Source: a virus. Taken from it: DNA of 43,641 nucleotides. The notes beneath the pieces are model-generated. The model was not told the origin of the DNA, did no database searches, and worked only from the letters and a program-made list of their open reading frames with translations. A program made the translations under genes and the position numbers. The stretch is from the IMG/VR virus record IMGVR_UViG_3300037493_007247, positions 1 through 43,641 of that record. One strand, written 5' to 3'. This document shows positions 1 to 43,641 of this stretch, one piece after another (within the stretch, counting starts at the first letter, position 1; the number at the start of each line of letters is the position of its first letter).

Positions 1-1
1 C

Positions 2-427
2 TCTAAAGAAGTTTTGTTACTAGTTGTACAATCTAAAGATTCATATTTTCCAGAGTCTCTTCAACACAAAATAATCAGAGAGATTGTAAAACAATATGAC
101 TTTGTAAAAGGGTTTTATTCATTACCAAACGCGGGAATCGATACAGTTTTTAATGAAGCTAGGCCTGCATACGAACCTGTTTTATGGGGGTTTGGAACTG
201 ATCGTGCAAAAGCATATAATGCTCAAATCCAAAAAGATGTTTACAGATCAGAACTTAGTGTTAGACAGGATTTCGAGGGTTATGAAATAAAAAGAGCCGA
301 CGAAGACGTCAGCTCTACAAAAGTACGGTTAGCTCTAAAAGAAAATAACCTAAATGAATTTAAAAGACTTATGCCTGAATGTACTTGGAAGTTTTTTGAA
401 GAGCTTACCAAGCATATGAGAAGTTAG
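2..427 (+). CDS. Nucleotidyltransferase (HIGH-type cytidylyl/adenylyltransferase family), C-terminal part
   Basis: The reading frame is open to the left edge, so the start and the N-terminal HxGH nucleotide-binding motif lie outside the window; no ATG was chosen. The visible 140 or so residues end in a block with SSTKVRLAL followed by EFKRLMP. This fits the ISSTxxR-type second motif and C-terminal helix of the cytidylyltransferase-like superfamily (NMN adenylyltransferase NadM and related phage enzymes). Such enzymes transfer AMP or CMP to a phosphorylated substrate; in several large phages the family is linked to NAD synthesis. The exact substrate cannot be read from this fragment. It is the only plus-strand gene in the window and converges on the minus-strand head protein, overlapping its 3' end by 23 nt. 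Family call fairly sure, substrate unknown. Confidence 0.6.
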   Translation, partial: SKEVLLLVVQSKDSYFPESLQHKIIREIVKQYDFVKGFYSLPNAGIDTVFNEARPAYEPVLWGFGTDRAKAYNAQIQKDVYRSELSVRQDFEGYEIKRADEDVSSTKVRLALKENNLNEFKRLMPECTWKFFEELTKHMRS

Positions 428-1367
428 ATGTCTGATTAACAAGATCTCTAACTTCACTCATTTTTTGTTTAGCTCTTGAAGTATAATAAGAATCTTTGTA
501 TTCTTCAGAATCTTTAAGAGCTGAAATATAATCAGCATATGCATCCATTATTCTCTTCATGTGTTGAGCAGCGTCTTGAGTAGTAGCATCGCGACCTTTT
601 TTGTTAACACCTACTTTAACTCTACCGTATCTGTCAACTTCTCCACTCGAAACTGCACCTTTAATCTGAGAAGTAATGGTGTCTATAGCGCTTAAAACTA
701 TTTTTGAAAGTTCATCCTTACCACCAATCTTGGTAGTAAGAATTTCTTTGTATCTTTTAAGATTCTCTTCTTGAAACTTCCTTGGATCAATCAACGCTAT
801 CGCGCCTTCTCTTTGCTTACCTCTTTCCGATTTTACATCAGAAGTTCTAGCAACGTTATCCAAAGGAATTACATAAGCTACATCTGCTAGTTCTGAAATT
901 CTTTTTACGCTGTATAAACCAGTTGCTAAACCAGTTCCTTTGTAATCTTTTCGGATTCCAAATGAACCGCTTCCTGATTTATCTGCTTTCACTCTGCCAC
1001 TAGACCATCTTTCTGTGCTATAACCTAAAAATAAGTTATCTCCAGTTGTAATTGCTAAAAGAGAATTAGCTGGAATAGTACTAGGGTATTCAGAATAAGG
1101 ATTTTCTTTTGCTGTAGTAGTAACATAAAAAACTAAAGAGTTTCCCATATTTCTGTCTTTGTATGCAGTCTTTGGATCCATTGTGATAACTTCATCATCT
1201 GTGATTTTATCCAATGCAAGAGCATAAGTACCATAAATCTTTTTAAGCAAGTTTTTATCAGAGTAAAGGGCTGTAGAAATACTTCTAAGCTTACTTGACT
1301 TTAAGGCCTCATTTATTTCATAGGCCTCTTCAGCTGAAAATTGCTCAAACAGTTTTAGATATTTCAT
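405..1367 (-). CDS. Putative internal head (capsid cargo) protein with N-terminal targeting tag
   Basis: A 320-residue protein starting with ATG at 1367, two bases after the stop of the upstream gene; a TTG six bases earlier is less likely because the ATG gives the tag MKYLKLFEQF at residue 1. The tag is followed by E-I-N-E (17-20) then A21, matching the T4 gp21 prohead-protease rule Leu/Ile-x-Glu. The body is a mixed alpha/beta protein, rich in Lys and Ser near residues 125-150, with helical stretches towards the C-terminus. I recognise no enzyme family. By analogy with T4 IP and Alt proteins it would be packaged in the prohead, trimmed and perhaps injected; this is an inference. It follows the acidic head protein in the same operon and is the last gene before the convergent plus-strand gene. 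Confidence 0.55.
   Translation of the reverse strand: MKYLKLFEQFSAEEAYEINEALKSSKLRSISTALYSDKNLLKKIYGTYALALDKITDDEVITMDPKTAYKDRNMGNSLVFYVTTTAKENPYSEYPSTIPANSLLAITTGDNLFLGYSTERWSSGRVKADKSGSGSFGIRKDYKGTGLATGLYSVKRISELADVAYVIPLDNVARTSDVKSERGKQREGAIALIDPRKFQEENLKRYKEILTTKIGGKDELSKIVLSAIDTITSQIKGAVSSGEVDRYGRVKVGVNKKGRDATTQDAAQHMKRIMDAYADYISALKDSEEYKDSYYTSRAKQKMSEVRDLVNQTSNFSYAW
420..466 (+). terminator. Putative intrinsic terminator of the plus-strand nucleotidyltransferase gene
   Basis: Positions 420-428 (GAAGTTAGA) pair perfectly with 447-455 (TCTAACTTC). After one mismatch the stem continues with 430-433 against 442-445, leaving an 8-nt loop at 434-441. Five bases later comes T6 at 461-466. The TAG stop (425-427) is inside the left arm. 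The structure lies wholly within the coding end of the opposing gene. The stem is AT-rich and the spacer before the T-tract is long, so efficiency is uncertain. Confidence 0.45.
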
Positions 1368-1369
1368 GA

Positions 1370-2431
1370 TCAATTATTTTTTCTTGATTCGGCGATGAAT
1401 CTGTCAAAGCTCATAATGAATCTTTCACCTACAAGTTTTCCAGCCTCCTTTTCAATTGATTCAGGCTCGCCCATATCAACGATTTCTTTTTCAATTTCTT
1501 CAGAATCATCCCCAGAGATTGGCTTCATTTCTGCTTCACCGCCCTCTCCGGCCTTAGGAGCTTCTCCTTTAACATCTTTATCGATAGGTTGCTCATCGGT
1601 TACAAGCTCTTCGCCTTCACCTTTAACTGATTTAGGTTTGCCCATAGCCATGGTATCACCAGCAATTCCAGCTGCGGTTTCTGAACCATCTCCTCCGGTT
1701 TTGATTTCGGGGTCACCACCTTCTCCAGATTTTGAAGCAGCACCTTTAACCTCTGTATCGATTGGTTGCTCATCAGTTACAAGCTTTTCGCCATCTCCTT
1801 CTACGTCTGTTGGTTCACCCATTGTAACTATTTCATCTTCAATTTCAGAAGCAGTATCATTTGCTTCTTCAACTTCTTCATCTTCTTCGTCATCATCGTC
1901 ATCTTCAGTGTCTGCTTCGGAATCCTCGTCTTCATCATCTTCCTCTTCGTCATCTTCCTCTTCGTCATCTTCCTCTTCAGTTTCATCCTCTTCACTAACC
2001 TTAGATTCTCCTTGAATTTCTATTGCTGCAATCTCTTCGTCCTCTTCCTCTTCTGCGGGTGAAGGAACATCGTCAGATTCACCATCAGGAGCCGGATATC
2101 CTTCGGGATTAGGATTATTAAGATCATTAATTGATTCACCCAAAGATGATGTGAGTCTTCCTATAAGAGCACCATAGTCATCACCTTCTTTCTTATCAAG
2201 AAGACCATCAACTACTTTTTGTGCTTCAGCTTGGTCAAACTTATCACCAAATGATTTTTTCAACACAGCAAAGGCGTATTCTTTAAATTGATCATCGCTT
2301 TTGATTTCAGCCTCTTGAAGCTTTAGATAAGCCTCTTCTCCGAGTTTTTTAATCATCTCAACTTTTTCATTAGCGGCCTTTTCATCCGCTCTTTTTTGAA
2401 TAAACTGAGAAAACTTTTTTAATGTTTCCAT
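1370..2431 (-). CDS. Highly acidic repeat-containing putative head core/internal protein
   Basis: A 353-residue protein. Residues 1-110 are mostly helical and begin METLKKFSQFI, like the tags of the neighbouring cargo proteins. Two possible prohead-protease sites follow (L-G-E at 30-32, L-Q-E|A at 38-41). Residues about 127-190 are almost all Asp/Glu. Residues 200-335 hold two full copies and one partial copy of a 57-59-residue repeat (starts M204, M263, M320) with the shared core LVTDEQPID. The last residues, SFDRFIAES (341-349), again resemble a targeting tag with an I-A-E|S site. T4 head-core proteins such as gp67 are also acidic and cut by gp21, so a core, scaffold or packaged role is plausible but unproven. 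A late-promoter-like motif lies about 30 nt upstream. Confidence 0.5.
   Translation of the reverse strand: METLKKFSQFIQKRADEKAANEKVEMIKKLGEEAYLKLQEAEIKSDDQFKEYAFAVLKKSFGDKFDQAEAQKVVDGLLDKKEGDDYGALIGRLTSSLGESINDLNNPNPEGYPAPDGESDDVPSPAEEEEDEEIAAIEIQGESKVSEEDETEEEDDEEEDDEEEDDEDEDSEADTEDDDDDEEDEEVEEANDTASEIEDEIVTMGEPTDVEGDGEKLVTDEQPIDTEVKGAASKSGEGGDPEIKTGGDGSETAAGIAGDTMAMGKPKSVKGEGEELVTDEQPIDKDVKGEAPKAGEGGEAEMKPISGDDSEEIEKEIVDMGEPESIEKEAGKLVGERFIMSFDRFIAESRKNN
1420..1834 (-). repeat. Tandem 57-59-codon coding repeats inside the acidic head protein gene
   Basis: Two full units (starting near 1822 and 1645) and a shortened third (near 1474) share coding sequence, for example the stretch encoding LVTDEQPID at about 1755-1785 and again at about 1580-1610. 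The third unit leads into the C-terminal tag-like segment. Confidence 0.75.
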
Positions 2432-2459
2432 CCTAATTTTTTATTTTATGCTTTTACGA

Positions 2460-2475
2460 TTTTTTTATATATCAA
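2460..2475 (-). promoter_or_regulatory. Late-promoter-like motif upstream of the acidic head protein
   Basis: On the minus strand this reads TTGATATATAAAAAAA. The TATATAAA core is about 30 nt before the ATG at 2431. The same motif precedes five other genes or gene groups in the window and resembles, without being identical to, the T4 late promoter TATAAATA. Confidence 0.55.
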
Positions 2476-2485
2476 CACTTTTTTC

Positions 2486-3994
2486 TTAAAATTTCACCTT
2501 TAATGTTTTGTAAGGAAACTTTTGATCTTCATAAATTTGGATCCTGGCCTCACCGTGTTTATAGAGATAATTTTTCCACATTCTATCTCCATCATGCCAA
2601 CACATATCATCAACAAAATCAATAATGTTTAAGATTTGTTTTGAATAGTGTTTTCTAAGACCTCTTCCGATAGATTGACGTATGATTACCTCGGATTTAA
2701 AAGATTCTGTAAAAAATATGTTGTGTATGTTTTTGATTGATATACCGGTAGAGAAAGTACCATATGAGGCAACAATAATCACATTGTTGTTCTTTTCCAT
2801 TTTTTTCTTATATGATTCTCTAATCTGTGAATCAGTACCACCATCCACATAGTAAACCTCTTTGTCATCTAGTTGTCTTAAATCTTTATATAAAGATTCT
2901 CCGTGCTCAATTCTATAAAAAAGAACAAGCGAATTTTGTGTTGTTTTAGAGATTGTTTTAACAATAAAATCTTTGCGTGCTTTATTTTCAATAATAAAGT
3001 TTTGTTCCAATCCAAAGAGCTTCATTCTGTCTTCTGCGCGTTTAGATAAAAAACTAAACGCCGCCTTTTGTTCATCGGATGCATAATCCATTTGAATTAT
3101 AGAAACTTTGCACTGACTAATGTGGCCCTGCTCCTGTAAAAAGTTTGCGCTTACATTTGTGATAAGGGGACCCATAGCTGACATCAAAGTCAATCTATCA
3201 ACGGTGCCTTCTTTTGGAATAGTACCAGACAGACCAAATCGATAATCACAGTGCCAACACATATCCATAATGGTTTTAATGGAATTAGATTTTGCCTTAT
3301 GTGTCTCATCAACCATTACAACGTCAAACTGAGCAAAATAATCTGCCTCTTTTTTTACCAGTGATTGATAGGTTCCTACTACAATATTACTACTGGGTTT
3401 AATCTTTGCCCCAGAATAAATCTGTTGTACTTTAAGTTTGATTCTTTCTTTGTGATTATATGTATCAAAATCCTCAGTGGCTTGTAAAACAAGAGACACG
3501 TTTGGTACAATAAAAAGAATCTTTTTCTTTTCAAGTTTTTCTAATAGGTAAGAGATTACTAAGAAACTTATAAGAGTTTTTCCGGCTGATGTAGCAAGCT
3601 CTGCAAGACATCTTTTGTATCTCAGAATTTTATACGCGGCGTCAATTTGATAATCCCTAGGCTTAATCTCGGGGTGATCTTTAAAAAGATCCATTGCCCA
3701 CTCAGTAAACTCCTTTTCAGAGATAACTTGATCAAAAAGATCAAGGAGCCCTTTTATTTTAAACTCAAAACTAAATTCTTTACAGATATCAGAAACGGTT
3801 TTCCACAAACCAGAAGGTATCTTGTTACCTTTAACATAAGAAACGTTTCCGTCCCAAAGTTTCTTTTTAACCAATGGGTGAAATCTCCATCCATCAATCT
3901 TTTTGGTCAAAGAAATCTTTAGCTGCTCGTACTCTTCGTCAGTGCATTCTTCAATTATTATAAACTTCTTATCTTCTGAAATCTGTAGATCCAC
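2486..3994 (-). CDS. uvsW: UvsW-type DNA helicase (superfamily 2)
   Basis: A 502-residue SF2 helicase. Walker A is ATSAGKT at 134-140, the DExH box is DETH at 229-232, motif III is LSGT near 255-258, and motif VI is RQSIGRGLRKH at 439-449. The length and the N-terminal region before the RecA-like domains fit T4 UvsW, which unwinds branched DNA and R-loops and shifts the phage from origin-dependent to recombination-dependent replication. The start is GTG, two bases after the stop of uvsY. Operon order gp32, primase, small ORF, uvsY, uvsW groups single-strand binding, priming and recombination. No missing catalytic residue was seen. Family assignment is strong. Confidence 0.92.
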   Translation of the reverse strand: MDLQISEDKKFIIIEECTDEEYEQLKISLTKKIDGWRFHPLVKKKLWDGNVSYVKGNKIPSGLWKTVSDICKEFSFEFKIKGLLDLFDQVISEKEFTEWAMDLFKDHPEIKPRDYQIDAAYKILRYKRCLAELATSAGKTLISFLVISYLLEKLEKKKILFIVPNVSLVLQATEDFDTYNHKERIKLKVQQIYSGAKIKPSSNIVVGTYQSLVKKEADYFAQFDVVMVDETHKAKSNSIKTIMDMCWHCDYRFGLSGTIPKEGTVDRLTLMSAMGPLITNVSANFLQEQGHISQCKVSIIQMDYASDEQKAAFSFLSKRAEDRMKLFGLEQNFIIENKARKDFIVKTISKTTQNSLVLFYRIEHGESLYKDLRQLDDKEVYYVDGGTDSQIRESYKKKMEKNNNVIIVASYGTFSTGISIKNIHNIFFTESFKSEVIIRQSIGRGLRKHYSKQILNIIDFVDDMCWHDGDRMWKNYLYKHGEARIQIYEDQKFPYKTLKVKF

Positions 3995-3995
3995 T

Positions 3996-4451
3996 TTATA
4001 GAGTGTCGTTAGTGTGCAATGTTATTCGATTTTTTATGGCAAAAGCCATATTATCGAGGGTTCGAATACACTCAGAGTAGAATTCTAAATGTGTTTCTAA
4101 TATATTTATCTGTCTCTTTAGGGGCATTAAATCAGTCTTTACAAAACGATCTTTTTCACCACCAGTAAGCTTAATATCATAGTCAAGAGTATAGAATCTA
4201 AAACGAGTTTTATAAAAAGATTCGTAATCACCATTTCTTCTGTATAGATTACCCTTCATGTCGGAAATTTTATCGAGCAACATCTGTCTATACGATAACA
4301 TCAACACTTGAGTTTCCGATAAAAGTGTAATATCCTTAATATTTCTAACTATCTCAGTTATTTTTAAGCTCCATACATCTCTATCCTGTTTTAATCTGCT
4401 TTCTAAAGTAGCAGTCTTCTCCTCTATCCCTTCAATTGTAAACTCTGACAT
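3996..4451 (-). CDS. uvsY: UvsY-like recombination mediator
   Basis: A 151-residue helical protein; the ATG at 4451 is preferred to a TTG one codon upstream because it overlaps the upstream TGA as TGATG. The C-terminal half has the pattern seen in T4 UvsY: a short charged loop, a conserved Asp/Lys helix (DRFVKTDLMPLK), then a long helix ending in DNMAFAIKNR, comparable with the T4 segment ending in GFAIKH. UvsY loads the UvsX recombinase onto gp32-coated single-stranded DNA. Position between primase and uvsW, in an operon headed by gp32, supports the call. Sequence similarity is only moderate, so the name rests on both motif and context. Confidence 0.7.
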   Translation of the reverse strand: MSEFTIEGIEEKTATLESRLKQDRDVWSLKITEIVRNIKDITLLSETQVLMLSYRQMLLDKISDMKGNLYRRNGDYESFYKTRFRFYTLDYDIKLTGGEKDRFVKTDLMPLKRQINILETHLEFYSECIRTLDNMAFAIKNRITLHTNDTL

Positions 4452-4675
4452 CAAAACAAATTTTTCTTATTACTTATATCCTTTTTATTCAAATAGGTTA
4501 TTTTTTTCGGCTTTTTGGTATTTTTTACAGGTGTATCCATTTTGAATTTTAACCCATTATATTCTAATCCAATCTCATCAAATGGATCAATCAGAAGTTT
4601 GTATCTTTTACTTCTGTTTTCATTTTCTTCATAAAATTTGTCAAGCTCTTCCACAAAAAAATCTAAATCATACAT
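4451..4675 (-). CDS. Small protein of unknown function in the replication operon
   Basis: A 74-residue protein: acidic helical N-terminal half, very Lys/Asn-rich C-terminal tail. Its start overlaps the end of the primase gene by 8 nt and its TGA overlaps the uvsY ATG, so it is translationally embedded between two recognisable genes. I do not recognise the family. A basic tail could bind nucleic acid, but that is speculation. Confidence 0.6.
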   Translation of the reverse strand: MYDLDFFVEELDKFYEENENRSKRYKLLIDPFDEIGLEYNGLKFKMDTPVKNTKKPKKITYLNKKDISNKKNLF

Positions 4676-5741
4676 ATATTATATCTCTTGGATCGTTAGT
4701 AAAATATTGATTTACATGTTTGATGGCTGGGTTTTTAAGGTTATAACAAACCCCAACCAAATCATTCATATCTTTAATCTTTTGAGATTTGAGTTTAAAG
4801 TCTCCAAGAAACTTGGACCACATAAAAACATTTTTTCTCATCTTTAGCTTCTCAATCATTTTTTGTTTTCCTTTAATATCGTTATCAAAGAAGTATCTTA
4901 CCGTTGGAAGCTCATCAAAATTTAAAATGTTCTTTGCAACACCAGTAAGTGCAATAGAATTATGAACAAAGAAAGAATCTAAAGGCCCTTCGAAAACAGT
5001 AAAATCGACTGAAAGATTGACATGCAAAATACCAAAAAGCATTGATATTTTATTTAATCTATCCAGCTCTTCTTCGCTTTCAATTTCAAGCTCTTTACCA
5101 ATCATATCATACATCTTTTGCAAGTTGTAGCTTAAATATTTAGCAGAACGAGTATTGGTTAGATCTCGGGTTTGAAATCCCACCACTTTATCATTAGAGG
5201 TAAGATTAAAAATATAGAGCATCTTTTTTCGTGGATCATATGCAAACCTATCAAGGTTTTTTATCTGTAATCTACTTTTAAGATATGGATATGCTCTATG
5301 AGTATGCTCGTTAATAGTGTAAATATTTAGTTTTGCAAAAAGCTCATCTTTAGAAACTGCAAGAGAGTTTAAAACTCGAAAGAGTTCAAACTCTAGATTA
5401 TCCGCAGTTGCATGATTCTTTTTGTTTTCTTTGATGTAATCTATGATTTGAAATCTTTGATCACCTTCAAAGTTAGCACTAAAATCAGAAAGGAAGGAAT
5501 CTAAATCTTTATGTGTTGAACAGTTGTAACAATGGTAGTTCAACCCACTCCAATATAGATTACCTCTTTTCTTTCTGAGTGAAGAAGAAGAATCCCCACA
5601 ATACGGACAAGCAAAGTTGAGCCGCTGCAGGGATTCTCTTATAAACCGCTTTTCACGGTCTGAATGTACTTGATTTAAAACCGTTTGTACTTTCTGAGTT
5701 ATCTGAGATTTGAGATGTGGATTAACGAAGCTTTCGTTCAT
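4668..5741 (-). CDS. 61: DNA primase, zinc-finger plus TOPRIM (gp61-like)
   Basis: A 357-residue primase. The ATG at 5741 overlaps the TGA of gp32 (TGATG); a GTG one codon earlier is less likely. The N-terminal zinc finger has C45-x2-C48 and C71-x2-C74 (CPYCGD and CYNCS). The TOPRIM part shows the acidic motif FEGPLDS (E251, with D255 nearby) and the second motif FFDNDIK (D286, D288). Such enzymes make RNA primers for lagging-strand synthesis with the gp41 helicase, in complex with gp32. The size agrees with T4 gp61 (about 340 residues). There is no helicase domain, so a separate replicative helicase must be elsewhere in the genome. Confidence 0.88.
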   Translation of the reverse strand: MNESFVNPHLKSQITQKVQTVLNQVHSDREKRFIRESLQRLNFACPYCGDSSSSLRKKRGNLYWSGLNYHCYNCSTHKDLDSFLSDFSANFEGDQRFQIIDYIKENKKNHATADNLEFELFRVLNSLAVSKDELFAKLNIYTINEHTHRAYPYLKSRLQIKNLDRFAYDPRKKMLYIFNLTSNDKVVGFQTRDLTNTRSAKYLSYNLQKMYDMIGKELEIESEEELDRLNKISMLFGILHVNLSVDFTVFEGPLDSFFVHNSIALTGVAKNILNFDELPTVRYFFDNDIKGKQKMIEKLKMRKNVFMWSKFLGDFKLKSQKIKDMNDLVGVCYNLKNPAIKHVNQYFTNDPRDIIYV

Positions 5742-6619
5742 CACAAATCTAGACCCTCAAGAAAATCGTTTAAATCAGAGCTTTCGCTTTCTACTGATGT
5801 AGTCTTTTCTTTAACCTCTGCCTTAGGAGCTGAAGTGCTTGTTGAAGGAGAGGACACTACAGCTTTTGCAGAACCTGGTGATCTGTATTGTTGTAACAGA
5901 CCTTCAACTTTATTTCGGGTGTCATCGTCCCATTTCTTGTAATCAAATGCTGACAAATCAGGTGCTTCACTAAGAAGATCCATAACTTTCTGCTTATCTC
6001 CAGCGTTATTTTCGATCTCTTTGCCACTAACCGTCATTGCACTTGTCTTACCTTGGAACTTAGAAGAATCATATGCATTATATCCTCCCTGTTTAGTAAT
6101 TACCAACTCAAAGTTCTTTCCTTCAAAGATATCAAAAACCTGAGTAGGTGTATCAAACTGTGGATTTAATTCCTCATCAATCTTTTGTTTTACCTTATAA
6201 CCATACTTAAAGACTTTAACCTTGCCTTCCATGTCTGGATTATTAGGATCTTTAATGATTTGAAGCAAGGAGTAAAAAACTTCACGTCTCTTAAGATTTT
6301 CGCTCATCTTACGATCGACAGCTGAATCAGAGTTACGAAGTTTGAAAAACAAATCTTGTACTGGACAAGAGTCGCCTACAGTAGAAGGAGAGTCATAGTA
6401 AGAACCATTACCATTTCCATCTTCCAACCAATAGATGTACTTTCGAACAATTGATTTGCTTGGGTTTTTAGGGTTAGGAACGAAACGAACTAATGCTCGA
6501 TAGGTTCCATCTTTTCCCTGATCTGCGGTGGGTTTGTAAAGATCACTACCACCTGATTCCTTGGGTTTGTATGTTTCAATGTCACCAACACCCAAATTAA
6601 AAATATCGAATTCTGCCAT
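5741..6619 (-). CDS. 32: Single-stranded DNA-binding protein gp32
   Basis: A 292-residue protein with the gp32 layout: short basic N-terminal arm for cooperative binding, OB-fold core (about 35-225) with the typical DPNNPDMEGKVKVFKYG and YDSSKF elements, a low-complexity Ser/Pro/Thr linker (about 250-275), and an acidic C-terminal tip ending SDLNDFLEGLDL, used for contacts with other replication proteins. T4 gp32 binds zinc through three Cys and one His. Here only one cysteine of that region remains (C85, in SCPVQ), so the zinc site appears to be lost. The leader upstream has a hairpin and repeats that may mediate autogenous control. Confidence 0.9.
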   Translation of the reverse strand: MAEFDIFNLGVGDIETYKPKESGGSDLYKPTADQGKDGTYRALVRFVPNPKNPSKSIVRKYIYWLEDGNGNGSYYDSPSTVGDSCPVQDLFFKLRNSDSAVDRKMSENLKRREVFYSLLQIIKDPNNPDMEGKVKVFKYGYKVKQKIDEELNPQFDTPTQVFDIFEGKNFELVITKQGGYNAYDSSKFQGKTSAMTVSGKEIENNAGDKQKVMDLLSEAPDLSAFDYKKWDDDTRNKVEGLLQQYRSPGSAKAVVSSPSTSTSAPKAEVKEKTTSVESESSDLNDFLEGLDL

Positions 6620-6680
6620 TTTATTTTGCCTTTTTTAAAAATTATTTTGCCTCGTTAATCCATGTTAGTTGCCTAACATA
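6620..6680 (-). promoter_or_regulatory. Structured gp32 mRNA leader (hairpin plus A/U-rich repeat region)
   Basis: On the minus strand a 7-bp hairpin (arms 6679-6673 and 6668-6662) closes on the tetraloop GCAA, a GNRA-type loop. It is followed by an unstructured A/U-rich leader with a direct repeat AGGCAAAATAA at 6652-6642 and 6631-6621, the second copy ending 1 nt before the ATG. T4 gp32 represses its own translation by binding from a 5' pseudoknot across an A/U-rich region to the start codon. The layout here is similar, although I see no pseudoknot pairing. The hairpin abuts the promoter box, so the mRNA 5' end may fall within it. Confidence 0.5.
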
Positions 6681-6695
6681 CTTTATATATTTCAA
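6681..6695 (-). promoter_or_regulatory. Late-promoter-like motif upstream of gp32
   Basis: The minus strand reads TTGAAATATATAAAG, with the TATATAAA core about 60 nt before the gp32 ATG and directly before the leader hairpin. It matches the motif found at five other sites, with two extra bases between TTGA and the core. Confidence 0.5.
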
Positions 6696-6707
6696 CTTTT
6701 AGATGTT

Positions 6708-7724
6708 TCATTTTTTAATTTCACCCTCATATTGATAGAGATACTGAACATTTACAGGTCGAGAATATTTTTCTGGTAACTTCATTGTGTAGTTCACAGC
6801 GACTTCTTGTTCATTATAAAGTGATTTACTTCTTAGTGGTATGTTTGGATTTTCCTCATACGCCCAATCCTTGTAACCCAGTTCTTCAAATCTTTTCTTT
6901 ATCGCTTCGTTATAATAATATGAGATGCTTCGTACACGTCTTTGAATATCTGATCTGGAGACGTTTTGAGTATTGTTTACATTCTCATTTGCATGCATAT
7001 ATTGGATATAACACAGTTTAGGAACGTGCACCATACGGGTACCCAGGAAAGTTCTTATGATCAATTCATAATCATCAGCAATGCTTAACCTTCTATTGTG
7101 GGCGCCGATTCTAAAATAAGTATCTCTTTCCCATGCTCTAAAGTGATTTGGCACACCAACTATGTGACGCATAGTTTTTGGATTGATTTTTTGTTGATCA
7201 CAAACATCCATTTCATATCCATTATAAATGTCCTTATAATAGTTACCATAGTTTAAGGCGAATCCCTGCTCATATTTTAAGCATTCACCTGTTTCTAAGA
7301 TTTCGGTGCAATCGGAGTATGAAAATCCTGCATCTGGAAACTGTCTAAAAGATTCCACCATAAGCTCCATTGCATAGTATGTGAGCTCATCATCATGATC
7401 CATTTCCACAAGATACTTACCATTACATAGTGTTGCTGCTCTATATTTCGATTCGCCTACAATACCACCGCTTTTTTTATGAAATGAGTATACTTGAACA
7501 CGTGGATCTTTGCTTGCAATCTCCTCGGCAATCTTAAGGGTTTTTCCTTTATCTGTTGAATCATCAACTATCACCCATTCCCAGTTTGTGTAGGTTTGCT
7601 GAGCAATTGAACGGTATGTTCTCCAAAGTTTTTGGCCCGTATTAAATGTAGGAGTGAACAAGCTAACCAATGGTTCCACTTTTAGATAATCATCATCAAA
7701 GTTTCTATTTAAGATATAGTACAT
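6708..7724 (-). CDS. Family 2 glycosyltransferase (GT-A fold), probably the C-terminal half of a split tandem enzyme
   Basis: A 338-residue protein by the first ATG. GT-A features: SLFTPTFNTG (21-30), the nucleotide-sugar motif VIVDDSTD (51-58), and the metal-binding DHDD at 109-112. It probably transfers a sugar from a nucleotide donor onto phage DNA, a phage protein or a host glycan; the acceptor cannot be seen. The frame stays open upstream of this ATG for 69 more codons back to the TAA of the preceding glycosyltransferase. The ATG at 7724 may therefore be an internal Met of a longer protein (see the entry for 7725-7934). There is no Shine-Dalgarno sequence before it. Confidence 0.8.
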   Translation of the reverse strand: MYYILNRNFDDDYLKVEPLVSLFTPTFNTGQKLWRTYRSIAQQTYTNWEWVIVDDSTDKGKTLKIAEEIASKDPRVQVYSFHKKSGGIVGESKYRAATLCNGKYLVEMDHDDELTYYAMELMVESFRQFPDAGFSYSDCTEILETGECLKYEQGFALNYGNYYKDIYNGYEMDVCDQQKINPKTMRHIVGVPNHFRAWERDTYFRIGAHNRRLSIADDYELIIRTFLGTRMVHVPKLCYIQYMHANENVNNTQNVSRSDIQRRVRSISYYYNEAIKKRFEELGYKDWAYEENPNIPLRSKSLYNEQEVAVNYTMKLPEKYSRPVNVQYLYQYEGEIKK

Positions 7725-7934
7725 TGACGAGTTATAGCTTGATTCACCGGCCTCAATATCAGATTTTTCACTGTTTACATTGATCCATCTTCTTCTAAAA
7801 TCAAATGGAAGTTTGTACAGGTTTGGAAACTTCTCAGGCGAGGTATCAAACGTTATAATTCCATCTGGATTTAGCTTTGCAATATCCTCTAAAACGGTGT
7901 TATCATCAAGCTTACAGACAAAATTAAGCTTATC
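7725..7934 (-). pseudogene. In-frame open linker between two glycosyltransferases (nonsense split or readthrough region)
   Basis: This 210-nt stretch has no stop in the frame shared by the upstream glycosyltransferase stop (TAA at 7937-7935) and the downstream ATG (7724). It translates to protein-like sequence, including KLDDNTVLEDIAKLNPDG and KLPFDFRRRWINV. It holds no ATG, GTG or TTG in that frame, so it can be translated only by passing the TAA. The simplest reading is that a bifunctional glycosyltransferase was split by one nonsense codon. Readthrough or a base-calling error are alternatives. Confidence 0.6.
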
Positions 7935-8645
7935 TTATTCGTAATCAGCCTGCTTAATTGATCTGAAATCTTTTGTTTCTCTACCATAAACCAGAATTTT
8001 AGGCAGAGAAACATAAACTACTTGTTTTTCAATAAAATTATAGTAACACAGAATCTTATCAATGAACAAAAACTTCTCTGGAGTTGATGCATAGATCTTT
8101 TCAATCATTAATCCATCTCCGGCATAATGCATAGGGTATCTTTCATCACCTAGCACAGAAACTGTGTGTACAAACTGAGCCTGATCAATTCCCTGATATT
8201 TTGTGTTTTCAGGTTTTGCTTCTCTAAACTGTAATCCTGTAAAATCTTTTCCTCCAACAAATTGATTGAAAACAACCACCTCTTTATCAGGGTTATCTTT
8301 GATAGCTTTAGTAAACTCAGCAAAGAAATCCACATGTAAAATGTTATCATCATCTAGTGCGTAAATCCAATCCGAAGGATTACTCAATTCAATAACTCTA
8401 TTCAATTGTGCCTTTCCTACAACATTAGTTGGATCATTCACAAAAATACCGTGAACCCAACTTTTAGTTTGAAAACTATTGATAATCTCACTTGGGATAC
8501 TTAGCAATGAATGTGTATCAAATGCTATAATCCATTCAAAATCGATATCTGACGTTTCTATCTTTTTAAGAGAATCTTCGATCGATTTTTCAATCTGCGC
8601 TAGATTCTCATAGCGCGTGCATGGGGTAACAATTTTTAATTTCAT
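7935..8645 (-). CDS. Glycosyltransferase-like protein (GT-A fold), probable N-terminal half of a tandem enzyme
   Basis: A 236-residue protein opening with the GT-A strand KLKIVTPCTR, with IYALDDDN (94-101) as the DxD-type metal site and a second conserved region GDGLMIEK near residue 178. Its ATG overlaps the TGA of the co-chaperonin gene (ATGA), indicating translational coupling. It ends at TAA, after which the same frame continues open into the next glycosyltransferase. It may modify a surface glycan, phage DNA or a virion protein; no acceptor is evident. Confidence 0.7.
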   Translation of the reverse strand: MKLKIVTPCTRYENLAQIEKSIEDSLKKIETSDIDFEWIIAFDTHSLLSIPSEIINSFQTKSWVHGIFVNDPTNVVGKAQLNRVIELSNPSDWIYALDDDNILHVDFFAEFTKAIKDNPDKEVVVFNQFVGGKDFTGLQFREAKPENTKYQGIDQAQFVHTVSVLGDERYPMHYAGDGLMIEKIYASTPEKFLFIDKILCYYNFIEKQVVYVSLPKILVYGRETKDFRSIKQADYE

Positions 8646-8986
8646 AACTCAACTGCTGTTATTCTTCTTGATTGTAAAACTAGATACTCTTGATCTTCAT
8701 ACTGCATAAAAACTCCTCCTACCCATTCAAAGTGAACTTTAGAACCGACTTTGACCTCTTCGGTTAGATAATCTTCTTCGGTGTCTGCTCCAATTGCCAC
8801 CACAGTTCCTGTATACGGAGGATCTGGCATGCTTGGAGCTTTATCTCTAATCTTATTGACTTTGTAAATGATGCCAGCTTCAGTGACACCTGGATCCTTA
8901 TCTTGAATAATAATGACTTTGCCTGGGGTTGTCTTTAACATGTTTCTTATATCTAGAGAAAAAACTTTGTTTCCAAATTGAAACAT
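8642..8986 (-). CDS. 31: Phage co-chaperonin (gp31/GroES-like)
   Basis: A 114-residue protein. After a short N-terminal extension (1-20) comes a GroES-type beta-barrel: KVIIIQDKDP, then a mobile-loop-like region (EAGIIYKVNKIRDKAPSMPD, 36-55), then GTVVAIG, VKVGSKVHFEW and a closing strand near the C-terminus. T4 gp31 replaces host GroES so that GroEL can fold the major capsid protein gp23; the same role is inferred here. Size agrees with gp31 (111 residues). It is followed, with an ATGA overlap, by the glycosyltransferases. Confidence 0.8.
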   Translation of the reverse strand: MFQFGNKVFSLDIRNMLKTTPGKVIIIQDKDPGVTEAGIIYKVNKIRDKAPSMPDPPYTGTVVAIGADTEEDYLTEEVKVGSKVHFEWVGGVFMQYEDQEYLVLQSRRITAVEL

Positions 8987-9030
8987 TTCTCAACAGTGGC
9001 AGTATAACATTTAACTATTTTTTAGTAGGA

Positions 9031-9687
9031 CTATATTACTTTCTTTAAGGCATTACAAATAAAGTAAGAATCCACTAGATCATCAATGGGCTTGAGAACC
9101 TTTTCATTCTTATCAATCAGGGAAGAGCTCTGAGCGGAACAAAACTTCCAAAAATCATTTTCCCTGAGAGAGACTTCTTGGGAGTCTAGAAAGAAAGAAA
9201 GCATCATGTTCTTGTTTGCATTTCCTTTACCTGCATTCTTTTTAATATAAGAAGGAGTCATAACTTTAAACTTATCCCCTGGTTTTAAATTCTTGTAAAT
9301 AGCGTATCTCAAAATAGTATTAAACATAATAAGATCTATAAAGCTATTTCCTTTTGATGCATAACTGAATCCTTCTAAACCGTAACAAACACTCTTGTTA
9401 TCAAAGTTAAACATATTTCCAATTAAACAGGACATGTCCTCTGCATCTTCAATTTTTTGGATCTGATCCTCCTCATAAATTTTGGAACCTTTATGACGCG
9501 AATACCTTTCTATTATAACTCCAGGTAAATCAGAGTACAGCCCCATTCCAGGAGGAAGAGGTTTGTTAGCTGCCCTTCCACCATCATTTACAAAAGAATA
9601 AAATTGATATGTTTCGTTATAAGTGTCAAAAATACAGACAGCGGGACTGTTAATTGAAAAGTCGATTCCGACTAAAAAGTCAAACAT
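9031..9687 (-). CDS. RuvC-like (RNase H-fold) nuclease, putative Holliday-junction resolvase
   Basis: A 218-residue protein with the spacing of acidic residues of the RuvC/RNase H-like fold: D9 in VGIDFSINSPAV, E105 in YGLEGFSYASKG, and an acidic C-terminal helix PIDDLVDSYF (D202, D203, D206). A conserved NAGKGNANK segment (151-159) precedes the last catalytic region. RuvC-like enzymes cut branched DNA during packaging and recombination; in T4 that role is played by the unrelated endonuclease VII (gp49). The ATG overlaps the TAA of the upstream cargo gene by 1 nt. The 45-nt gap after it, before the co-chaperonin ATG, shows no convincing signal. Confidence 0.65.
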   Translation of the reverse strand: MFDFLVGIDFSINSPAVCIFDTYNETYQFYSFVNDGGRAANKPLPPGMGLYSDLPGVIIERYSRHKGSKIYEEDQIQKIEDAEDMSCLIGNMFNFDNKSVCYGLEGFSYASKGNSFIDLIMFNTILRYAIYKNLKPGDKFKVMTPSYIKKNAGKGNANKNMMLSFFLDSQEVSLRENDFWKFCSAQSSSLIDKNEKVLKPIDDLVDSYFICNALKKVI

Positions 9688-10046
9688 TAAATCTTACCGC
9701 CAAGAGATGCACCAAGTGCTGCTCCGACTAATCTAGAGGTTAACAAATCATAGAGTACACCCTTTTCAACCCCTAACGCTTTTGCGACTGCTTGACCGAC
9801 TGTTTTACCAAGAGCAAATCCAGTTAGACCGCCTAAGATTGATCCAATAATTCCCTCATTTGTCAATTCTTGATTCAGATCTTCAATTGATTTTCCAGAT
9901 GCAAGATAATCTGCCACAAAAGCATCAACTGCCTCTTGAATTGCAGTTTCATCACTTTCACTTAATTGGTATGATTCTTTAAGAGCAGATTCAAAAGTCT
10001 CTAAACTTTCATCTTTGTTATTAATAAATTCGACAAAACTCTTCAT
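9687..10046 (-). CDS. Small putative capsid cargo protein with a glycine-zipper hydrophobic domain
   Basis: A 119-residue protein in two parts. Residues 1-65 are acidic and helical and begin MKSFVEFIN, close to the T4 internal-protein tag MKTYQEFIAE. They carry several Leu/Ile-x-Glu sites followed by small residues (L22-K-E|S, L28-S-E|S, I36-Q-E|A). Residues 66-119 hold two glycine-zipper segments (GSILGGLTGFALGKTVG and LVGAALGASLGGK), typical of membrane-inserting or pore-forming helices. If packaged and trimmed, this would leave a small hydrophobic peptide inside the head, possibly for membrane passage of DNA or cargo. A holin is an alternative, but the tag and the neighbours argue for a head protein. 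Confidence 0.5.
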   Translation of the reverse strand: MKSFVEFINNKDESLETFESALKESYQLSESDETAIQEAVDAFVADYLASGKSIEDLNQELTNEGIIGSILGGLTGFALGKTVGQAVAKALGVEKGVLYDLLTSRLVGAALGASLGGKI

Positions 10047-10047
10047 A

Positions 10048-10647
10048 TCAAATACTTTTTTTCATTGTGCTGTTAATAGCTGTTAAATCGTCTTTAAGAT
10101 TTTTTGTAGTGTACTTTCCTTTAGCAATTGTCTCCCATACCTTCTTAGCTTTGCTGTAATTAGCTCTAATCGCAGCACCTGCATCTTGCCAAAACTTATT
10201 TATTATTTTGCTTGATGTTTCATACTGTTCTAGAGCGGTATCAAATGGTGTACCGGTAATAGTCGAAGCCATTTCTTCAGGGCTATCGGCGTTTGTTACT
10301 AAATACTCGAGTGAACTTATCCAAGGATTTTTTGTTATGTCAAATCCAGCAACACCAGCTGCTCCATAGATCAACATTCTTCCGCCTACTATATCTAGAA
10401 GTTCTCTATTAGTAAGATTATAGTTACTACGCCTTGATACAAAATCAATTCCAGTTTTAGAGCCAACTGAGCTAGTAGCATTAGCCCAAGCTTCCCAGTG
10501 ATCTGAAGGTCTAGAGTTTTCCCAGTATCCATCACTTAGTTGACCCGTGATTTCTTCGTCCCACAGATTTTTTTGTGAAAGACTAGAAAAAACGATCTTG
10601 CCCTCATTTATGGCTTCAAAATTTTCAAACAGCTTAATATATTTCAT
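10048..10647 (-). CDS. Putative internal head (capsid cargo) protein
   Basis: A 199-residue protein starting MKYIKLFENF, with an ideal prohead-protease site A-I-N-E|G at residues 12-16. The rest is Trp- and Asn-rich with helical segments (for example 130-199) and has no motif I recognise. The TGA is 1 nt before the ATG of the glycine-zipper gene. Its first 24 coding bases are identical to those of the next upstream gene (ADP-ribosyltransferase-like). The tag strongly suggests packaging; the function once packaged is unknown. Confidence 0.55.
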   Translation of the reverse strand: MKYIKLFENFEAINEGKIVFSSLSQKNLWDEEITGQLSDGYWENSRPSDHWEAWANATSSVGSKTGIDFVSRRSNYNLTNRELLDIVGGRMLIYGAAGVAGFDITKNPWISSLEYLVTNADSPEEMASTITGTPFDTALEQYETSSKIINKFWQDAGAAIRANYSKAKKVWETIAKGKYTTKNLKDDLTAINSTMKKSI

Positions 10648-10648
10648 T
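10624..10648 (-). repeat. 25-nt exact direct repeat, copy A (cargo tag coding region)
   Basis: Identical to 11062-11086. It covers the ATG and the first eight codons (MKYIKLFE) of the 199-residue cargo gene plus one base upstream. Flanking sequence differs at once. A related, imperfect copy (about 20 of 23 bases) starts the gene at 1367. Confidence 0.9.
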
Positions 10649-10665
10649 ATGTTTTGTTGTTTTAA

Positions 10666-11085
10666 TTAATAAGGTGTGACTTTGACAATGGCGCTGTATG
10701 GAATAACACCCCTGTATTCTAATGTATCTCCTTCGTTGTTTTGTACGTTCTTATCTATAGATAGCTTTGTTTGATTTAATTTAGACGCATCAATATGTAG
10801 TACGATGATGTTGTCAATATAACTATCGGGTACCATGTCTGATGCCTCAGCATACGATCCAGCAACATCAATATCGGTAGCTAAGTAAACTAATCCCGGT
10901 TCGGAGTCTTCCCACGCTTTCTTGCTCTTAGTTGTATCTAATCCATCCCGCTTTATCTTAACCAGTAGTGGCTTATATGTTGCGTGATATAGAATGCTTG
11001 GAACTTTAGCCTCATTGATGAGATCTTCATTCACCAAATACATGGATTCGTTCACAAATTCTTCAAACAGCTTAATATATTTCAT
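10666..11085 (-). CDS. ADP-ribosyltransferase-like protein with capsid-targeting tag
   Basis: A 139-residue protein. The ATG at 11085 is chosen over an in-frame TTG at 11112, because that TTG is part of the promoter motif and the ATG gives the tag MKYIKLFEEF. A prohead-protease site L-I-N-E|A ends at E25. The mature part has an ADP-ribosyltransferase-like layout: SILYHATYKPLL (H34), GLVYLATDIDVAGSYA (Y67), and EYRGVIPYSAI with E123, consistent with an H-Y-E triad. T4 packages the ADP-ribosyltransferase Alt in its head and injects it to modify host RNA polymerase. This could be a much smaller counterpart, but the target and activity are inferred. A KptA-type RNA phosphotransferase-like fold is an alternative. 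Confidence 0.6.
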   Translation of the reverse strand: MKYIKLFEEFVNESMYLVNEDLINEAKVPSILYHATYKPLLVKIKRDGLDTTKSKKAWEDSEPGLVYLATDIDVAGSYAEASDMVPDSYIDNIIVLHIDASKLNQTKLSIDKNVQNNEGDTLEYRGVIPYSAIVKVTPY

Positions 11086-11086
11086 T
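11062..11086 (-). repeat. 25-nt exact direct repeat, copy B (cargo tag coding region)
   Basis: Identical to 10624-10648; it covers the ATG and first eight codons of the ADP-ribosyltransferase-like gene. The two copies are 438 nt apart on the same strand. Confidence 0.9.
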
Positions 11087-11096
11087 GCTGGAGGTA

Positions 11097-11112
11097 TTTT
11101 TTTATATATCAA
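11097..11112 (-). promoter_or_regulatory. Late-promoter-like motif upstream of the cargo gene cluster
   Basis: The minus strand reads TTGATATATAAAAAAA, ending 11 nt before the ATG of the ADP-ribosyltransferase-like gene. It would drive the three cargo genes and possibly the RuvC-like gene, separating them from the tail operon upstream. Confidence 0.6.
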
Positions 11113-11119
11113 TCAAAAT

Positions 11120-11656
11120 CTACCTTAGTAAAAAGCTCGTTGTATACAAATCAAAAGTTTTAATATCACTGGTGTTTTCAGCAAAGTTTAAATCCAGGGA
11201 TCCCATTGTTTGAAATAGAACTCTTTTCATCTCAACTGTAACATAAGTTGCGCCATTAGAATCAAGTATTTGTAATCTTAAACCTTCGGGTAGGTATGTA
11301 TTCTTATTCTGAAATTCGTAGTAGTAATCGAAGATATCAAACATCATCCAGTAATTGATAAATCCATCAAACAATCTCATAGAAACTGTTATAGTTTTAT
11401 CAAATAGTTCCTGTTTGTTCACAGAAGATCTAAACTGTCTCTTTAAACCTCCAAGATCCACCTGTTCTACTGGTGTATACTCGGCGCTTGGAAAATTGAC
11501 GCTTTGTATTGAGTAGTTTATAAGATCAATCGATTTTGTAACAAGGTTTCCAGGGATTTTGTTCAAATATGGATCATATCTATCTGATACCTCTTTGGGT
11601 ACAAATGTCCTTGGAAAGTTAAATATGAATTGATTACTACGTGCTGATTGTAACAT
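11120..11656 (-). CDS. Putative tail structural protein
   Basis: A 178-residue, mostly beta-structured protein with many aromatic residues (for example MMFDIFDYYYEF near 103-114). It has a long-loop/beta arrangement and a C-terminal strand ending in SFLLR. It is the last gene of the tail operon and starts with its ATG overlapping the TAA of the preceding gene by 1 nt. Size and the central beta pattern recall tail-tube-type proteins (T4 gp19 is 163 residues), but no diagnostic motif is seen, so only a virion role is proposed. Confidence 0.45.
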   Translation of the reverse strand: MLQSARSNQFIFNFPRTFVPKEVSDRYDPYLNKIPGNLVTKSIDLINYSIQSVNFPSAEYTPVEQVDLGGLKRQFRSSVNKQELFDKTITVSMRLFDGFINYWMMFDIFDYYYEFQNKNTYLPEGLRLQILDSNGATYVTVEMKRVLFQTMGSLDLNFAENTSDIKTFDLYTTSFLLR

Positions 11657-12480
11657 TATAGAATAGCTTTCTTTATTAGACCGTCAGAGTTAGTGTTTGA
11701 ATTGCCTCCACCTGTTGTAACAATTTGATTATTGTTAGCTGCAGCTAGTTCAAGACTTTCAGTACTACCGTCGCTTGTATTTTGTAAATTACCGTTGGAA
11801 GTTAATGGTTGAGTTGGATTCAATGAAGAGGTTGAAACTTGTGGATTTGACCCAATCTTAGATATCGCAGTTTGAATAGCAGCTTCTATTTTTGAAATAT
11901 TTGTTCTTACATCAGAGATATCTTGTTGAAGAGTCTGAATCCTAGAATCAAGCTCTTCTCGTTTTGTATTTAACCTTTCATTTTCAGTGGTATAGAACTG
12001 TATTCTTTGTTGTGCCTGAAAATTGATCGTATTTCTTTGGTTTTGTAAAAGATATTGATTGAACTCATCGTACGGTAAAAACTTACCAGAAAATATACTG
12101 ACCTCATCGCTTTCACCTTCTGATTCAGAATAGGTAGAAATGTAAAAAACATCAGAAGAAAGAGATAGTATTTTTTTAGCCTCAGATTGCAAAATATCAA
12201 ACCTTACCAATCCTTGGGATAAATCCACCTCATCATCAATAGTTTTTTCTATTTTAACAGGGTTGTTTATATCATCAAAAAATGAAATATAAACTGTTGT
12301 AAATGATGAAAGATCTACAGGTACATCTACATTATCGTTGTTTGGATCCTGTCCTAATATTTCAAAAACAAAGGTATTAACAGACTCATTTATACCTATA
12401 ACAAGAGTGTCTTCTACAAACACTTGATTGTAGTAGAAATCATTCTGATTATTTCGAATTATATCGGTGTACTCACTCAT
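11656..12480 (-). CDS. Putative baseplate/fibre protein with beta domain and coiled coil (BppU-like), paralogue 1
   Basis: A 274-residue protein. The ATG at 12480 lies 1 nt after the upstream stop; an earlier start would overlap the neighbour by 77 nt. Residues about 20-135 form a beta domain with DVPVDLSSFTTVYISFF followed by a turn and GLVRFDI. Residues about 145-200 form a heptad-rich coiled coil, and the rest is Asn/Ser/Thr-rich low complexity. The beta domain matches that of the next protein in layout (PMDLTTFGDIFLKF, then GEVVFKI), so the two look like tandem duplicates. The architecture resembles the BppU N-terminal domain of phage upper baseplate proteins; that match is a suggestion. 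Confidence 0.45.
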   Translation of the reverse strand: MSEYTDIIRNNQNDFYYNQVFVEDTLVIGINESVNTFVFEILGQDPNNDNVDVPVDLSSFTTVYISFFDDINNPVKIEKTIDDEVDLSQGLVRFDILQSEAKKILSLSSDVFYISTYSESEGESDEVSIFSGKFLPYDEFNQYLLQNQRNTINFQAQQRIQFYTTENERLNTKREELDSRIQTLQQDISDVRTNISKIEAAIQTAISKIGSNPQVSTSSLNPTQPLTSNGNLQNTSDGSTESLELAAANNNQIVTTGGGNSNTNSDGLIKKAIL

Positions 12481-12481
12481 C

Positions 12482-13324
12482 TTATCCTTGTTGTTCAAAG
12501 CCTGGCTGATCGACCAGAGCATTAAAGTTTGGTTCCGGAGGAGGTCTACGTCCACCACCGCCTGTTGGTAGGTTAGTTTGTGTTCCCAGATTTTCTAAAC
12601 CAGTGTTGCTAACACCAGTGTTACTAACGCCTCCTGTTGGTGAATCTTGGGTTGCTACTAAATCTACTGTTAACCTATCAGTTAAAGTTTTATTCAAACC
12701 AGTAAACTGCAAGTTTAAAGTTTGTTCTTTAACCTTTTCTTTTGTATAAATTTCTGCCAATTCTTGAACACGAGGTTCTAAAACCTGTGTAATTGAATTG
12801 ATTTGATCATATGCACTTTTTAAAGTTTGTAGGGTTTGATCTACTTGTTGGTTATAAAATGAGTTAAACCTAGCAGAAATCTTTTCTTTATTATTAGGTT
12901 TTAAAAACAGTCCCTGAAAAAGAACACTTTCAAATGAATAATCAGTTCCCTTAACCATTTTGCTTACAATAGAAAAATTATTACCAGGAAAACGAATAAT
13001 AGATTCAGATGAAGATTTATCAATTTTAAAAACAACTTCGCCTTTTGCTGCCTCTATGTTCTGTAGGTTTGGCACGCTTGGAATCTCAATTGCACTACCA
13101 CCTGAAATAAACTTTAGAAAAATATCTCCAAAAGTTGTTAAATCCATTGGAGTTTCAACGCCATTGTCAAACTCAGTTAGTGAAAAATAAACATAGTCAT
13201 CAAAGTTTGAAACCCTAAAACAGTAATCACCCTCTTCAAAAGATTCACTTCCAATATTTGTAGGAATTACTCTCTTAAGAACACGGGGTTTTGTAAAGGT
13301 TCTATCTTCTACTAGTGATGCCAT
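12482..13324 (-). CDS. Putative baseplate/fibre protein with beta domain and coiled coil (BppU-like), paralogue 2
   Basis: A 280-residue protein with a beta domain (about 20-150), a coiled-coil stretch (about 155-210) and a Gly/Pro/Asn-rich tail containing short repeats (GVSNTG twice near residue 235) and GGGRRPPPEP. It is paralogous in architecture to the next gene. The ATG overlaps the TAA of the 463-residue protein by 1 nt. Function not known; probably a trimeric tail accessory or receptor-binding component. Confidence 0.45.
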   Translation of the reverse strand: MASLVEDRTFTKPRVLKRVIPTNIGSESFEEGDYCFRVSNFDDYVYFSLTEFDNGVETPMDLTTFGDIFLKFISGGSAIEIPSVPNLQNIEAAKGEVVFKIDKSSSESIIRFPGNNFSIVSKMVKGTDYSFESVLFQGLFLKPNNKEKISARFNSFYNQQVDQTLQTLKSAYDQINSITQVLEPRVQELAEIYTKEKVKEQTLNLQFTGLNKTLTDRLTVDLVATQDSPTGGVSNTGVSNTGLENLGTQTNLPTGGGGRRPPPEPNFNALVDQPGFEQQG

Positions 13325-14715
13325 TATGTGTTTAAATCTGGTGTTGTGGTTACAGGATTCTGTGTATCTTGAGTTATTCTATCAACAGTTGCAGGAGAAA
13401 CCTTCGCTCTGATCTTAACCCTGGTCTTGTAGTTAGTAACAAATTCTCTTTTAATTGTTACATTTCCAACTTGACCATTTGGCACGACTGCGGTCGTTTC
13501 GATCGTAATATTTGAACCCGTATCGTTTAAAATCTTGTTGTAAACCTTAGCAATAGTAGGAGAAACTCCAAGGTTTAGTTTAACTAATCTTCTACCGTAT
13601 TTTTTTGGTTCATTAGAAGTCAAAGATGCATACCGAACAATCTGAGATCCATCCACTTGGTTGATCAATCGAAGAGTGTACGAAATAGAAAATGTCAATG
13701 CAGACGCTGCATTTAAAATTACAGGTCTAAATAGGGTTGGAAAATCAAAGTTTGAAGTCTGAGTGATTGATTGATCAGTAGTTGTTATAAAATTGGTACC
13801 AATTTGTTCTTTAACTATGATTTGATGTAACACAAAATAGTTTGCATTGGATTGTGCATTCAAACTTGCTATGAAATTAGCGTAATTGTCACCATTATAT
13901 AAACCCTGAAGCTCAAAGTAATCAGCATTTGAAGCTTCTTGGACATCAGCAACTAGTGATGAAAAGGCATCTTCATTATCAATAAAAGCAGATTTTTTTT
14001 CTGATATCTCAAAAACCTTAAACCCACTTACATTGTTTGTTTGACTTATCTGACTTATATCAATTCTTATCTGTGAATTGTTCACTAAGCCTTTTCCATC
14101 AGTAAGCTTATATAGAAGAGTATTTGTGTTAGTTAAGCTGTCATTTATAAAATAAGCAGTTGCAGGAATATAAAACTCAATATAATTGGTAAAGAGTCTT
14201 TGCCCAATAAAGAAAGGTTCTGGGTTTAATACTGTTGAATCACTTCTTAGCTGTGTAATGCTCGCAAGATTGGTTAACTTACCATCTCTACGAGTTACCA
14301 TTATCTCTAAAACAAGTCCATCTATGGCTGGAAAACTATACCCAGATTCAAAGTGTAATCTTACTGTATCGTAAACAATAGTTTGTGCAGGCGAAAATGA
14401 GGTTTGAACCAATGGATATGGCGAAAAGTTTGCGCCAGCATCATAATCTAAATAGGTAACATTTCCAACCGGCTTGAGATATGCCAATGTAGTTCTTAAT
14501 GAATCTATTGAAACTGCACTCTTAGAAGTTACATTACCTAAATCCCCAGCGTTTGCTGAATAACTAAAAAGATAATTAGTATCTAAGTAATCATCAGTTA
14601 AAAGAACTAAACCCTTTGAAGAAGTTGAGTACTGAGTTGGACTCGCGGAGTCTGTGTAGATGTACTCAACGAGTACTCCAGGTAAAAGCTGAATGAATTT
14701 AGAAGTAGCTGCCAT
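13324..14715 (-). CDS. Virion structural protein of unknown role
   Basis: A 463-residue protein, beta-rich, opening FIQLLPGVLVEYIY. The middle has FPTLFRPVILNAASALTFSISYTLRL, followed by YGRRLVKLNLG. Despite the opening, which slightly recalls sheath-type N-termini, the conserved C-terminal region of tail sheath proteins is not seen, so I do not call it sheath. It sits between the membrane-anchored 249-residue protein and the two BppU-like paralogues. Confidence 0.45.
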   Translation of the reverse strand: MAATSKFIQLLPGVLVEYIYTDSASPTQYSTSSKGLVLLTDDYLDTNYLFSYSANAGDLGNVTSKSAVSIDSLRTTLAYLKPVGNVTYLDYDAGANFSPYPLVQTSFSPAQTIVYDTVRLHFESGYSFPAIDGLVLEIMVTRRDGKLTNLASITQLRSDSTVLNPEPFFIGQRLFTNYIEFYIPATAYFINDSLTNTNTLLYKLTDGKGLVNNSQIRIDISQISQTNNVSGFKVFEISEKKSAFIDNEDAFSSLVADVQEASNADYFELQGLYNGDNYANFIASLNAQSNANYFVLHQIIVKEQIGTNFITTTDQSITQTSNFDFPTLFRPVILNAASALTFSISYTLRLINQVDGSQIVRYASLTSNEPKKYGRRLVKLNLGVSPTIAKVYNKILNDTGSNITIETTAVVPNGQVGNVTIKREFVTNYKTRVKIRAKVSPATVDRITQDTQNPVTTTPDLNT

Positions 14716-15464
14716 TAGAACTGTAAGAATTTTGGTGTGTAATTGAGACCCAATCCTATATATGGAAAGAAGTTTTGGCCATTTGATCCTACACCAATAC
14801 TAACACCAAGACCTAAACTTTTTCTCATACTCATTTTTAAACCCTGTACACCATCATCGGCAAGTTTAATACCCTGCAGTCCATTAAACTGTGTACCTGG
14901 ATAGTCAGTTTTAACCTTAACAAAAATCTCTTTGGTTTTCTTATCCCGTGAAAGGGTTGCTTCCAGCCAAATATTTTGCTTTAGATCAATTACTGAAGAA
15001 CCTGTGAGCAACGTATCTCCTTCAATTTTATATGGAATAGAAAGACTAACTGATCGACTGCTTTTGCCCCATGTTTTGCTGTCAGAGGTTTTTAGAAGTG
15101 ATGCATAAGTTACACCGTTCTCAACTATCTGAGTATCATTAACTGTCTCTACAACAGTTACTATCTTTTCGATAATTTCAGTTTCAACACGTATAACAGT
15201 CTGTGGTGGTTTGTTTTTTTCAAACTTAAGATCTTTTTTAATCTCATCGAGAGTTAGCTCTAATCCTCTAATCTCAGCTGCAGCATTTCCATCCTTATCT
15301 TTGAAATTACGAACGGTGTCCTGCATTGCTGCAAAGTTATTTTTAGTTCGCGTGATTTCAGCCTGTGCTTTCCTTGTGCTTTCACATTGTCTAAAAAAAA
15401 GAATAACGAATATTGCCAAAGCAATAACCATTATCATATCTTTACCTAGTTTTAGTCCCTTCAT
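14715..15464 (-). CDS. Membrane-anchored protein with coiled coil and C-terminal beta domain
   Basis: A 249-residue protein with ATG at 15464 (an upstream TTG is rejected). Residues about 10-24 (MIMVIALAIFVILFF) are a transmembrane anchor. A charged coiled coil follows (about 28-85), then a Val/Thr-rich strand region, then a C-terminal Gly/aromatic alternation (GLGVSIGVGS and FPYIGLGLNY) like outer-membrane beta-hairpins. A protein spanning from the inner membrane to an outer-membrane-like end would fit a spanin-type lysis role, and similar anchored proteins are known in Bacteroidota phages and prophages. No lysis partner is visible in the window, so a tail-associated role cannot be excluded. 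Confidence 0.4.
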   Translation of the reverse strand: MKGLKLGKDMIMVIALAIFVILFFRQCESTRKAQAEITRTKNNFAAMQDTVRNFKDKDGNAAAEIRGLELTLDEIKKDLKFEKNKPPQTVIRVETEIIEKIVTVVETVNDTQIVENGVTYASLLKTSDSKTWGKSSRSVSLSIPYKIEGDTLLTGSSVIDLKQNIWLEATLSRDKKTKEIFVKVKTDYPGTQFNGLQGIKLADDGVQGLKMSMRKSLGLGVSIGVGSNGQNFFPYIGLGLNYTPKFLQF

Positions 15465-15702
15465 ATGCAATTTGTGCTAATTTTATTGGATCGATTGAGT
15501 CTTCTCCATATTTCTTTTTTAAACCTAACAAAAAATCATTCTCTTCTGCTCTCTTTTTTTCAATTGAATTAAGAGCAGTAGTTCTCCTGGCTTCTAAACC
15601 TGCCAAAGCAGTTGAAATAGAAGTAAGTTCCTCTCTCATATTTGAATAAAATGAGACGAAGTGTTTGATCTTGTTTTTTTCAATATTTGTAAAATCTGTC
15701 AT
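15442..15702 (-). CDS. Small coiled-coil protein of unknown function
   Basis: An 86-residue, highly charged, helical protein whose heptad-like region (about 20-60) suggests a coiled coil. Its 3' end overlaps the start of the membrane-anchored protein by 23 nt, and it begins just after the collagen-like fibre gene stops. The tight overlap suggests coupled translation with its neighbour. No family recognised. Confidence 0.5.
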   Translation of the reverse strand: MTDFTNIEKNKIKHFVSFYSNMREELTSISTALAGLEARRTTALNSIEKKRAEENDFLLGLKKKYGEDSIDPIKLAQIAYEGTKTR

Positions 15703-15703
15703 T

Positions 15704-18130
15704 TTATGATAAGTTAGTTATGTCTCCCCCGATATACATAAGACCTGGAGACCCGCCGAAGGCAGGAACCTCAAAGAACATAAAGATTCCCTTGTTACCA
15801 GGAGTGATATCGGCCAATTCGACTCCAGTAGATGCCATTACATAGCAATCTCTACCTCCACCAGCATCTCCATATTTTACTCTGATATCATCAGCGCTTG
15901 CTGCATCATTTTCAATTTCAATAACAAACATTCGAGCGTAAGTAAATGTATTTGTTTGATTGAATTGGATTGGTTTAAAATTGCCAACACCAGGGTTGAT
16001 TCTTGCTTTGAATTTTTGATACACAGCAAACTTAGGAATGGTAAAAGTATAAATACTGGCTGCTGCAGTAAACGTACCCAAATCCGTTACATTAGAAGAT
16101 GCTCCCGTAGCTACTGGTAAAAATGATAAGCCACCTGCTATGGTTTTTAAAGCACCATTCCATGTAGTATCTCCTAACCGTGTGTCTCCTTTTATGTCAT
16201 GAATAGCGCTAAAATCATTAAGATAGAGGCTTCCATCTTCTACTGTTATATCACCTTCTTCAACAGTCAGGTTACTTGCTCCCGTAGCACCCATTATGAG
16301 GTCTCCACTATTTACTAGTACATCATTACCTGCTTTAATTTCTAGATCACCGTTATCAACAGCTGCTCCTTCGTAGAAAGTGGTTAATCCATTTTCATCT
16401 ATGTCTACAGCAGGGGTAGATATACCTGCTTCATAGAATGCTGCTATTTTTTGTTTCTGGGTTCCTGATACTACAGTGTCTTGTCCCGCGCTTATAAGTA
16501 AACGATAGTTTGGAGTGGTTGAGTAATTCTGTTTTGTTCTTAATCCAATATAAACGCTTTGGTAGTAATCGCCTCTTTGGTTGTAATTGGCCTGAGATGT
16601 AGTTCCATCCCATAACATATAAATGCTACCACCCAAACCAATCTGTGAACCACCTGAGGTTTGAGAGCGAGATTGCCCAGATGCTAAATAAAGGTTACCT
16701 CCCTTACCGCTTCCAGTTACTAAAGCGGTTTGAGCACTTCCAGGTTTAATCAACAAAGAGTTACCCGATCTGTTTGCAGATGATGCAGAATCCGCTACTG
16801 AAATCTGTCGTCTCTCCGTGTCAGGATCACCTGCCGCAGTAACATCAACATGTTCCCAGTTTATGTAACCAGGATCTGCACCAGCCCCTGTCTTTTTTAA
16901 TTCTATATTAGAACCAAGAACTGAAACAGCGCTAGAGGTAATCTGGGTCATGTTACCAGTTCCACCTGGTAGACCGAAGTGGGCCCAATTGTTTGAATCA
17001 GTTGCCCATGCTGCAAGAGAAAAGTCCCCGGCTATACCAATATAACCAGATGAATTAAAACTATAAGCCGCATAAGCACTAGCACTCGTTGGTACCGGTC
17101 CCGTATATTGCGCATTTAGTGCTCCTGTAAATGTTTTGATTAATCTCCCAAAGATAGCATGGTTTGTGCTGTTATATGAAAGATACACAGCACCACTAAT
17201 ATTTGAAGAATTAATAACAGTATTGAGTGCAGTGTTTAAGTAAACACTTTTTGATGCAAATGTTGTTAGTTGAATACCATAAGTAGCATCGCCTGGAGTT
17301 ACAGCAATTTGTCCCTGTAAAACGTTTGTGCTCTCATAACCTCTGATATAAATAGTTCCACCTGCAGTAGTGTCGTATGCTCTTCTATATCCAGTAATAT
17401 AAACAGCCTCCGGTCCAAACCCTTGATCTCCATTAGTTGGTGCAGAAACGGTTTGTCCCAAATAAACAGTTCTTGCTGCAGTAAGATCCATTCCCTTATC
17501 AGTGAAATAGGTTTGAAGACCATAATCCGTTGCTGAAGTAGAATTTTTAACTTGATATATTCTTAGCCCATCATTTACAGTTAATTGAAGTTGTAACATG
17601 TCAGTGATGGTAGTAGTGTTGCTACTATCGCCACCTGAAAGAACAATATTTGGTACCCCACTTATATTATTAAGAGAATGTATAAAAAGACTTCCTTTTT
17701 CAATGGAAATCTGATTGAGATAAGTATCATTAATTATATAGTTTTCAGTACCACTATAACTTGGAAAACCTGTTGGATATGCACCTACTAAAATTGCTGG
17801 AATTTCATAGTTTCCTGATGAATCTGTAAACAGTTGATTTAATGGAGGTGCAAACTCTGCATCATAACTTGTGAATTTAGAGGGTCCTTGTGATCCTGCA
17901 TAAGCCCATCCGGCAGCTTGCCCCTGTGATCCTGCAGCACCAGTAGCACCTTTTGCTCCGGTTGCACCCTGTACACCTTGGGGTCCTGCAGGACCAGAAA
18001 CACCTTGAGATCCCTGGGGTCCTGCAGGACCCCCGCCGTTGAGAATAACCTGATCAAAATTATAATTGATCTTATCTGCTGCTCCTGAGATGGTATCAGA
18101 AGCAAAAATCTCTTTTATAGTTATAGGCAT
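15704..18130 (-). CDS. Collagen-like tail fibre protein
   Basis: An 808-residue fibre. The N-terminal module (1-30) has ASDTISGAADKINYNFDQVI, shared with the 205-residue protein encoded at 29134-29751, and probably attaches to the baseplate. Residues 34-70 are collagen-type Gly-X-Y triplets (GPAGPQG-type units), which form trimeric rods. The long remainder is Gly/Ser/Thr/Asn-rich beta sequence, including a row of short repeats near 595-640 (LEIKAGNDVLVNSGDL, LTVEEGDITVEDGSL) that look like a beta-helix. It probably forms a host-contacting fibre. No peptidase or chaperone domain was seen at the C-terminus. Confidence 0.7.
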   Translation of the reverse strand: MPITIKEIFASDTISGAADKINYNFDQVILNGGGPAGPQGSQGVSGPAGPQGVQGATGAKGATGAAGSQGQAAGWAYAGSQGPSKFTSYDAEFAPPLNQLFTDSSGNYEIPAILVGAYPTGFPSYSGTENYIINDTYLNQISIEKGSLFIHSLNNISGVPNIVLSGGDSSNTTTITDMLQLQLTVNDGLRIYQVKNSTSATDYGLQTYFTDKGMDLTAARTVYLGQTVSAPTNGDQGFGPEAVYITGYRRAYDTTAGGTIYIRGYESTNVLQGQIAVTPGDATYGIQLTTFASKSVYLNTALNTVINSSNISGAVYLSYNSTNHAIFGRLIKTFTGALNAQYTGPVPTSASAYAAYSFNSSGYIGIAGDFSLAAWATDSNNWAHFGLPGGTGNMTQITSSAVSVLGSNIELKKTGAGADPGYINWEHVDVTAAGDPDTERRQISVADSASSANRSGNSLLIKPGSAQTALVTGSGKGGNLYLASGQSRSQTSGGSQIGLGGSIYMLWDGTTSQANYNQRGDYYQSVYIGLRTKQNYSTTPNYRLLISAGQDTVVSGTQKQKIAAFYEAGISTPAVDIDENGLTTFYEGAAVDNGDLEIKAGNDVLVNSGDLIMGATGASNLTVEEGDITVEDGSLYLNDFSAIHDIKGDTRLGDTTWNGALKTIAGGLSFLPVATGASSNVTDLGTFTAAASIYTFTIPKFAVYQKFKARINPGVGNFKPIQFNQTNTFTYARMFVIEIENDAASADDIRVKYGDAGGGRDCYVMASTGVELADITPGNKGIFMFFEVPAFGGSPGLMYIGGDITNLS

Positions 18131-18136
18131 TCTCTT

Positions 18137-21100
18137 CTATTTTTTTGATAATGTTACACTTAAACCAACAGAATAATCATAACCTTTATCTATATTATAT
18201 ATTACCTGAAAATCAAGACTGTTGGGGACTGGGAATTGAATACCTGCATTTTTATCAATTGCAAATCCAGCTGCAATCTTTTGCTGATCATTTAATTGTA
18301 ATGTGTTATAAACAACAGTTCCTGTTCCAGTTACTTTCTTGATGTAAAGATTTATGTTTTCTATCTTGTAAACAGGTATAATATTATTTGTAATATATGA
18401 ATTCACATCATCTGCTATTGACTGCTCGTCTGAGAAGCTATAAAGTGGATTTATATACTTTTCAAAATACGTGTAAATTTCATCAAATAGGTAACTTGTG
18501 GCTGCTTTGTTAATAAGAGCATATAGATCAATAGTAAGCTCAAGCCCATCACCTTCAAACATTACATCACCCGTTACAAGAGTGTTGTCAAAAAGAGCAT
18601 TCTTATTAAACGGAGATGGATTAAAAGTTTCTAATCGTAGTGTTGATGGAGTCTTCATGATTTTTGAAGCCATGAATGACTTTTTCTCAAGTTGATTTCT
18701 GGTACCTGCTTTCAATTCGAATAGACCTGATGACAAATTCTTAACAAAATATCCTGGATCCCAGCTTGATCTAAAAACATAAAAATCTCTTTTATCTATT
18801 GCAGTTTCTGTAATCAAAGGATATAATGCTTTATAGGCAGATTGTGTCGATAATTGAATAACAGATGCCGGAGTTTGTTCATTCGCTTTGTGATAGAAAA
18901 GATTTTGAATAATTCCAAACAATGGATCACTAACATTTAGTTGTGTGTTTTTGTATCTAAAAAAATTCTTCACCGAATCTTCGTATGTGCTTCCCGTTGG
19001 AATTAATTCACCAACATAAGGATCTACAAACTTAAAGATATCTACAAAAATTGGAGCATATAAACCAAAGTGTCTGTAAAATGGAGTTATTTGAACACTT
19101 TGATTTAAGAATAATCTGTATCCAACTGTATCAACAAGATTAAACTGCACGGGTTTATCTGGATCTTGTATTGAAGTTAAATAGATTGGCTTTTGAATAA
19201 CATTAGGACTAATAAGTTCAACTGCAAACTCGTTTGTGGTCTCAGCTCCTGTTTCGCTAACAGTGGTATAATCAATTGAAGGCGCCCCTTCGTTTACATT
19301 TGTCAAAATATTTCCAAACGACGCCTCTAAAAATCTATCAGCAAATGCATTAAACCCTGCGTCTTCCAAAAAGAGCTCGACTGATCTAAAGCTGTTTCCA
19401 CCCAAAACAGGTGGCCATGAAACGTTAACAAAATTGGTTCCATTCCATTTTTGTACAGCTTGACACGTCAATTTATCCTCCGTTAAAACATTTTTAACAT
19501 TAAAAATTCTATAGCTACCCGCCGCAGATCCTGTCGATATTGAAAAAAGTATATTTGGATACGCTCCAGTTAAAGACCCACCCGTAGAAACACTATTGAC
19601 CTTTATTTGTCTGAGAAAATTTGGAGTAGAATCATTAAAATTACTTTTAACTCCTTTAATAATAAAATCACCCGTTATTGTAGTTTCAGCATATGTTGGA
19701 TCCAGTGCTCCATCTATTCTAGGATCTCCATAATCAATATTATTTCCAGTAAGAGTATCGTAATCACAACCGGTAGCTGCAAGAATCTTACTATTAAGAG
19801 CATATAACATAGTTCTATCTACTATGTTTTCACCTAAATCAAAACATTCCTCATTAATATACAAGTAGATAAACATTGTTACCGTTTTCCACTTTTTGTT
19901 TTCAATGAATTTAATTTTAAAATTAGGTTCTTCACTTACAGTAGGAACTAAAACTGCAGAAAATCTATAATCATTAAACCTTTCGTTTTTAACAAATGCC
20001 GTAGTTTTAACGTCAAAGTTAAGAGATGAGTTACTCGTTGCTCTTTGTTTTAAAACTATCTTAGATCCCCTAAAAAAAGTTTGGGCGAATGAATCAGAGT
20101 TACCTCCATACACAGAGGCATATCTCAACTGTCTATCTACAGCAACTTCACTTCCATCATAGAGTGTAAGACTGTCAACTATAAAGTACTCTTTAAATTT
20201 ATCCAGTACAACATTTTTTATATCAGTTTCGGATAAAACATCCGAGAAATAACTCCAAGATCTCTTTGCGTCTACAGAGGTAAAGTAATCCGGTATTTTT
20301 GAAAGCAAATACCATTCGTGTGTTAAGGAATACGCATCTCGGTTTTTCACATCACCCACGGGTGCAAAGTTGAAATTACCAAACGCTCTCGACATATCAA
20401 ATCTATATGCCTTGTTTCTGGTATCTTTACCATAATCAAAATACCCCCATTTATTAATAAATGGAACAACCCTAGATGAGGTTACAAGTTCTTTTGTAAA
20501 GTTTTCATTAAGCCTATCATACTCACTTAAAATAGGATTTACTGCTGAAAGAGTTGATGTTGTGGTGGGAAGTAATGGCTCAAGAGTTGTGAATCCCCCA
20601 TTTAGATAAAAGTTTTCAATGTCAGGGTGATATGAAAGGGGGTTAGATGAATCTGTATACCAATCTCTCTCAACTTCTAACTCACCCAAGTCTGAATAGA
20701 AAGTGCTATAAAAATCAAAATCAAAATCCTTTACTGGAACAATAGAAAGTCTACCATAATTTGGAACAAACAAATCATATAGAATTACATAACCAGTTGA
20801 GTTAGTGATTAGGTTTTTATTATCAGTATTAACACAGTAGTAGGAATCAACATTGGGTATAGATGTGTAAACAAAATCGCTGTTTCTAACTGCCTCATCT
20901 ACATATAAAGAGATTGAAGTTATTTGTGCAAATCCTGTTGAAGTTTTTAAGTATTTACCAACTTCAAATCCATCAACATTTAGATTAGAAACTTTAATTC
21001 TAGAGCTATTAAAATCAGTTCCTCCCGTGAAGTTTATTTGGTTTGAAACCTCGGCTGGAAAGCTTGAAACTATACTAGACTGATTAAATCCAAAGTTTTG

Positions 21101-22702
21101 TAAAACAATATAAATCTGGTTTGATGGTGTGCCCGTAAACCTAGATATAAAATAAAGATTTGCTCCCTCCCTAACTACATCAAACGATCTGCTGTCAGGA
21201 GAAACAAAAGCAATTGCATTGTACATCGCAGTTGCAATCTCTAACGGAGTACCAAATGGTGAAAAGAAATTGTTTGAGTTTTCGCCAGGAATAGTTAAGT
21301 CGGCTTCAGATGATATGCTACCTTCTAAAACACCATTTCTGTAAAAAAATAAATTAGCTCCATCGGGTGGATTTGATAACATAGTTATCTTTGCAGAAGC
21401 TTTTCCTTTAGGAACTAAAACCTCTGCTTTTGCATTAAAAGAGGTTTGATCAAATCCAACAAACTGAGAAACGTCAATCGAAGTGTTTGATAACCTTAGT
21501 TGATTAGAACCCCACCCAGATCCCCTCTTTATCTCGTAAATATTATCGTTTTTATCATTTACATAAAAGAAAGAATTAAACTGCTGAACTTCGCTGGGGG
21601 TGTATGCTGAGTTAGATCCATCATAAAAATCAGTATACTTTGTTAAAGTTGCTGGATCATAATACAATAGAACTCCATTTGAGTTTGAAATTTCAAATTT
21701 AGTACTTAAAGTATCAGAAACATAATTAGTGCTAGGAGGAACAGGTGTTTGATCTTTATCATTTTTTGCACCATAATAAAATTCAGATCCAGCAAGTCTA
21801 AAGGTACCCTCACTTACTTTATTAACGTATAACCCAAAATAACGATTAATCTCATAATCATTGGCAGTTTCATCGCTAAAAAGAAACTGTAGATTCATTA
21901 AATTTGCACAAATAATTCCAGTTCTTTCAAATCCAGTTGTTATGAAATACTCAGTTTCAATAATTGAATTTTCTTTTGTTATAAGCTCTTCATAAGCATA
22001 CTCATCTGAACTGGAAAATCCGCCTCTTGTGTATGAAATACCTTGCCATTTTACTGGAGTTTCTTTGTTGTATTGAAACATGAATGGAGCAGCTGGATAG
22101 TTTGGATCGTCAATATGTTTACGAAGATACTTACCAATCTTTGAGTTTTTGGTTAAATCAAAGGTTTTTATTACAGTTGAGTTATTTAAAACAAACTCAG
22201 AGAAATAACTAGCATCGTTTATTTGAGCAATGTTTTCTGTTTCAGAAGTTGCCAAAACCTCGTTTACACTTAATGGTCCATTTAATCTAACTATGACAAA
22301 AGCTTCTGGAAGTTCCTCATCCAACCAAAGAGGAGCTAAAACTGAAAAATCCTCATTATACGCAGTAGACGTTAAAACCTGTGCGCCGCTGATATAAGTA
22401 GTGTCATATTGCCCGCCGTAAGTTTCACCTACAATTTGATTTGAAAAGCTCTCTTTTACTCCAAATGCAAGATTTTTTGGAAACTGCCCTTGTTGATAAA
22501 AATTAAAAATATCGTAAGAGTATGAAGAGTTTTCTGCAATCTCAAATGCCTTAAATTCTGATGCAGAAATTTGGCTGTTTGCATCAAAAGAATCTAAAAA
22601 CAATTTTCCATCAGAATTCACAACAAGTTTTACATTTGTTGTAAGCTTTGGGTTAGTTCTTAGAAGCTGAAAGCTAAAGTTATCAAGTATCTCTCTAGAC
22701 AC
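18137..22702 (-). CDS. Very large virion (tail/baseplate-associated) protein
   Basis: A 1521-residue protein starting with GTG, the largest in the window. It is Asn/Ser/Phe/Tyr-rich with many beta-strand segments and no transmembrane helix, as expected for a tail fibre or baseplate periphery protein. I recognise no enzymatic motif. It lies between the sulfotransferase and the collagen-like fibre in the operon, hence a distal-tail role is likely. Upstream, the run of A's and GCCCC before the GTG is not a convincing Shine-Dalgarno site. Confidence 0.55.
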   Translation of the reverse strand: MSREILDNFSFQLLRTNPKLTTNVKLVVNSDGKLFLDSFDANSQISASEFKAFEIAENSSYSYDIFNFYQQGQFPKNLAFGVKESFSNQIVGETYGGQYDTTYISGAQVLTSTAYNEDFSVLAPLWLDEELPEAFVIVRLNGPLSVNEVLATSETENIAQINDASYFSEFVLNNSTVIKTFDLTKNSKIGKYLRKHIDDPNYPAAPFMFQYNKETPVKWQGISYTRGGFSSSDEYAYEELITKENSIIETEYFITTGFERTGIICANLMNLQFLFSDETANDYEINRYFGLYVNKVSEGTFRLAGSEFYYGAKNDKDQTPVPPSTNYVSDTLSTKFEISNSNGVLLYYDPATLTKYTDFYDGSNSAYTPSEVQQFNSFFYVNDKNDNIYEIKRGSGWGSNQLRLSNTSIDVSQFVGFDQTSFNAKAEVLVPKGKASAKITMLSNPPDGANLFFYRNGVLEGSISSEADLTIPGENSNNFFSPFGTPLEIATAMYNAIAFVSPDSRSFDVVREGANLYFISRFTGTPSNQIYIVLQNFGFNQSSIVSSFPAEVSNQINFTGGTDFNSSRIKVSNLNVDGFEVGKYLKTSTGFAQITSISLYVDEAVRNSDFVYTSIPNVDSYYCVNTDNKNLITNSTGYVILYDLFVPNYGRLSIVPVKDFDFDFYSTFYSDLGELEVERDWYTDSSNPLSYHPDIENFYLNGGFTTLEPLLPTTTSTLSAVNPILSEYDRLNENFTKELVTSSRVVPFINKWGYFDYGKDTRNKAYRFDMSRAFGNFNFAPVGDVKNRDAYSLTHEWYLLSKIPDYFTSVDAKRSWSYFSDVLSETDIKNVVLDKFKEYFIVDSLTLYDGSEVAVDRQLRYASVYGGNSDSFAQTFFRGSKIVLKQRATSNSSLNFDVKTTAFVKNERFNDYRFSAVLVPTVSEEPNFKIKFIENKKWKTVTMFIYLYINEECFDLGENIVDRTMLYALNSKILAATGCDYDTLTGNNIDYGDPRIDGALDPTYAETTITGDFIIKGVKSNFNDSTPNFLRQIKVNSVSTGGSLTGAYPNILFSISTGSAAGSYRIFNVKNVLTEDKLTCQAVQKWNGTNFVNVSWPPVLGGNSFRSVELFLEDAGFNAFADRFLEASFGNILTNVNEGAPSIDYTTVSETGAETTNEFAVELISPNVIQKPIYLTSIQDPDKPVQFNLVDTVGYRLFLNQSVQITPFYRHFGLYAPIFVDIFKFVDPYVGELIPTGSTYEDSVKNFFRYKNTQLNVSDPLFGIIQNLFYHKANEQTPASVIQLSTQSAYKALYPLITETAIDKRDFYVFRSSWDPGYFVKNLSSGLFELKAGTRNQLEKKSFMASKIMKTPSTLRLETFNPSPFNKNALFDNTLVTGDVMFEGDGLELTIDLYALINKAATSYLFDEIYTYFEKYINPLYSFSDEQSIADDVNSYITNNIIPVYKIENINLYIKKVTGTGTVVYNTLQLNDQQKIAAGFAIDKNAGIQFPVPNSLDFQVIYNIDKGYDYSVGLSVTLSKK

Positions 22703-22728
22703 AAAAGGGGCTTTTTTTATTTATCTTT

Positions 22729-23313
22729 TTAATGAAATGAATACTTAAATAACTCTATCTCTTCACCATAAATTAATTCTATAATTTTTCTTTCTTTTGT
22801 TGAGTAGGCTTCTTTGTAAGGTGTTCTGTTTGGATTAAACTGATGTTTAACAGACAAATCTATATTGTAACCGGTAGATTCATAAAAATTTTGAACGTCC
22901 TTTCTAAGTGATTCAAATCGAATAACATGATTTAAGTTTTGAATTCCACCAGTCCACCAGTTAAAGGTTTGAACCAATCGATATGGAAATATTTTTTTTT
23001 GATTGATGTAGTAAGTCTCACCCTTTGACATTGCATCAAAATAGTTACTTATATGTTCAACAAATTCTGGAAAACTTATATCAGAAAATCTTTTATTAAA
23101 CTGATATGTTGAATGTATTCTATCCCATGGATTTCTTACAACCGTAAAAAAGGTCCATTGATCTCTATCAATATTTTTATTTGCATCGATAAAATCCCCA
23201 TGGGACATGTGTCGACCACAAATACGTTCAGAATTATTTAATGACTCTTCTATTGTAGTGCCGGCGGTTTTAGGAATATGAATAAAAAACAACCGATCAT
23301 CGAAAAGTATCAT
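22729..23313 (-). CDS. Sulfotransferase-family protein
   Basis: A 194-residue protein with both PAPS-binding signatures of the sulfotransferase family: the 5'-phosphosulfate loop FIHIPKTAGTT (10-20) and the 3'-phosphate site VVRNPWDRIHSTY (58-70). It would move sulfate from PAPS to a hydroxyl, often on a carbohydrate. The ATG overlaps the stop of the 1219-residue tail protein (ATGA), so it is coupled to virion production and not a loose insertion. The acceptor may be a tail protein, a glycan added by the phage glycosyltransferases, or a host surface polysaccharide; the sequence does not tell which. Confidence 0.75.
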   Translation of the reverse strand: MILFDDRLFFIHIPKTAGTTIEESLNNSERICGRHMSHGDFIDANKNIDRDQWTFFTVVRNPWDRIHSTYQFNKRFSDISFPEFVEHISNYFDAMSKGETYYINQKKIFPYRLVQTFNWWTGGIQNLNHVIRFESLRKDVQNFYESTGYNIDLSVKHQFNPNRTPYKEAYSTKERKIIELIYGEEIELFKYSFH

Positions 23314-26300
23314 CCCGGTAGTATATTTGGGGATAATCTATTTAATACTTGAGATATATCATCAATTGAAGTTTGAACTGTCTTGACAGGGAACTTATCT
23401 TCGGAAAGAGTATCTGATTGATACTTTGCAAAAATCTCAATATCAAAAGAATATAAGTTATCGTTTGAATCTAAAATATCAAATCCAATTCTTTTTGAGT
23501 ATGTAAGATTAATTGTTGCACCGGTAATATCCCCTCCAACATTACCCGTTCCAGAGTCTCCACTGCCGTAGTAATCTGTCATTCGATACTGGAAAACAAG
23601 TGGTATTGAAATAGAATTGGTGTTACCAAATGAAATGCTTTTTGCACTTGTTCTTGCTCTACCGTCTACGCTTATATCAGAGTGTGTTGGACTCGAGAAA
23701 AATAAATATGATCCGGCACTCTGTTTACCAAGAAGGAACTGATCATTAGGTTCAAAGCTAATTTTATTAGAACGCTTAAAGCTAGTTAGACCAGCTGTAG
23801 TATATGTTGGAGAAGCAGATTGAGAATACTGTGGCATATTAGCAAGATCCTCAAAAATGTAAATTGATTGCTTCTTTCCAAAAGTACTATTTGTTGTCAA
23901 AGGCGCAAACTTAGAGTTTCTAAATAAAACCTTTGCATAATCTGTTGCATCACTATTTAAAGTAGTGATAGAATCATTAAATAGTGCTGCGTATTGAGCA
24001 TCAAAAACAGTACTAGATGCAATAAATGGGTGATTTGTGTGAAGTTCAATACAATCATCCGAAGAAGCATATGCTGATGCCGTTGTTGGATCACCAGATG
24101 AATCAAACCCACCACCCCAGATAAATTCTCCGCCAACTACAACACCAGTATCACTCGAACGGGTGTAAAAGTTTTCAGCCGTATCTAGATTAGTGATATT
24201 AGTTGATGATGGGTTTGGGTATGAGTAAAAGTTTTCTTCTCCCGCTATATCAAAGAAACGAGAGTATATAAATTGTCCCTTAACCTGTGATGATGCATAA
24301 GGAGAAATAGAATTAGGTTGACTTAATCTGTTGTTAATTCCTGAAGTTGAACCTACAGTTACATCAGAGCTTGTTAATAGTAGTGGAACAAGATCATATT
24401 TTCTAATCGTGTTATAATCACTATCACTTGATGTGTAAGTATCATAGTTATCATAATATGAATAAATCGCGGGCAGTATGGTAGATGAGCTACCTGAAGC
24501 CGATGGATCTTCTGACTCTCTTACAGTAAGAGTGTTTGTTCCAAAAATTTTAGATACAAGCTCTAAAGCACTTTGATTTTGGTTTGAAAGAGTAACGAAG
24601 AAAGTTTTTGAGATTATAGCTCCCTTCTTAGTAGTCAAACTATCAACTTCATTCACATAGTATCCTGCAAAAACCGAAGTAACATCATCTCTTCTGAGAT
24701 TGTAAACATTACCTGTATCATCAATTAAAGTAACAGTGAGTTCACCAGTAATTTTGGCAATAGATTCTTCAAGCAATACAATTCTATTCTGTAATCCTGT
24801 GATATATGTCTGTAGATCTATTGGTGTTTGGTTTTCAGAAACAAATCCAGAGTAGATCGTGCCTGCAGTGTGAGCAAAATACTTTTCGTTTGCGGTGAAC
24901 TGGGTAGATAGGTGCTCATTTAGACCTATTGATTGTAAATCTTCCTCTAACTGAACTTTTACAAGTGAATCTGAATTCTCTTTTAACAATTCCCCTACAC
25001 CATTCTCATTTAAGTTATCTGGGAATGGTACGATTATACTGCTTGAAAAATCTGAAATCAGTGGAGAAGCGGGATATCCTGCCTCTGAAACTGATGCAAT
25101 TCTAATCTCAACCTGTTCTCCTTTTTGAATAGCAATATCAAGCTGATTAGTGTTTATCTCATTAGCATCTTGAATGTCAACAGACTGCCAAACAAATTTA
25201 TTTTGATTTGTATCAAAAATTCTCTTTCGAGGAGTAGTTACATCTTCGTTCCAGTTTGAAAAAGCTCCACTGCTGTTACCAGTGTCACTGGTTACATTTA
25301 TGGTTTGAACTGGGTTAGCGGCTCCTTCTGGAGATAGGTATCTATATTGTACGATAAACTGCACAACCTGTTGCTCCCCTGTCTCTGGTGAAACCTGTGG
25401 TGTGGGCATTGGCCAGAACCCTCTTACTCTGTATTTTGGAGCTGCAGTTCCAGTACCGGTATCAGTAGCTATAGCATCAATAGATTTTACTAAAGAGCCG
25501 TATAGCTGTGATTTTGATGCTCTTGAATCAACAAGACTTGTTAATTGGTTTTGGTCAGCATCTCTTTCAATGTTACTCTTATAATTCTTTGTAGCAATTG
25601 TTGCTCTCTTTTGAGAAATTGCAGAATCTAATTGACTTAATTCTGAACTCAGAGTGTTCTTTTCAGCAACTTGTTGCTGTATCGTTTTAATGGTTTTAGA
25701 ATCAGTGATTTGCTGATTAATTTGTAAAACCTGAAAATCAGAAGATGCAATTGTCGGTGCAACTGGAGTGATTCCCTGTTGAGCAGTTGGAATCTTATTG
25801 TCAGCAAGACTCATTACATATTTTCCAAAATCAACTACTCTTTGTCTGTAGTATGATGCAAAATCAAAAACAGTACCGTCTGGAAGTGTAGTTGTTAGAT
25901 TATTAGTATAAAATCCACTTCCTAGAGACCAATTAGTTGATGGAATCTTTGAATCAGGATCGATGGGTTTAATAAATACAACACAGTATTCATCAAATCC
26001 AATTGAAACTTGAACCTGTAGATTGTTATCTTGTTGAGAATAAATCTTTAAGATATCAGCCCCAATCTCAATTCCTCTGCTTCCTTCTGCAAGTTCTAAA
26101 ACAATACTGTTTGTGGATGAATCAACACTTGAAACAGTGTAACGAGTATCAATTGGATCTGAATTAACAACAAGACTATCACCAACTTTTAAACCGACGG
26201 TGTCAATAAAATTGGAAGTTGTATCAGTGTATGCTAACTTATTAAGCTTATAAATTTTACGAGCTTTTGTTACACTAACTCCATTAACAACTTCAGTGGT

Positions 26301-26969
26301 TTGAGTATCGTTGATTCTTAATACACTAAAAGCTCCAGTATATCTTAAAGCCCTAGGCGGTAAATCAATTGTGTCCTCATCAAGAATGTAGCTTATACCT
26401 TGGTTTAACAAACCCTGTAAGAAAACCCTGTAATCAATTTCTGATTTTCCATCAAAATTTGTAAAATAATAATTCAGTTTAGCTGCAGTATCGAGTTGTA
26501 AAATGTATCTTTTAACAATTACATTCTCTGTGTTTATTGGAGCTTGCCCTGAAATATTGAAACTTACAAATAGTAATGGAGTCATTAATGACTCGAAAAA
26601 CCAGTTGCTTTTTGTATTAAATGTGCTTACACTACCAATGTTTTGTAAATCATCAGCTTCGGTTGCTAGTTGCTTTAAAACAAGTTTTCTAAAGGTTCCA
26701 TCTGAAAGTCTAATTGAACTTGAGGTTCCTGGATTAAAGTTTGTTATTGCTTGGACATTTTGATCCAGTCTCTGAATTTGAGTGTTCAGATATCCAATAG
26801 ACGGAATAAAAATTCTTTGAGTCAGCCCAGCTTCATCTGTATAGTCAATAGCAACTGTTTCCTCGCTACCAGTAACAGCCTCGGAAATCTTTTGAAATCC
26901 CTCAACAGAGTTATTAAACAATCTTAATAACTGTGGTAAAAGGGTTGATATTGAGTTGTTAGAATCCAT
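23310..26969 (-). CDS. Large tail/baseplate protein with fibronectin III-like region
   Basis: A 1219-residue protein. The N-terminal part (1-110) is helical with an oligomerising look. A coiled coil lies near 425-450 (IKTIQQQVAEKNTL). Residues about 505-635 show a fibronectin type III-like pattern (RVRGFWPMP, VQFIVQYRYLS, VEIRIASVSEAGYP). Another helical segment is near 715-735, then a long Ser/Thr/Asn-rich beta region reaches the C-terminus. Such modular proteins serve as baseplate-fibre connectors. The ATG has AAGAAGG directly before it, one of the few purine-rich leaders here, but the spacing is too short for a classical site. Confidence 0.5.
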   Translation of the reverse strand: MDSNNSISTLLPQLLRLFNNSVEGFQKISEAVTGSEETVAIDYTDEAGLTQRIFIPSIGYLNTQIQRLDQNVQAITNFNPGTSSSIRLSDGTFRKLVLKQLATEADDLQNIGSVSTFNTKSNWFFESLMTPLLFVSFNISGQAPINTENVIVKRYILQLDTAAKLNYYFTNFDGKSEIDYRVFLQGLLNQGISYILDEDTIDLPPRALRYTGAFSVLRINDTQTTEVVNGVSVTKARKIYKLNKLAYTDTTSNFIDTVGLKVGDSLVVNSDPIDTRYTVSSVDSSTNSIVLELAEGSRGIEIGADILKIYSQQDNNLQVQVSIGFDEYCVVFIKPIDPDSKIPSTNWSLGSGFYTNNLTTTLPDGTVFDFASYYRQRVVDFGKYVMSLADNKIPTAQQGITPVAPTIASSDFQVLQINQQITDSKTIKTIQQQVAEKNTLSSELSQLDSAISQKRATIATKNYKSNIERDADQNQLTSLVDSRASKSQLYGSLVKSIDAIATDTGTGTAAPKYRVRGFWPMPTPQVSPETGEQQVVQFIVQYRYLSPEGAANPVQTINVTSDTGNSSGAFSNWNEDVTTPRKRIFDTNQNKFVWQSVDIQDANEINTNQLDIAIQKGEQVEIRIASVSEAGYPASPLISDFSSSIIVPFPDNLNENGVGELLKENSDSLVKVQLEEDLQSIGLNEHLSTQFTANEKYFAHTAGTIYSGFVSENQTPIDLQTYITGLQNRIVLLEESIAKITGELTVTLIDDTGNVYNLRRDDVTSVFAGYYVNEVDSLTTKKGAIISKTFFVTLSNQNQSALELVSKIFGTNTLTVRESEDPSASGSSSTILPAIYSYYDNYDTYTSSDSDYNTIRKYDLVPLLLTSSDVTVGSTSGINNRLSQPNSISPYASSQVKGQFIYSRFFDIAGEENFYSYPNPSSTNITNLDTAENFYTRSSDTGVVVGGEFIWGGGFDSSGDPTTASAYASSDDCIELHTNHPFIASSTVFDAQYAALFNDSITTLNSDATDYAKVLFRNSKFAPLTTNSTFGKKQSIYIFEDLANMPQYSQSASPTYTTAGLTSFKRSNKISFEPNDQFLLGKQSAGSYLFFSSPTHSDISVDGRARTSAKSISFGNTNSISIPLVFQYRMTDYYGSGDSGTGNVGGDITGATINLTYSKRIGFDILDSNDNLYSFDIEIFAKYQSDTLSEDKFPVKTVQTSIDDISQVLNRLSPNILPG

Positions 26970-26979
26970 TCCTTCTTAT

Positions 26980-29124
26980 TTATCTTAAAATATCATACAC
27001 AAAGGTGTAAGTAGTGGCATCGACGCAAGTTACTTCGATAATAGGTATAGTTGATAGTTCACTATTTACGATTGTTGTAACATTAACTCCATAAACTCCA
27101 AATCCTCTAGAGTTTTGTGAATCTGTAACAATACTAATATCATATCCACCAAAATCAGTAACTGTTGGGAAAACTATTCTTACACACTGCCCGGTTTTAA
27201 ACCTATTTAAACTATCATCAATCCTAAATACAATGTTGCTTATTGCTGGAATAGGAGTGCCATCAGTCTCAGTTTCTGTGTAAACTCTGAGCATGTTTGT
27301 AAACTGTGCAAGATAGAAGTTTACCTGGTTTGTGCTTGAGTTGAGATCAATTGGACTAGAAGAACTTATTTGAATGCCTGCATTATTTGTAATTACTGGT
27401 AATGCATATTGTTGTTGAATATTCTCAACTACGATTCTATTTGGAGTGTTTCTGTTTAACAACATTCCACTTCCAGCTGCTAAAACATCAGTATTGTATT
27501 GAACATTAATCGATGTTCTTCCATTCATTAAAGCTTGAAGATCGTCAGAATTTTTTGCAATAAGATCAAGAAGAGCTCTAGAGCTATTTAAAGCCACTTG
27601 GCTGTTTGTGATTCTAGTATTAAGAAGATCGATCTCTGTTTGCAGTTCTGAAATAGAATCAAGAGCAAAAGAACGAGTAGTTAAACTATCGATTTGAGCC
27701 TGTAAAATTCTAATCTGTGTTGCCTGTCTTGTAAACTGATTTGTTGCAGTTTGTAATTCAGCTACGGCATCACTAAATAACCCCATTGAAAATGTGTTAT
27801 ACTCATTTACAATAGTATTAACACCGCCTGCTACAAGAGATGCATCGAATCTAAGATTAAGCTTAAACCCATATGAGTTACCATTTTCTTTTGTAAGGGT
27901 ATTTGGTTTAAACTTAGGTAATCTTTGAATGTATCCACCATTTGGAGTGTCTGTAATATTATCAGTGATTAAAACACCATACAAGTTAGTGGCCTTTGTT
28001 GAAAGGTCTGATGGATCAAAAATATCATAATAAACTAAAACCGCATTAAACTTAAAGTTTGTAGCCCCTGGTGTTGAATTATATTGCGCGATAGTCGAAA
28101 TAGATGGATCATTTGTAATTCCATAATAGCTCGAAGGATCAAAATCAAGTGCAATGCCATCTAATCTGCTTCTTCTATATGATACTACCTTACCACTTGG
28201 TGTTAAACCATAGTCCTGATTAAATTTTGTAATGTCATCATTTGCAGTATCTGTAAAAGAAGTAGGTTCAGTAAAGTAAGAGTTAAACTCAGTGGCAGGT
28301 GTTGTTTGACCCATCCAGTTTGCATCGGAATCAGTGTAACCACCTGATCCGGCTCCTGAAAGTGCATCATCATAATCATAAAATGCTCTAATATCTAGGC
28401 CTTCGGGTTGTACCGTTGATGAATCTCTACCGTTGATAAATTCAGTTTCACCTTCTATTCTTAAACCCGGTGAGTAGTTGTTATCACTAAGTGTTTTGTA
28501 TAAAACAACAGGAGTTTTTCCTGCTTCAGTAGGAACATAGATGTATAATTCAGTGTATGCATCTCCACCCTTGCCTACATTATTTACAATATCAATATCT
28601 CCAATATACTGGACAACCTGATCATACTGTACAGCTCCCGTTTCAGCTTGATCCTCTTCTACGAAACGAGGTGTTCCTGCTAGAGTCAGTGCTTGGCTTT
28701 TTTCAGTGCTCGTAGCTGCTCTAAATCTTAAAGCTCCGGTTTCTTTTAACCATTTAAAAAATATCCTTTCAGAAATAGATTGATTTGTAGTTTGATCGTA
28801 ATCAGGATCATTTAAAATTAAGTTCTCAAGATTAAGCGGATAGTTTTGTAATGACTGAGCAAAGTTTACATTGTCATCTGCTGAAAACGCCTGATTTTGA
28901 ATAACACCATCAATCGTATTGAACTGAATATAGTTATTAAAATTGCTAAAAGTATCAACATCTAGGGCTTGCATATTAGGTATGTTCAGAAGCACAAACT
29001 TTGAAAATACGAAACGTAAATTATCGTTGTTTAAACTTCTTGACAAATCCCTAGCGGCAGAGGAAAACGTGTATAGTGTTCCCCCCTGCAGCTGTGGAGT
29101 TCTAATTAGTGGAGCTGCTGACAT
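26980..29124 (-). CDS. Baseplate/tail structural protein with central coiled coil
   Basis: A 714-residue protein: beta-rich N-terminal half; a heptad-rich helical segment at about 450-525 (ELQTATNQFTRQATQIRILQ and following); C-terminal beta domain ending in TYTFVYDILR. Its place directly after the gp7-like wedge protein and the small fibre matches where T4 encodes gp8, gp9 and gp10, but no clear homology to those was seen. No enzyme motif. Confidence 0.5.
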   Translation of the reverse strand: MSAAPLIRTPQLQGGTLYTFSSAARDLSRSLNNDNLRFVFSKFVLLNIPNMQALDVDTFSNFNNYIQFNTIDGVIQNQAFSADDNVNFAQSLQNYPLNLENLILNDPDYDQTTNQSISERIFFKWLKETGALRFRAATSTEKSQALTLAGTPRFVEEDQAETGAVQYDQVVQYIGDIDIVNNVGKGGDAYTELYIYVPTEAGKTPVVLYKTLSDNNYSPGLRIEGETEFINGRDSSTVQPEGLDIRAFYDYDDALSGAGSGGYTDSDANWMGQTTPATEFNSYFTEPTSFTDTANDDITKFNQDYGLTPSGKVVSYRRSRLDGIALDFDPSSYYGITNDPSISTIAQYNSTPGATNFKFNAVLVYYDIFDPSDLSTKATNLYGVLITDNITDTPNGGYIQRLPKFKPNTLTKENGNSYGFKLNLRFDASLVAGGVNTIVNEYNTFSMGLFSDAVAELQTATNQFTRQATQIRILQAQIDSLTTRSFALDSISELQTEIDLLNTRITNSQVALNSSRALLDLIAKNSDDLQALMNGRTSINVQYNTDVLAAGSGMLLNRNTPNRIVVENIQQQYALPVITNNAGIQISSSSPIDLNSSTNQVNFYLAQFTNMLRVYTETETDGTPIPAISNIVFRIDDSLNRFKTGQCVRIVFPTVTDFGGYDISIVTDSQNSRGFGVYGVNVTTIVNSELSTIPIIEVTCVDATTYTFVYDILR

Positions 29125-29133
29125 TTAAAAAAA

Positions 29134-29751
29134 TTAAGTTATAATATATCCTTGACCACCTACAACGTACCAATCTTGTCCAGTGCCTGCCGAATCGGTT
29201 ACCGCCATAAGAGTTACTGTTTGTCCTTCTCCATCAAGTGTAAGTGTTGTGACGCCTACTAATGATGTATTTGTTCCAGCAGAGAATTCAACAGCACCTG
29301 TATTTGAATTTTCATAAACAAAGGTAATAGTTTGTCCTTTAATTCCCTCAAATAGAGTGATGGTGTACGCACCCGTTCCAGAATTTGATACTCTGAATAA
29401 ATCGTTAGTAGGATTAGAACTTGTTGAACCCAAAGAGGTTGCAGCGGTGATACTAGTGGATGCCTGGTTTGCTCTTAGAATTCTACCGTTAAAGGTAAAA
29501 TTCTCACTACAAGAAGTGGCAGCATCGATACTTATTGTACTTGCGCCAACTGTGAGTTTAGCAGAAGAGGTACCTACTGTAAGTGTGTTAGTGGTAAGCT
29601 GTGATAGGTTAAGAATTGTTCCTGCGGATGGAGAAAAATAAACCTCCATTGCATTGATTTCTGTTGCTAACACATTAAAATTGTCATTTAACACGATTCT
29701 GGATCCACTAATAGAATCCGTTGCTAAAATTTCTGTGACTGATATTGCCAT
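29134..29751 (-). CDS. Small fibre-like protein sharing an N-terminal module with the collagen-like fibre
   Basis: A 205-residue protein. Residues 4-30 (with ATDSISGSRIVLNDNFNVLA) match the start of the 808-residue fibre (ASDTISGAADKINYNFDQVI). The rest is Thr/Ser/Ala-rich beta sequence with short repeats, ending in a Gly-rich strand region (LTLDGEGQTVTLMAV, then WYVVGGQGYI), as in fibre tips or decoration proteins. The shared module suggests that both attach to the same baseplate site or partner. Confidence 0.6.
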   Translation of the reverse strand: MAISVTEILATDSISGSRIVLNDNFNVLATEINAMEVYFSPSAGTILNLSQLTTNTLTVGTSSAKLTVGASTISIDAATSCSENFTFNGRILRANQASTSITAATSLGSTSSNPTNDLFRVSNSGTGAYTITLFEGIKGQTITFVYENSNTGAVEFSAGTNTSLVGVTTLTLDGEGQTVTLMAVTDSAGTGQDWYVVGGQGYIIT

Positions 29752-29760
29752 TTTTGTTTA

Positions 29761-32700
29761 TTATTTTATCATGATCATATTTTTAGCGAGTTCATACTTA
29801 TTTGTATTTGAATCTTGTAACTCCAATGTGATAGTATAATTACCAGAGTTTTTAAACAAATACGTTAAATATACGCTATTAAAATATATATCTTCCGAGT
29901 TGGGATCAGAGTTGTTTGTGATTTTCCACACTGCTCGATCTTTGCCATTTATTAGTGAACTGTCATAAGAAAAAGTTACAAAACTTAATTGAGGAAGTGT
30001 TTCACTATCATTTATAACTTTAAGATCTGACCATGTGGGATTGTAATTTATCCCTAATGAAAAGTTATCGATATCGTTTACCCCGGTATCTGTAGTTACA
30101 GTAACATTTCCATGTTCACCTGAATATTTTGCAACTGCTAAAACATAAACAACACTTTCACTTACGTTTTGAACAGCATTGTATTCAAATCTGCTTGCAA
30201 GTTGATCGGTTTCACTGTTTAAGAAATCAGCTAACTCTTGTAAGGTTGTAACTGTAATAGGGATAGTAACGGTGGTTGAAATTGTACCGTATGAAAAATA
30301 TATGTTTGAGTTGGGAGTAAATGAAGTGATTCTAAAACTAGCATTTTGATCTCCACTTACAGAAACAGAGGACCACCACTGATCTTCAAGATTTAACCAT
30401 GCTTTATTTAGATTTCCCCAGTTATATGGACCTGGAAAACTTTCATCTCCCGATGGTTGAAAATTTCTTAATTGAAAATCATCTTCAAACGTTTTAAAAG
30501 TGTTGAGCATGATTTGACTTCCATAGTTCAGAGTATCATAGGTCAAATTTACTTGATCCCATCGAAGATTAGGTTCTACAGGAATTCCCCACATAGCACC
30601 AAACTGTTCAAACTCATATGATTGTGTTTGCCATGCTGCATTAGGATCAAAGCTTCTATAGAATCCTGTAAACTCTGCAACTTTTGGTTCTACATAAATC
30701 GTGCAAGGATCAACGCCAATAGATACATTGTTAAAAGTATCATATAATGAAAGATTAACTGTGTATTCCCCAACATAAGGAAGCACAACTGGATACTGAT
30801 CATAATCTTGTAAACTGCCCCTGGTGTTTAAATAATACGCAGGAGAAACATCAGTAGTTCCTTTTTGAATCTCCCACTCAATCTCATAGAAATCACCATA
30901 ACCAATTGTTTCCCAGGTGTAGAGGTTTCCACGTGCTATAATTTCTTTTACAAATGTAGGTTTTGTTACAAATGAACTTGTTACACTTGTTTGAAAATCA
31001 TATTTATATCCTATTTCATCAATTCCAATTCCTTCGGTTCTTAACACATATCCAGATGTTGTATTAACAACACTTATTACAAACCTTCTCCAAGGTTCTT
31101 GTGAAGCTGCTATCTTTATGTTCCACTCGGTTTCAAGTCCATTTGCAACATCCTGGGGAGTATCTCCTAGTAGTGCGGTATATGAAATAGAGCTCGATGT
31201 ATACTCATCTGTTATTATAAAAACATCATTTAAATGTATAGGATCCCCCGCTTCAAAATCGAGAATATAGTTTTGTCCAGATTGAAGCTGCTTCCAAGTT
31301 GAGTTTACATTCGCCCATGTAATTGACTCAAAACTTGTGTTTTTTAGAATTACAGCAGCACCTACTGGAACTCCTGGTTGATCTTCATATAGACCACCCG
31401 CGCGTCCTCTGGGTATTAAACCTGAAACTTGCTTTGCATAATTAGTTGCATATCTAGTAAAATAGCCCAACATAACATTTGCGAGATCAGCAATGGTGTA
31501 TGCAGATCCAGGGTACGGCTCGCCTGCCGGATTGTTCTCTTCTCCAACTGATGGGTTGGGATACCAACCCGTTGATGTTCCTGCTCCAACCCATATATTT
31601 TTTTCAATGTTATATGGAGTAAACTGTGCAAAAATCAAATCATCTATCTCTCTTAAATCGTCAAGATAAACATATGAAGATGGTAGGATCTCACAGCTTG
31701 GATTGATTCCAAGTTGATAAACTTGCGTTTCACTTTGGCTAGGAATATACTCTAATTCATTTTTACCATAGTATGAAGCTTCTCCAATAATGTCTTTTAT
31801 TCGAGCATTTAGAGGAAGATAGTCTTGCTGAAGAATCTTCTTTAATCCATAAAGTTTTATCAGTGCCTCTTCAATAGTGTACTGATAATTCTCTTCAGTT
31901 ACAGGTAAACCATAATCATCATATGTACCTGTCTCATCATTTATTTTAAACGTTAAAGAAAAGAGGTTTGTTTTCTTAAAAACAGATTGTGGAAGTTGTA
32001 CTGGACTATTGTTTAAATTATGAGATTCTCCCACCACAATAGGATCTCCTAATTTGTATTTTCCAAATGTATCAGATTGAATATCAATATTTTTCCAGTA
32101 TTCTCTAATACTTAAATCTGGAAACCCAAAGAAATTAATTGCATTGATTAATGACTTATAAGAACCAACATATGAATATATGTTTGATCCTTCCAACATC
32201 ATCTCTTTACGTTTAGAGTTTAAGGTGATAAAATCGGTTAAAGGTTCATTAATGTCAGTGTTGTAAAAAATAGGAGTAGTAGATTCGTCAACCTTGTAAC
32301 CAAAGTTTTGCATCAAAGTCTGTAAACGAGGATCTACTCCCTCGGTTTCTCCATAAACTAAACAGGTAAGAACGGTATTTCCATCTGCATCTTTAACGAG
32401 CAAAATTCTTTGAAAGATATTTTCTGAAAGAGATGAAAGTGCAATGTTTATCTGTAAGCTTTCCTGCAAAACATCATCAGAAACAACAATTCCACTTGAT
32501 AACTCATATGCAGATGGATCTTCGTGTAAATCAACTTCAATTACATCATACTTTTGTAGAAATGAAACATCTGAATTTGGATCAAACTGAAACAGAAAAA
32601 TATCAGCAGGAGAGATCGCTTCCCATGAAAGGGTCCAAACTGAACCTGTGTCTATTTTTTCAGGGAATCCATAAACCGTCGACCCATCTGATTTTTCAAA

Positions 32701-32856
32701 TTGCTCAATTACAAAAATCTGCGATACTCCAAACAGTCCAGTTGATACTTTTGGAATAAAAATACTACCACTCCAAGAATTTGTAGTGGAATCATAATCA
32801 AAGTTCAGGTTGTTCCCGTTCTTATCAAAAAAATCTAAAAAAGAATAGTTTCTCAT
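29761..32856 (-). CDS. 7: Baseplate wedge protein, gp7-like, with PKD-type domains
   Basis: A 1031-residue protein, close in length to T4 gp7 (about 1032), encoded downstream of gp25- and gp6-like genes as expected for a wedge module. The N-terminal 350 residues have the mixed helical/beta pattern of a scaffold that binds gp6 (for example SYVGSYKSLINAINFFGFPD). PKD-like signatures occur near residue 700 (VGEYTVNLSLYDTFNN) and at the C-terminus (NSGNYTITLELQDSNTN). gp7 joins wedges to gp10 and gp8 in T4. Identification rests on size, order and domain pattern, not on a full alignment. Confidence 0.6.
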   Translation of the reverse strand: MRNYSFLDFFDKNGNNLNFDYDSTTNSWSGSIFIPKVSTGLFGVSQIFVIEQFEKSDGSTVYGFPEKIDTGSVWTLSWEAISPADIFLFQFDPNSDVSFLQKYDVIEVDLHEDPSAYELSSGIVVSDDVLQESLQINIALSSLSENIFQRILLVKDADGNTVLTCLVYGETEGVDPRLQTLMQNFGYKVDESTTPIFYNTDINEPLTDFITLNSKRKEMMLEGSNIYSYVGSYKSLINAINFFGFPDLSIREYWKNIDIQSDTFGKYKLGDPIVVGESHNLNNSPVQLPQSVFKKTNLFSLTFKINDETGTYDDYGLPVTEENYQYTIEEALIKLYGLKKILQQDYLPLNARIKDIIGEASYYGKNELEYIPSQSETQVYQLGINPSCEILPSSYVYLDDLREIDDLIFAQFTPYNIEKNIWVGAGTSTGWYPNPSVGEENNPAGEPYPGSAYTIADLANVMLGYFTRYATNYAKQVSGLIPRGRAGGLYEDQPGVPVGAAVILKNTSFESITWANVNSTWKQLQSGQNYILDFEAGDPIHLNDVFIITDEYTSSSISYTALLGDTPQDVANGLETEWNIKIAASQEPWRRFVISVVNTTSGYVLRTEGIGIDEIGYKYDFQTSVTSSFVTKPTFVKEIIARGNLYTWETIGYGDFYEIEWEIQKGTTDVSPAYYLNTRGSLQDYDQYPVVLPYVGEYTVNLSLYDTFNNVSIGVDPCTIYVEPKVAEFTGFYRSFDPNAAWQTQSYEFEQFGAMWGIPVEPNLRWDQVNLTYDTLNYGSQIMLNTFKTFEDDFQLRNFQPSGDESFPGPYNWGNLNKAWLNLEDQWWSSVSVSGDQNASFRITSFTPNSNIYFSYGTISTTVTIPITVTTLQELADFLNSETDQLASRFEYNAVQNVSESVVYVLAVAKYSGEHGNVTVTTDTGVNDIDNFSLGINYNPTWSDLKVINDSETLPQLSFVTFSYDSSLINGKDRAVWKITNNSDPNSEDIYFNSVYLTYLFKNSGNYTITLELQDSNTNKYELAKNMIMIK

Positions 32857-33116
32857 TAGTCGATCTCTTTGTAATTTTTAGGAACGGTGTAGTTAAAATA
32901 GATTCTCACGTACTTAACAAGTTCAATATGTTGAACCATGTAGTTGTTTAATTTTTCAAGGAATCCTGCTACTTTAGAATTTCTAAAAAGATAATTAGAA
33001 ACAGTCTTTTGCATAAGAGTCTGAGTATAGTCATAGCCCAGATGCTTCAAATCATTTTGAGTTGAATTTGAAACATCATAAAGACTTACCTGATTATTAT
33101 GTGGATCTATAGCCAT
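32856..33116 (-). CDS. Small conserved-looking protein of the baseplate operon
   Basis: An 86-residue, mostly helical protein with aromatic residues (YLFRNSKVAGFLEKLNNYM, about 43-61). It lies exactly between the gp6- and gp7-like genes, its ATG overlapping the gp6-like TAA. It is probably a small wedge component or assembly factor. No family recognised. Confidence 0.55.
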   Translation of the reverse strand: MAIDPHNNQVSLYDVSNSTQNDLKHLGYDYTQTLMQKTVSNYLFRNSKVAGFLEKLNNYMVQHIELVKYVRIYFNYTVPKNYKEID

Positions 33117-34945
33117 TATGAAACTGTACCAGAACTATTTTTAATTATTGGAGAATAGACTTTGTTTTGTTGTATTTTTTTCAAAGAATTGAACTTATTC
33201 TGTTCTAAATCGTTATATAGATTTTTATTTACAAAAGCTTTAAATATAATGTTTAACGAACTTACAGTGTTCTCAGATGGAATCTCTTCATAATAATTTT
33301 TGTTTCTATCATACCATCCTCCTCTTATCAACACTAGATCGTCTTGTTCAAGTTTAATATCCCCAAAGTCATCTAATCCAATCAGTGGATCTTGACCCGG
33401 TTCGATAGTTATCTGCTTTCTTTCAATAATTATTTCTTGATTTGTTATTGGATCCTTTTGTTTGACAGGGGCAAAGTAGTACCCATTTCTAATTGCCTCT
33501 TCATTTTCCTGAGAGACAAAGAATACATTCACAGAATCAATACCTTCGATATTTTCAATTATACTAATAAGATCAGAACGTGGAATTGAAGTTTTTCTTT
33601 TTACATTTAAGAAATATGAACTTAGTGCACTGCGAATCTCAGTGGACAAAACTCCTTTGTCAAATCCTTCAATATACTTAAGAACAATATTAATTGCATA
33701 TTTTTTGATGATTGGATTTACAATTTCTACTTCGGAAGTAACGAGTTGTTGACCGCTTTCGTTAAGAAGATTCAAAACTCTTTGTTTTTCTTCGTCAGTG
33801 AGTACAAACTCGTTTGCTGGAATATTGAAATAGTCAATATCAGTAGTGATTTTTCTATTTACATCTGGAAGAAGAAAAAGATAAACAACATTATCGTCAT
33901 CTATATTATTATCGTTCTTTGTGTTATATGCATCAATATGAGAAAAATACGCATATTTTTTTAAAAAGTAAATGTAATTGTTTGGGTTTGCCAAAACAAA
34001 TGATTTGCTAGCATAAGGTGCTATAAGTCTTGTAAACTCTGGATCCTCATTGTTTGCACCAAAAATAGGTTTGCTTACCAGTTTAATGCTTAACACTTCA
34101 TTTAAGTTAATCTCACTGCCTAATTGATCAACTCCTTCCGTTGTAAACGTGAATGTGATATTATTTGCAGTATCAAGATTACCAGAAAGACCTGCAGTTT
34201 GTACATATTGAATTGTAATCTTTGAGCCTGCAACTGGTATAGCTCCAAAATTCCCAGTTCCAAAATAAATGTCGAGTCCTCCGTTAATACCTGTCTTAAC
34301 CAAGCAGCCCGGTTCATTGTTTCCAAGATCATACAATGAGTTTTCTACTGGATAATCAACCCCATTTACAGTAACCTTAATTCTTTGATCATCCGTTGGA
34401 TCAAGAGTATTAATTGAAAAGCTTTGTAACGGAAATCCAGTTCCGGTAAAATCTTGAGTTTGAACGAGCCCTTGAACTAATGTAACCTGCTGTGGAGCAA
34501 GAGAAGTTTTGTCAATTGCTATAAATTCCTCACTTCCAAAATCTAAGAAATAGTTTAAACCGTTGGTCTCACAGTTTAGTGTACAAAAGTTAGGAATTCG
34601 TAAAGTATTACCCGAGATTTGAGAAGCAGCGCCGGGAGCAACATTTAATTGTAATGAACCAAAAGCAGAAACACCTCTCGATGGGTTGTGTCCTGTTAAT
34701 CTTGACAATCCAAAAACAGACTGAGCGTTTCTTGCTCTACTGATATTTAATTCAGTAATTGCGGCTTCAATATAATAGAAAATAAGCTCACTAATATTTG
34801 AAACAACAGACAAAATCTGTCCAAAGGGGGAAGCTGGAGTAAAAAGATCAGAAGATTGTTGATATTTCTCTGAGAGATATACAAAAGCGTCATTGTAAAG
34901 CTGTTGAGCTCTTACCCTGTTTTTAAATAAAAAAGAATCTGCCAT
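33116..34945 (-). CDS. 6: Baseplate wedge protein gp6-like (baseplate J family)
   Basis: A 609-residue protein with the gp6/J N-terminal pattern: PASPFGQILSVVSN, YYIEAAITELNISRARN, then GLSRLTGHNPSRGVSAFGSL. The middle is beta-rich, and the C-terminal third has an alpha/beta domain with YAINIVLKYIEGFDKG and SRSDLI-like spacing (RSDLISIIENIEGIDSV). gp6 forms the ring that closes the T4 baseplate (660 residues in T4). It follows the gp25-like gene with a 15-nt gap. Strong call by pattern and order. Confidence 0.75.
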   Translation of the reverse strand: MADSFLFKNRVRAQQLYNDAFVYLSEKYQQSSDLFTPASPFGQILSVVSNISELIFYYIEAAITELNISRARNAQSVFGLSRLTGHNPSRGVSAFGSLQLNVAPGAASQISGNTLRIPNFCTLNCETNGLNYFLDFGSEEFIAIDKTSLAPQQVTLVQGLVQTQDFTGTGFPLQSFSINTLDPTDDQRIKVTVNGVDYPVENSLYDLGNNEPGCLVKTGINGGLDIYFGTGNFGAIPVAGSKITIQYVQTAGLSGNLDTANNITFTFTTEGVDQLGSEINLNEVLSIKLVSKPIFGANNEDPEFTRLIAPYASKSFVLANPNNYIYFLKKYAYFSHIDAYNTKNDNNIDDDNVVYLFLLPDVNRKITTDIDYFNIPANEFVLTDEEKQRVLNLLNESGQQLVTSEVEIVNPIIKKYAINIVLKYIEGFDKGVLSTEIRSALSSYFLNVKRKTSIPRSDLISIIENIEGIDSVNVFFVSQENEEAIRNGYYFAPVKQKDPITNQEIIIERKQITIEPGQDPLIGLDDFGDIKLEQDDLVLIRGGWYDRNKNYYEEIPSENTVSSLNIIFKAFVNKNLYNDLEQNKFNSLKKIQQNKVYSPIIKNSSGTVS

Positions 34946-34960
34946 GTATATGAATAATTT

Positions 34961-35326
34961 TTAAAATAAGAACGAAATTATTTTTTTATCGTTTACTGTT
35001 ACGTCCATTAGAGCGCCATATGCTGATTCGTTATTAAGTTCATAAAACTGTACATTAACTCCTACATTAAATTTTGAAGCCAACGGACAATATGTTGCTA
35101 TCAAATTTGATATACGCGATTCTATTTGACCCGAACTAAATGATGTGCGTAAAATTTCACTTTCCAATGATGCACCAAAATCATTGCTTCCAAGAACTTC
35201 GTTTTTATTTGTAAAAAGAATATTTTCTATCTGAAGAATTAACAGAGAAATATCATCAGACACCTCTAACTGATTAGGATTATACTTGCTAACAAGATCA
35301 TCCCTGCTGTAAATGTCAAGACTCAT
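34961..35326 (-). CDS. 25: Baseplate wedge protein gp25-like (GPW/gp25 family)
   Basis: A 121-residue protein with the gp25/W hallmark: an N-terminal helix, then IENILFTNKNEVLGSNDFGASLE (about 33-55), then a helix and two closing strands. gp25 sits at the base of the sheath and triggers contraction with gp6 and gp53. A late-promoter-like motif lies just upstream, so the wedge genes can be read separately from those upstream. Confidence 0.8.
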   Translation of the reverse strand: MSLDIYSRDDLVSKYNPNQLEVSDDISLLILQIENILFTNKNEVLGSNDFGASLESEILRTSFSSGQIESRISNLIATYCPLASKFNVGVNVQFYELNNESAYGALMDVTVNDKKIISFLF

Positions 35327-35335
35327 TTCTGCATA

Positions 35336-35352
35336 TTTTTTTTATATATCAA
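35336..35352 (-). promoter_or_regulatory. Late-promoter-like motif upstream of gp25
   Basis: The minus strand reads TTGATATATAAAAAAAA, ending 9 nt before the gp25 ATG, in the 50-nt gap after the 262-residue gene. Confidence 0.6.
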
Positions 35353-35376
35353 TAGCAGAAATATAGTATTGTATTA

Positions 35377-36165
35377 TTAAGCTGTAAAGAAATAATCTGT
35401 CCCCTCGTCAGTTTTTATTTCTTCAGTGATTGCAGCAATCTCATCATCTCCTTCAGATTTATAGAGATCATAATTAATTGTAATACCTCCAGGAAGGTTA
35501 TAATTAAATGTACCCATAACTCTTGCTAGTTGCTGTTTACATCTTGCAACTACATATCTAAGGAAAATTTCATCTCCAAATAAACTACAATCATCAAGTT
35601 TAGTGTATACCTGAAATACAACCGTGTAATCAGGCTTTTCACCTAAAAATCTAAACTTATGATTCAAATAATTAAAAGTGTAGGACATTGCATTTTGTAA
35701 AACTTGACGTGCACTATCAATAAAATACTCATTAATTACAAAATACATTAAGTTCTCTGATGCAATACCTTCTCCACCTCCGTAATATGAATTATAAACC
35801 ATTTTATCAACCGCAAAATCAGTATCACTTGAGTTAAAGCTGTAGTTGCTGAATCCACCATCTTCACCACTAAACCTACTTAGCTGAAACACTGCGTTAA
35901 CTGCCCACACTGCATTTGGTAAGGTAATCTCCCCTGTTTTTCTAAAAGCTTCAGTGTTTTTGTTATACTCTTCAGGCGTTAATGCAAGGAATTTTTCCTC
36001 TACTGAGTACTCATAATGCTTATAAAACCATTGTTTGGCTCTTTCAATAATACGAGCAATCTCTTTTTTAGGAATGTTATAAGGTAATTGACAAGAAACT
36101 GTAAGTTCTTGAGTGACCTCGTTGATAAAATTATCAAGACATCTTATTTCAGCGGGTGTAGCCAT
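35377..36165 (-). CDS. Putative neck or tail-associated structural protein
   Basis: A 262-residue protein: helical N-terminus (EIARIIERAKQWFYKHYEYS, 50-69), a Gly/Tyr-rich middle (YNSYYGGGEG), and a C-terminal part with LRYVVARCKQQLARVMGTF and an acidic tail. Proteins of this size and make-up occur as neck or connector components in T4-like phages (gp14 has 256 residues), but the match is not good enough to name it. It is encoded between the amidoligase-like gene and gp25. Confidence 0.45.
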   Translation of the reverse strand: MATPAEIRCLDNFINEVTQELTVSCQLPYNIPKKEIARIIERAKQWFYKHYEYSVEEKFLALTPEEYNKNTEAFRKTGEITLPNAVWAVNAVFQLSRFSGEDGGFSNYSFNSSDTDFAVDKMVYNSYYGGGEGIASENLMYFVINEYFIDSARQVLQNAMSYTFNYLNHKFRFLGEKPDYTVVFQVYTKLDDCSLFGDEIFLRYVVARCKQQLARVMGTFNYNLPGGITINYDLYKSEGDDEIAAITEEIKTDEGTDYFFTA

Positions 36166-36166
36166 A

Positions 36167-37426
36167 TCATTTTATCTTTTCATACTCAAGAACTCTCGTA
36201 GTGTTCGAGATTCTTGATATATTATTTATTTTTCCGTTCTCAAAAAAGCCTCTTTCCATTTCACCTATCATGATTCCACTTCTTCCCGTGAAATGACAAT
36301 CAATTAACTTACTTGTTCCATTTACATAAGAATCTAAAAGATAAGAAGATGTTGCGGTTGTTTGAGAGAATAGATTTGATTTACTGATATAACAGTTATC
36401 TAGATTAGATTCAAAAACATCGCAATCAACAATCATTCCGCCAACCTCGCTCTCAAGAATATCAATACCTTGTAGAAAGAAAGAGTTTTTAAGATTTCCT
36501 TCTTTAATTTGAAATTTGCTTTGATCTGAATCATAGTTTATGTAACCTTCAGTCATACTTGAATCTCTAATTATCTCTAACAATCTGGTTCTGAGTGTAG
36601 CGAAAAAACTGTGAACACGGGAATCGTGAGTATTGAGATCGATAGTAAAATTGATTTTTGGAAAAGATTCTTTAAAGACTGCCAAGTTACGTAGAGATTG
36701 AACAAGATGACCACGTCTGTCCTGTATTTTTTTCAATCTCTCCTTCTCATCGATGCTTAAATTTGGATCTTGAATACTCGTAACCAGTGCATCAATGAAT
36801 TCATCTACACCTTCAAATATTTTTGACTTTTTGGTTTGATAATCTTTACCACCAAAATATTTAAGAACTAAATAGCTGGAGAAAGGACCTCCAAACTCCA
36901 CAGCAAAACTCTTTTTTATTGGAGAAACATTAACCAGGGGATCGAAATCCAAAGACAACAATTTTTTTATAGGTCTAGAAAAAACATGATTTTGACGAGG
37001 GAAATCCTTTAAAACTTTATCCTCGTTAAAAAGCATTATAAGCTTTAAAAAATTCATCTTTCGAAGATCTAAAAAGCTTCCCTTTTGGGCACCTATAATA
37101 CAGTATAAATCCGAATTTTGATTTGTTTCTCCATTCTCTGTAATCCAGCCTAAGATCTTATTTAAAAGAGATTTTGACCCAAGAAAAGGTAGCATCGGAG
37201 TTGACAGCCTATAAGAGTTACCTCCTCTTTCAAATTTCTTTTCAAGTTCAAATCTTCCAAATGGAGAAGTAGTGGTAATTGATGAAGTGTTTTGAAAAAC
37301 TTGATCCCCAAGAAAAGAGGACAAAAGAGATCTGGTTTTATCAAAACCCTCTTTTGTGTTAAAATCTATAATAAAAGCTAATCGTAAGTCAGAAAAAATC
37401 TGCGATCGATCCTGTAAGGATAACAT
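36167..37426 (-). CDS. Amidoligase-like domain fused to pentapeptide/beta-helix-like C-terminus
   Basis: A 419-residue protein. Residues about 10-160 resemble phage amidoligase-family proteins: STPMLPFLGSKSLLNKILGWI, then NGETNQ, then a line of hydrophobic helices with FPRQNHVFSRPI. However, the CGLH-type active-site motif expected after the TN pair is replaced by SDLYCIIG, so activity is doubtful. Residues about 320-400 have regularly spaced Asp/Asn/Cys/Ser turns (VDCDVFESNLDNCYISKSNL), like a right-handed beta-helix or pentapeptide repeat. A late-promoter motif lies 10 nt upstream. Its place among baseplate genes suggests a virion protein that has lost or reshaped an old enzyme fold. Confidence 0.35.
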   Translation of the reverse strand: MLSLQDRSQIFSDLRLAFIIDFNTKEGFDKTRSLLSSFLGDQVFQNTSSITTTSPFGRFELEKKFERGGNSYRLSTPMLPFLGSKSLLNKILGWITENGETNQNSDLYCIIGAQKGSFLDLRKMNFLKLIMLFNEDKVLKDFPRQNHVFSRPIKKLLSLDFDPLVNVSPIKKSFAVEFGGPFSSYLVLKYFGGKDYQTKKSKIFEGVDEFIDALVTSIQDPNLSIDEKERLKKIQDRRGHLVQSLRNLAVFKESFPKINFTIDLNTHDSRVHSFFATLRTRLLEIIRDSSMTEGYINYDSDQSKFQIKEGNLKNSFFLQGIDILESEVGGMIVDCDVFESNLDNCYISKSNLFSQTTATSSYLLDSYVNGTSKLIDCHFTGRSGIMIGEMERGFFENGKINNISRISNTTRVLEYEKIK

Positions 37427-37435
37427 TTACTTTTT

Positions 37436-37449
37436 CTTTTATATATCAA
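37436..37449 (-). promoter_or_regulatory. Late-promoter-like motif upstream of the amidoligase-like gene
   Basis: The minus strand reads TTGATATATAAAAG, ending 9 nt before the ATG at 37426 and overlapping the last codons of the S1-like gene. Confidence 0.6.
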
Positions 37450-38555
37450 GGTAAAGAATAAACTATCTTTCTGTTTACAGTATCAATTTTTAAAATCCTA
37501 ACCTTTACATCTTCTCCAACGTTTAATACTGTTCCCTTTAAATCATTTGTGTGTAAAAGACCAGCAAGACCTTTCTCCAATTCTACAAATGCTCCATACT
37601 TTACAATTTTTGTAACTGTACCATTTACAATAGAGCTAGGGGTATACTTTTCATCAGCGTTTTTCCATGGATCGTGTGATGGCCCTTTTTGACTAAGAAT
37701 TATTTTGTTTTCGTGAATAATCTGTTTCACAAAAAACTCAATCTTATCCCCAGGTCGAATTAGCTTGTTGTTAAAATGAGTTAAACTTTCATCAAGCTCA
37801 TCAGCTGGAATCATACCAGTCAAACACTCATTGAATTCGGCAAACACTCCAAATTGAGTAGTGCCAGTTACAAATCCTTCTATCTTTTTCTCAAGATTCT
37901 GTGACAAATCCTCAATTGTTTGAGGGATTTGTGTTTTAAGATATTCTCTGTGAGAAACTACGACGGTTCCTTTTTCTTTGGAGTAATTAATTGGAACAAC
38001 AACTATCTCTTTTCCTAACATCGATTCAAAATTCCAAAGCTTATTCACTCCGGCTAAAGATCCTGGCATAAATGTTTCAACCTCATCGACACTTACCATA
38101 TAACCACCTTGAATGAGCTCTTTTACAACCCCATAAAATCCAAGAGATTTCCCAATAGAATCCATAAGCTCATTTTTCTTTTCTCGTTGAAGAACGTCTC
38201 CAAAACTTGCTTGAATATGATCTGCTTTCCTAAGCAGTTCAACCTTAACTATTTGACCAGCTCTTAGATAATCTCTGTATTTTTCTTTTTCTTTGTGAAG
38301 CGGAATAAATGCAGTTTCAGCACCTAGATCAATAACAGCTTCATTACTATTATTTATATACTGAACTTTTGCTTCTACAATATCACCCGAGTTGTAATTT
38401 GGTGATATGGGTTGACCTTCATAAAGTGATAGAAGATCTGCAACATATGATTCTTTACTTAATATCTTTGTTCTCTTTGGAATTTCTAACTCTAAAACCT
38501 TTGATTCAAATGGATCTTCTTGGTTAGGATAGAGTGTTATTTTTTGATTAGGCAT
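37446..38555 (-). CDS. Four-domain S1 RNA-binding protein (ribosomal protein S1-like)
   Basis: A 369-residue protein made of four S1 OB-fold repeats: about 56-118 (GDIVEAKVQYIN), 138-203 (YGVVKELIQGGYMVSV, with the VVSHREYL end typical of S1), 223-290 (EGFVTGTTQFGVFAEF, IILSQKG), and 307-369 (NGTVTKIVKYGAFVEL, GLAGLLHTNDL). No nuclease or PNPase domain accompanies them. Ribosomal protein S1 recruits mRNA to the 30S subunit; a phage copy could bring phage mRNAs with A/U-rich leaders to ribosomes. It is encoded inside the tail operon and has its own promoter-like motif upstream. Domain assignment is strong, the role is inferred. Confidence 0.85.
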   Translation of the reverse strand: MPNQKITLYPNQEDPFESKVLELEIPKRTKILSKESYVADLLSLYEGQPISPNYNSGDIVEAKVQYINNSNEAVIDLGAETAFIPLHKEKEKYRDYLRAGQIVKVELLRKADHIQASFGDVLQREKKNELMDSIGKSLGFYGVVKELIQGGYMVSVDEVETFMPGSLAGVNKLWNFESMLGKEIVVVPINYSKEKGTVVVSHREYLKTQIPQTIEDLSQNLEKKIEGFVTGTTQFGVFAEFNECLTGMIPADELDESLTHFNNKLIRPGDKIEFFVKQIIHENKIILSQKGPSHDPWKNADEKYTPSSIVNGTVTKIVKYGAFVELEKGLAGLLHTNDLKGTVLNVGEDVKVRILKIDTVNRKIVYSLP

Positions 38556-38582
38556 TTTTTTTTAAACAACTAGGTTAAACTA

Positions 38583-38598
38583 CTTTATATATACTCAA
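38583..38598 (-). promoter_or_regulatory. Late-promoter-like motif upstream of the S1-like gene
   Basis: The minus strand reads TTGAGTATATATAAAG, overlapping the stop codon of the 96-residue gene and lying about 28 nt before the S1-like ATG. Three extra bases separate TTGA from TATATAAA compared with the commonest form. Confidence 0.5.
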
Positions 38599-38885
38599 AT
38601 TATAAGTGCAGGTAAAGAAGGTGTAGTAGTTGATCCAGGAAGCGGGGTAGGGGTAAAAGCAGTAAGAACAGCTTGTCCAGGAGGAATTGTGATAGTAGCA
38701 GATCTAATATACAAGTCAATAGCGGGAGTTGCCAAACCTGCAAATGTTTTTGCAGCAGCCTTTCTTGCTATATCTGCAACATTAGTTCCTTGTGGATTAT
38801 TTGCGATAGTTTCCGCAAAAACGAACATTGCTTTATCAAATGCTTCTTCTAAAGCAACGTTTAATAGAATAGGTACTAGAGCCAT
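38595..38885 (-). CDS. Small structural protein next to the spike gene
   Basis: A 96-residue protein: helical N-terminal two-thirds and a C-terminal strand/Pro/Thr-rich end (ITIPPGQAVLTAF, then GSTTTPSLPALII). It follows the spike protein by 2 nt. In T4 the small spike-tip PAAR protein (gp5.4) is encoded near gene 5, but the PAAR Cys/His zinc pattern is absent here, so it is left unnamed. It is probably a hub or tube component. Confidence 0.45.
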   Translation of the reverse strand: MALVPILLNVALEEAFDKAMFVFAETIANNPQGTNVADIARKAAAKTFAGLATPAIDLYIRSATITIPPGQAVLTAFTPTPLPGSTTTPSLPALII

Positions 38886-38887
38886 AT

Positions 38888-39682
38888 TTATTTTGTTTTA
38901 ACTTGTTTTTTACTTAAGTGTTGAAGCGGTGTCATTGGAACTATAGGGGGAGATGTAGGTGCACCTAGATTGGCGATATGAGTGTGTTGATTAAAAAATT
39001 GTAAAAAAGAATCCCCTAATACTAGTTTTTCTGAAGCTCCACTTCCCAGCTCAATTGATGTTGAGTGATCAATAATTACGTTTTCACATTTAATTATAGC
39101 ATCTTTACAGGTAATCTGTGTATTGTTAACACTAATTATTTCAATACTATTGTCTGGCTTAATGTTAATTATTGACGATCCTTGTGTAGTTGCATAATCA
39201 ATAACGAGACCCTTTTCCTCAGTGAAAAACAGCTTAATAGATTCTCCACTTCTACCATTGTTTCCGTCTTTATCCAGGCCAAATGCTGTATCATATATAA
39301 GAACGTGTGAGTTTTGATATGAATTGCCTATTTCAGTTTTAACCTCATCACTTGGATGAACTGAGCCCAGATAAATCGGTGTATAGATGTTTCCATTGTC
39401 AAAATAGAGAGACACGACACTTCCTAATTTTGGAACTGAAAATTGACCACTTCCACTTAAACTGCCAGATGCTGATGAGAAATTTGGATAAGCCCATGGT
39501 AGATGCTCATCCGGAATGAGGTAATCACTGTTTGGATCATCGGGATTTACTCGAGCGTCCAGTTTTCCAAAGATCCTAATTCTACATCTTCCCTCTTGGT
39601 TTGGATCTTCAACATCAACTATTTTACCCAACCAAAACGTACCTACTAAATTATCATCAGTTATGTTTCCAAGTTGTGGCAT
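38888..39682 (-). CDS. 5: Baseplate central spike protein, gp5-like without lysozyme domain
   Basis: A 264-residue protein. Residues about 10-110 form an OB-fold typical of gp5/VgrG/gpV spikes (VGTFWLGKIVDVEDPNQEGR, PKLGSVVSLYFDNGN, YLGSVHP). Residues about 150-230 are repetitive beta-strands (INIKPDNSIEIISVNN, CKDAIIKCENVIID), forming the trimeric beta-helix needle, followed by NQHTHIANLGAP with the HxH seen at the iron-bound tip of gpV-type spikes. T4 gp5 carries a lysozyme domain between OB-fold and needle; here it is missing. The ATG overlaps the previous stop by 1 nt. Confidence 0.75.
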   Translation of the reverse strand: MPQLGNITDDNLVGTFWLGKIVDVEDPNQEGRCRIRIFGKLDARVNPDDPNSDYLIPDEHLPWAYPNFSSASGSLSGSGQFSVPKLGSVVSLYFDNGNIYTPIYLGSVHPSDEVKTEIGNSYQNSHVLIYDTAFGLDKDGNNGRSGESIKLFFTEEKGLVIDYATTQGSSIINIKPDNSIEIISVNNTQITCKDAIIKCENVIIDHSTSIELGSGASEKLVLGDSFLQFFNQHTHIANLGAPTSPPIVPMTPLQHLSKKQVKTK

Positions 39683-41139
39683 TATCTAAAAACGTTTGAT
39701 GGTGTTAGTGGCCCTGGCGGTAACGCATCTCCAAGCACATTAGATGGAGTTAATGGGGCCGGCTCGAACGGGTTTTCACCTGCAAAAACATTCTCTTCTC
39801 CTATTTCAACTGATGGTGAATTAAAACCTGAAAAGATGTTATCTTCACCCAGTGGAGAGGTTGAACCCGTCAAATCATCAAATGCTGACAAATTACCCGG
39901 AAGATTTGGTATACTTAATGTAGGAGTATCAAACGCTCGTGTAGGATTAATCGAAGTATTTAACTGAGGAGTTATAAATCCAACGGTTTGCCCTGAATCA
40001 AGAGAGCCCTGTGCTATGTTTGCGGCGGTGAAAGTTTGTGCTATTGATCTTCTAAGTTCAGCATCTGCCTCTGGATTACTTACGGGAACTCTTCCTAAAG
40101 TTAAAGTGGAATTTTTTAGCAATCTTCCAGCTTGTCTTAGAATTAGGTCAGGGGCTTCATCCTTAAGTTTTTGAATTAAGCTGCTTGGTCCATCTCCTCC
40201 TGTTGATAAAAGGTTTGTTCCAAGTGATGAGCGCGTCACATCAACAAGGCTTCCTTCTAGCGCAAGAATTTCAGTTTCAATCTCAAAATCATTATATGTA
40301 AAAGAAACTGTCTGTTTAGCCTGCTCAGTTGGAGTGCTGGTTAAACTTTCATACAAAGTTTTTGAAGCCTCAGGTAACCACTCACACTCTTTAAACCTAT
40401 AAATTACTGTTGAAATGTTGTTGTTTACAAATTCTCCGGCAGTTAGATTTGCACTTCCACCGGCAACAGCTTGAACTGCAGATATCGCATTTAAAGTTTT
40501 TCTAAAATTTCGAATTTCTTGTATGTAGATATCAACGTCAAAATATCTTAAGTTTATCGGAACAATAGTCCTTCTGTGCTTCATATCATACATCGCTAAC
40601 CTGTATAGGGTCATCAATGCGGTCGATTTGAAATCAACAGATTCAAGCATTGAGATAGAAATAGTTGCGTCATCGCCTCCAATGAAAGGATCTCCGTTCA
40701 TTGCACCTATAGATTTTTCCCATGCAGTATCAATACCTGTCACCCCAGTAAAGATGTAATGACTGTTATTTTGAATATCATACAAAGTTTTTGCAAATTG
40801 AGCCAAATATTGTGATCTGTTTGGAGCAACTTTACTAAGTAGAGAAAATGCATTATCTTGAACAGAAGTATTTGAAATATTTCCTAAAACCCCAGCACTT
40901 AATGCATTTGCAAACAAAGGACTTTGGTAAAAATTAAACTGTAATCTAAAACTTACATATGTAGGATCATCAAACCTTGTCCACGCTGACTTTTTTGAAG
41001 TGCTAAACCCTCCAGTTGCGATAGAATTTGCCCTTCTAAAGTTATCAACATCTCTATCCAAATTGGCAAGCCCTGCCCTGCGAAGAATATCTGCTCCTCC
41101 GGTGACCAAAGCCTCTTGTGCAGGTGTAGTAAATGCCAT
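39682..41139 (-). CDS. Putative baseplate hub/tube-initiator protein
   Basis: A 485-residue protein. The middle (about 120-300) has the look of a tail-tube-like fold: YFDVDIYIQEIRNFRKTLNA, then VIYRFKECEWLPEAS, then VSFTYNDFEIETE. In T4 the tube initiators gp48 and gp54 are built this way, and the position beside the spike and hub genes fits. The C-terminal 130 residues are Pro/Ser/Thr/Asn-rich with repeated PLTPSNV and ENxFxG elements (residues 435-485), probably disordered. Confidence 0.5.
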   Translation of the reverse strand: MAFTTPAQEALVTGGADILRRAGLANLDRDVDNFRRANSIATGGFSTSKKSAWTRFDDPTYVSFRLQFNFYQSPLFANALSAGVLGNISNTSVQDNAFSLLSKVAPNRSQYLAQFAKTLYDIQNNSHYIFTGVTGIDTAWEKSIGAMNGDPFIGGDDATISISMLESVDFKSTALMTLYRLAMYDMKHRRTIVPINLRYFDVDIYIQEIRNFRKTLNAISAVQAVAGGSANLTAGEFVNNNISTVIYRFKECEWLPEASKTLYESLTSTPTEQAKQTVSFTYNDFEIETEILALEGSLVDVTRSSLGTNLLSTGGDGPSSLIQKLKDEAPDLILRQAGRLLKNSTLTLGRVPVSNPEADAELRRSIAQTFTAANIAQGSLDSGQTVGFITPQLNTSINPTRAFDTPTLSIPNLPGNLSAFDDLTGSTSPLGEDNIFSGFNSPSVEIGEENVFAGENPFEPAPLTPSNVLGDALPPGPLTPSNVFR

Positions 41140-41153
41140 ATTATGTTATTTAT

Positions 41154-42638
41154 TTACGCAGGTGGATTAAACTCTCTACGTATCAATCTTAATCGCATAG
41201 TCATAGGACCGGGAAAAGAAAAAAGATAAGAAATTTGATCAATAACGTAAAACCCACTTAGATATTGATTGTATGTCATTTTAGTGGGATCATCGTACAT
41301 TGTCTCATTAGATTTATCTGATTTACTAAGATCACCATCTGTTATTCCTGATATCTCTGCAGCGGTCTCAGTTGATTGTTGAGCCTTTTTTTGTCTAATG
41401 TCACTATCAAAAATTTGAACCGCTAATCTTTGACCTCTTGTTAAAGATGTATTTACTTGAGTTAGCTCAACAAGCATGCCCATTTTTTGAATCTCTTCAA
41501 GATTTTGATAATTTAAAATAGAGGCATAAGCATAGTTATCATGTACAGTTTCTGAGGTAAATCTTCCCAGATATTTGTATTTGTTTTGAGATTGAGCAAT
41601 GCCTTCAGGAACGCGATTTTCAACAGATCCTACATATCGGCCTTTAAGGTGAATCATGTTTTCTGTTCCAGGTGTGGTCAAAGGATCTACGTACTCATTT
41701 ACAAATTCCCTGTCATCAGAGTTGTAAAACTGTGAATATCTTTTGTAGCCATTTTTATCAGCAAAATACCCAGTGTTATTCATCATTGAGAATTTTAAAA
41801 TGAATCTGTCAGTTCCATTTAAACTCAAATGATTGGTGATAAATCTACCGATCACTGTACCTTTATCCTCTAAACCGTTTGAAATAGATGTATGTCCTGA
41901 AGCATACAACAGTGAAGACTCAAGCTGTTCATTAATATCAAAAAGCGGATTCATATCCACCAATGTCAAATAATAATACGGATCAATATAAGCATCCAGG
42001 AATGATTCATCTGATGTGTAAGAATTGGCACTTATATCTCGTATAAACTTCTCTCTGGTGTCATGCGGGTTGACCCAGACCATTGAATCATTAGTTCCAT
42101 CTATGTTTGTAGCAAATCCCAACTGTAGTTTTTCGCTTAACTCTAAAAGAACATCAAAGCTTGAACCTTGATAAGATTCTTGAAACTCGGTGTAAAGATT
42201 TGGAATTCTCATTTTACCCGTAAGAGAATAAAGAACTCCTGTATTTGAGTTGTTAGAACTTAATATATTATCAGTTGTAAAATCTATTCTGATGGGTTTA
42301 AAAGTTTTCTCATCCCCACTCGATTTAAGATACACCTTTACCGGCATACCATCCTGTGGGTAGTGCTTGCCTGAAAAATTACCAGATTGATCGTAAAATC
42401 TTAAACTTAATGTTGGAAGAAATCCACTGACATTCAATTCAAAAGTTGTTATGCTTTCAAATGGAATCTTGAAGCCGTTTATCTCTACACCAGGAAATAT
42501 TGAACCCAACATTTTAGAAACTTTGGATTGAGTAATCGGTCCTTCCGCATTTGGAGTTTCCAAATCAGGAATTGCGAATTTATCCAGTTTTATTGTAGGC
42601 TCAGTAATTGCAAGAATAGATCTCTTAATTTCACTCAT
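41154..42638 (-). CDS. Baseplate hub protein, gp27/gpD-like
   Basis: A 494-residue protein. Residues 48-110 (VEINGFKIPFESITTFEL, GFLPTLSLRFYD, DGMPVKVYLKS) fit the first beta-barrel of gp27/VgrG/gpD hubs. The mid part (about 155-290) has a typical insertion with LLELSEKLQLGFATN, and the C-terminus returns to beta structure (GFYVIDQISYLFSFPGPMTM). The hub trimer joins tail tube and spike; the spike gene lies two genes downstream. The ATG overlaps the stop of the LysM-like gene (ATGA). Confidence 0.6.
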   Translation of the reverse strand: MSEIKRSILAITEPTIKLDKFAIPDLETPNAEGPITQSKVSKMLGSIFPGVEINGFKIPFESITTFELNVSGFLPTLSLRFYDQSGNFSGKHYPQDGMPVKVYLKSSGDEKTFKPIRIDFTTDNILSSNNSNTGVLYSLTGKMRIPNLYTEFQESYQGSSFDVLLELSEKLQLGFATNIDGTNDSMVWVNPHDTREKFIRDISANSYTSDESFLDAYIDPYYYLTLVDMNPLFDINEQLESSLLYASGHTSISNGLEDKGTVIGRFITNHLSLNGTDRFILKFSMMNNTGYFADKNGYKRYSQFYNSDDREFVNEYVDPLTTPGTENMIHLKGRYVGSVENRVPEGIAQSQNKYKYLGRFTSETVHDNYAYASILNYQNLEEIQKMGMLVELTQVNTSLTRGQRLAVQIFDSDIRQKKAQQSTETAAEISGITDGDLSKSDKSNETMYDDPTKMTYNQYLSGFYVIDQISYLFSFPGPMTMRLRLIRREFNPPA

Positions 42639-43168
42639 ACCATACCCTCCCTCGAATTCAAGTTATTTCCAAGTATTATAGCTCCATCGACTGCACTCTT
42701 TGCCTCCTGTCCAGGCTGTAACACATTAGGTGGAGCTGGATTTTTGTTTCCGTTTGCTTTTTTCTGTGCAATATTTTTGAGTCTATCAATTCTATTTTTA
42801 TCCTGAGTGCTAAGTCTTGCGGTGTCGGTAAATGTAGAAAGGGGTGAAGTATTAGTTTCTTGAGAGCTTGGAATATCATAAACCTCTTTTTCATTTGAAA
42901 CGTCAGGAATAATCAAAAGATCACCATCCTTAATTGAAAACGGGTTAAAAATTCTATTATATGAAAGAATTGCATCAATATAGCTCGGAGAACCATAAAA
43001 CTTAATGGAAATCAAATCAGGTCGCCCTTCCTCGAGAGGGGTTACTCTAAACGCAGCTAATACATTTGCTTTCCTGTATCTGAAACTAGGAAAGGTTAAA
43101 TCAAGATAGGATTCCTGGGTCGCAGGGTCAGTGATTTGATTTTTGTATACAAGCGAACGAATATTCAT
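42635..43168 (-). CDS. LysM-like baseplate protein (gp53 or tail protein X type)
   Basis: A 177-residue protein. The ATG at 43168, 1 nt after the upstream stop, is chosen; the frame is open further but would overlap the neighbour by 89 nt. Residues about 50-110 have a LysM-like arrangement: DLISIKFYGSPSYIDAILSYN, then RIFNPFSIKDGDLLIIPD. LysM-like folds in T4 gp53 and in tail protein X bind within the baseplate, not to peptidoglycan. The C-terminal 65 residues are polar and probably extended. Confidence 0.55.
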   Translation of the reverse strand: MNIRSLVYKNQITDPATQESYLDLTFPSFRYRKANVLAAFRVTPLEEGRPDLISIKFYGSPSYIDAILSYNRIFNPFSIKDGDLLIIPDVSNEKEVYDIPSSQETNTSPLSTFTDTARLSTQDKNRIDRLKNIAQKKANGNKNPAPPNVLQPGQEAKSAVDGAIILGNNLNSREGMV

Positions 43169-43169
43169 C

Positions 43170-43641
43170 TTATTGTAGTGCGAAAAGCGCTGTTTTTGCA
43201 ATTTCTGATTCAGATGCACCCGTAAGGTTACGTCTAACAGATGCTTCTCCTTGAGCAAGTGCTGATTGAACCTTTTGTTCTCCTGGCGTTAATCTGGTAC
43301 CGTTTCTGTAGTTTAGACTACCTCCGCTATTTGTTCCTCTGTTTAATTGAGAGTATGGTTGAACTTTTTCATCTTTACCAGAAATGTTTAACACATCACC
43401 TATCAAATCATTGACGTTGTTTGCCCTGGCATATAACCTTCCATGACCACCATTAAGCATGTTCTCAATATCAGATTTGTCTCGAGGTCGAGCGGGTTTC
43501 AGTGTAACTTTGAAGTCAACTGTTGTAGGAAAATCATCATTTCCCAGTCCACCCTTAAAGTTAACTTCCGTTTTCTCACATATCATATTGCCCATCATCA
43601 GGATCGGGTTGAGTGGGTTACCAACTGTCATGTGCCAAGAG
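43170..43641 (-). CDS. C-terminal part of a virion structural protein, 5' end outside the window
   Basis: The frame is open beyond the ATG at 43631 to the window edge, and the residues before it (SWH) read smoothly into HMTVGNPLNPILMMGNM, so the protein very probably starts outside. The visible part has NDDFPTTVDFKVTLKPARPRDKSDIENM, a pattern I associate with large-phage virion proteins, and a Gln/Arg/Ala-rich helical end. Function unknown; by position it belongs to the tail/baseplate block. Confidence 0.5.
   Translation of the reverse strand, partial: SWHMTVGNPLNPILMMGNMICEKTEVNFKGGLGNDDFPTTVDFKVTLKPARPRDKSDIENMLNGGHGRLYARANNVNDLIGDVLNISGKDEKVQPYSQLNRGTNSGGSLNYRNGTRLTPGEQKVQSALAQGEASVRRNLTGASESEIAKTALFALQ

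Follow-up and report, generated by a model that had tools for sequence, protein, structure and literature searches.

A short N-terminal tag on unrelated proteins of giant T4-related phages is probably a capsid targeting sequence

Results

Unrelated proteins of giant T4-related phages carry a common N-terminal tag, which we interpret, with a probability of about 0.86, as a T4-type capsid targeting sequence (CTS) that has been expanded into a large cargo-loading system. The window, by which we mean the whole stretch of DNA that was analyzed, is a 43.6-kb virus record (IMGVR_UViG_3300037493_007247, positions 1 to 43,641), for which an earlier note had proposed a set of tagged proteins that are packaged, trimmed, and perhaps injected. 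All predictions of that proposal that could be tested at the level of sequence held: the tag was enriched, L/I-x-E motifs lay adjacent to it, relatives encoded a gp21-family protease, T4 substrates of gp21 were recovered, the transition from a disordered leader to a folded body fell near the proposed cut, and the cargo included an ADP-ribosyltransferase (ART) fold. Targeting and cleavage are strongly indicated and injection is plausible; none was directly observed, and packaging and cleavage count as unobserved because no virion proteomics exists for phages with the tag.

Five genes of the window, all on the minus strand, were re-read, and the 5′ ends (1367, 10647, 11085, 10046, and 2431), the N termini, and the L/I-x-E sites reported earlier were correct for all five, the site not always lying at the end of the leader. 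Three genes open with a long tag, MKY[IL]KLFExF, and two with a shorter related form. The first long-tag gene (405 to 1367) encodes a 320-amino-acid protein of unknown fold that begins MKYLKLFEQF and has a putative site EINE20/A (the slash marks the proposed cut), giving a propeptide encoded by 1308 to 1367. The protein had no PHROG or Pfam match and no PDB fold at an E value of ≤0.001, and PHROG, Pfam, and phage searches with 405 to 1373 and 1370 to 2431 returned nothing useful. Its AlphaFold model had a pLDDT of <50 for residues 1 to 17 and a folded body thereafter, with a pTM of only 0.50. In relatives, the body is the C-terminal domain of proteins of 460 to 890 amino acids, mostly with short-tag starts, and the E20 junction sits between domains; E20 was invariant in 10 of 10 homologues and A21 was kept in at least 90%, while the residue preceding E20 varied. 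The second long-tag gene (10048 to 10647) encodes a 199-amino-acid protein, also of unknown fold, that begins MKYIKLFENFEAINE15/G (propeptide, 10603 to 10647). Its residues 18 to 92 were 38% identical to gp666 of Bacillus phage G (E value, 4e-6), which lacks the tag, and no relatives were found when sought in viral contigs. The third (10666 to 11085, with its ATG at 11085) encodes a 139-amino-acid protein with an INE25/A site, further sites at VNE13/S and VNE20/D, a propeptide encoded by 11011 to 11085, and a predicted ART domain at residues 31 to 139 (10669 to 10995).

The two shorter tags open rather different proteins. The gene at 9687 to 10046 encodes 119 amino acids, beginning MKSFVEFINN, with LKE/S and IQE/A sites and a nearly invariant NE64/G65 just ahead of a glycine-zipper hydrophobic region (9690 to 9854); close homologues with starts of the MKTF..[YF][LI].E type were found at about 18 other loci. 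The gene at 1370 to 2431 encodes an acidic 353-amino-acid protein that begins METLKKFSQF and carries LQE/A. Its domain at residues 38 to 98 (2138 to 2320) shared 52 to 69% identity with longer proteins, starting MKPIKKFS, MAQLNKIKSFKSF, or similar, from other tag phages, and its C terminus, MSFDRFIAES (approximately 1373 to 1420), is itself tag-like and had the highest tag score of any C terminus in the window. We conclude that this product is probably a component of the prohead core.

A matrix trained on tags of other contigs was applied to the window genes, and the five genes scored 21.2, 19.2, 12.0, 10.7, and 8.0. Shuffled N termini are expected to yield 0.03 genes at ≥12, 0.11 at ≥10, and 0.48 at ≥8 per 39 genes. 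The three long-tag genes and the glycine-zipper gene thus lay far above the shuffles, and the N terminus of 1370 to 2431, at 8.0, is weak taken alone. A tail-connector gene (35377 to 36165) also scored 10.1.

As judged by gene content (UvsW, UvsY, a gp61-like primase, Cpn10, and T4-type tail genes), the window belongs with the T4-related giants. The 462-kb uncultured phage LR756500 was collinear with it, most window genes being matched in order, and the two UvsW proteins were 59% identical; certain IMG/VR contigs were nearer still, such as that of L019, with a UvsW 72% identical. The genome-wide check for enrichment was run on LR756500, where the tag is a variant, mostly MK[YF]I..YxxF[LI]xE, and tag starts were found at 25 of 686 genes versus 0 of 1,801 internal methionines (p = 8e-15). 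The earlier figure of at least four packaged proteins is therefore an underestimate as a count of candidates, and packaging itself remains an inference. A degenerate DNA pattern for MK[YH]IKLFExF matched at least 120 stretches of viral contigs, including very divergent phages, and a control pattern in which those residues had been permuted gave no match. The viral matches listed contained 147 reading frames with the tag, and the bodies of about 104 of these were unrelated to one another. Run over 85,000 genomes of bacteria and archaea, the pattern picked up 5 stretches, which lay on 4 contigs, all from MAGs, and the only large contig among them encoded its own S77 protease. We conclude that the large contig is most simply a misbinned phage.

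The window record of 43.6 kb contains no head module, protease gene, or capsid gene; it is a fragment without the head module, so the presence of a protease rests on relatives. A gp21-like protease was expected in phages with the tag, and a gp21-family (S77) protease was found in the syntenic LR756500, in the L019 contig, and, among the 28 long tag contigs, in 21 (20 by Pfam and 1 more by a family profile), with gp23 in 22 of the 28. The seven long contigs without S77 also lacked a T4-type portal gene, and tag-bearing contigs that hold the head module encode the protease. Counting against the association, three tag contigs of >180 kb (G006, G009, and G010) showed no clear head module, and that they are fragments is only a presumption. 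In the phages examined, the S77 protease is a frame of 500 to 750 amino acids that has a C terminus like the end of T4 gp22 and adjoins gp23. The gp23 proteins of 20 tag phages keep LxE in or near the N-terminal arm, which we do not claim to be the mature site.

Most tagged genes of the window lie in an interval bordered by a tail-tube-like gene (11120 to 11656, minus strand; weak PHROG tail-tube match and 47% identity to its LR756500 counterpart) and a RuvC-like resolvase gene (9031 to 9687, minus strand; phrog_159, E value of 1e-10). The number of genes in the interval varies with the phage (1, 3, 4, or 9), and nearly every one of them has a tag-like start; among them, the glycine-zipper gene is nearly constant and is the lone conserved gene in most relatives. 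The AlphaFold model of the 10666 to 11085 product had a pLDDT of <50 for residues 1 to 25 and mostly 80 to 95 for the domain. Foldseek gave Tpt1/KptA as the best matches (E value, 9e-6), with a VIA Z score of 12.8 and a root mean square deviation of 2.0 to 2.7 over 91 to 95 residues. The body of approximately 112 residues aligned only with Tpt1/KptA chain residues 81 to 180 or so, and a two-lobed Tpt1/KptA RNA 2′-phosphotransferase was rejected, as the N-terminal lobe is missing; the protein is therefore not classed as Tpt1. We conclude from the model that the product has an ART fold, with no activity data and with its catalytic residues unmapped. Further tagged bodies matched Acb1/2H phosphoesterase, GNAT, cytidylyltransferase, DUF5661, and more, and a PADLOC scan of the cargo gave only scattered weak matches.

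The tagged proteins could instead be loaded into the prohead core mainly as core or scaffold for building and sizing the head, with little injected. The acidic 1370 to 2431 family resembles a core protein, T4 gp22, gp67, and gp68 are core proteins cleaved by gp21 (PMC9026906), and the same LINE sequence occurs at the gp23 N terminus. Many tagged bodies, however, are enzyme kinds associated with host takeover or counter-defense (ART fold, Acb1/2H, GNAT, and cytidylyltransferase), and the tagged set differs between close relatives, which fits accessory cargo rather than scaffold. We regard a mainly structural role as unlikely but not negligible.

Cargo loading by a T4-type signal was supported by comparison with T4 itself. 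In T4, the CTS consists of the ten N-terminal residues of IPIII; genetic work traced targeting mainly to residues 4 and 7 and processing to residues 8 and 10, and the gp21 cut falls after L/I-X-E (PMC9026906). These four residues align with F7, F10, [ILV]11, and E13 of the huge-phage tag, such that both are short N-terminal leaders with a hydrophobic/aromatic pair followed by [ILV]-x-E (Y4..F7-I8-A-E10 in T4 and F7..F10-[ILV]11-x-E13 here). When the huge-phage tag matrix was run over 284 T4 genes, gp22, IPIII, and IPII, all known gp21 substrates, ranked first to third. Recovery of T4 substrates was incomplete, as Alt ranked 31st and IPI 44th. In fourth place was gp61.1, which suggests an overlooked head protein.

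The search pattern leaves everything past residue 10 free, and among the matches listed the residues found most often at 11 to 13 were [ILV]-N-E. For the 104 unrelated tagged proteins among those matches, [LIV]xE was present at residues 11 to 16 in 60%, versus 14% of untagged neighbors and 7% of shuffles (p ~ 2e-22), and [LIV]NE was present at residues 31 to 50 in none (0/104). Where the site at 11 to 13 was missing, [LIV]NE appeared at 12 to 20 in 10 of 49 proteins, versus a second site in 1 of 55 where it was present (p = 0.003; same matches). Displacement of the site when the usual one is missing fits a requirement for cleavage and not a fixed helix. Counting against cleavage, about 40% of tagged proteins among the matches listed had no [LIV]xE at 11 to 16, and about 29% had none within 11 to 30. 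An amphipathic leader could bind many partners, and in the absence of targeting data the N terminus might be a localization signal for elsewhere (membrane, replication compartment, or tail), with L-x-E merely part of a helix. Such a signal would not be expected to recover gp22, IPIII, and IPII from T4, to have displaced sites, to be associated with the protease, or to place an invariant E20 at a domain boundary, and we consider it highly improbable.

The tag behaves as a separable module. Synonymous codons among the LR756500 tags matched at the background rate (0.726 versus 0.743 expected), and the DNA upstream was dissimilar. We conclude, on codon evidence, that the tag is conserved as a peptide and not as DNA. 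That the shared start is a functionless by-product of recent 5′ duplication or recombination is hardly credible: the genes at 10048 and 10666 have identical first 24 coding bases, but codon usage of the LR756500 tags speaks against recent DNA duplication as the tag's origin, the upstream DNA differs, and very divergent phages carry the tag. Moreover, two viral homologues of the window ART protein, 80% identical overall, open with MIRLKDLLKE instead, and the gene next to one of them starts MIRLIDLLREA. The contigs with the swapped tag are small, too short to reveal their protease; LR756508 has three neighboring genes with a start similar to MIRLKDLLKE as well as an S77 protease. We conclude from these alignments that the tag has been exchanged on cargo with a predicted ART fold. 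Upstream of tagged genes, a late-promoter-like TATATAA box was only weakly enriched (18% versus 10%; p = 0.017); no enrichment was seen for the T4 box TATAAATA.

Discussion

We propose that during prohead assembly a short amphipathic leader (MK[YH]IKLFExF or MKTFxxFLxE) would bind the scaffold core and so bring the attached protein into the prohead. Cleavage by the gp21-family protease, which in these phages is joined to a scaffold domain resembling gp22, would then take place after an [LIV]-x-E at the end of the leader or shortly beyond it, and the freed proteins would remain in the head with the DNA, some at least probably entering the cell at infection. For the window, the predicted cargo comprises the ART-fold protein, a hydrophobic peptide with a glycine zipper, an acidic protein resembling a core component, and two proteins whose fold is unknown. 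Core binding, cleavage, packaging, and injection are inferred steps, set beside a tag, a selection on its peptide, a site motif, a protease in relatives, an ART fold, and a tag exchange that the analysis documents.

The proposed system shares with T4 a leader borne by unrelated bodies, and its phages also encode a gp21-family protease and a gp23-type capsid. The dominant huge-phage form is, however, three residues longer than the T4 CTS and varies by lineage (MK[YH]IKLFExF and MKYIKEYEEF), and whereas T4 has three IPs, one huge-phage genome has about 25 tagged genes. Also unlike in T4, tag-like C termini occur, and the protease carries a fused gp22-like scaffold domain. T4 Alt resembles the window protein, likewise from a T4-related phage, in combining an ART fold with a removable leader, but Alt has 682 amino acids and a different leader, MELITELFDE, whereas the window protein has 139 and a predicted fold nearest Tpt1/KptA. 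In phages of the phiKZ/SPN3US type, inner-head proteins are trimmed by a distant relative of gp21 after a short Glu-ending motif, but the propeptides are mostly >100 residues, and the part of that source available to us describes no short tag common to many unrelated proteins (PMC5694885). Polyvalent effectors and MuF/portal-fused effectors, described by Iyer and colleagues, likewise include head-packaged ART, 2H, and Nudix proteins proposed to be injected (PMC9503650); there, loading was inferred from fusion or adjacency to head proteins, whereas in tag phages a short transferable tag would be the address. The tag strings were absent from the literature searched, which did not extend to subscription papers, and jumbo-phage reviews, as far as their accessible text goes, describe no such tag; this is not proof of absence.

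A broader reading is that the tag is a lineage-specific address code, by which each genome has dozens of unrelated effectors, from a pool of well over 100 families, loaded and injected, with the address re-fitted when cargo changes lineage and with C-terminal tags working too. We offer this only tentatively, at slightly less than even odds.

Little is known about the contents of giant-phage heads except in T4 and the phiKZ group, and the tag offers a way to read from a genome which proteins are carried in the particle and maybe injected. The predicted cargo list stands at 25 proteins in the 462-kb phage and, across metagenomes, about 104 unrelated families among the matches listed, including the ART fold and Acb1-like anti-CBASS candidates. 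The tag also predicts exact new N termini and would supply a leader with which proteins of choice could be loaded into very large capsids.

Tagged and tag-like proteins

Inspection of T4 for the proposed capsid-targeting tag showed that the hypothetical protein gp61.1 (NC_000866 18966-19130) begins with MKTFKEFIKE, and the matrix trained on huge-phage tags ranked it fourth of the 284 T4 genes. We predict, as yet without a test, that gp61.1 is an additional T4 head protein. The 199-aa tagged cargo protein of the window (10048-10647, minus strand) shares a 75-residue segment with gp666 of Bacillus phage G, which, unlike the window protein, carries no tag.

In LR756500, an uncultured 462-kb phage collinear with the window, a 420-aa tagged protein (267941-269206) with homologues in viral loci L021-L034 contains an EKLDG motif similar to nucleotidyltransferase/ligase active sites, and its gene lies close to the core-protein gene. 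Small proteins at LR756500 265261-265644 and L033 18955-19176 contain a gp23-like peptide (NVNGIGSVKLPGDP) and are closed by a tag-like C terminus (KFIKTFNEFKTEYK; LLSFDQFLD). A different N terminus, MKKSELQQIIREEI, is common to two genes of locus L190 (1266-1622 and 2676-2924) and is possibly a further tag type.

Neighboring genes and the prohead protease

Between gp32 and the RuvC-like gene (9031-9687), the window encodes two family-2-like glycosyltransferases (6708-8645; Pfam, the second below the cutoff) and Cpn10 (8642-8986). A cytidylyltransferase-like fragment (14-427) is encoded on the strand that almost no other window gene uses. In LR756500 it corresponds to the C-terminal portion of a protein of 653 aa, whose gene is on the common strand.

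The S77 prohead protease of those tag phages that were examined was joined to a long coiled-coil domain (LR756500 226725-228623; L163-L181), the end of which resembles T4 gp22 (RFNK/RFKK). The S77 frame with this domain is apparently a protease-scaffold fusion in these phages.

Follow-up and report, generated by a model that had tools for sequence, protein, structure and literature searches.

One TAA codon interrupts the frame of a phage glycosyltransferase

A glycosyltransferase gene on the minus strand of a phage-like sequence is interrupted by one in-frame TAA codon. The account that we favour, with a probability of about 0.6, is that this is a real and recent nonsense codon in a two-domain enzyme formerly encoded by a single ORF. 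The stop is read from the assembled sequence, and the biology behind the interrupted gene is probably ordinary. The whole stretch of DNA analysed, hereafter the window, comprises all 43,641 bases of a virus record without a larger genome behind it; its gene content points to a T4-like tailed phage as its origin. The parts of the interrupted frame are as follows.

7935..8645, minus strand: GT1, a GT-A-like domain (residues ~1-205) followed by a middle-domain stub, 236 codons plus TAA; assigned from the ORF list, a weak PF00535 match and a structural model
7935..7937, minus strand: in-frame TAA, codon 237 of the putative ancestral frame; a sense codon in 90/90 distinct fused relatives
7725..7934, minus strand: 70-codon open stretch 3′ of the TAA, 61% identical to the relative L002
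6708..7724, minus strand: GT2, second GT-A-type domain, 338-codon ORF from ATG 7724 to TGA; PF00535
7725..8003, minus strand: small predicted middle domain (residues ~215-307), which we read as Rossmann-like; AlphaFold2 model

The first ORF (8645 to 7935) encodes 236 amino acids and terminates with the TAA at 7937-7935. Beyond it, the same frame continues from 7934 to 7725 for 70 sense codons devoid of ATG, GTG and TTG, CTG, ATT, ATC and ATA being present. The ATG at 7724 then starts a 338-amino-acid ORF that ends with a TGA at 6708, which brings the open frame 3′ of the TAA to 408 codons. The sequence-only reading of this region had described an open frame without a start codon between the TAA and ATG 7724; this is correct for the three ordinary start codons, but the length is 70 codons and not the 69 given there. 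With the base composition of the window, the probability of at least 69 open codons is about 0.004. However, another stop of the window, at 41154, likewise precedes 66 open codons, so that openness by itself is modest evidence for an interrupted gene. Three more stops precede long open frames, and there the next ORF starts 2-6 codons on. A chance open frame was rejected on other grounds, since 117 alignments of relatives' ORFs pass straight across the TAA at 7937. At this place, gene callers would list two separate glycosyltransferases instead of the one enzyme typical of the family.

The two halves form one open frame in relatives

To collect relatives, viral contigs were scanned with two GT2 peptide patterns, which gave 465 relatives, 80 of which were fetched. 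Overall, searches with 125, 465 and 491 candidates each contributed their best 80 loci, and a further one with 4 candidates contributed all 4; the set is not a random sample. The pool searched in the final tally comprised 305 loci, including 22 bacterial loci and a further 44 loci. A GT2 match was found at 260 loci of this pool and a GT1 match at 187; the tally of fusions was restricted to loci with a GT1 match at E 1e-6, GT2-only loci being left out. GT1, linker and GT2 lay in a single open frame at 185 of the 187 GT1-bearing loci. In 183 of these fusions the frame was still open beyond the GT2 match, and in the other 2 the contig end was reached. Because the sample is not random and several contigs occur in it repeatedly, distinct proteins are a better count than loci. 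Collapsing identical and contained sequences merged the 185 loci into 90 distinct proteins; all 90, and 62/62 clusters at 90% identity, have a sense codon where the window has the TAA. An earlier tally, made before further loci were chosen by GT1, was based on translated searches: at 109/109 loci where both halves share a frame, they form one uninterrupted ORF.

The closest relatives, L002 and L003, carry a 640-amino-acid ORF flanked, as in the window, by GroES-like and gp32-like genes. They are 66.5% identical to the window in GT1 and about 77% identical from the linker onward, with GT2 at about 80%. As they are 99.9% identical to each other across their overlap, they count as one witness. 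Across the fused relatives, identity to the window GT1 ranges from 24 to 67%. In the window, GT1 and GT2 are adjacent and in the same order, strand and frame as in the fused family, and we read its gene as a broken member of that family by descent, not an intact one. The sequence-only proposal that one ancestral protein, some 640 residues long, was hit by a nonsense codon is supported by 185 fused loci of 187. The full-length homologues for which it suggested a search, which have sense in place of the TAA, do exist, in the 640-residue ORF of L002 and L003 and in all 90 distinct proteins. Two separate genes with an unconserved linker, which it named as the finding that would speak against fusion, were not seen in the close family; GT1-alone and GT2-alone homologues occur in other phages.

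The two exceptions among the 187 loci are L230, where the frame changes before GT2, and L280, where GT1 stands alone. At L230:1270-3065, GT1 and the middle domain form a 306-amino-acid ORF; GT2 lies downstream in a different frame, its ATG overlapping the TGA of that ORF. This break is either a frameshift (or an error) or a translationally coupled split. At L280:427-1044, a 205-amino-acid GT1 homologue has its stop directly after the GT1 domain; by our reading of the sequence, the gene that follows is glutaredoxin-like.

Records outside this set yielded little. A protein search of annotated phage records with GT1 gave no match at E 1e-5, and a nucleotide search of phage records gave short matches only, in 4 records. 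In the part of the literature consulted, nothing was noticed on the GT1-middle-GT2 gene family or on its split, which is not proof of absence. As a by-product, the searches brought out a widespread phage protein family with two glycosyltransferase domains and an uncharacterised middle domain.

The stop falls within a predicted middle domain

In order to place the stop within the protein, we examined an AlphaFold2 model built from a 21-row alignment, made of the window protein and 20 of the 23 distinct proteins kept from a first set of 32 loci with both domains. The model (mean pLDDT 85.5, pTM 0.65) resolves three parts, GT1 and GT2 with a small middle domain between them. The sequence-only reading had placed GT-A domains on both sides of the stop. 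For GT2 this is supported by the PF00535 profile (69.7-70.2 bits, cut-off 23.3). With 18.7 bits, GT1 remains below the cut-off, and it is called GT-A-like here from the model and from whole-chain fold matches to proteins with two GT-A domains.

The predicted middle domain has strands at residues 216-220, 241-245, 262-265 and 287-289, the later of which are separated by helices. Its pLDDT, averaged per ten residues, is 83-90 in 241-300 and only 71-82 in 211-240, which makes the first strand less certain. The TAA, at residue 237, lies between the first and the second strand, and the Glu just ahead of it is nearly invariant (72/73 relatives). On this model, the break is inside a domain, a point that the earlier reading had missed, together with the scope left for a sequence error.

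Stand-alone homologues suggest where the protein would divide naturally. Three of them consist of GT2 with the middle domain (L029, L034 and L036), and their inferred N-termini, taken as the first ATG, lie 27-28 residues upstream of the position of the TAA. The stand-alone GT1 of L280 terminates near residue 205 of the window numbering. From these starts and this end, a natural division would lie at about 205-210 and not at 237. Two natural genes were rejected as an explanation on the same comparison.

The interrupted gene is without clear decay

We then compared the state of the gene on either side of the stop. When amino-acid changes were placed on the branches leading to the window and to L002, the counts were 21 vs 31 in GT1, 3 vs 5 in the stub, 10 vs 9 in the linker and 25 vs 25 in GT2. 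For the region 3′ of the stop, this makes 35 changes derived in the window and 34 derived in L002, showing no excess on the window branch. dN/dS was not used, because against the four relatives compared most segments have synonymous sites at or close to saturation. Among columns present in at least 55 of 73 relatives and conserved in the family (≥95%), the window keeps 112/117. Six intact relatives treated in the same way keep 113-117 of 117-119, so that the window is narrowly the lowest of the seven; four of its five departures are common to L002. By domain, 21/22 conserved positions are kept in GT1 and 83/87 in GT2. A long-dead pseudogene was rejected, since neither a raised number of changes nor a loss of conserved positions is seen.

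A single lesion without clear decay would mean that the stop arose recently, that it is not real, or that the parts of the gene are still in use. Under the favoured account of a recent nonsense codon, the GT1-middle-GT2 gene would have been one ORF until recently and would now carry one nonsense codon after residue 236. Translation would terminate at the TAA, yielding a whole GT1 domain to which a short middle-domain stub is attached. The GT2 part would be made little or not at all, as the next ordinary start, ATG 7724, is 70 codons downstream. The missing ribosome-binding site at this ATG says little, since by our reading many window starts have no clear one either. The bifunctional enzyme would thereby be lost or reduced to GT1, as happens with dispensable accessory phage genes. 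A sequence error, or continued production of the downstream part, would likewise account for the lack of decay; both are considered below.

Sequence error, functional split and readthrough

The most serious competitor of a real nonsense codon, possible though clearly less probable, is an error of base call or consensus in the metagenomic assembly, the mixing of co-occurring strains into one codon included; the phage would then carry an intact fusion. The lack of other clear damage in the gene, and the sense codon at this column in every distinct relative, speak for such an error as they do for a recent stop. The window is moreover a virus record of the IMG/VR kind, and no near-identical record was found to confirm the base. 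A scan of viral contigs with a degenerate linker pattern gave 0 close strains, and near-identical records may be absent from the searched set. On the other hand, the contig does not have the look of an error-rich one. When the ORFs of the window were compared with those of 227 fetched loci, the sole in-gene stop was that at 7937. Five alignments touch one other stop, which lies two codons upstream of the GT1 start. This comparison covers 21 of the 35 ORFs of the window, each with at least one relative, sometimes just one and often over partial length, and no split gene was found among them. These results argue against a poor assembly, and one wrong base would still be compatible with them.

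A functional fission appears unlikely. Here GT1 would end at residue 236 and GT2 would restart at ATG 7724, giving separate or associated subunits. The conserved positions retained in both catalytic domains agree with this, and so does the occurrence elsewhere of GT1 alone (L280, 205 aa) and of GT2 with the middle domain alone (L029, L034 and L036). However, the break within the predicted middle domain is unlike the ends of these stand-alone homologues, and a gap of 70 codons separates the stop from the ATG. Nor is residue 308, encoded by this ATG, a start in the family: it is Met in 57/73 relatives and another residue in 16. In L230 another member of the fused family is broken, just before GT2, but its middle domain is whole and the break may itself be a frameshift error. 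That the fused glycosyltransferase is now splitting into a two-subunit enzyme by restart at the internal Met, with L230 as an independent case, seems to us quite improbable. If the split were functional, the window would offer a case of gene fission in progress.

The sequence-only reading had also offered stop readthrough as an alternative, and this fared worst. Programmed or tolerated readthrough, or decoding of the TAA as sense, would yield the full-length protein, in keeping with the 408 conserved codons that remain open past the stop. It is nevertheless highly improbable. As the stop occurs in 0/90 distinct relatives, the TAA is not a conserved recoding signal. The same reading was right that TAA serves as a normal stop elsewhere: it terminates 22 of the 35 minus-strand ORFs examined, that of GT1 included, and the one at 7937-7935 is the only in-gene TAA seen. 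A change of genetic code was rejected on this basis, and as one in-gene stop was seen in the 21 of 35 ORFs that could be compared, the pattern of a reassigned stop is absent from them. The RNA downstream of the TAA folds no better than shuffled sequences (z -0.94 and -0.31), and no tRNA gene was found in the 43.6-kb window, the part of the phage genome that was covered. In the accessible part of PMC5289835, UAA is described as the least read-through stop; that part contains nothing on UAA followed by G.

Likely activity of the intact enzyme

Chondroitin polymerase K4CP of E. coli K4 and heparosan synthase 2 carry two GT-A domains per chain, and polysaccharide polymerases of the K4CP type transfer sugars in alternation. 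K4CP (PDB 2z86/2z87) and heparosan synthase 2 (8vh8) were the best PDB matches of the window protein by fold and by profile, with the profile match confined to GT2. The superposition is poor, with TM scores of 0.29-0.32 of the query (K4CP being the best at 0.32), an rmsd of about 21 and 12-18% identity. On these models, the likeness is one of architecture and not of family membership, two glycosyltransferase domains being predicted in the window protein.

Matches to PHROG families were weak. The commonest were to GtrB-like O-antigen conversion glycosyltransferases, for 18/21 members; in the window, the matches to phrog_22739 and phrog_841 (best 1e-8) span about 100 residues of GT2 and leave GT1 and the middle domain uncovered. 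Much closer in organisation are the GT1-middle-GT2 fusions of uncultured phages in IMG/VR, mostly of about 600-640 amino acids. They share domain order, frame and conserved glycosyltransferase positions with the window and are uninterrupted, whereas the window differs by the stop at codon 237. Pelagimyophage glycosyltransferases were proposed, in the portion of PMC7029224 available, to modify the O-chain of the host. We infer that the intact enzyme would transfer two sugars one after the other, probably building a short sugar chain on a structure of the host surface or of the phage.

Gene neighbourhood

The following genes of the window were identified.

2486-3994: helicase
4668-5744: primase
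5741-6619: gp32-like single-strand binding protein
8642-8986: GroES-like protein
9031-9687: RuvC-like protein
33116-34945: baseplate wedge protein

L002 and L003 resemble the window in having GroES-like, RuvC-like, gp32-like and primase genes as neighbours. At window positions 8642-8645, the last bases of the GroES-like gene and the first of GT1 overlap in an ATGA, and the same gene pair likewise overlaps by four bases in L002 and L003. Two window ORFs, 10048-10647 and 10666-11112, sit between two genes that are adjacent in L002; from this comparison, the two-gene block (10048-11112) would be either a gain in the window lineage or a loss in the L002 lineage.

Four large ORFs of the window (39682-41139, 37446-38555, 36167-37426 and 26980-29124) had no PHROG match at E 0.001. 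A scan with a 494-amino-acid window protein gave no confirmed relative. Relatives of the ORF at 26980-29124 are encoded in 44 viral loci.

What the first reader, a model, noticed from the sequence alone, without database searches (positions are those of the whole stretch)
37446..38555. Phage-encoded four-domain S1 protein inside the baseplate operon
Four S1 domains with no extra catalytic domain look like a ribosomal protein S1 derivative. Nearly all gene starts here lack Shine-Dalgarno sequences and have A/U-rich leaders, the class of mRNA that depends most on S1-type recruitment. A late-expressed phage S1 could favour phage mRNA on ribosomes or take the place of host S1.
Basis: partly seen in the sequence, partly recalled or inferred. 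Interest (0 to 1): 0.7.

Follow-up and report, generated by a model that had tools for sequence, protein, structure and literature searches.

The report
Phage ribosomal-protein-S1 copy in baseplate operon
A large uncultured virus of bacteria, probably one infecting Bacteroidota, carries its own shortened copy of ribosomal protein S1 (the protein that feeds mRNA to the ribosome) in a fixed place among its tail genes, which fits the published idea that huge phages put their own ribosomal proteins on host ribosomes late in infection.

Summary
The gene at 37446-38555 (-) encodes 369 aa with four S1/OB domains and no other domain. It lies between a gp5-like baseplate hub gene and head-tail adaptor/baseplate-wedge genes. 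It is a true bS1 relative: an AlphaFold model aligns residues 39-369 to residues 1-347 of ribosome-bound E. coli bS1. Domain 2 is specifically bS1 D2. The uS2-anchoring positions are conserved in the family, and the RNA-contact residues of D4 in 30 of 31 sequences. The window copy deviates at one anchor residue (Glu80 for Lys). All 80 IMG/VR relatives fetched, and a 462-kb huge phage, keep the gene at the same place in the tail cluster. The 634-735-kb and Lak megaphages carry the same monophyletic family elsewhere, in Lak beside tRNA/replication genes, so a virion-only role is unlikely. Gene starts show no Shine-Dalgarno excess, but neither does a Cellulophaga phage without S1, so this is not independent evidence for S1 function. 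Phage rpS1 in huge phages, its link with missing Shine-Dalgarno sequences and the hijack hypothesis were published in 2020 (Al-Shayeb). New here: true bS1 identity, a Bacteroidota-like anchor, single origin and fixed late-operon position. Ribosome binding remains untested.

The parts
37446..38555 (-). gene for the four-domain phage bS1-like protein (369 aa)
   Evidence: ORF; Pfam/NCBIfam; AF2 model; purifying selection in relatives
38418..38447 (-). N-terminal helix (aa 37-46), counterpart of the bS1 helix that docks on uS2; Leu41/Tyr45 occupy the Phe5/Phe9 positions
   Evidence: helix in model; structural alignment starts at model residue 39 = bS1 residue 1; Tyr45 in 30/31 relatives and in the Bacteroidota bS1s of the panel
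38202..38399 (-). OB domain 1 (about aa 53-118), bS1 D1-like ribosome-anchoring domain
   Evidence: best-scoring bS1 domain model is D1 in the window and most relatives, scores weak; D1-D2 rmsd 3.1 A over 163 residues to bS1 on the 30S
37941..38141 (-). OB domain 2 (about aa 139-205), bS1 D2 type with GGY...FMPGSLAG signature
   Evidence: 44.6 bits to bS1 D2 against at most 8 to other domains; Tyr152 and Phe162 invariant in A2
37686..37892 (-). OB domain 3 (about aa 222-290), RNA-binding class
   Evidence: scores best to the bS1 D4-D6 class; Phe235/Phe238 conserved, His replaced by Pro250
37449..37643 (-). OB domain 4 (about aa 305-369), RNA-binding class with Tyr320/Phe323/His335
   Evidence: 30/31 relatives keep each residue; absent in Lak phages
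38584..38591 (-). TATATAAA, candidate late-promoter element 36 bases upstream of the S1 start
   Evidence: ATATATAA within 90 bases upstream of S1 in 73 of 80 relatives, 0.02 expected each; window copy
37438..37445 (-). TATATAAA between S1 and the next gene
   Evidence: in relatives it lies in the loop of a covarying hairpin
36167..37426 (-). conserved unknown protein g30 (419 aa) that follows S1
   Evidence: no PHROG or Pfam match; follows S1 in the relatives
35377..36165 (-). head-tail adaptor-like protein
   Evidence: phrog_211, E 8.6e-12
34961..35326 (-). small conserved protein, gp25-like by position only
   Evidence: conserved in the syntenic block; no family match
33116..34945 (-). baseplate wedge subunit (gp6/J-like)
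   Evidence: phrog_219, E 5.6e-26
38595..38885 (-). small protein upstream of S1, conserved in part of the relatives
38888..39682 (-). baseplate hub gp5-like protein
   Evidence: phrog_430, E 4.7e-18; Pfam Phage_base_V

Best explanation
The gene encodes a viral version of ribosomal protein bS1 cut down to four OB domains. The N-terminal helix and domains 1-2 most likely dock on uS2 on the platform of the host (probably Bacteroidota) 30S subunit. Domains 3-4 most likely bind the A/U-rich single-stranded leaders of phage mRNAs. Expressed with the tail genes, it would occupy or compete for the bS1 site late in infection and help load phage late mRNAs. Shown: fold (predicted), domain identity, conserved contact residues, single phage family, fixed place in the late gene cluster, leaders without SD. 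Inferred: expression time, ribosome binding, mRNA preference, displacement of host S1, and host phylum.
For: Best sequence matches in the PDB are bS1 proteins. The structural alignment covers model 39-369 against bS1 1-347 on a 30S mRNA-delivery complex (Z 14.4; rmsd 15 A because the domains are flexibly linked), and D1-D2 alone at 3.1 A over 163 residues. D2 is specifically bS1 D2, and D3/D4 belong to the RNA-binding class. Positions reported to contact uS2 in E. coli (Phe9, Lys43) are held by Tyr45 (30/31) and Lys80 (30/31); the mRNA-facing OB2 aromatics (Phe120, Phe130) are Tyr152 and Phe162 in 31/31 (residues from PMC10123108). Tyr at the Phe9 position is shared only with the Bacteroidota bS1s of the panel, and Lak S1 shares the Bacteroidota N-terminal motif FNWxxYENG. 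One phage clade, support 100/100. Same place in 80/80 IMG/VR loci with a TATATAA element upstream. Parallel: phage bS21 genes in Bacteroidetes phages are expressed with late structural genes (PMC9723584).
Against: No binding, expression or proteome data exist. The window copy has Glu80 where 30 of 31 sequences have Lys (the uS2 zinc-pocket lysine), so its anchoring could be weaker. Lys117 of OB2 is not conserved. D3 has lost the canonical His (Pro250). No resolved sister group among bacterial bS1s, so descent from the host's S1 is not shown by the tree. Absence of SD is also seen in a Bacteroidota phage without S1.
Confidence: 0.6

Rival explanations
1. Off-ribosome RNA-binding protein: a bS1 derivative that coats, unfolds or protects phage late mRNAs, or acts as decoy or repressor (as bS1 does on its own mRNA), without stable ribosome binding.
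For: Two RNA-binding OB domains are retained with conserved aromatics. Window Glu80 replaces the uS2-pocket lysine. A covarying hairpin sits directly between S1 and the next gene in relatives, a possible target.
Against: Conservation of the N-helix and of domains 1-2, which in bS1 serve ribosome binding (PMC10123108), is hard to explain if they are not used; D2 is among the best conserved parts.
Confidence: 0.22
2. Virion component: an OB-fold protein recruited as part of the baseplate or neck, or carried in the particle and ejected.
For: Always inside the baseplate cluster in the 80 close relatives; in two Mahaphages it is close to a tail-tube-like gene.
Against: In Lak-A2 the same family lies near tRNA-His guanylyltransferase and DnaB helicase genes, not tail genes. 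RNA-contact residues are kept. Position relative to tail genes differs between phage groups.
Confidence: 0.08
3. Cofactor of a phage nucleic-acid machine (transcription, RNA processing or recombination), as host S1 serves Q-beta replicase, T4 RegB and lambda beta (functions reviewed in PMC13157829).
For: bS1 is known to be borrowed by phage enzymes; Lak S1 lies near replication genes.
Against: No partner gene is constantly beside it across phage groups; the ribosome-anchor positions are kept in the family.
Confidence: 0.07

Closest known systems
Huge-phage rpS1 (Al-Shayeb et al. 2020, PMC7162821), including Mahaphage/Lak genomes
   Same: Homologous proteins: 46% identity over 98% to one encoded by the 462-kb LR756500 record, 28-38% identity over parts to Mahaphage/Lak copies; one clade; leaders without SD.
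   Different: That paper could not confirm 'true' rpS1 proteins and its main text (as searched) does not describe the fixed baseplate-operon position; here domain identity and synteny are tested. The window phage is a lineage separate from Mahaphages. That LR756500 is one of the genomes of that paper is inferred from record type and size.
Bacterial ribosomal protein bS1 (rpsA)
   Same: Colinear with domains 1-4, N-terminal uS2-docking helix, OB2 aromatics, RNA-binding class domains 3-4.
   Different: Four domains, not the six of Bacteroidota and E. coli bS1; scores far below the full-length rpsA cut-off (146 against 577 bits); phage-specific FMPGSLAGxNKL motif.
Phage bS21 of Bacteroidetes phages (Chen et al. 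2022, PMC9723584)
   Same: Ribosomal protein gene inside a conserved late structural gene region; proposed to bias translation late in infection.
   Different: Different ribosomal protein; no bS21 was found in the window fragment, in LR756500 or in Lak-A2, though four Mahaphages have both.
PhiMa05 jumbo cyanophage bS1 (PMC13157829)
   Same: Phage-encoded bS1 of similar length (359 aa).
   Different: Falls outside the huge-phage S1 clade, so a separate acquisition (its own branch is long); sits with other ribosomal protein genes, not tail genes.

Membership tests
Ribosomal protein bS1 | Tandem S1/OB domains without other catalytic domain | tested here: met
   four OB folds in the model, only S1-type families matched
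Ribosomal protein bS1 | N-terminal helix plus OB1 that dock on uS2 (Phe5, Phe9, Lys43 in E. coli) | tested here: inconclusive
   helix and fold present; Tyr45 present, Lys80 in 30/31 sequences, but the window has Glu80
Ribosomal protein bS1 | bS1-type OB2 (KGGF...FLPGS signature) | tested here: met
   44.6 bits to D2, at most 8 to other domains; GGY...FMPGS invariant, Lys117 position not kept
Ribosomal protein bS1 | RNA-binding OB domains with aromatic/His contact residues | tested here: met
   D4 Tyr320/Phe323/His335 each 30/31; D3 Phe235/Phe238 kept, His lost
Ribosomal protein bS1 | Passes the curated rpsA equivalog cut-off | tested here: not met
   TIGR00717 145.9 bits, cut-off 577; so it is filed as a phage bS1 relative, not as an rpsA ortholog (control: only 2 of 14 known genomes pass this cut-off)
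Ribosomal protein bS1 | Physical presence on the ribosome | not testable with these tools
   needs biochemistry
Huge-phage rpS1 of Al-Shayeb 2020 | Encoded by a phage with rarely identifiable Shine-Dalgarno sequences | tested here: met
   phage structural genes around it; SD 2/34 vs 2.1 expected
Huge-phage rpS1 of Al-Shayeb 2020 | Homology and common ancestry with those proteins | tested here: met
   tree: one clade with LR756500, Mahaphages, Lak, support 100/100
Huge-phage rpS1 of Al-Shayeb 2020 | Genome over 200 kb | not testable with these tools
   the record is a 43.6-kb fragment
Virion structural protein | Constant association with tail genes across the family | tested here: not met
   Lak-A2 copy lies near Thg1 and DnaB genes

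The most novel reading that the evidence does not exclude
A widespread group of large Bacteroidota phages reprogrammes host ribosomes late in infection by swapping host bS1 for a shorter phage bS1 whose gene is hard-wired into the baseplate operon, so that initiation on A-rich, SD-less late mRNAs no longer depends on host S1.
Probability: 0.3. Interest if true: 0.75.

Novelty: new member of a known kind. Interest (0 to 1): 0.42.

Why it matters
It turns an uncertain annotation (S1 domains in huge phages) into a well-defined, monophyletic viral bS1 family found on several hundred contigs, with specific residues to test. If it binds ribosomes, it offers a natural way to ask how SD-independent initiation in Bacteroidota is steered and how phages take over translation.

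Tried and rejected
Derivation from non-ribosomal S1 proteins (PNPase, RNase R, NusA, Tex): these match single domains only and rank below bS1. Structural role: not supported by the Lak context. A true Shine-Dalgarno upstream of the next gene g30 (AGGA in 54/80): explained as the 3' arm of a covarying hairpin, absent where the arms differ. Descent from Bacteroidota bS1 by tree: sister group unresolved; CPR bS1 shares a VTGTTxFG motif, but those genomes were picked by that motif, so this was not used. Bacterial-genome hits: the 'Erysipelotrichaceae' and 'Clostridium' contigs carry phage-type S1s nested in the phage clade and look mis-binned. Control caveat: crAss001 showed some SD (10/39 vs 4.1 expected), so Bacteroidota phages are not uniformly SD-free. 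Queries with Lak and Mahaphage S1 alone found only one IMG/VR locus each. A one-to-one match of phage domains 3 and 4 with bS1 D3 and D4 was expected but not found: they score best to the D4-D6 class.

Full report
What is there. The window is a 43.6-kb viral record. The gene at 37446-38555 on the minus strand encodes 369 aa. Pfam S1 matches at E 1.5e-25, and 30S ribosomal protein S1 models align over almost the whole protein, though below their full-length cut-offs. Flanking genes are a gp5-like hub, a head-tail adaptor and a baseplate wedge protein.

Is it really a ribosomal S1? PDB sequence matches are led by bS1 chains. AlphaFold2 on the window protein with 30 relatives gave four OB folds and an N-terminal helix at 37-46 (pLDDT 86.5). 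Foldseek's best hits are bS1 on the 30S subunit. VIA-align matches model residues 39-369 to bS1 residues 1-347 (Z 14.4; large overall rmsd because the domains are flexibly linked), and domains 1-2 alone at 3.1 A over 163 residues. Domain profiles made from six-domain bacterial bS1s assign phage domain 2 clearly to bS1 D2, domain 1 weakly to D1, and domains 3 and 4 to the RNA-binding D4-D6 class without a clear one-to-one identity. Residues that E. coli bS1 uses to hold uS2 and mRNA (Phe9, Lys43, Phe120, Phe130; PMC10123108) correspond to Tyr45 (30/31), Lys80 (30/31), Tyr152 (31/31) and Phe162 (31/31). The window copy itself has Glu80. In the panel of bacterial bS1s, Tyr at the Phe9 position occurs only in Bacteroidota. 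The Lak phage copy also shares the motif FNWxxYENG with Bacteroidota bS1 and with no other bacterium in the panel. Together these suggest an origin from, or adaptation to, a Bacteroidota-type ribosome. The tree itself does not resolve the bacterial sister group.

How widespread? tblastn in phage records found a 46% identical full-length relative in the 462-kb LR756500 and more distant relatives in the 634-735-kb and Lak genomes. In all 80 the S1 gene keeps its order among the neighbours present on the contig: g33(/g32)-S1-g30-g29-g28-g27. All phage copies tested except that of PhiMa05 form one clade with full support. In the largest phages the gene sits near other tail genes, and in Lak-A2 near tRNA-His guanylyltransferase and DnaB. 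The gene therefore follows the phage lineage, not the baseplate as a structure.

Gene starts and promoters. SD-like motifs are at chance level in the window (2/35 vs 2.0; 2/34 vs 2.1) and close to chance in relatives (90/1247 vs 68.5, much of the excess being the hairpin arm before g30), while T4 shows 25/45 vs 3.5 by the same method. Leaders in relatives are A-rich, with G nearly absent at -12 to -16. A Cellulophaga phage without S1 shows the same lack of SD (3/47 vs 2.5), and Bacteroidia ribosomes fail to recognise SD (PMC9976891), so this trait does not by itself point to S1; crAss001 shows a moderate SD excess, so the control is not uniform. A TATATAA element lies upstream of S1 in 73/80 relatives (0.02 expected each) and at 38591-38584 in the window. 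It resembles a T4-type late promoter (resemblance from memory, not tested).

What it most likely does. A late-expressed phage bS1 that docks on uS2 and helps load SD-less A/U-rich phage mRNA. The predicted fold and residue conservation are shown; expression time, binding and selectivity are inferred. The strongest rival is an off-ribosome RNA-binding role, which the Glu80 change in this copy keeps open.

Known or new. Al-Shayeb et al. 2020 (PMC7162821) reported S1 in huge phages, its association with missing SD and the hijack hypothesis, while noting that true rpS1 was hard to confirm. Mizuno et al. 2019 (PMC6375957) left S1 domains out because of functional ambiguity. Chen et al. 2022 (PMC9723584) made the parallel case for bS21 in Bacteroidetes phages. 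PhiMa05 (PMC13157829) is an independent acquisition. The window gene is a new member of that known kind; the additions here are the tests of bS1 identity, the single phage clade, the near-universal anchor residues and the fixed late-operon position.

Noticed in passing
window 37427-37445 and the S1-g30 gap in L022-L100 (e.g. L067:10860-10904): In relatives a hairpin (stem TCCTGGTTTG/CAAATCAGGA, with compensatory changes at 4 of 7 consensus pairs) with TATATAAA in its loop lies between the S1 stop and the next start; it explains an SD-like AGGA there. It is weak or absent in the window, where the gap is 19 bases.
   Followed up: partly
window minus strand near 38591, 37445, 35348, 11108, 6689, 2471: TATATAA(A), often as TTGATATATAAAA, upstream of several genes: a likely phage promoter element; 14 copies on the minus strand and 4 on the plus strand of the window.
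   Followed up: partly
L017 (ONCO01000010.1) and L018 (CAMYZH010000086.1): Contigs filed as Erysipelotrichaceae and Clostridium genomes carry phage-type S1 genes (L018 is Lak-like) and look like phage contigs mis-binned into bacterial MAGs.
   Followed up: partly
L010:14436-14846, L012:14181-14570, L013:14016-14477: A small protein (129-153 aa) with a shared sequence pattern directly precedes S1 in three of the largest phages (634-642 kb), which otherwise differ in gene context.
   Followed up: no
window 36167-37426: Protein g30 follows S1 in the relatives but matches no PHROG or Pfam family; a possible partner or neck/baseplate protein.
   Followed up: partly
window 1370-2431: Gene product with a long run of Glu/Asp (EEDEEEDDEEEDDEDEDSEADTEDDDDDEEDEE), a highly acidic phage protein.
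   Followed up: no
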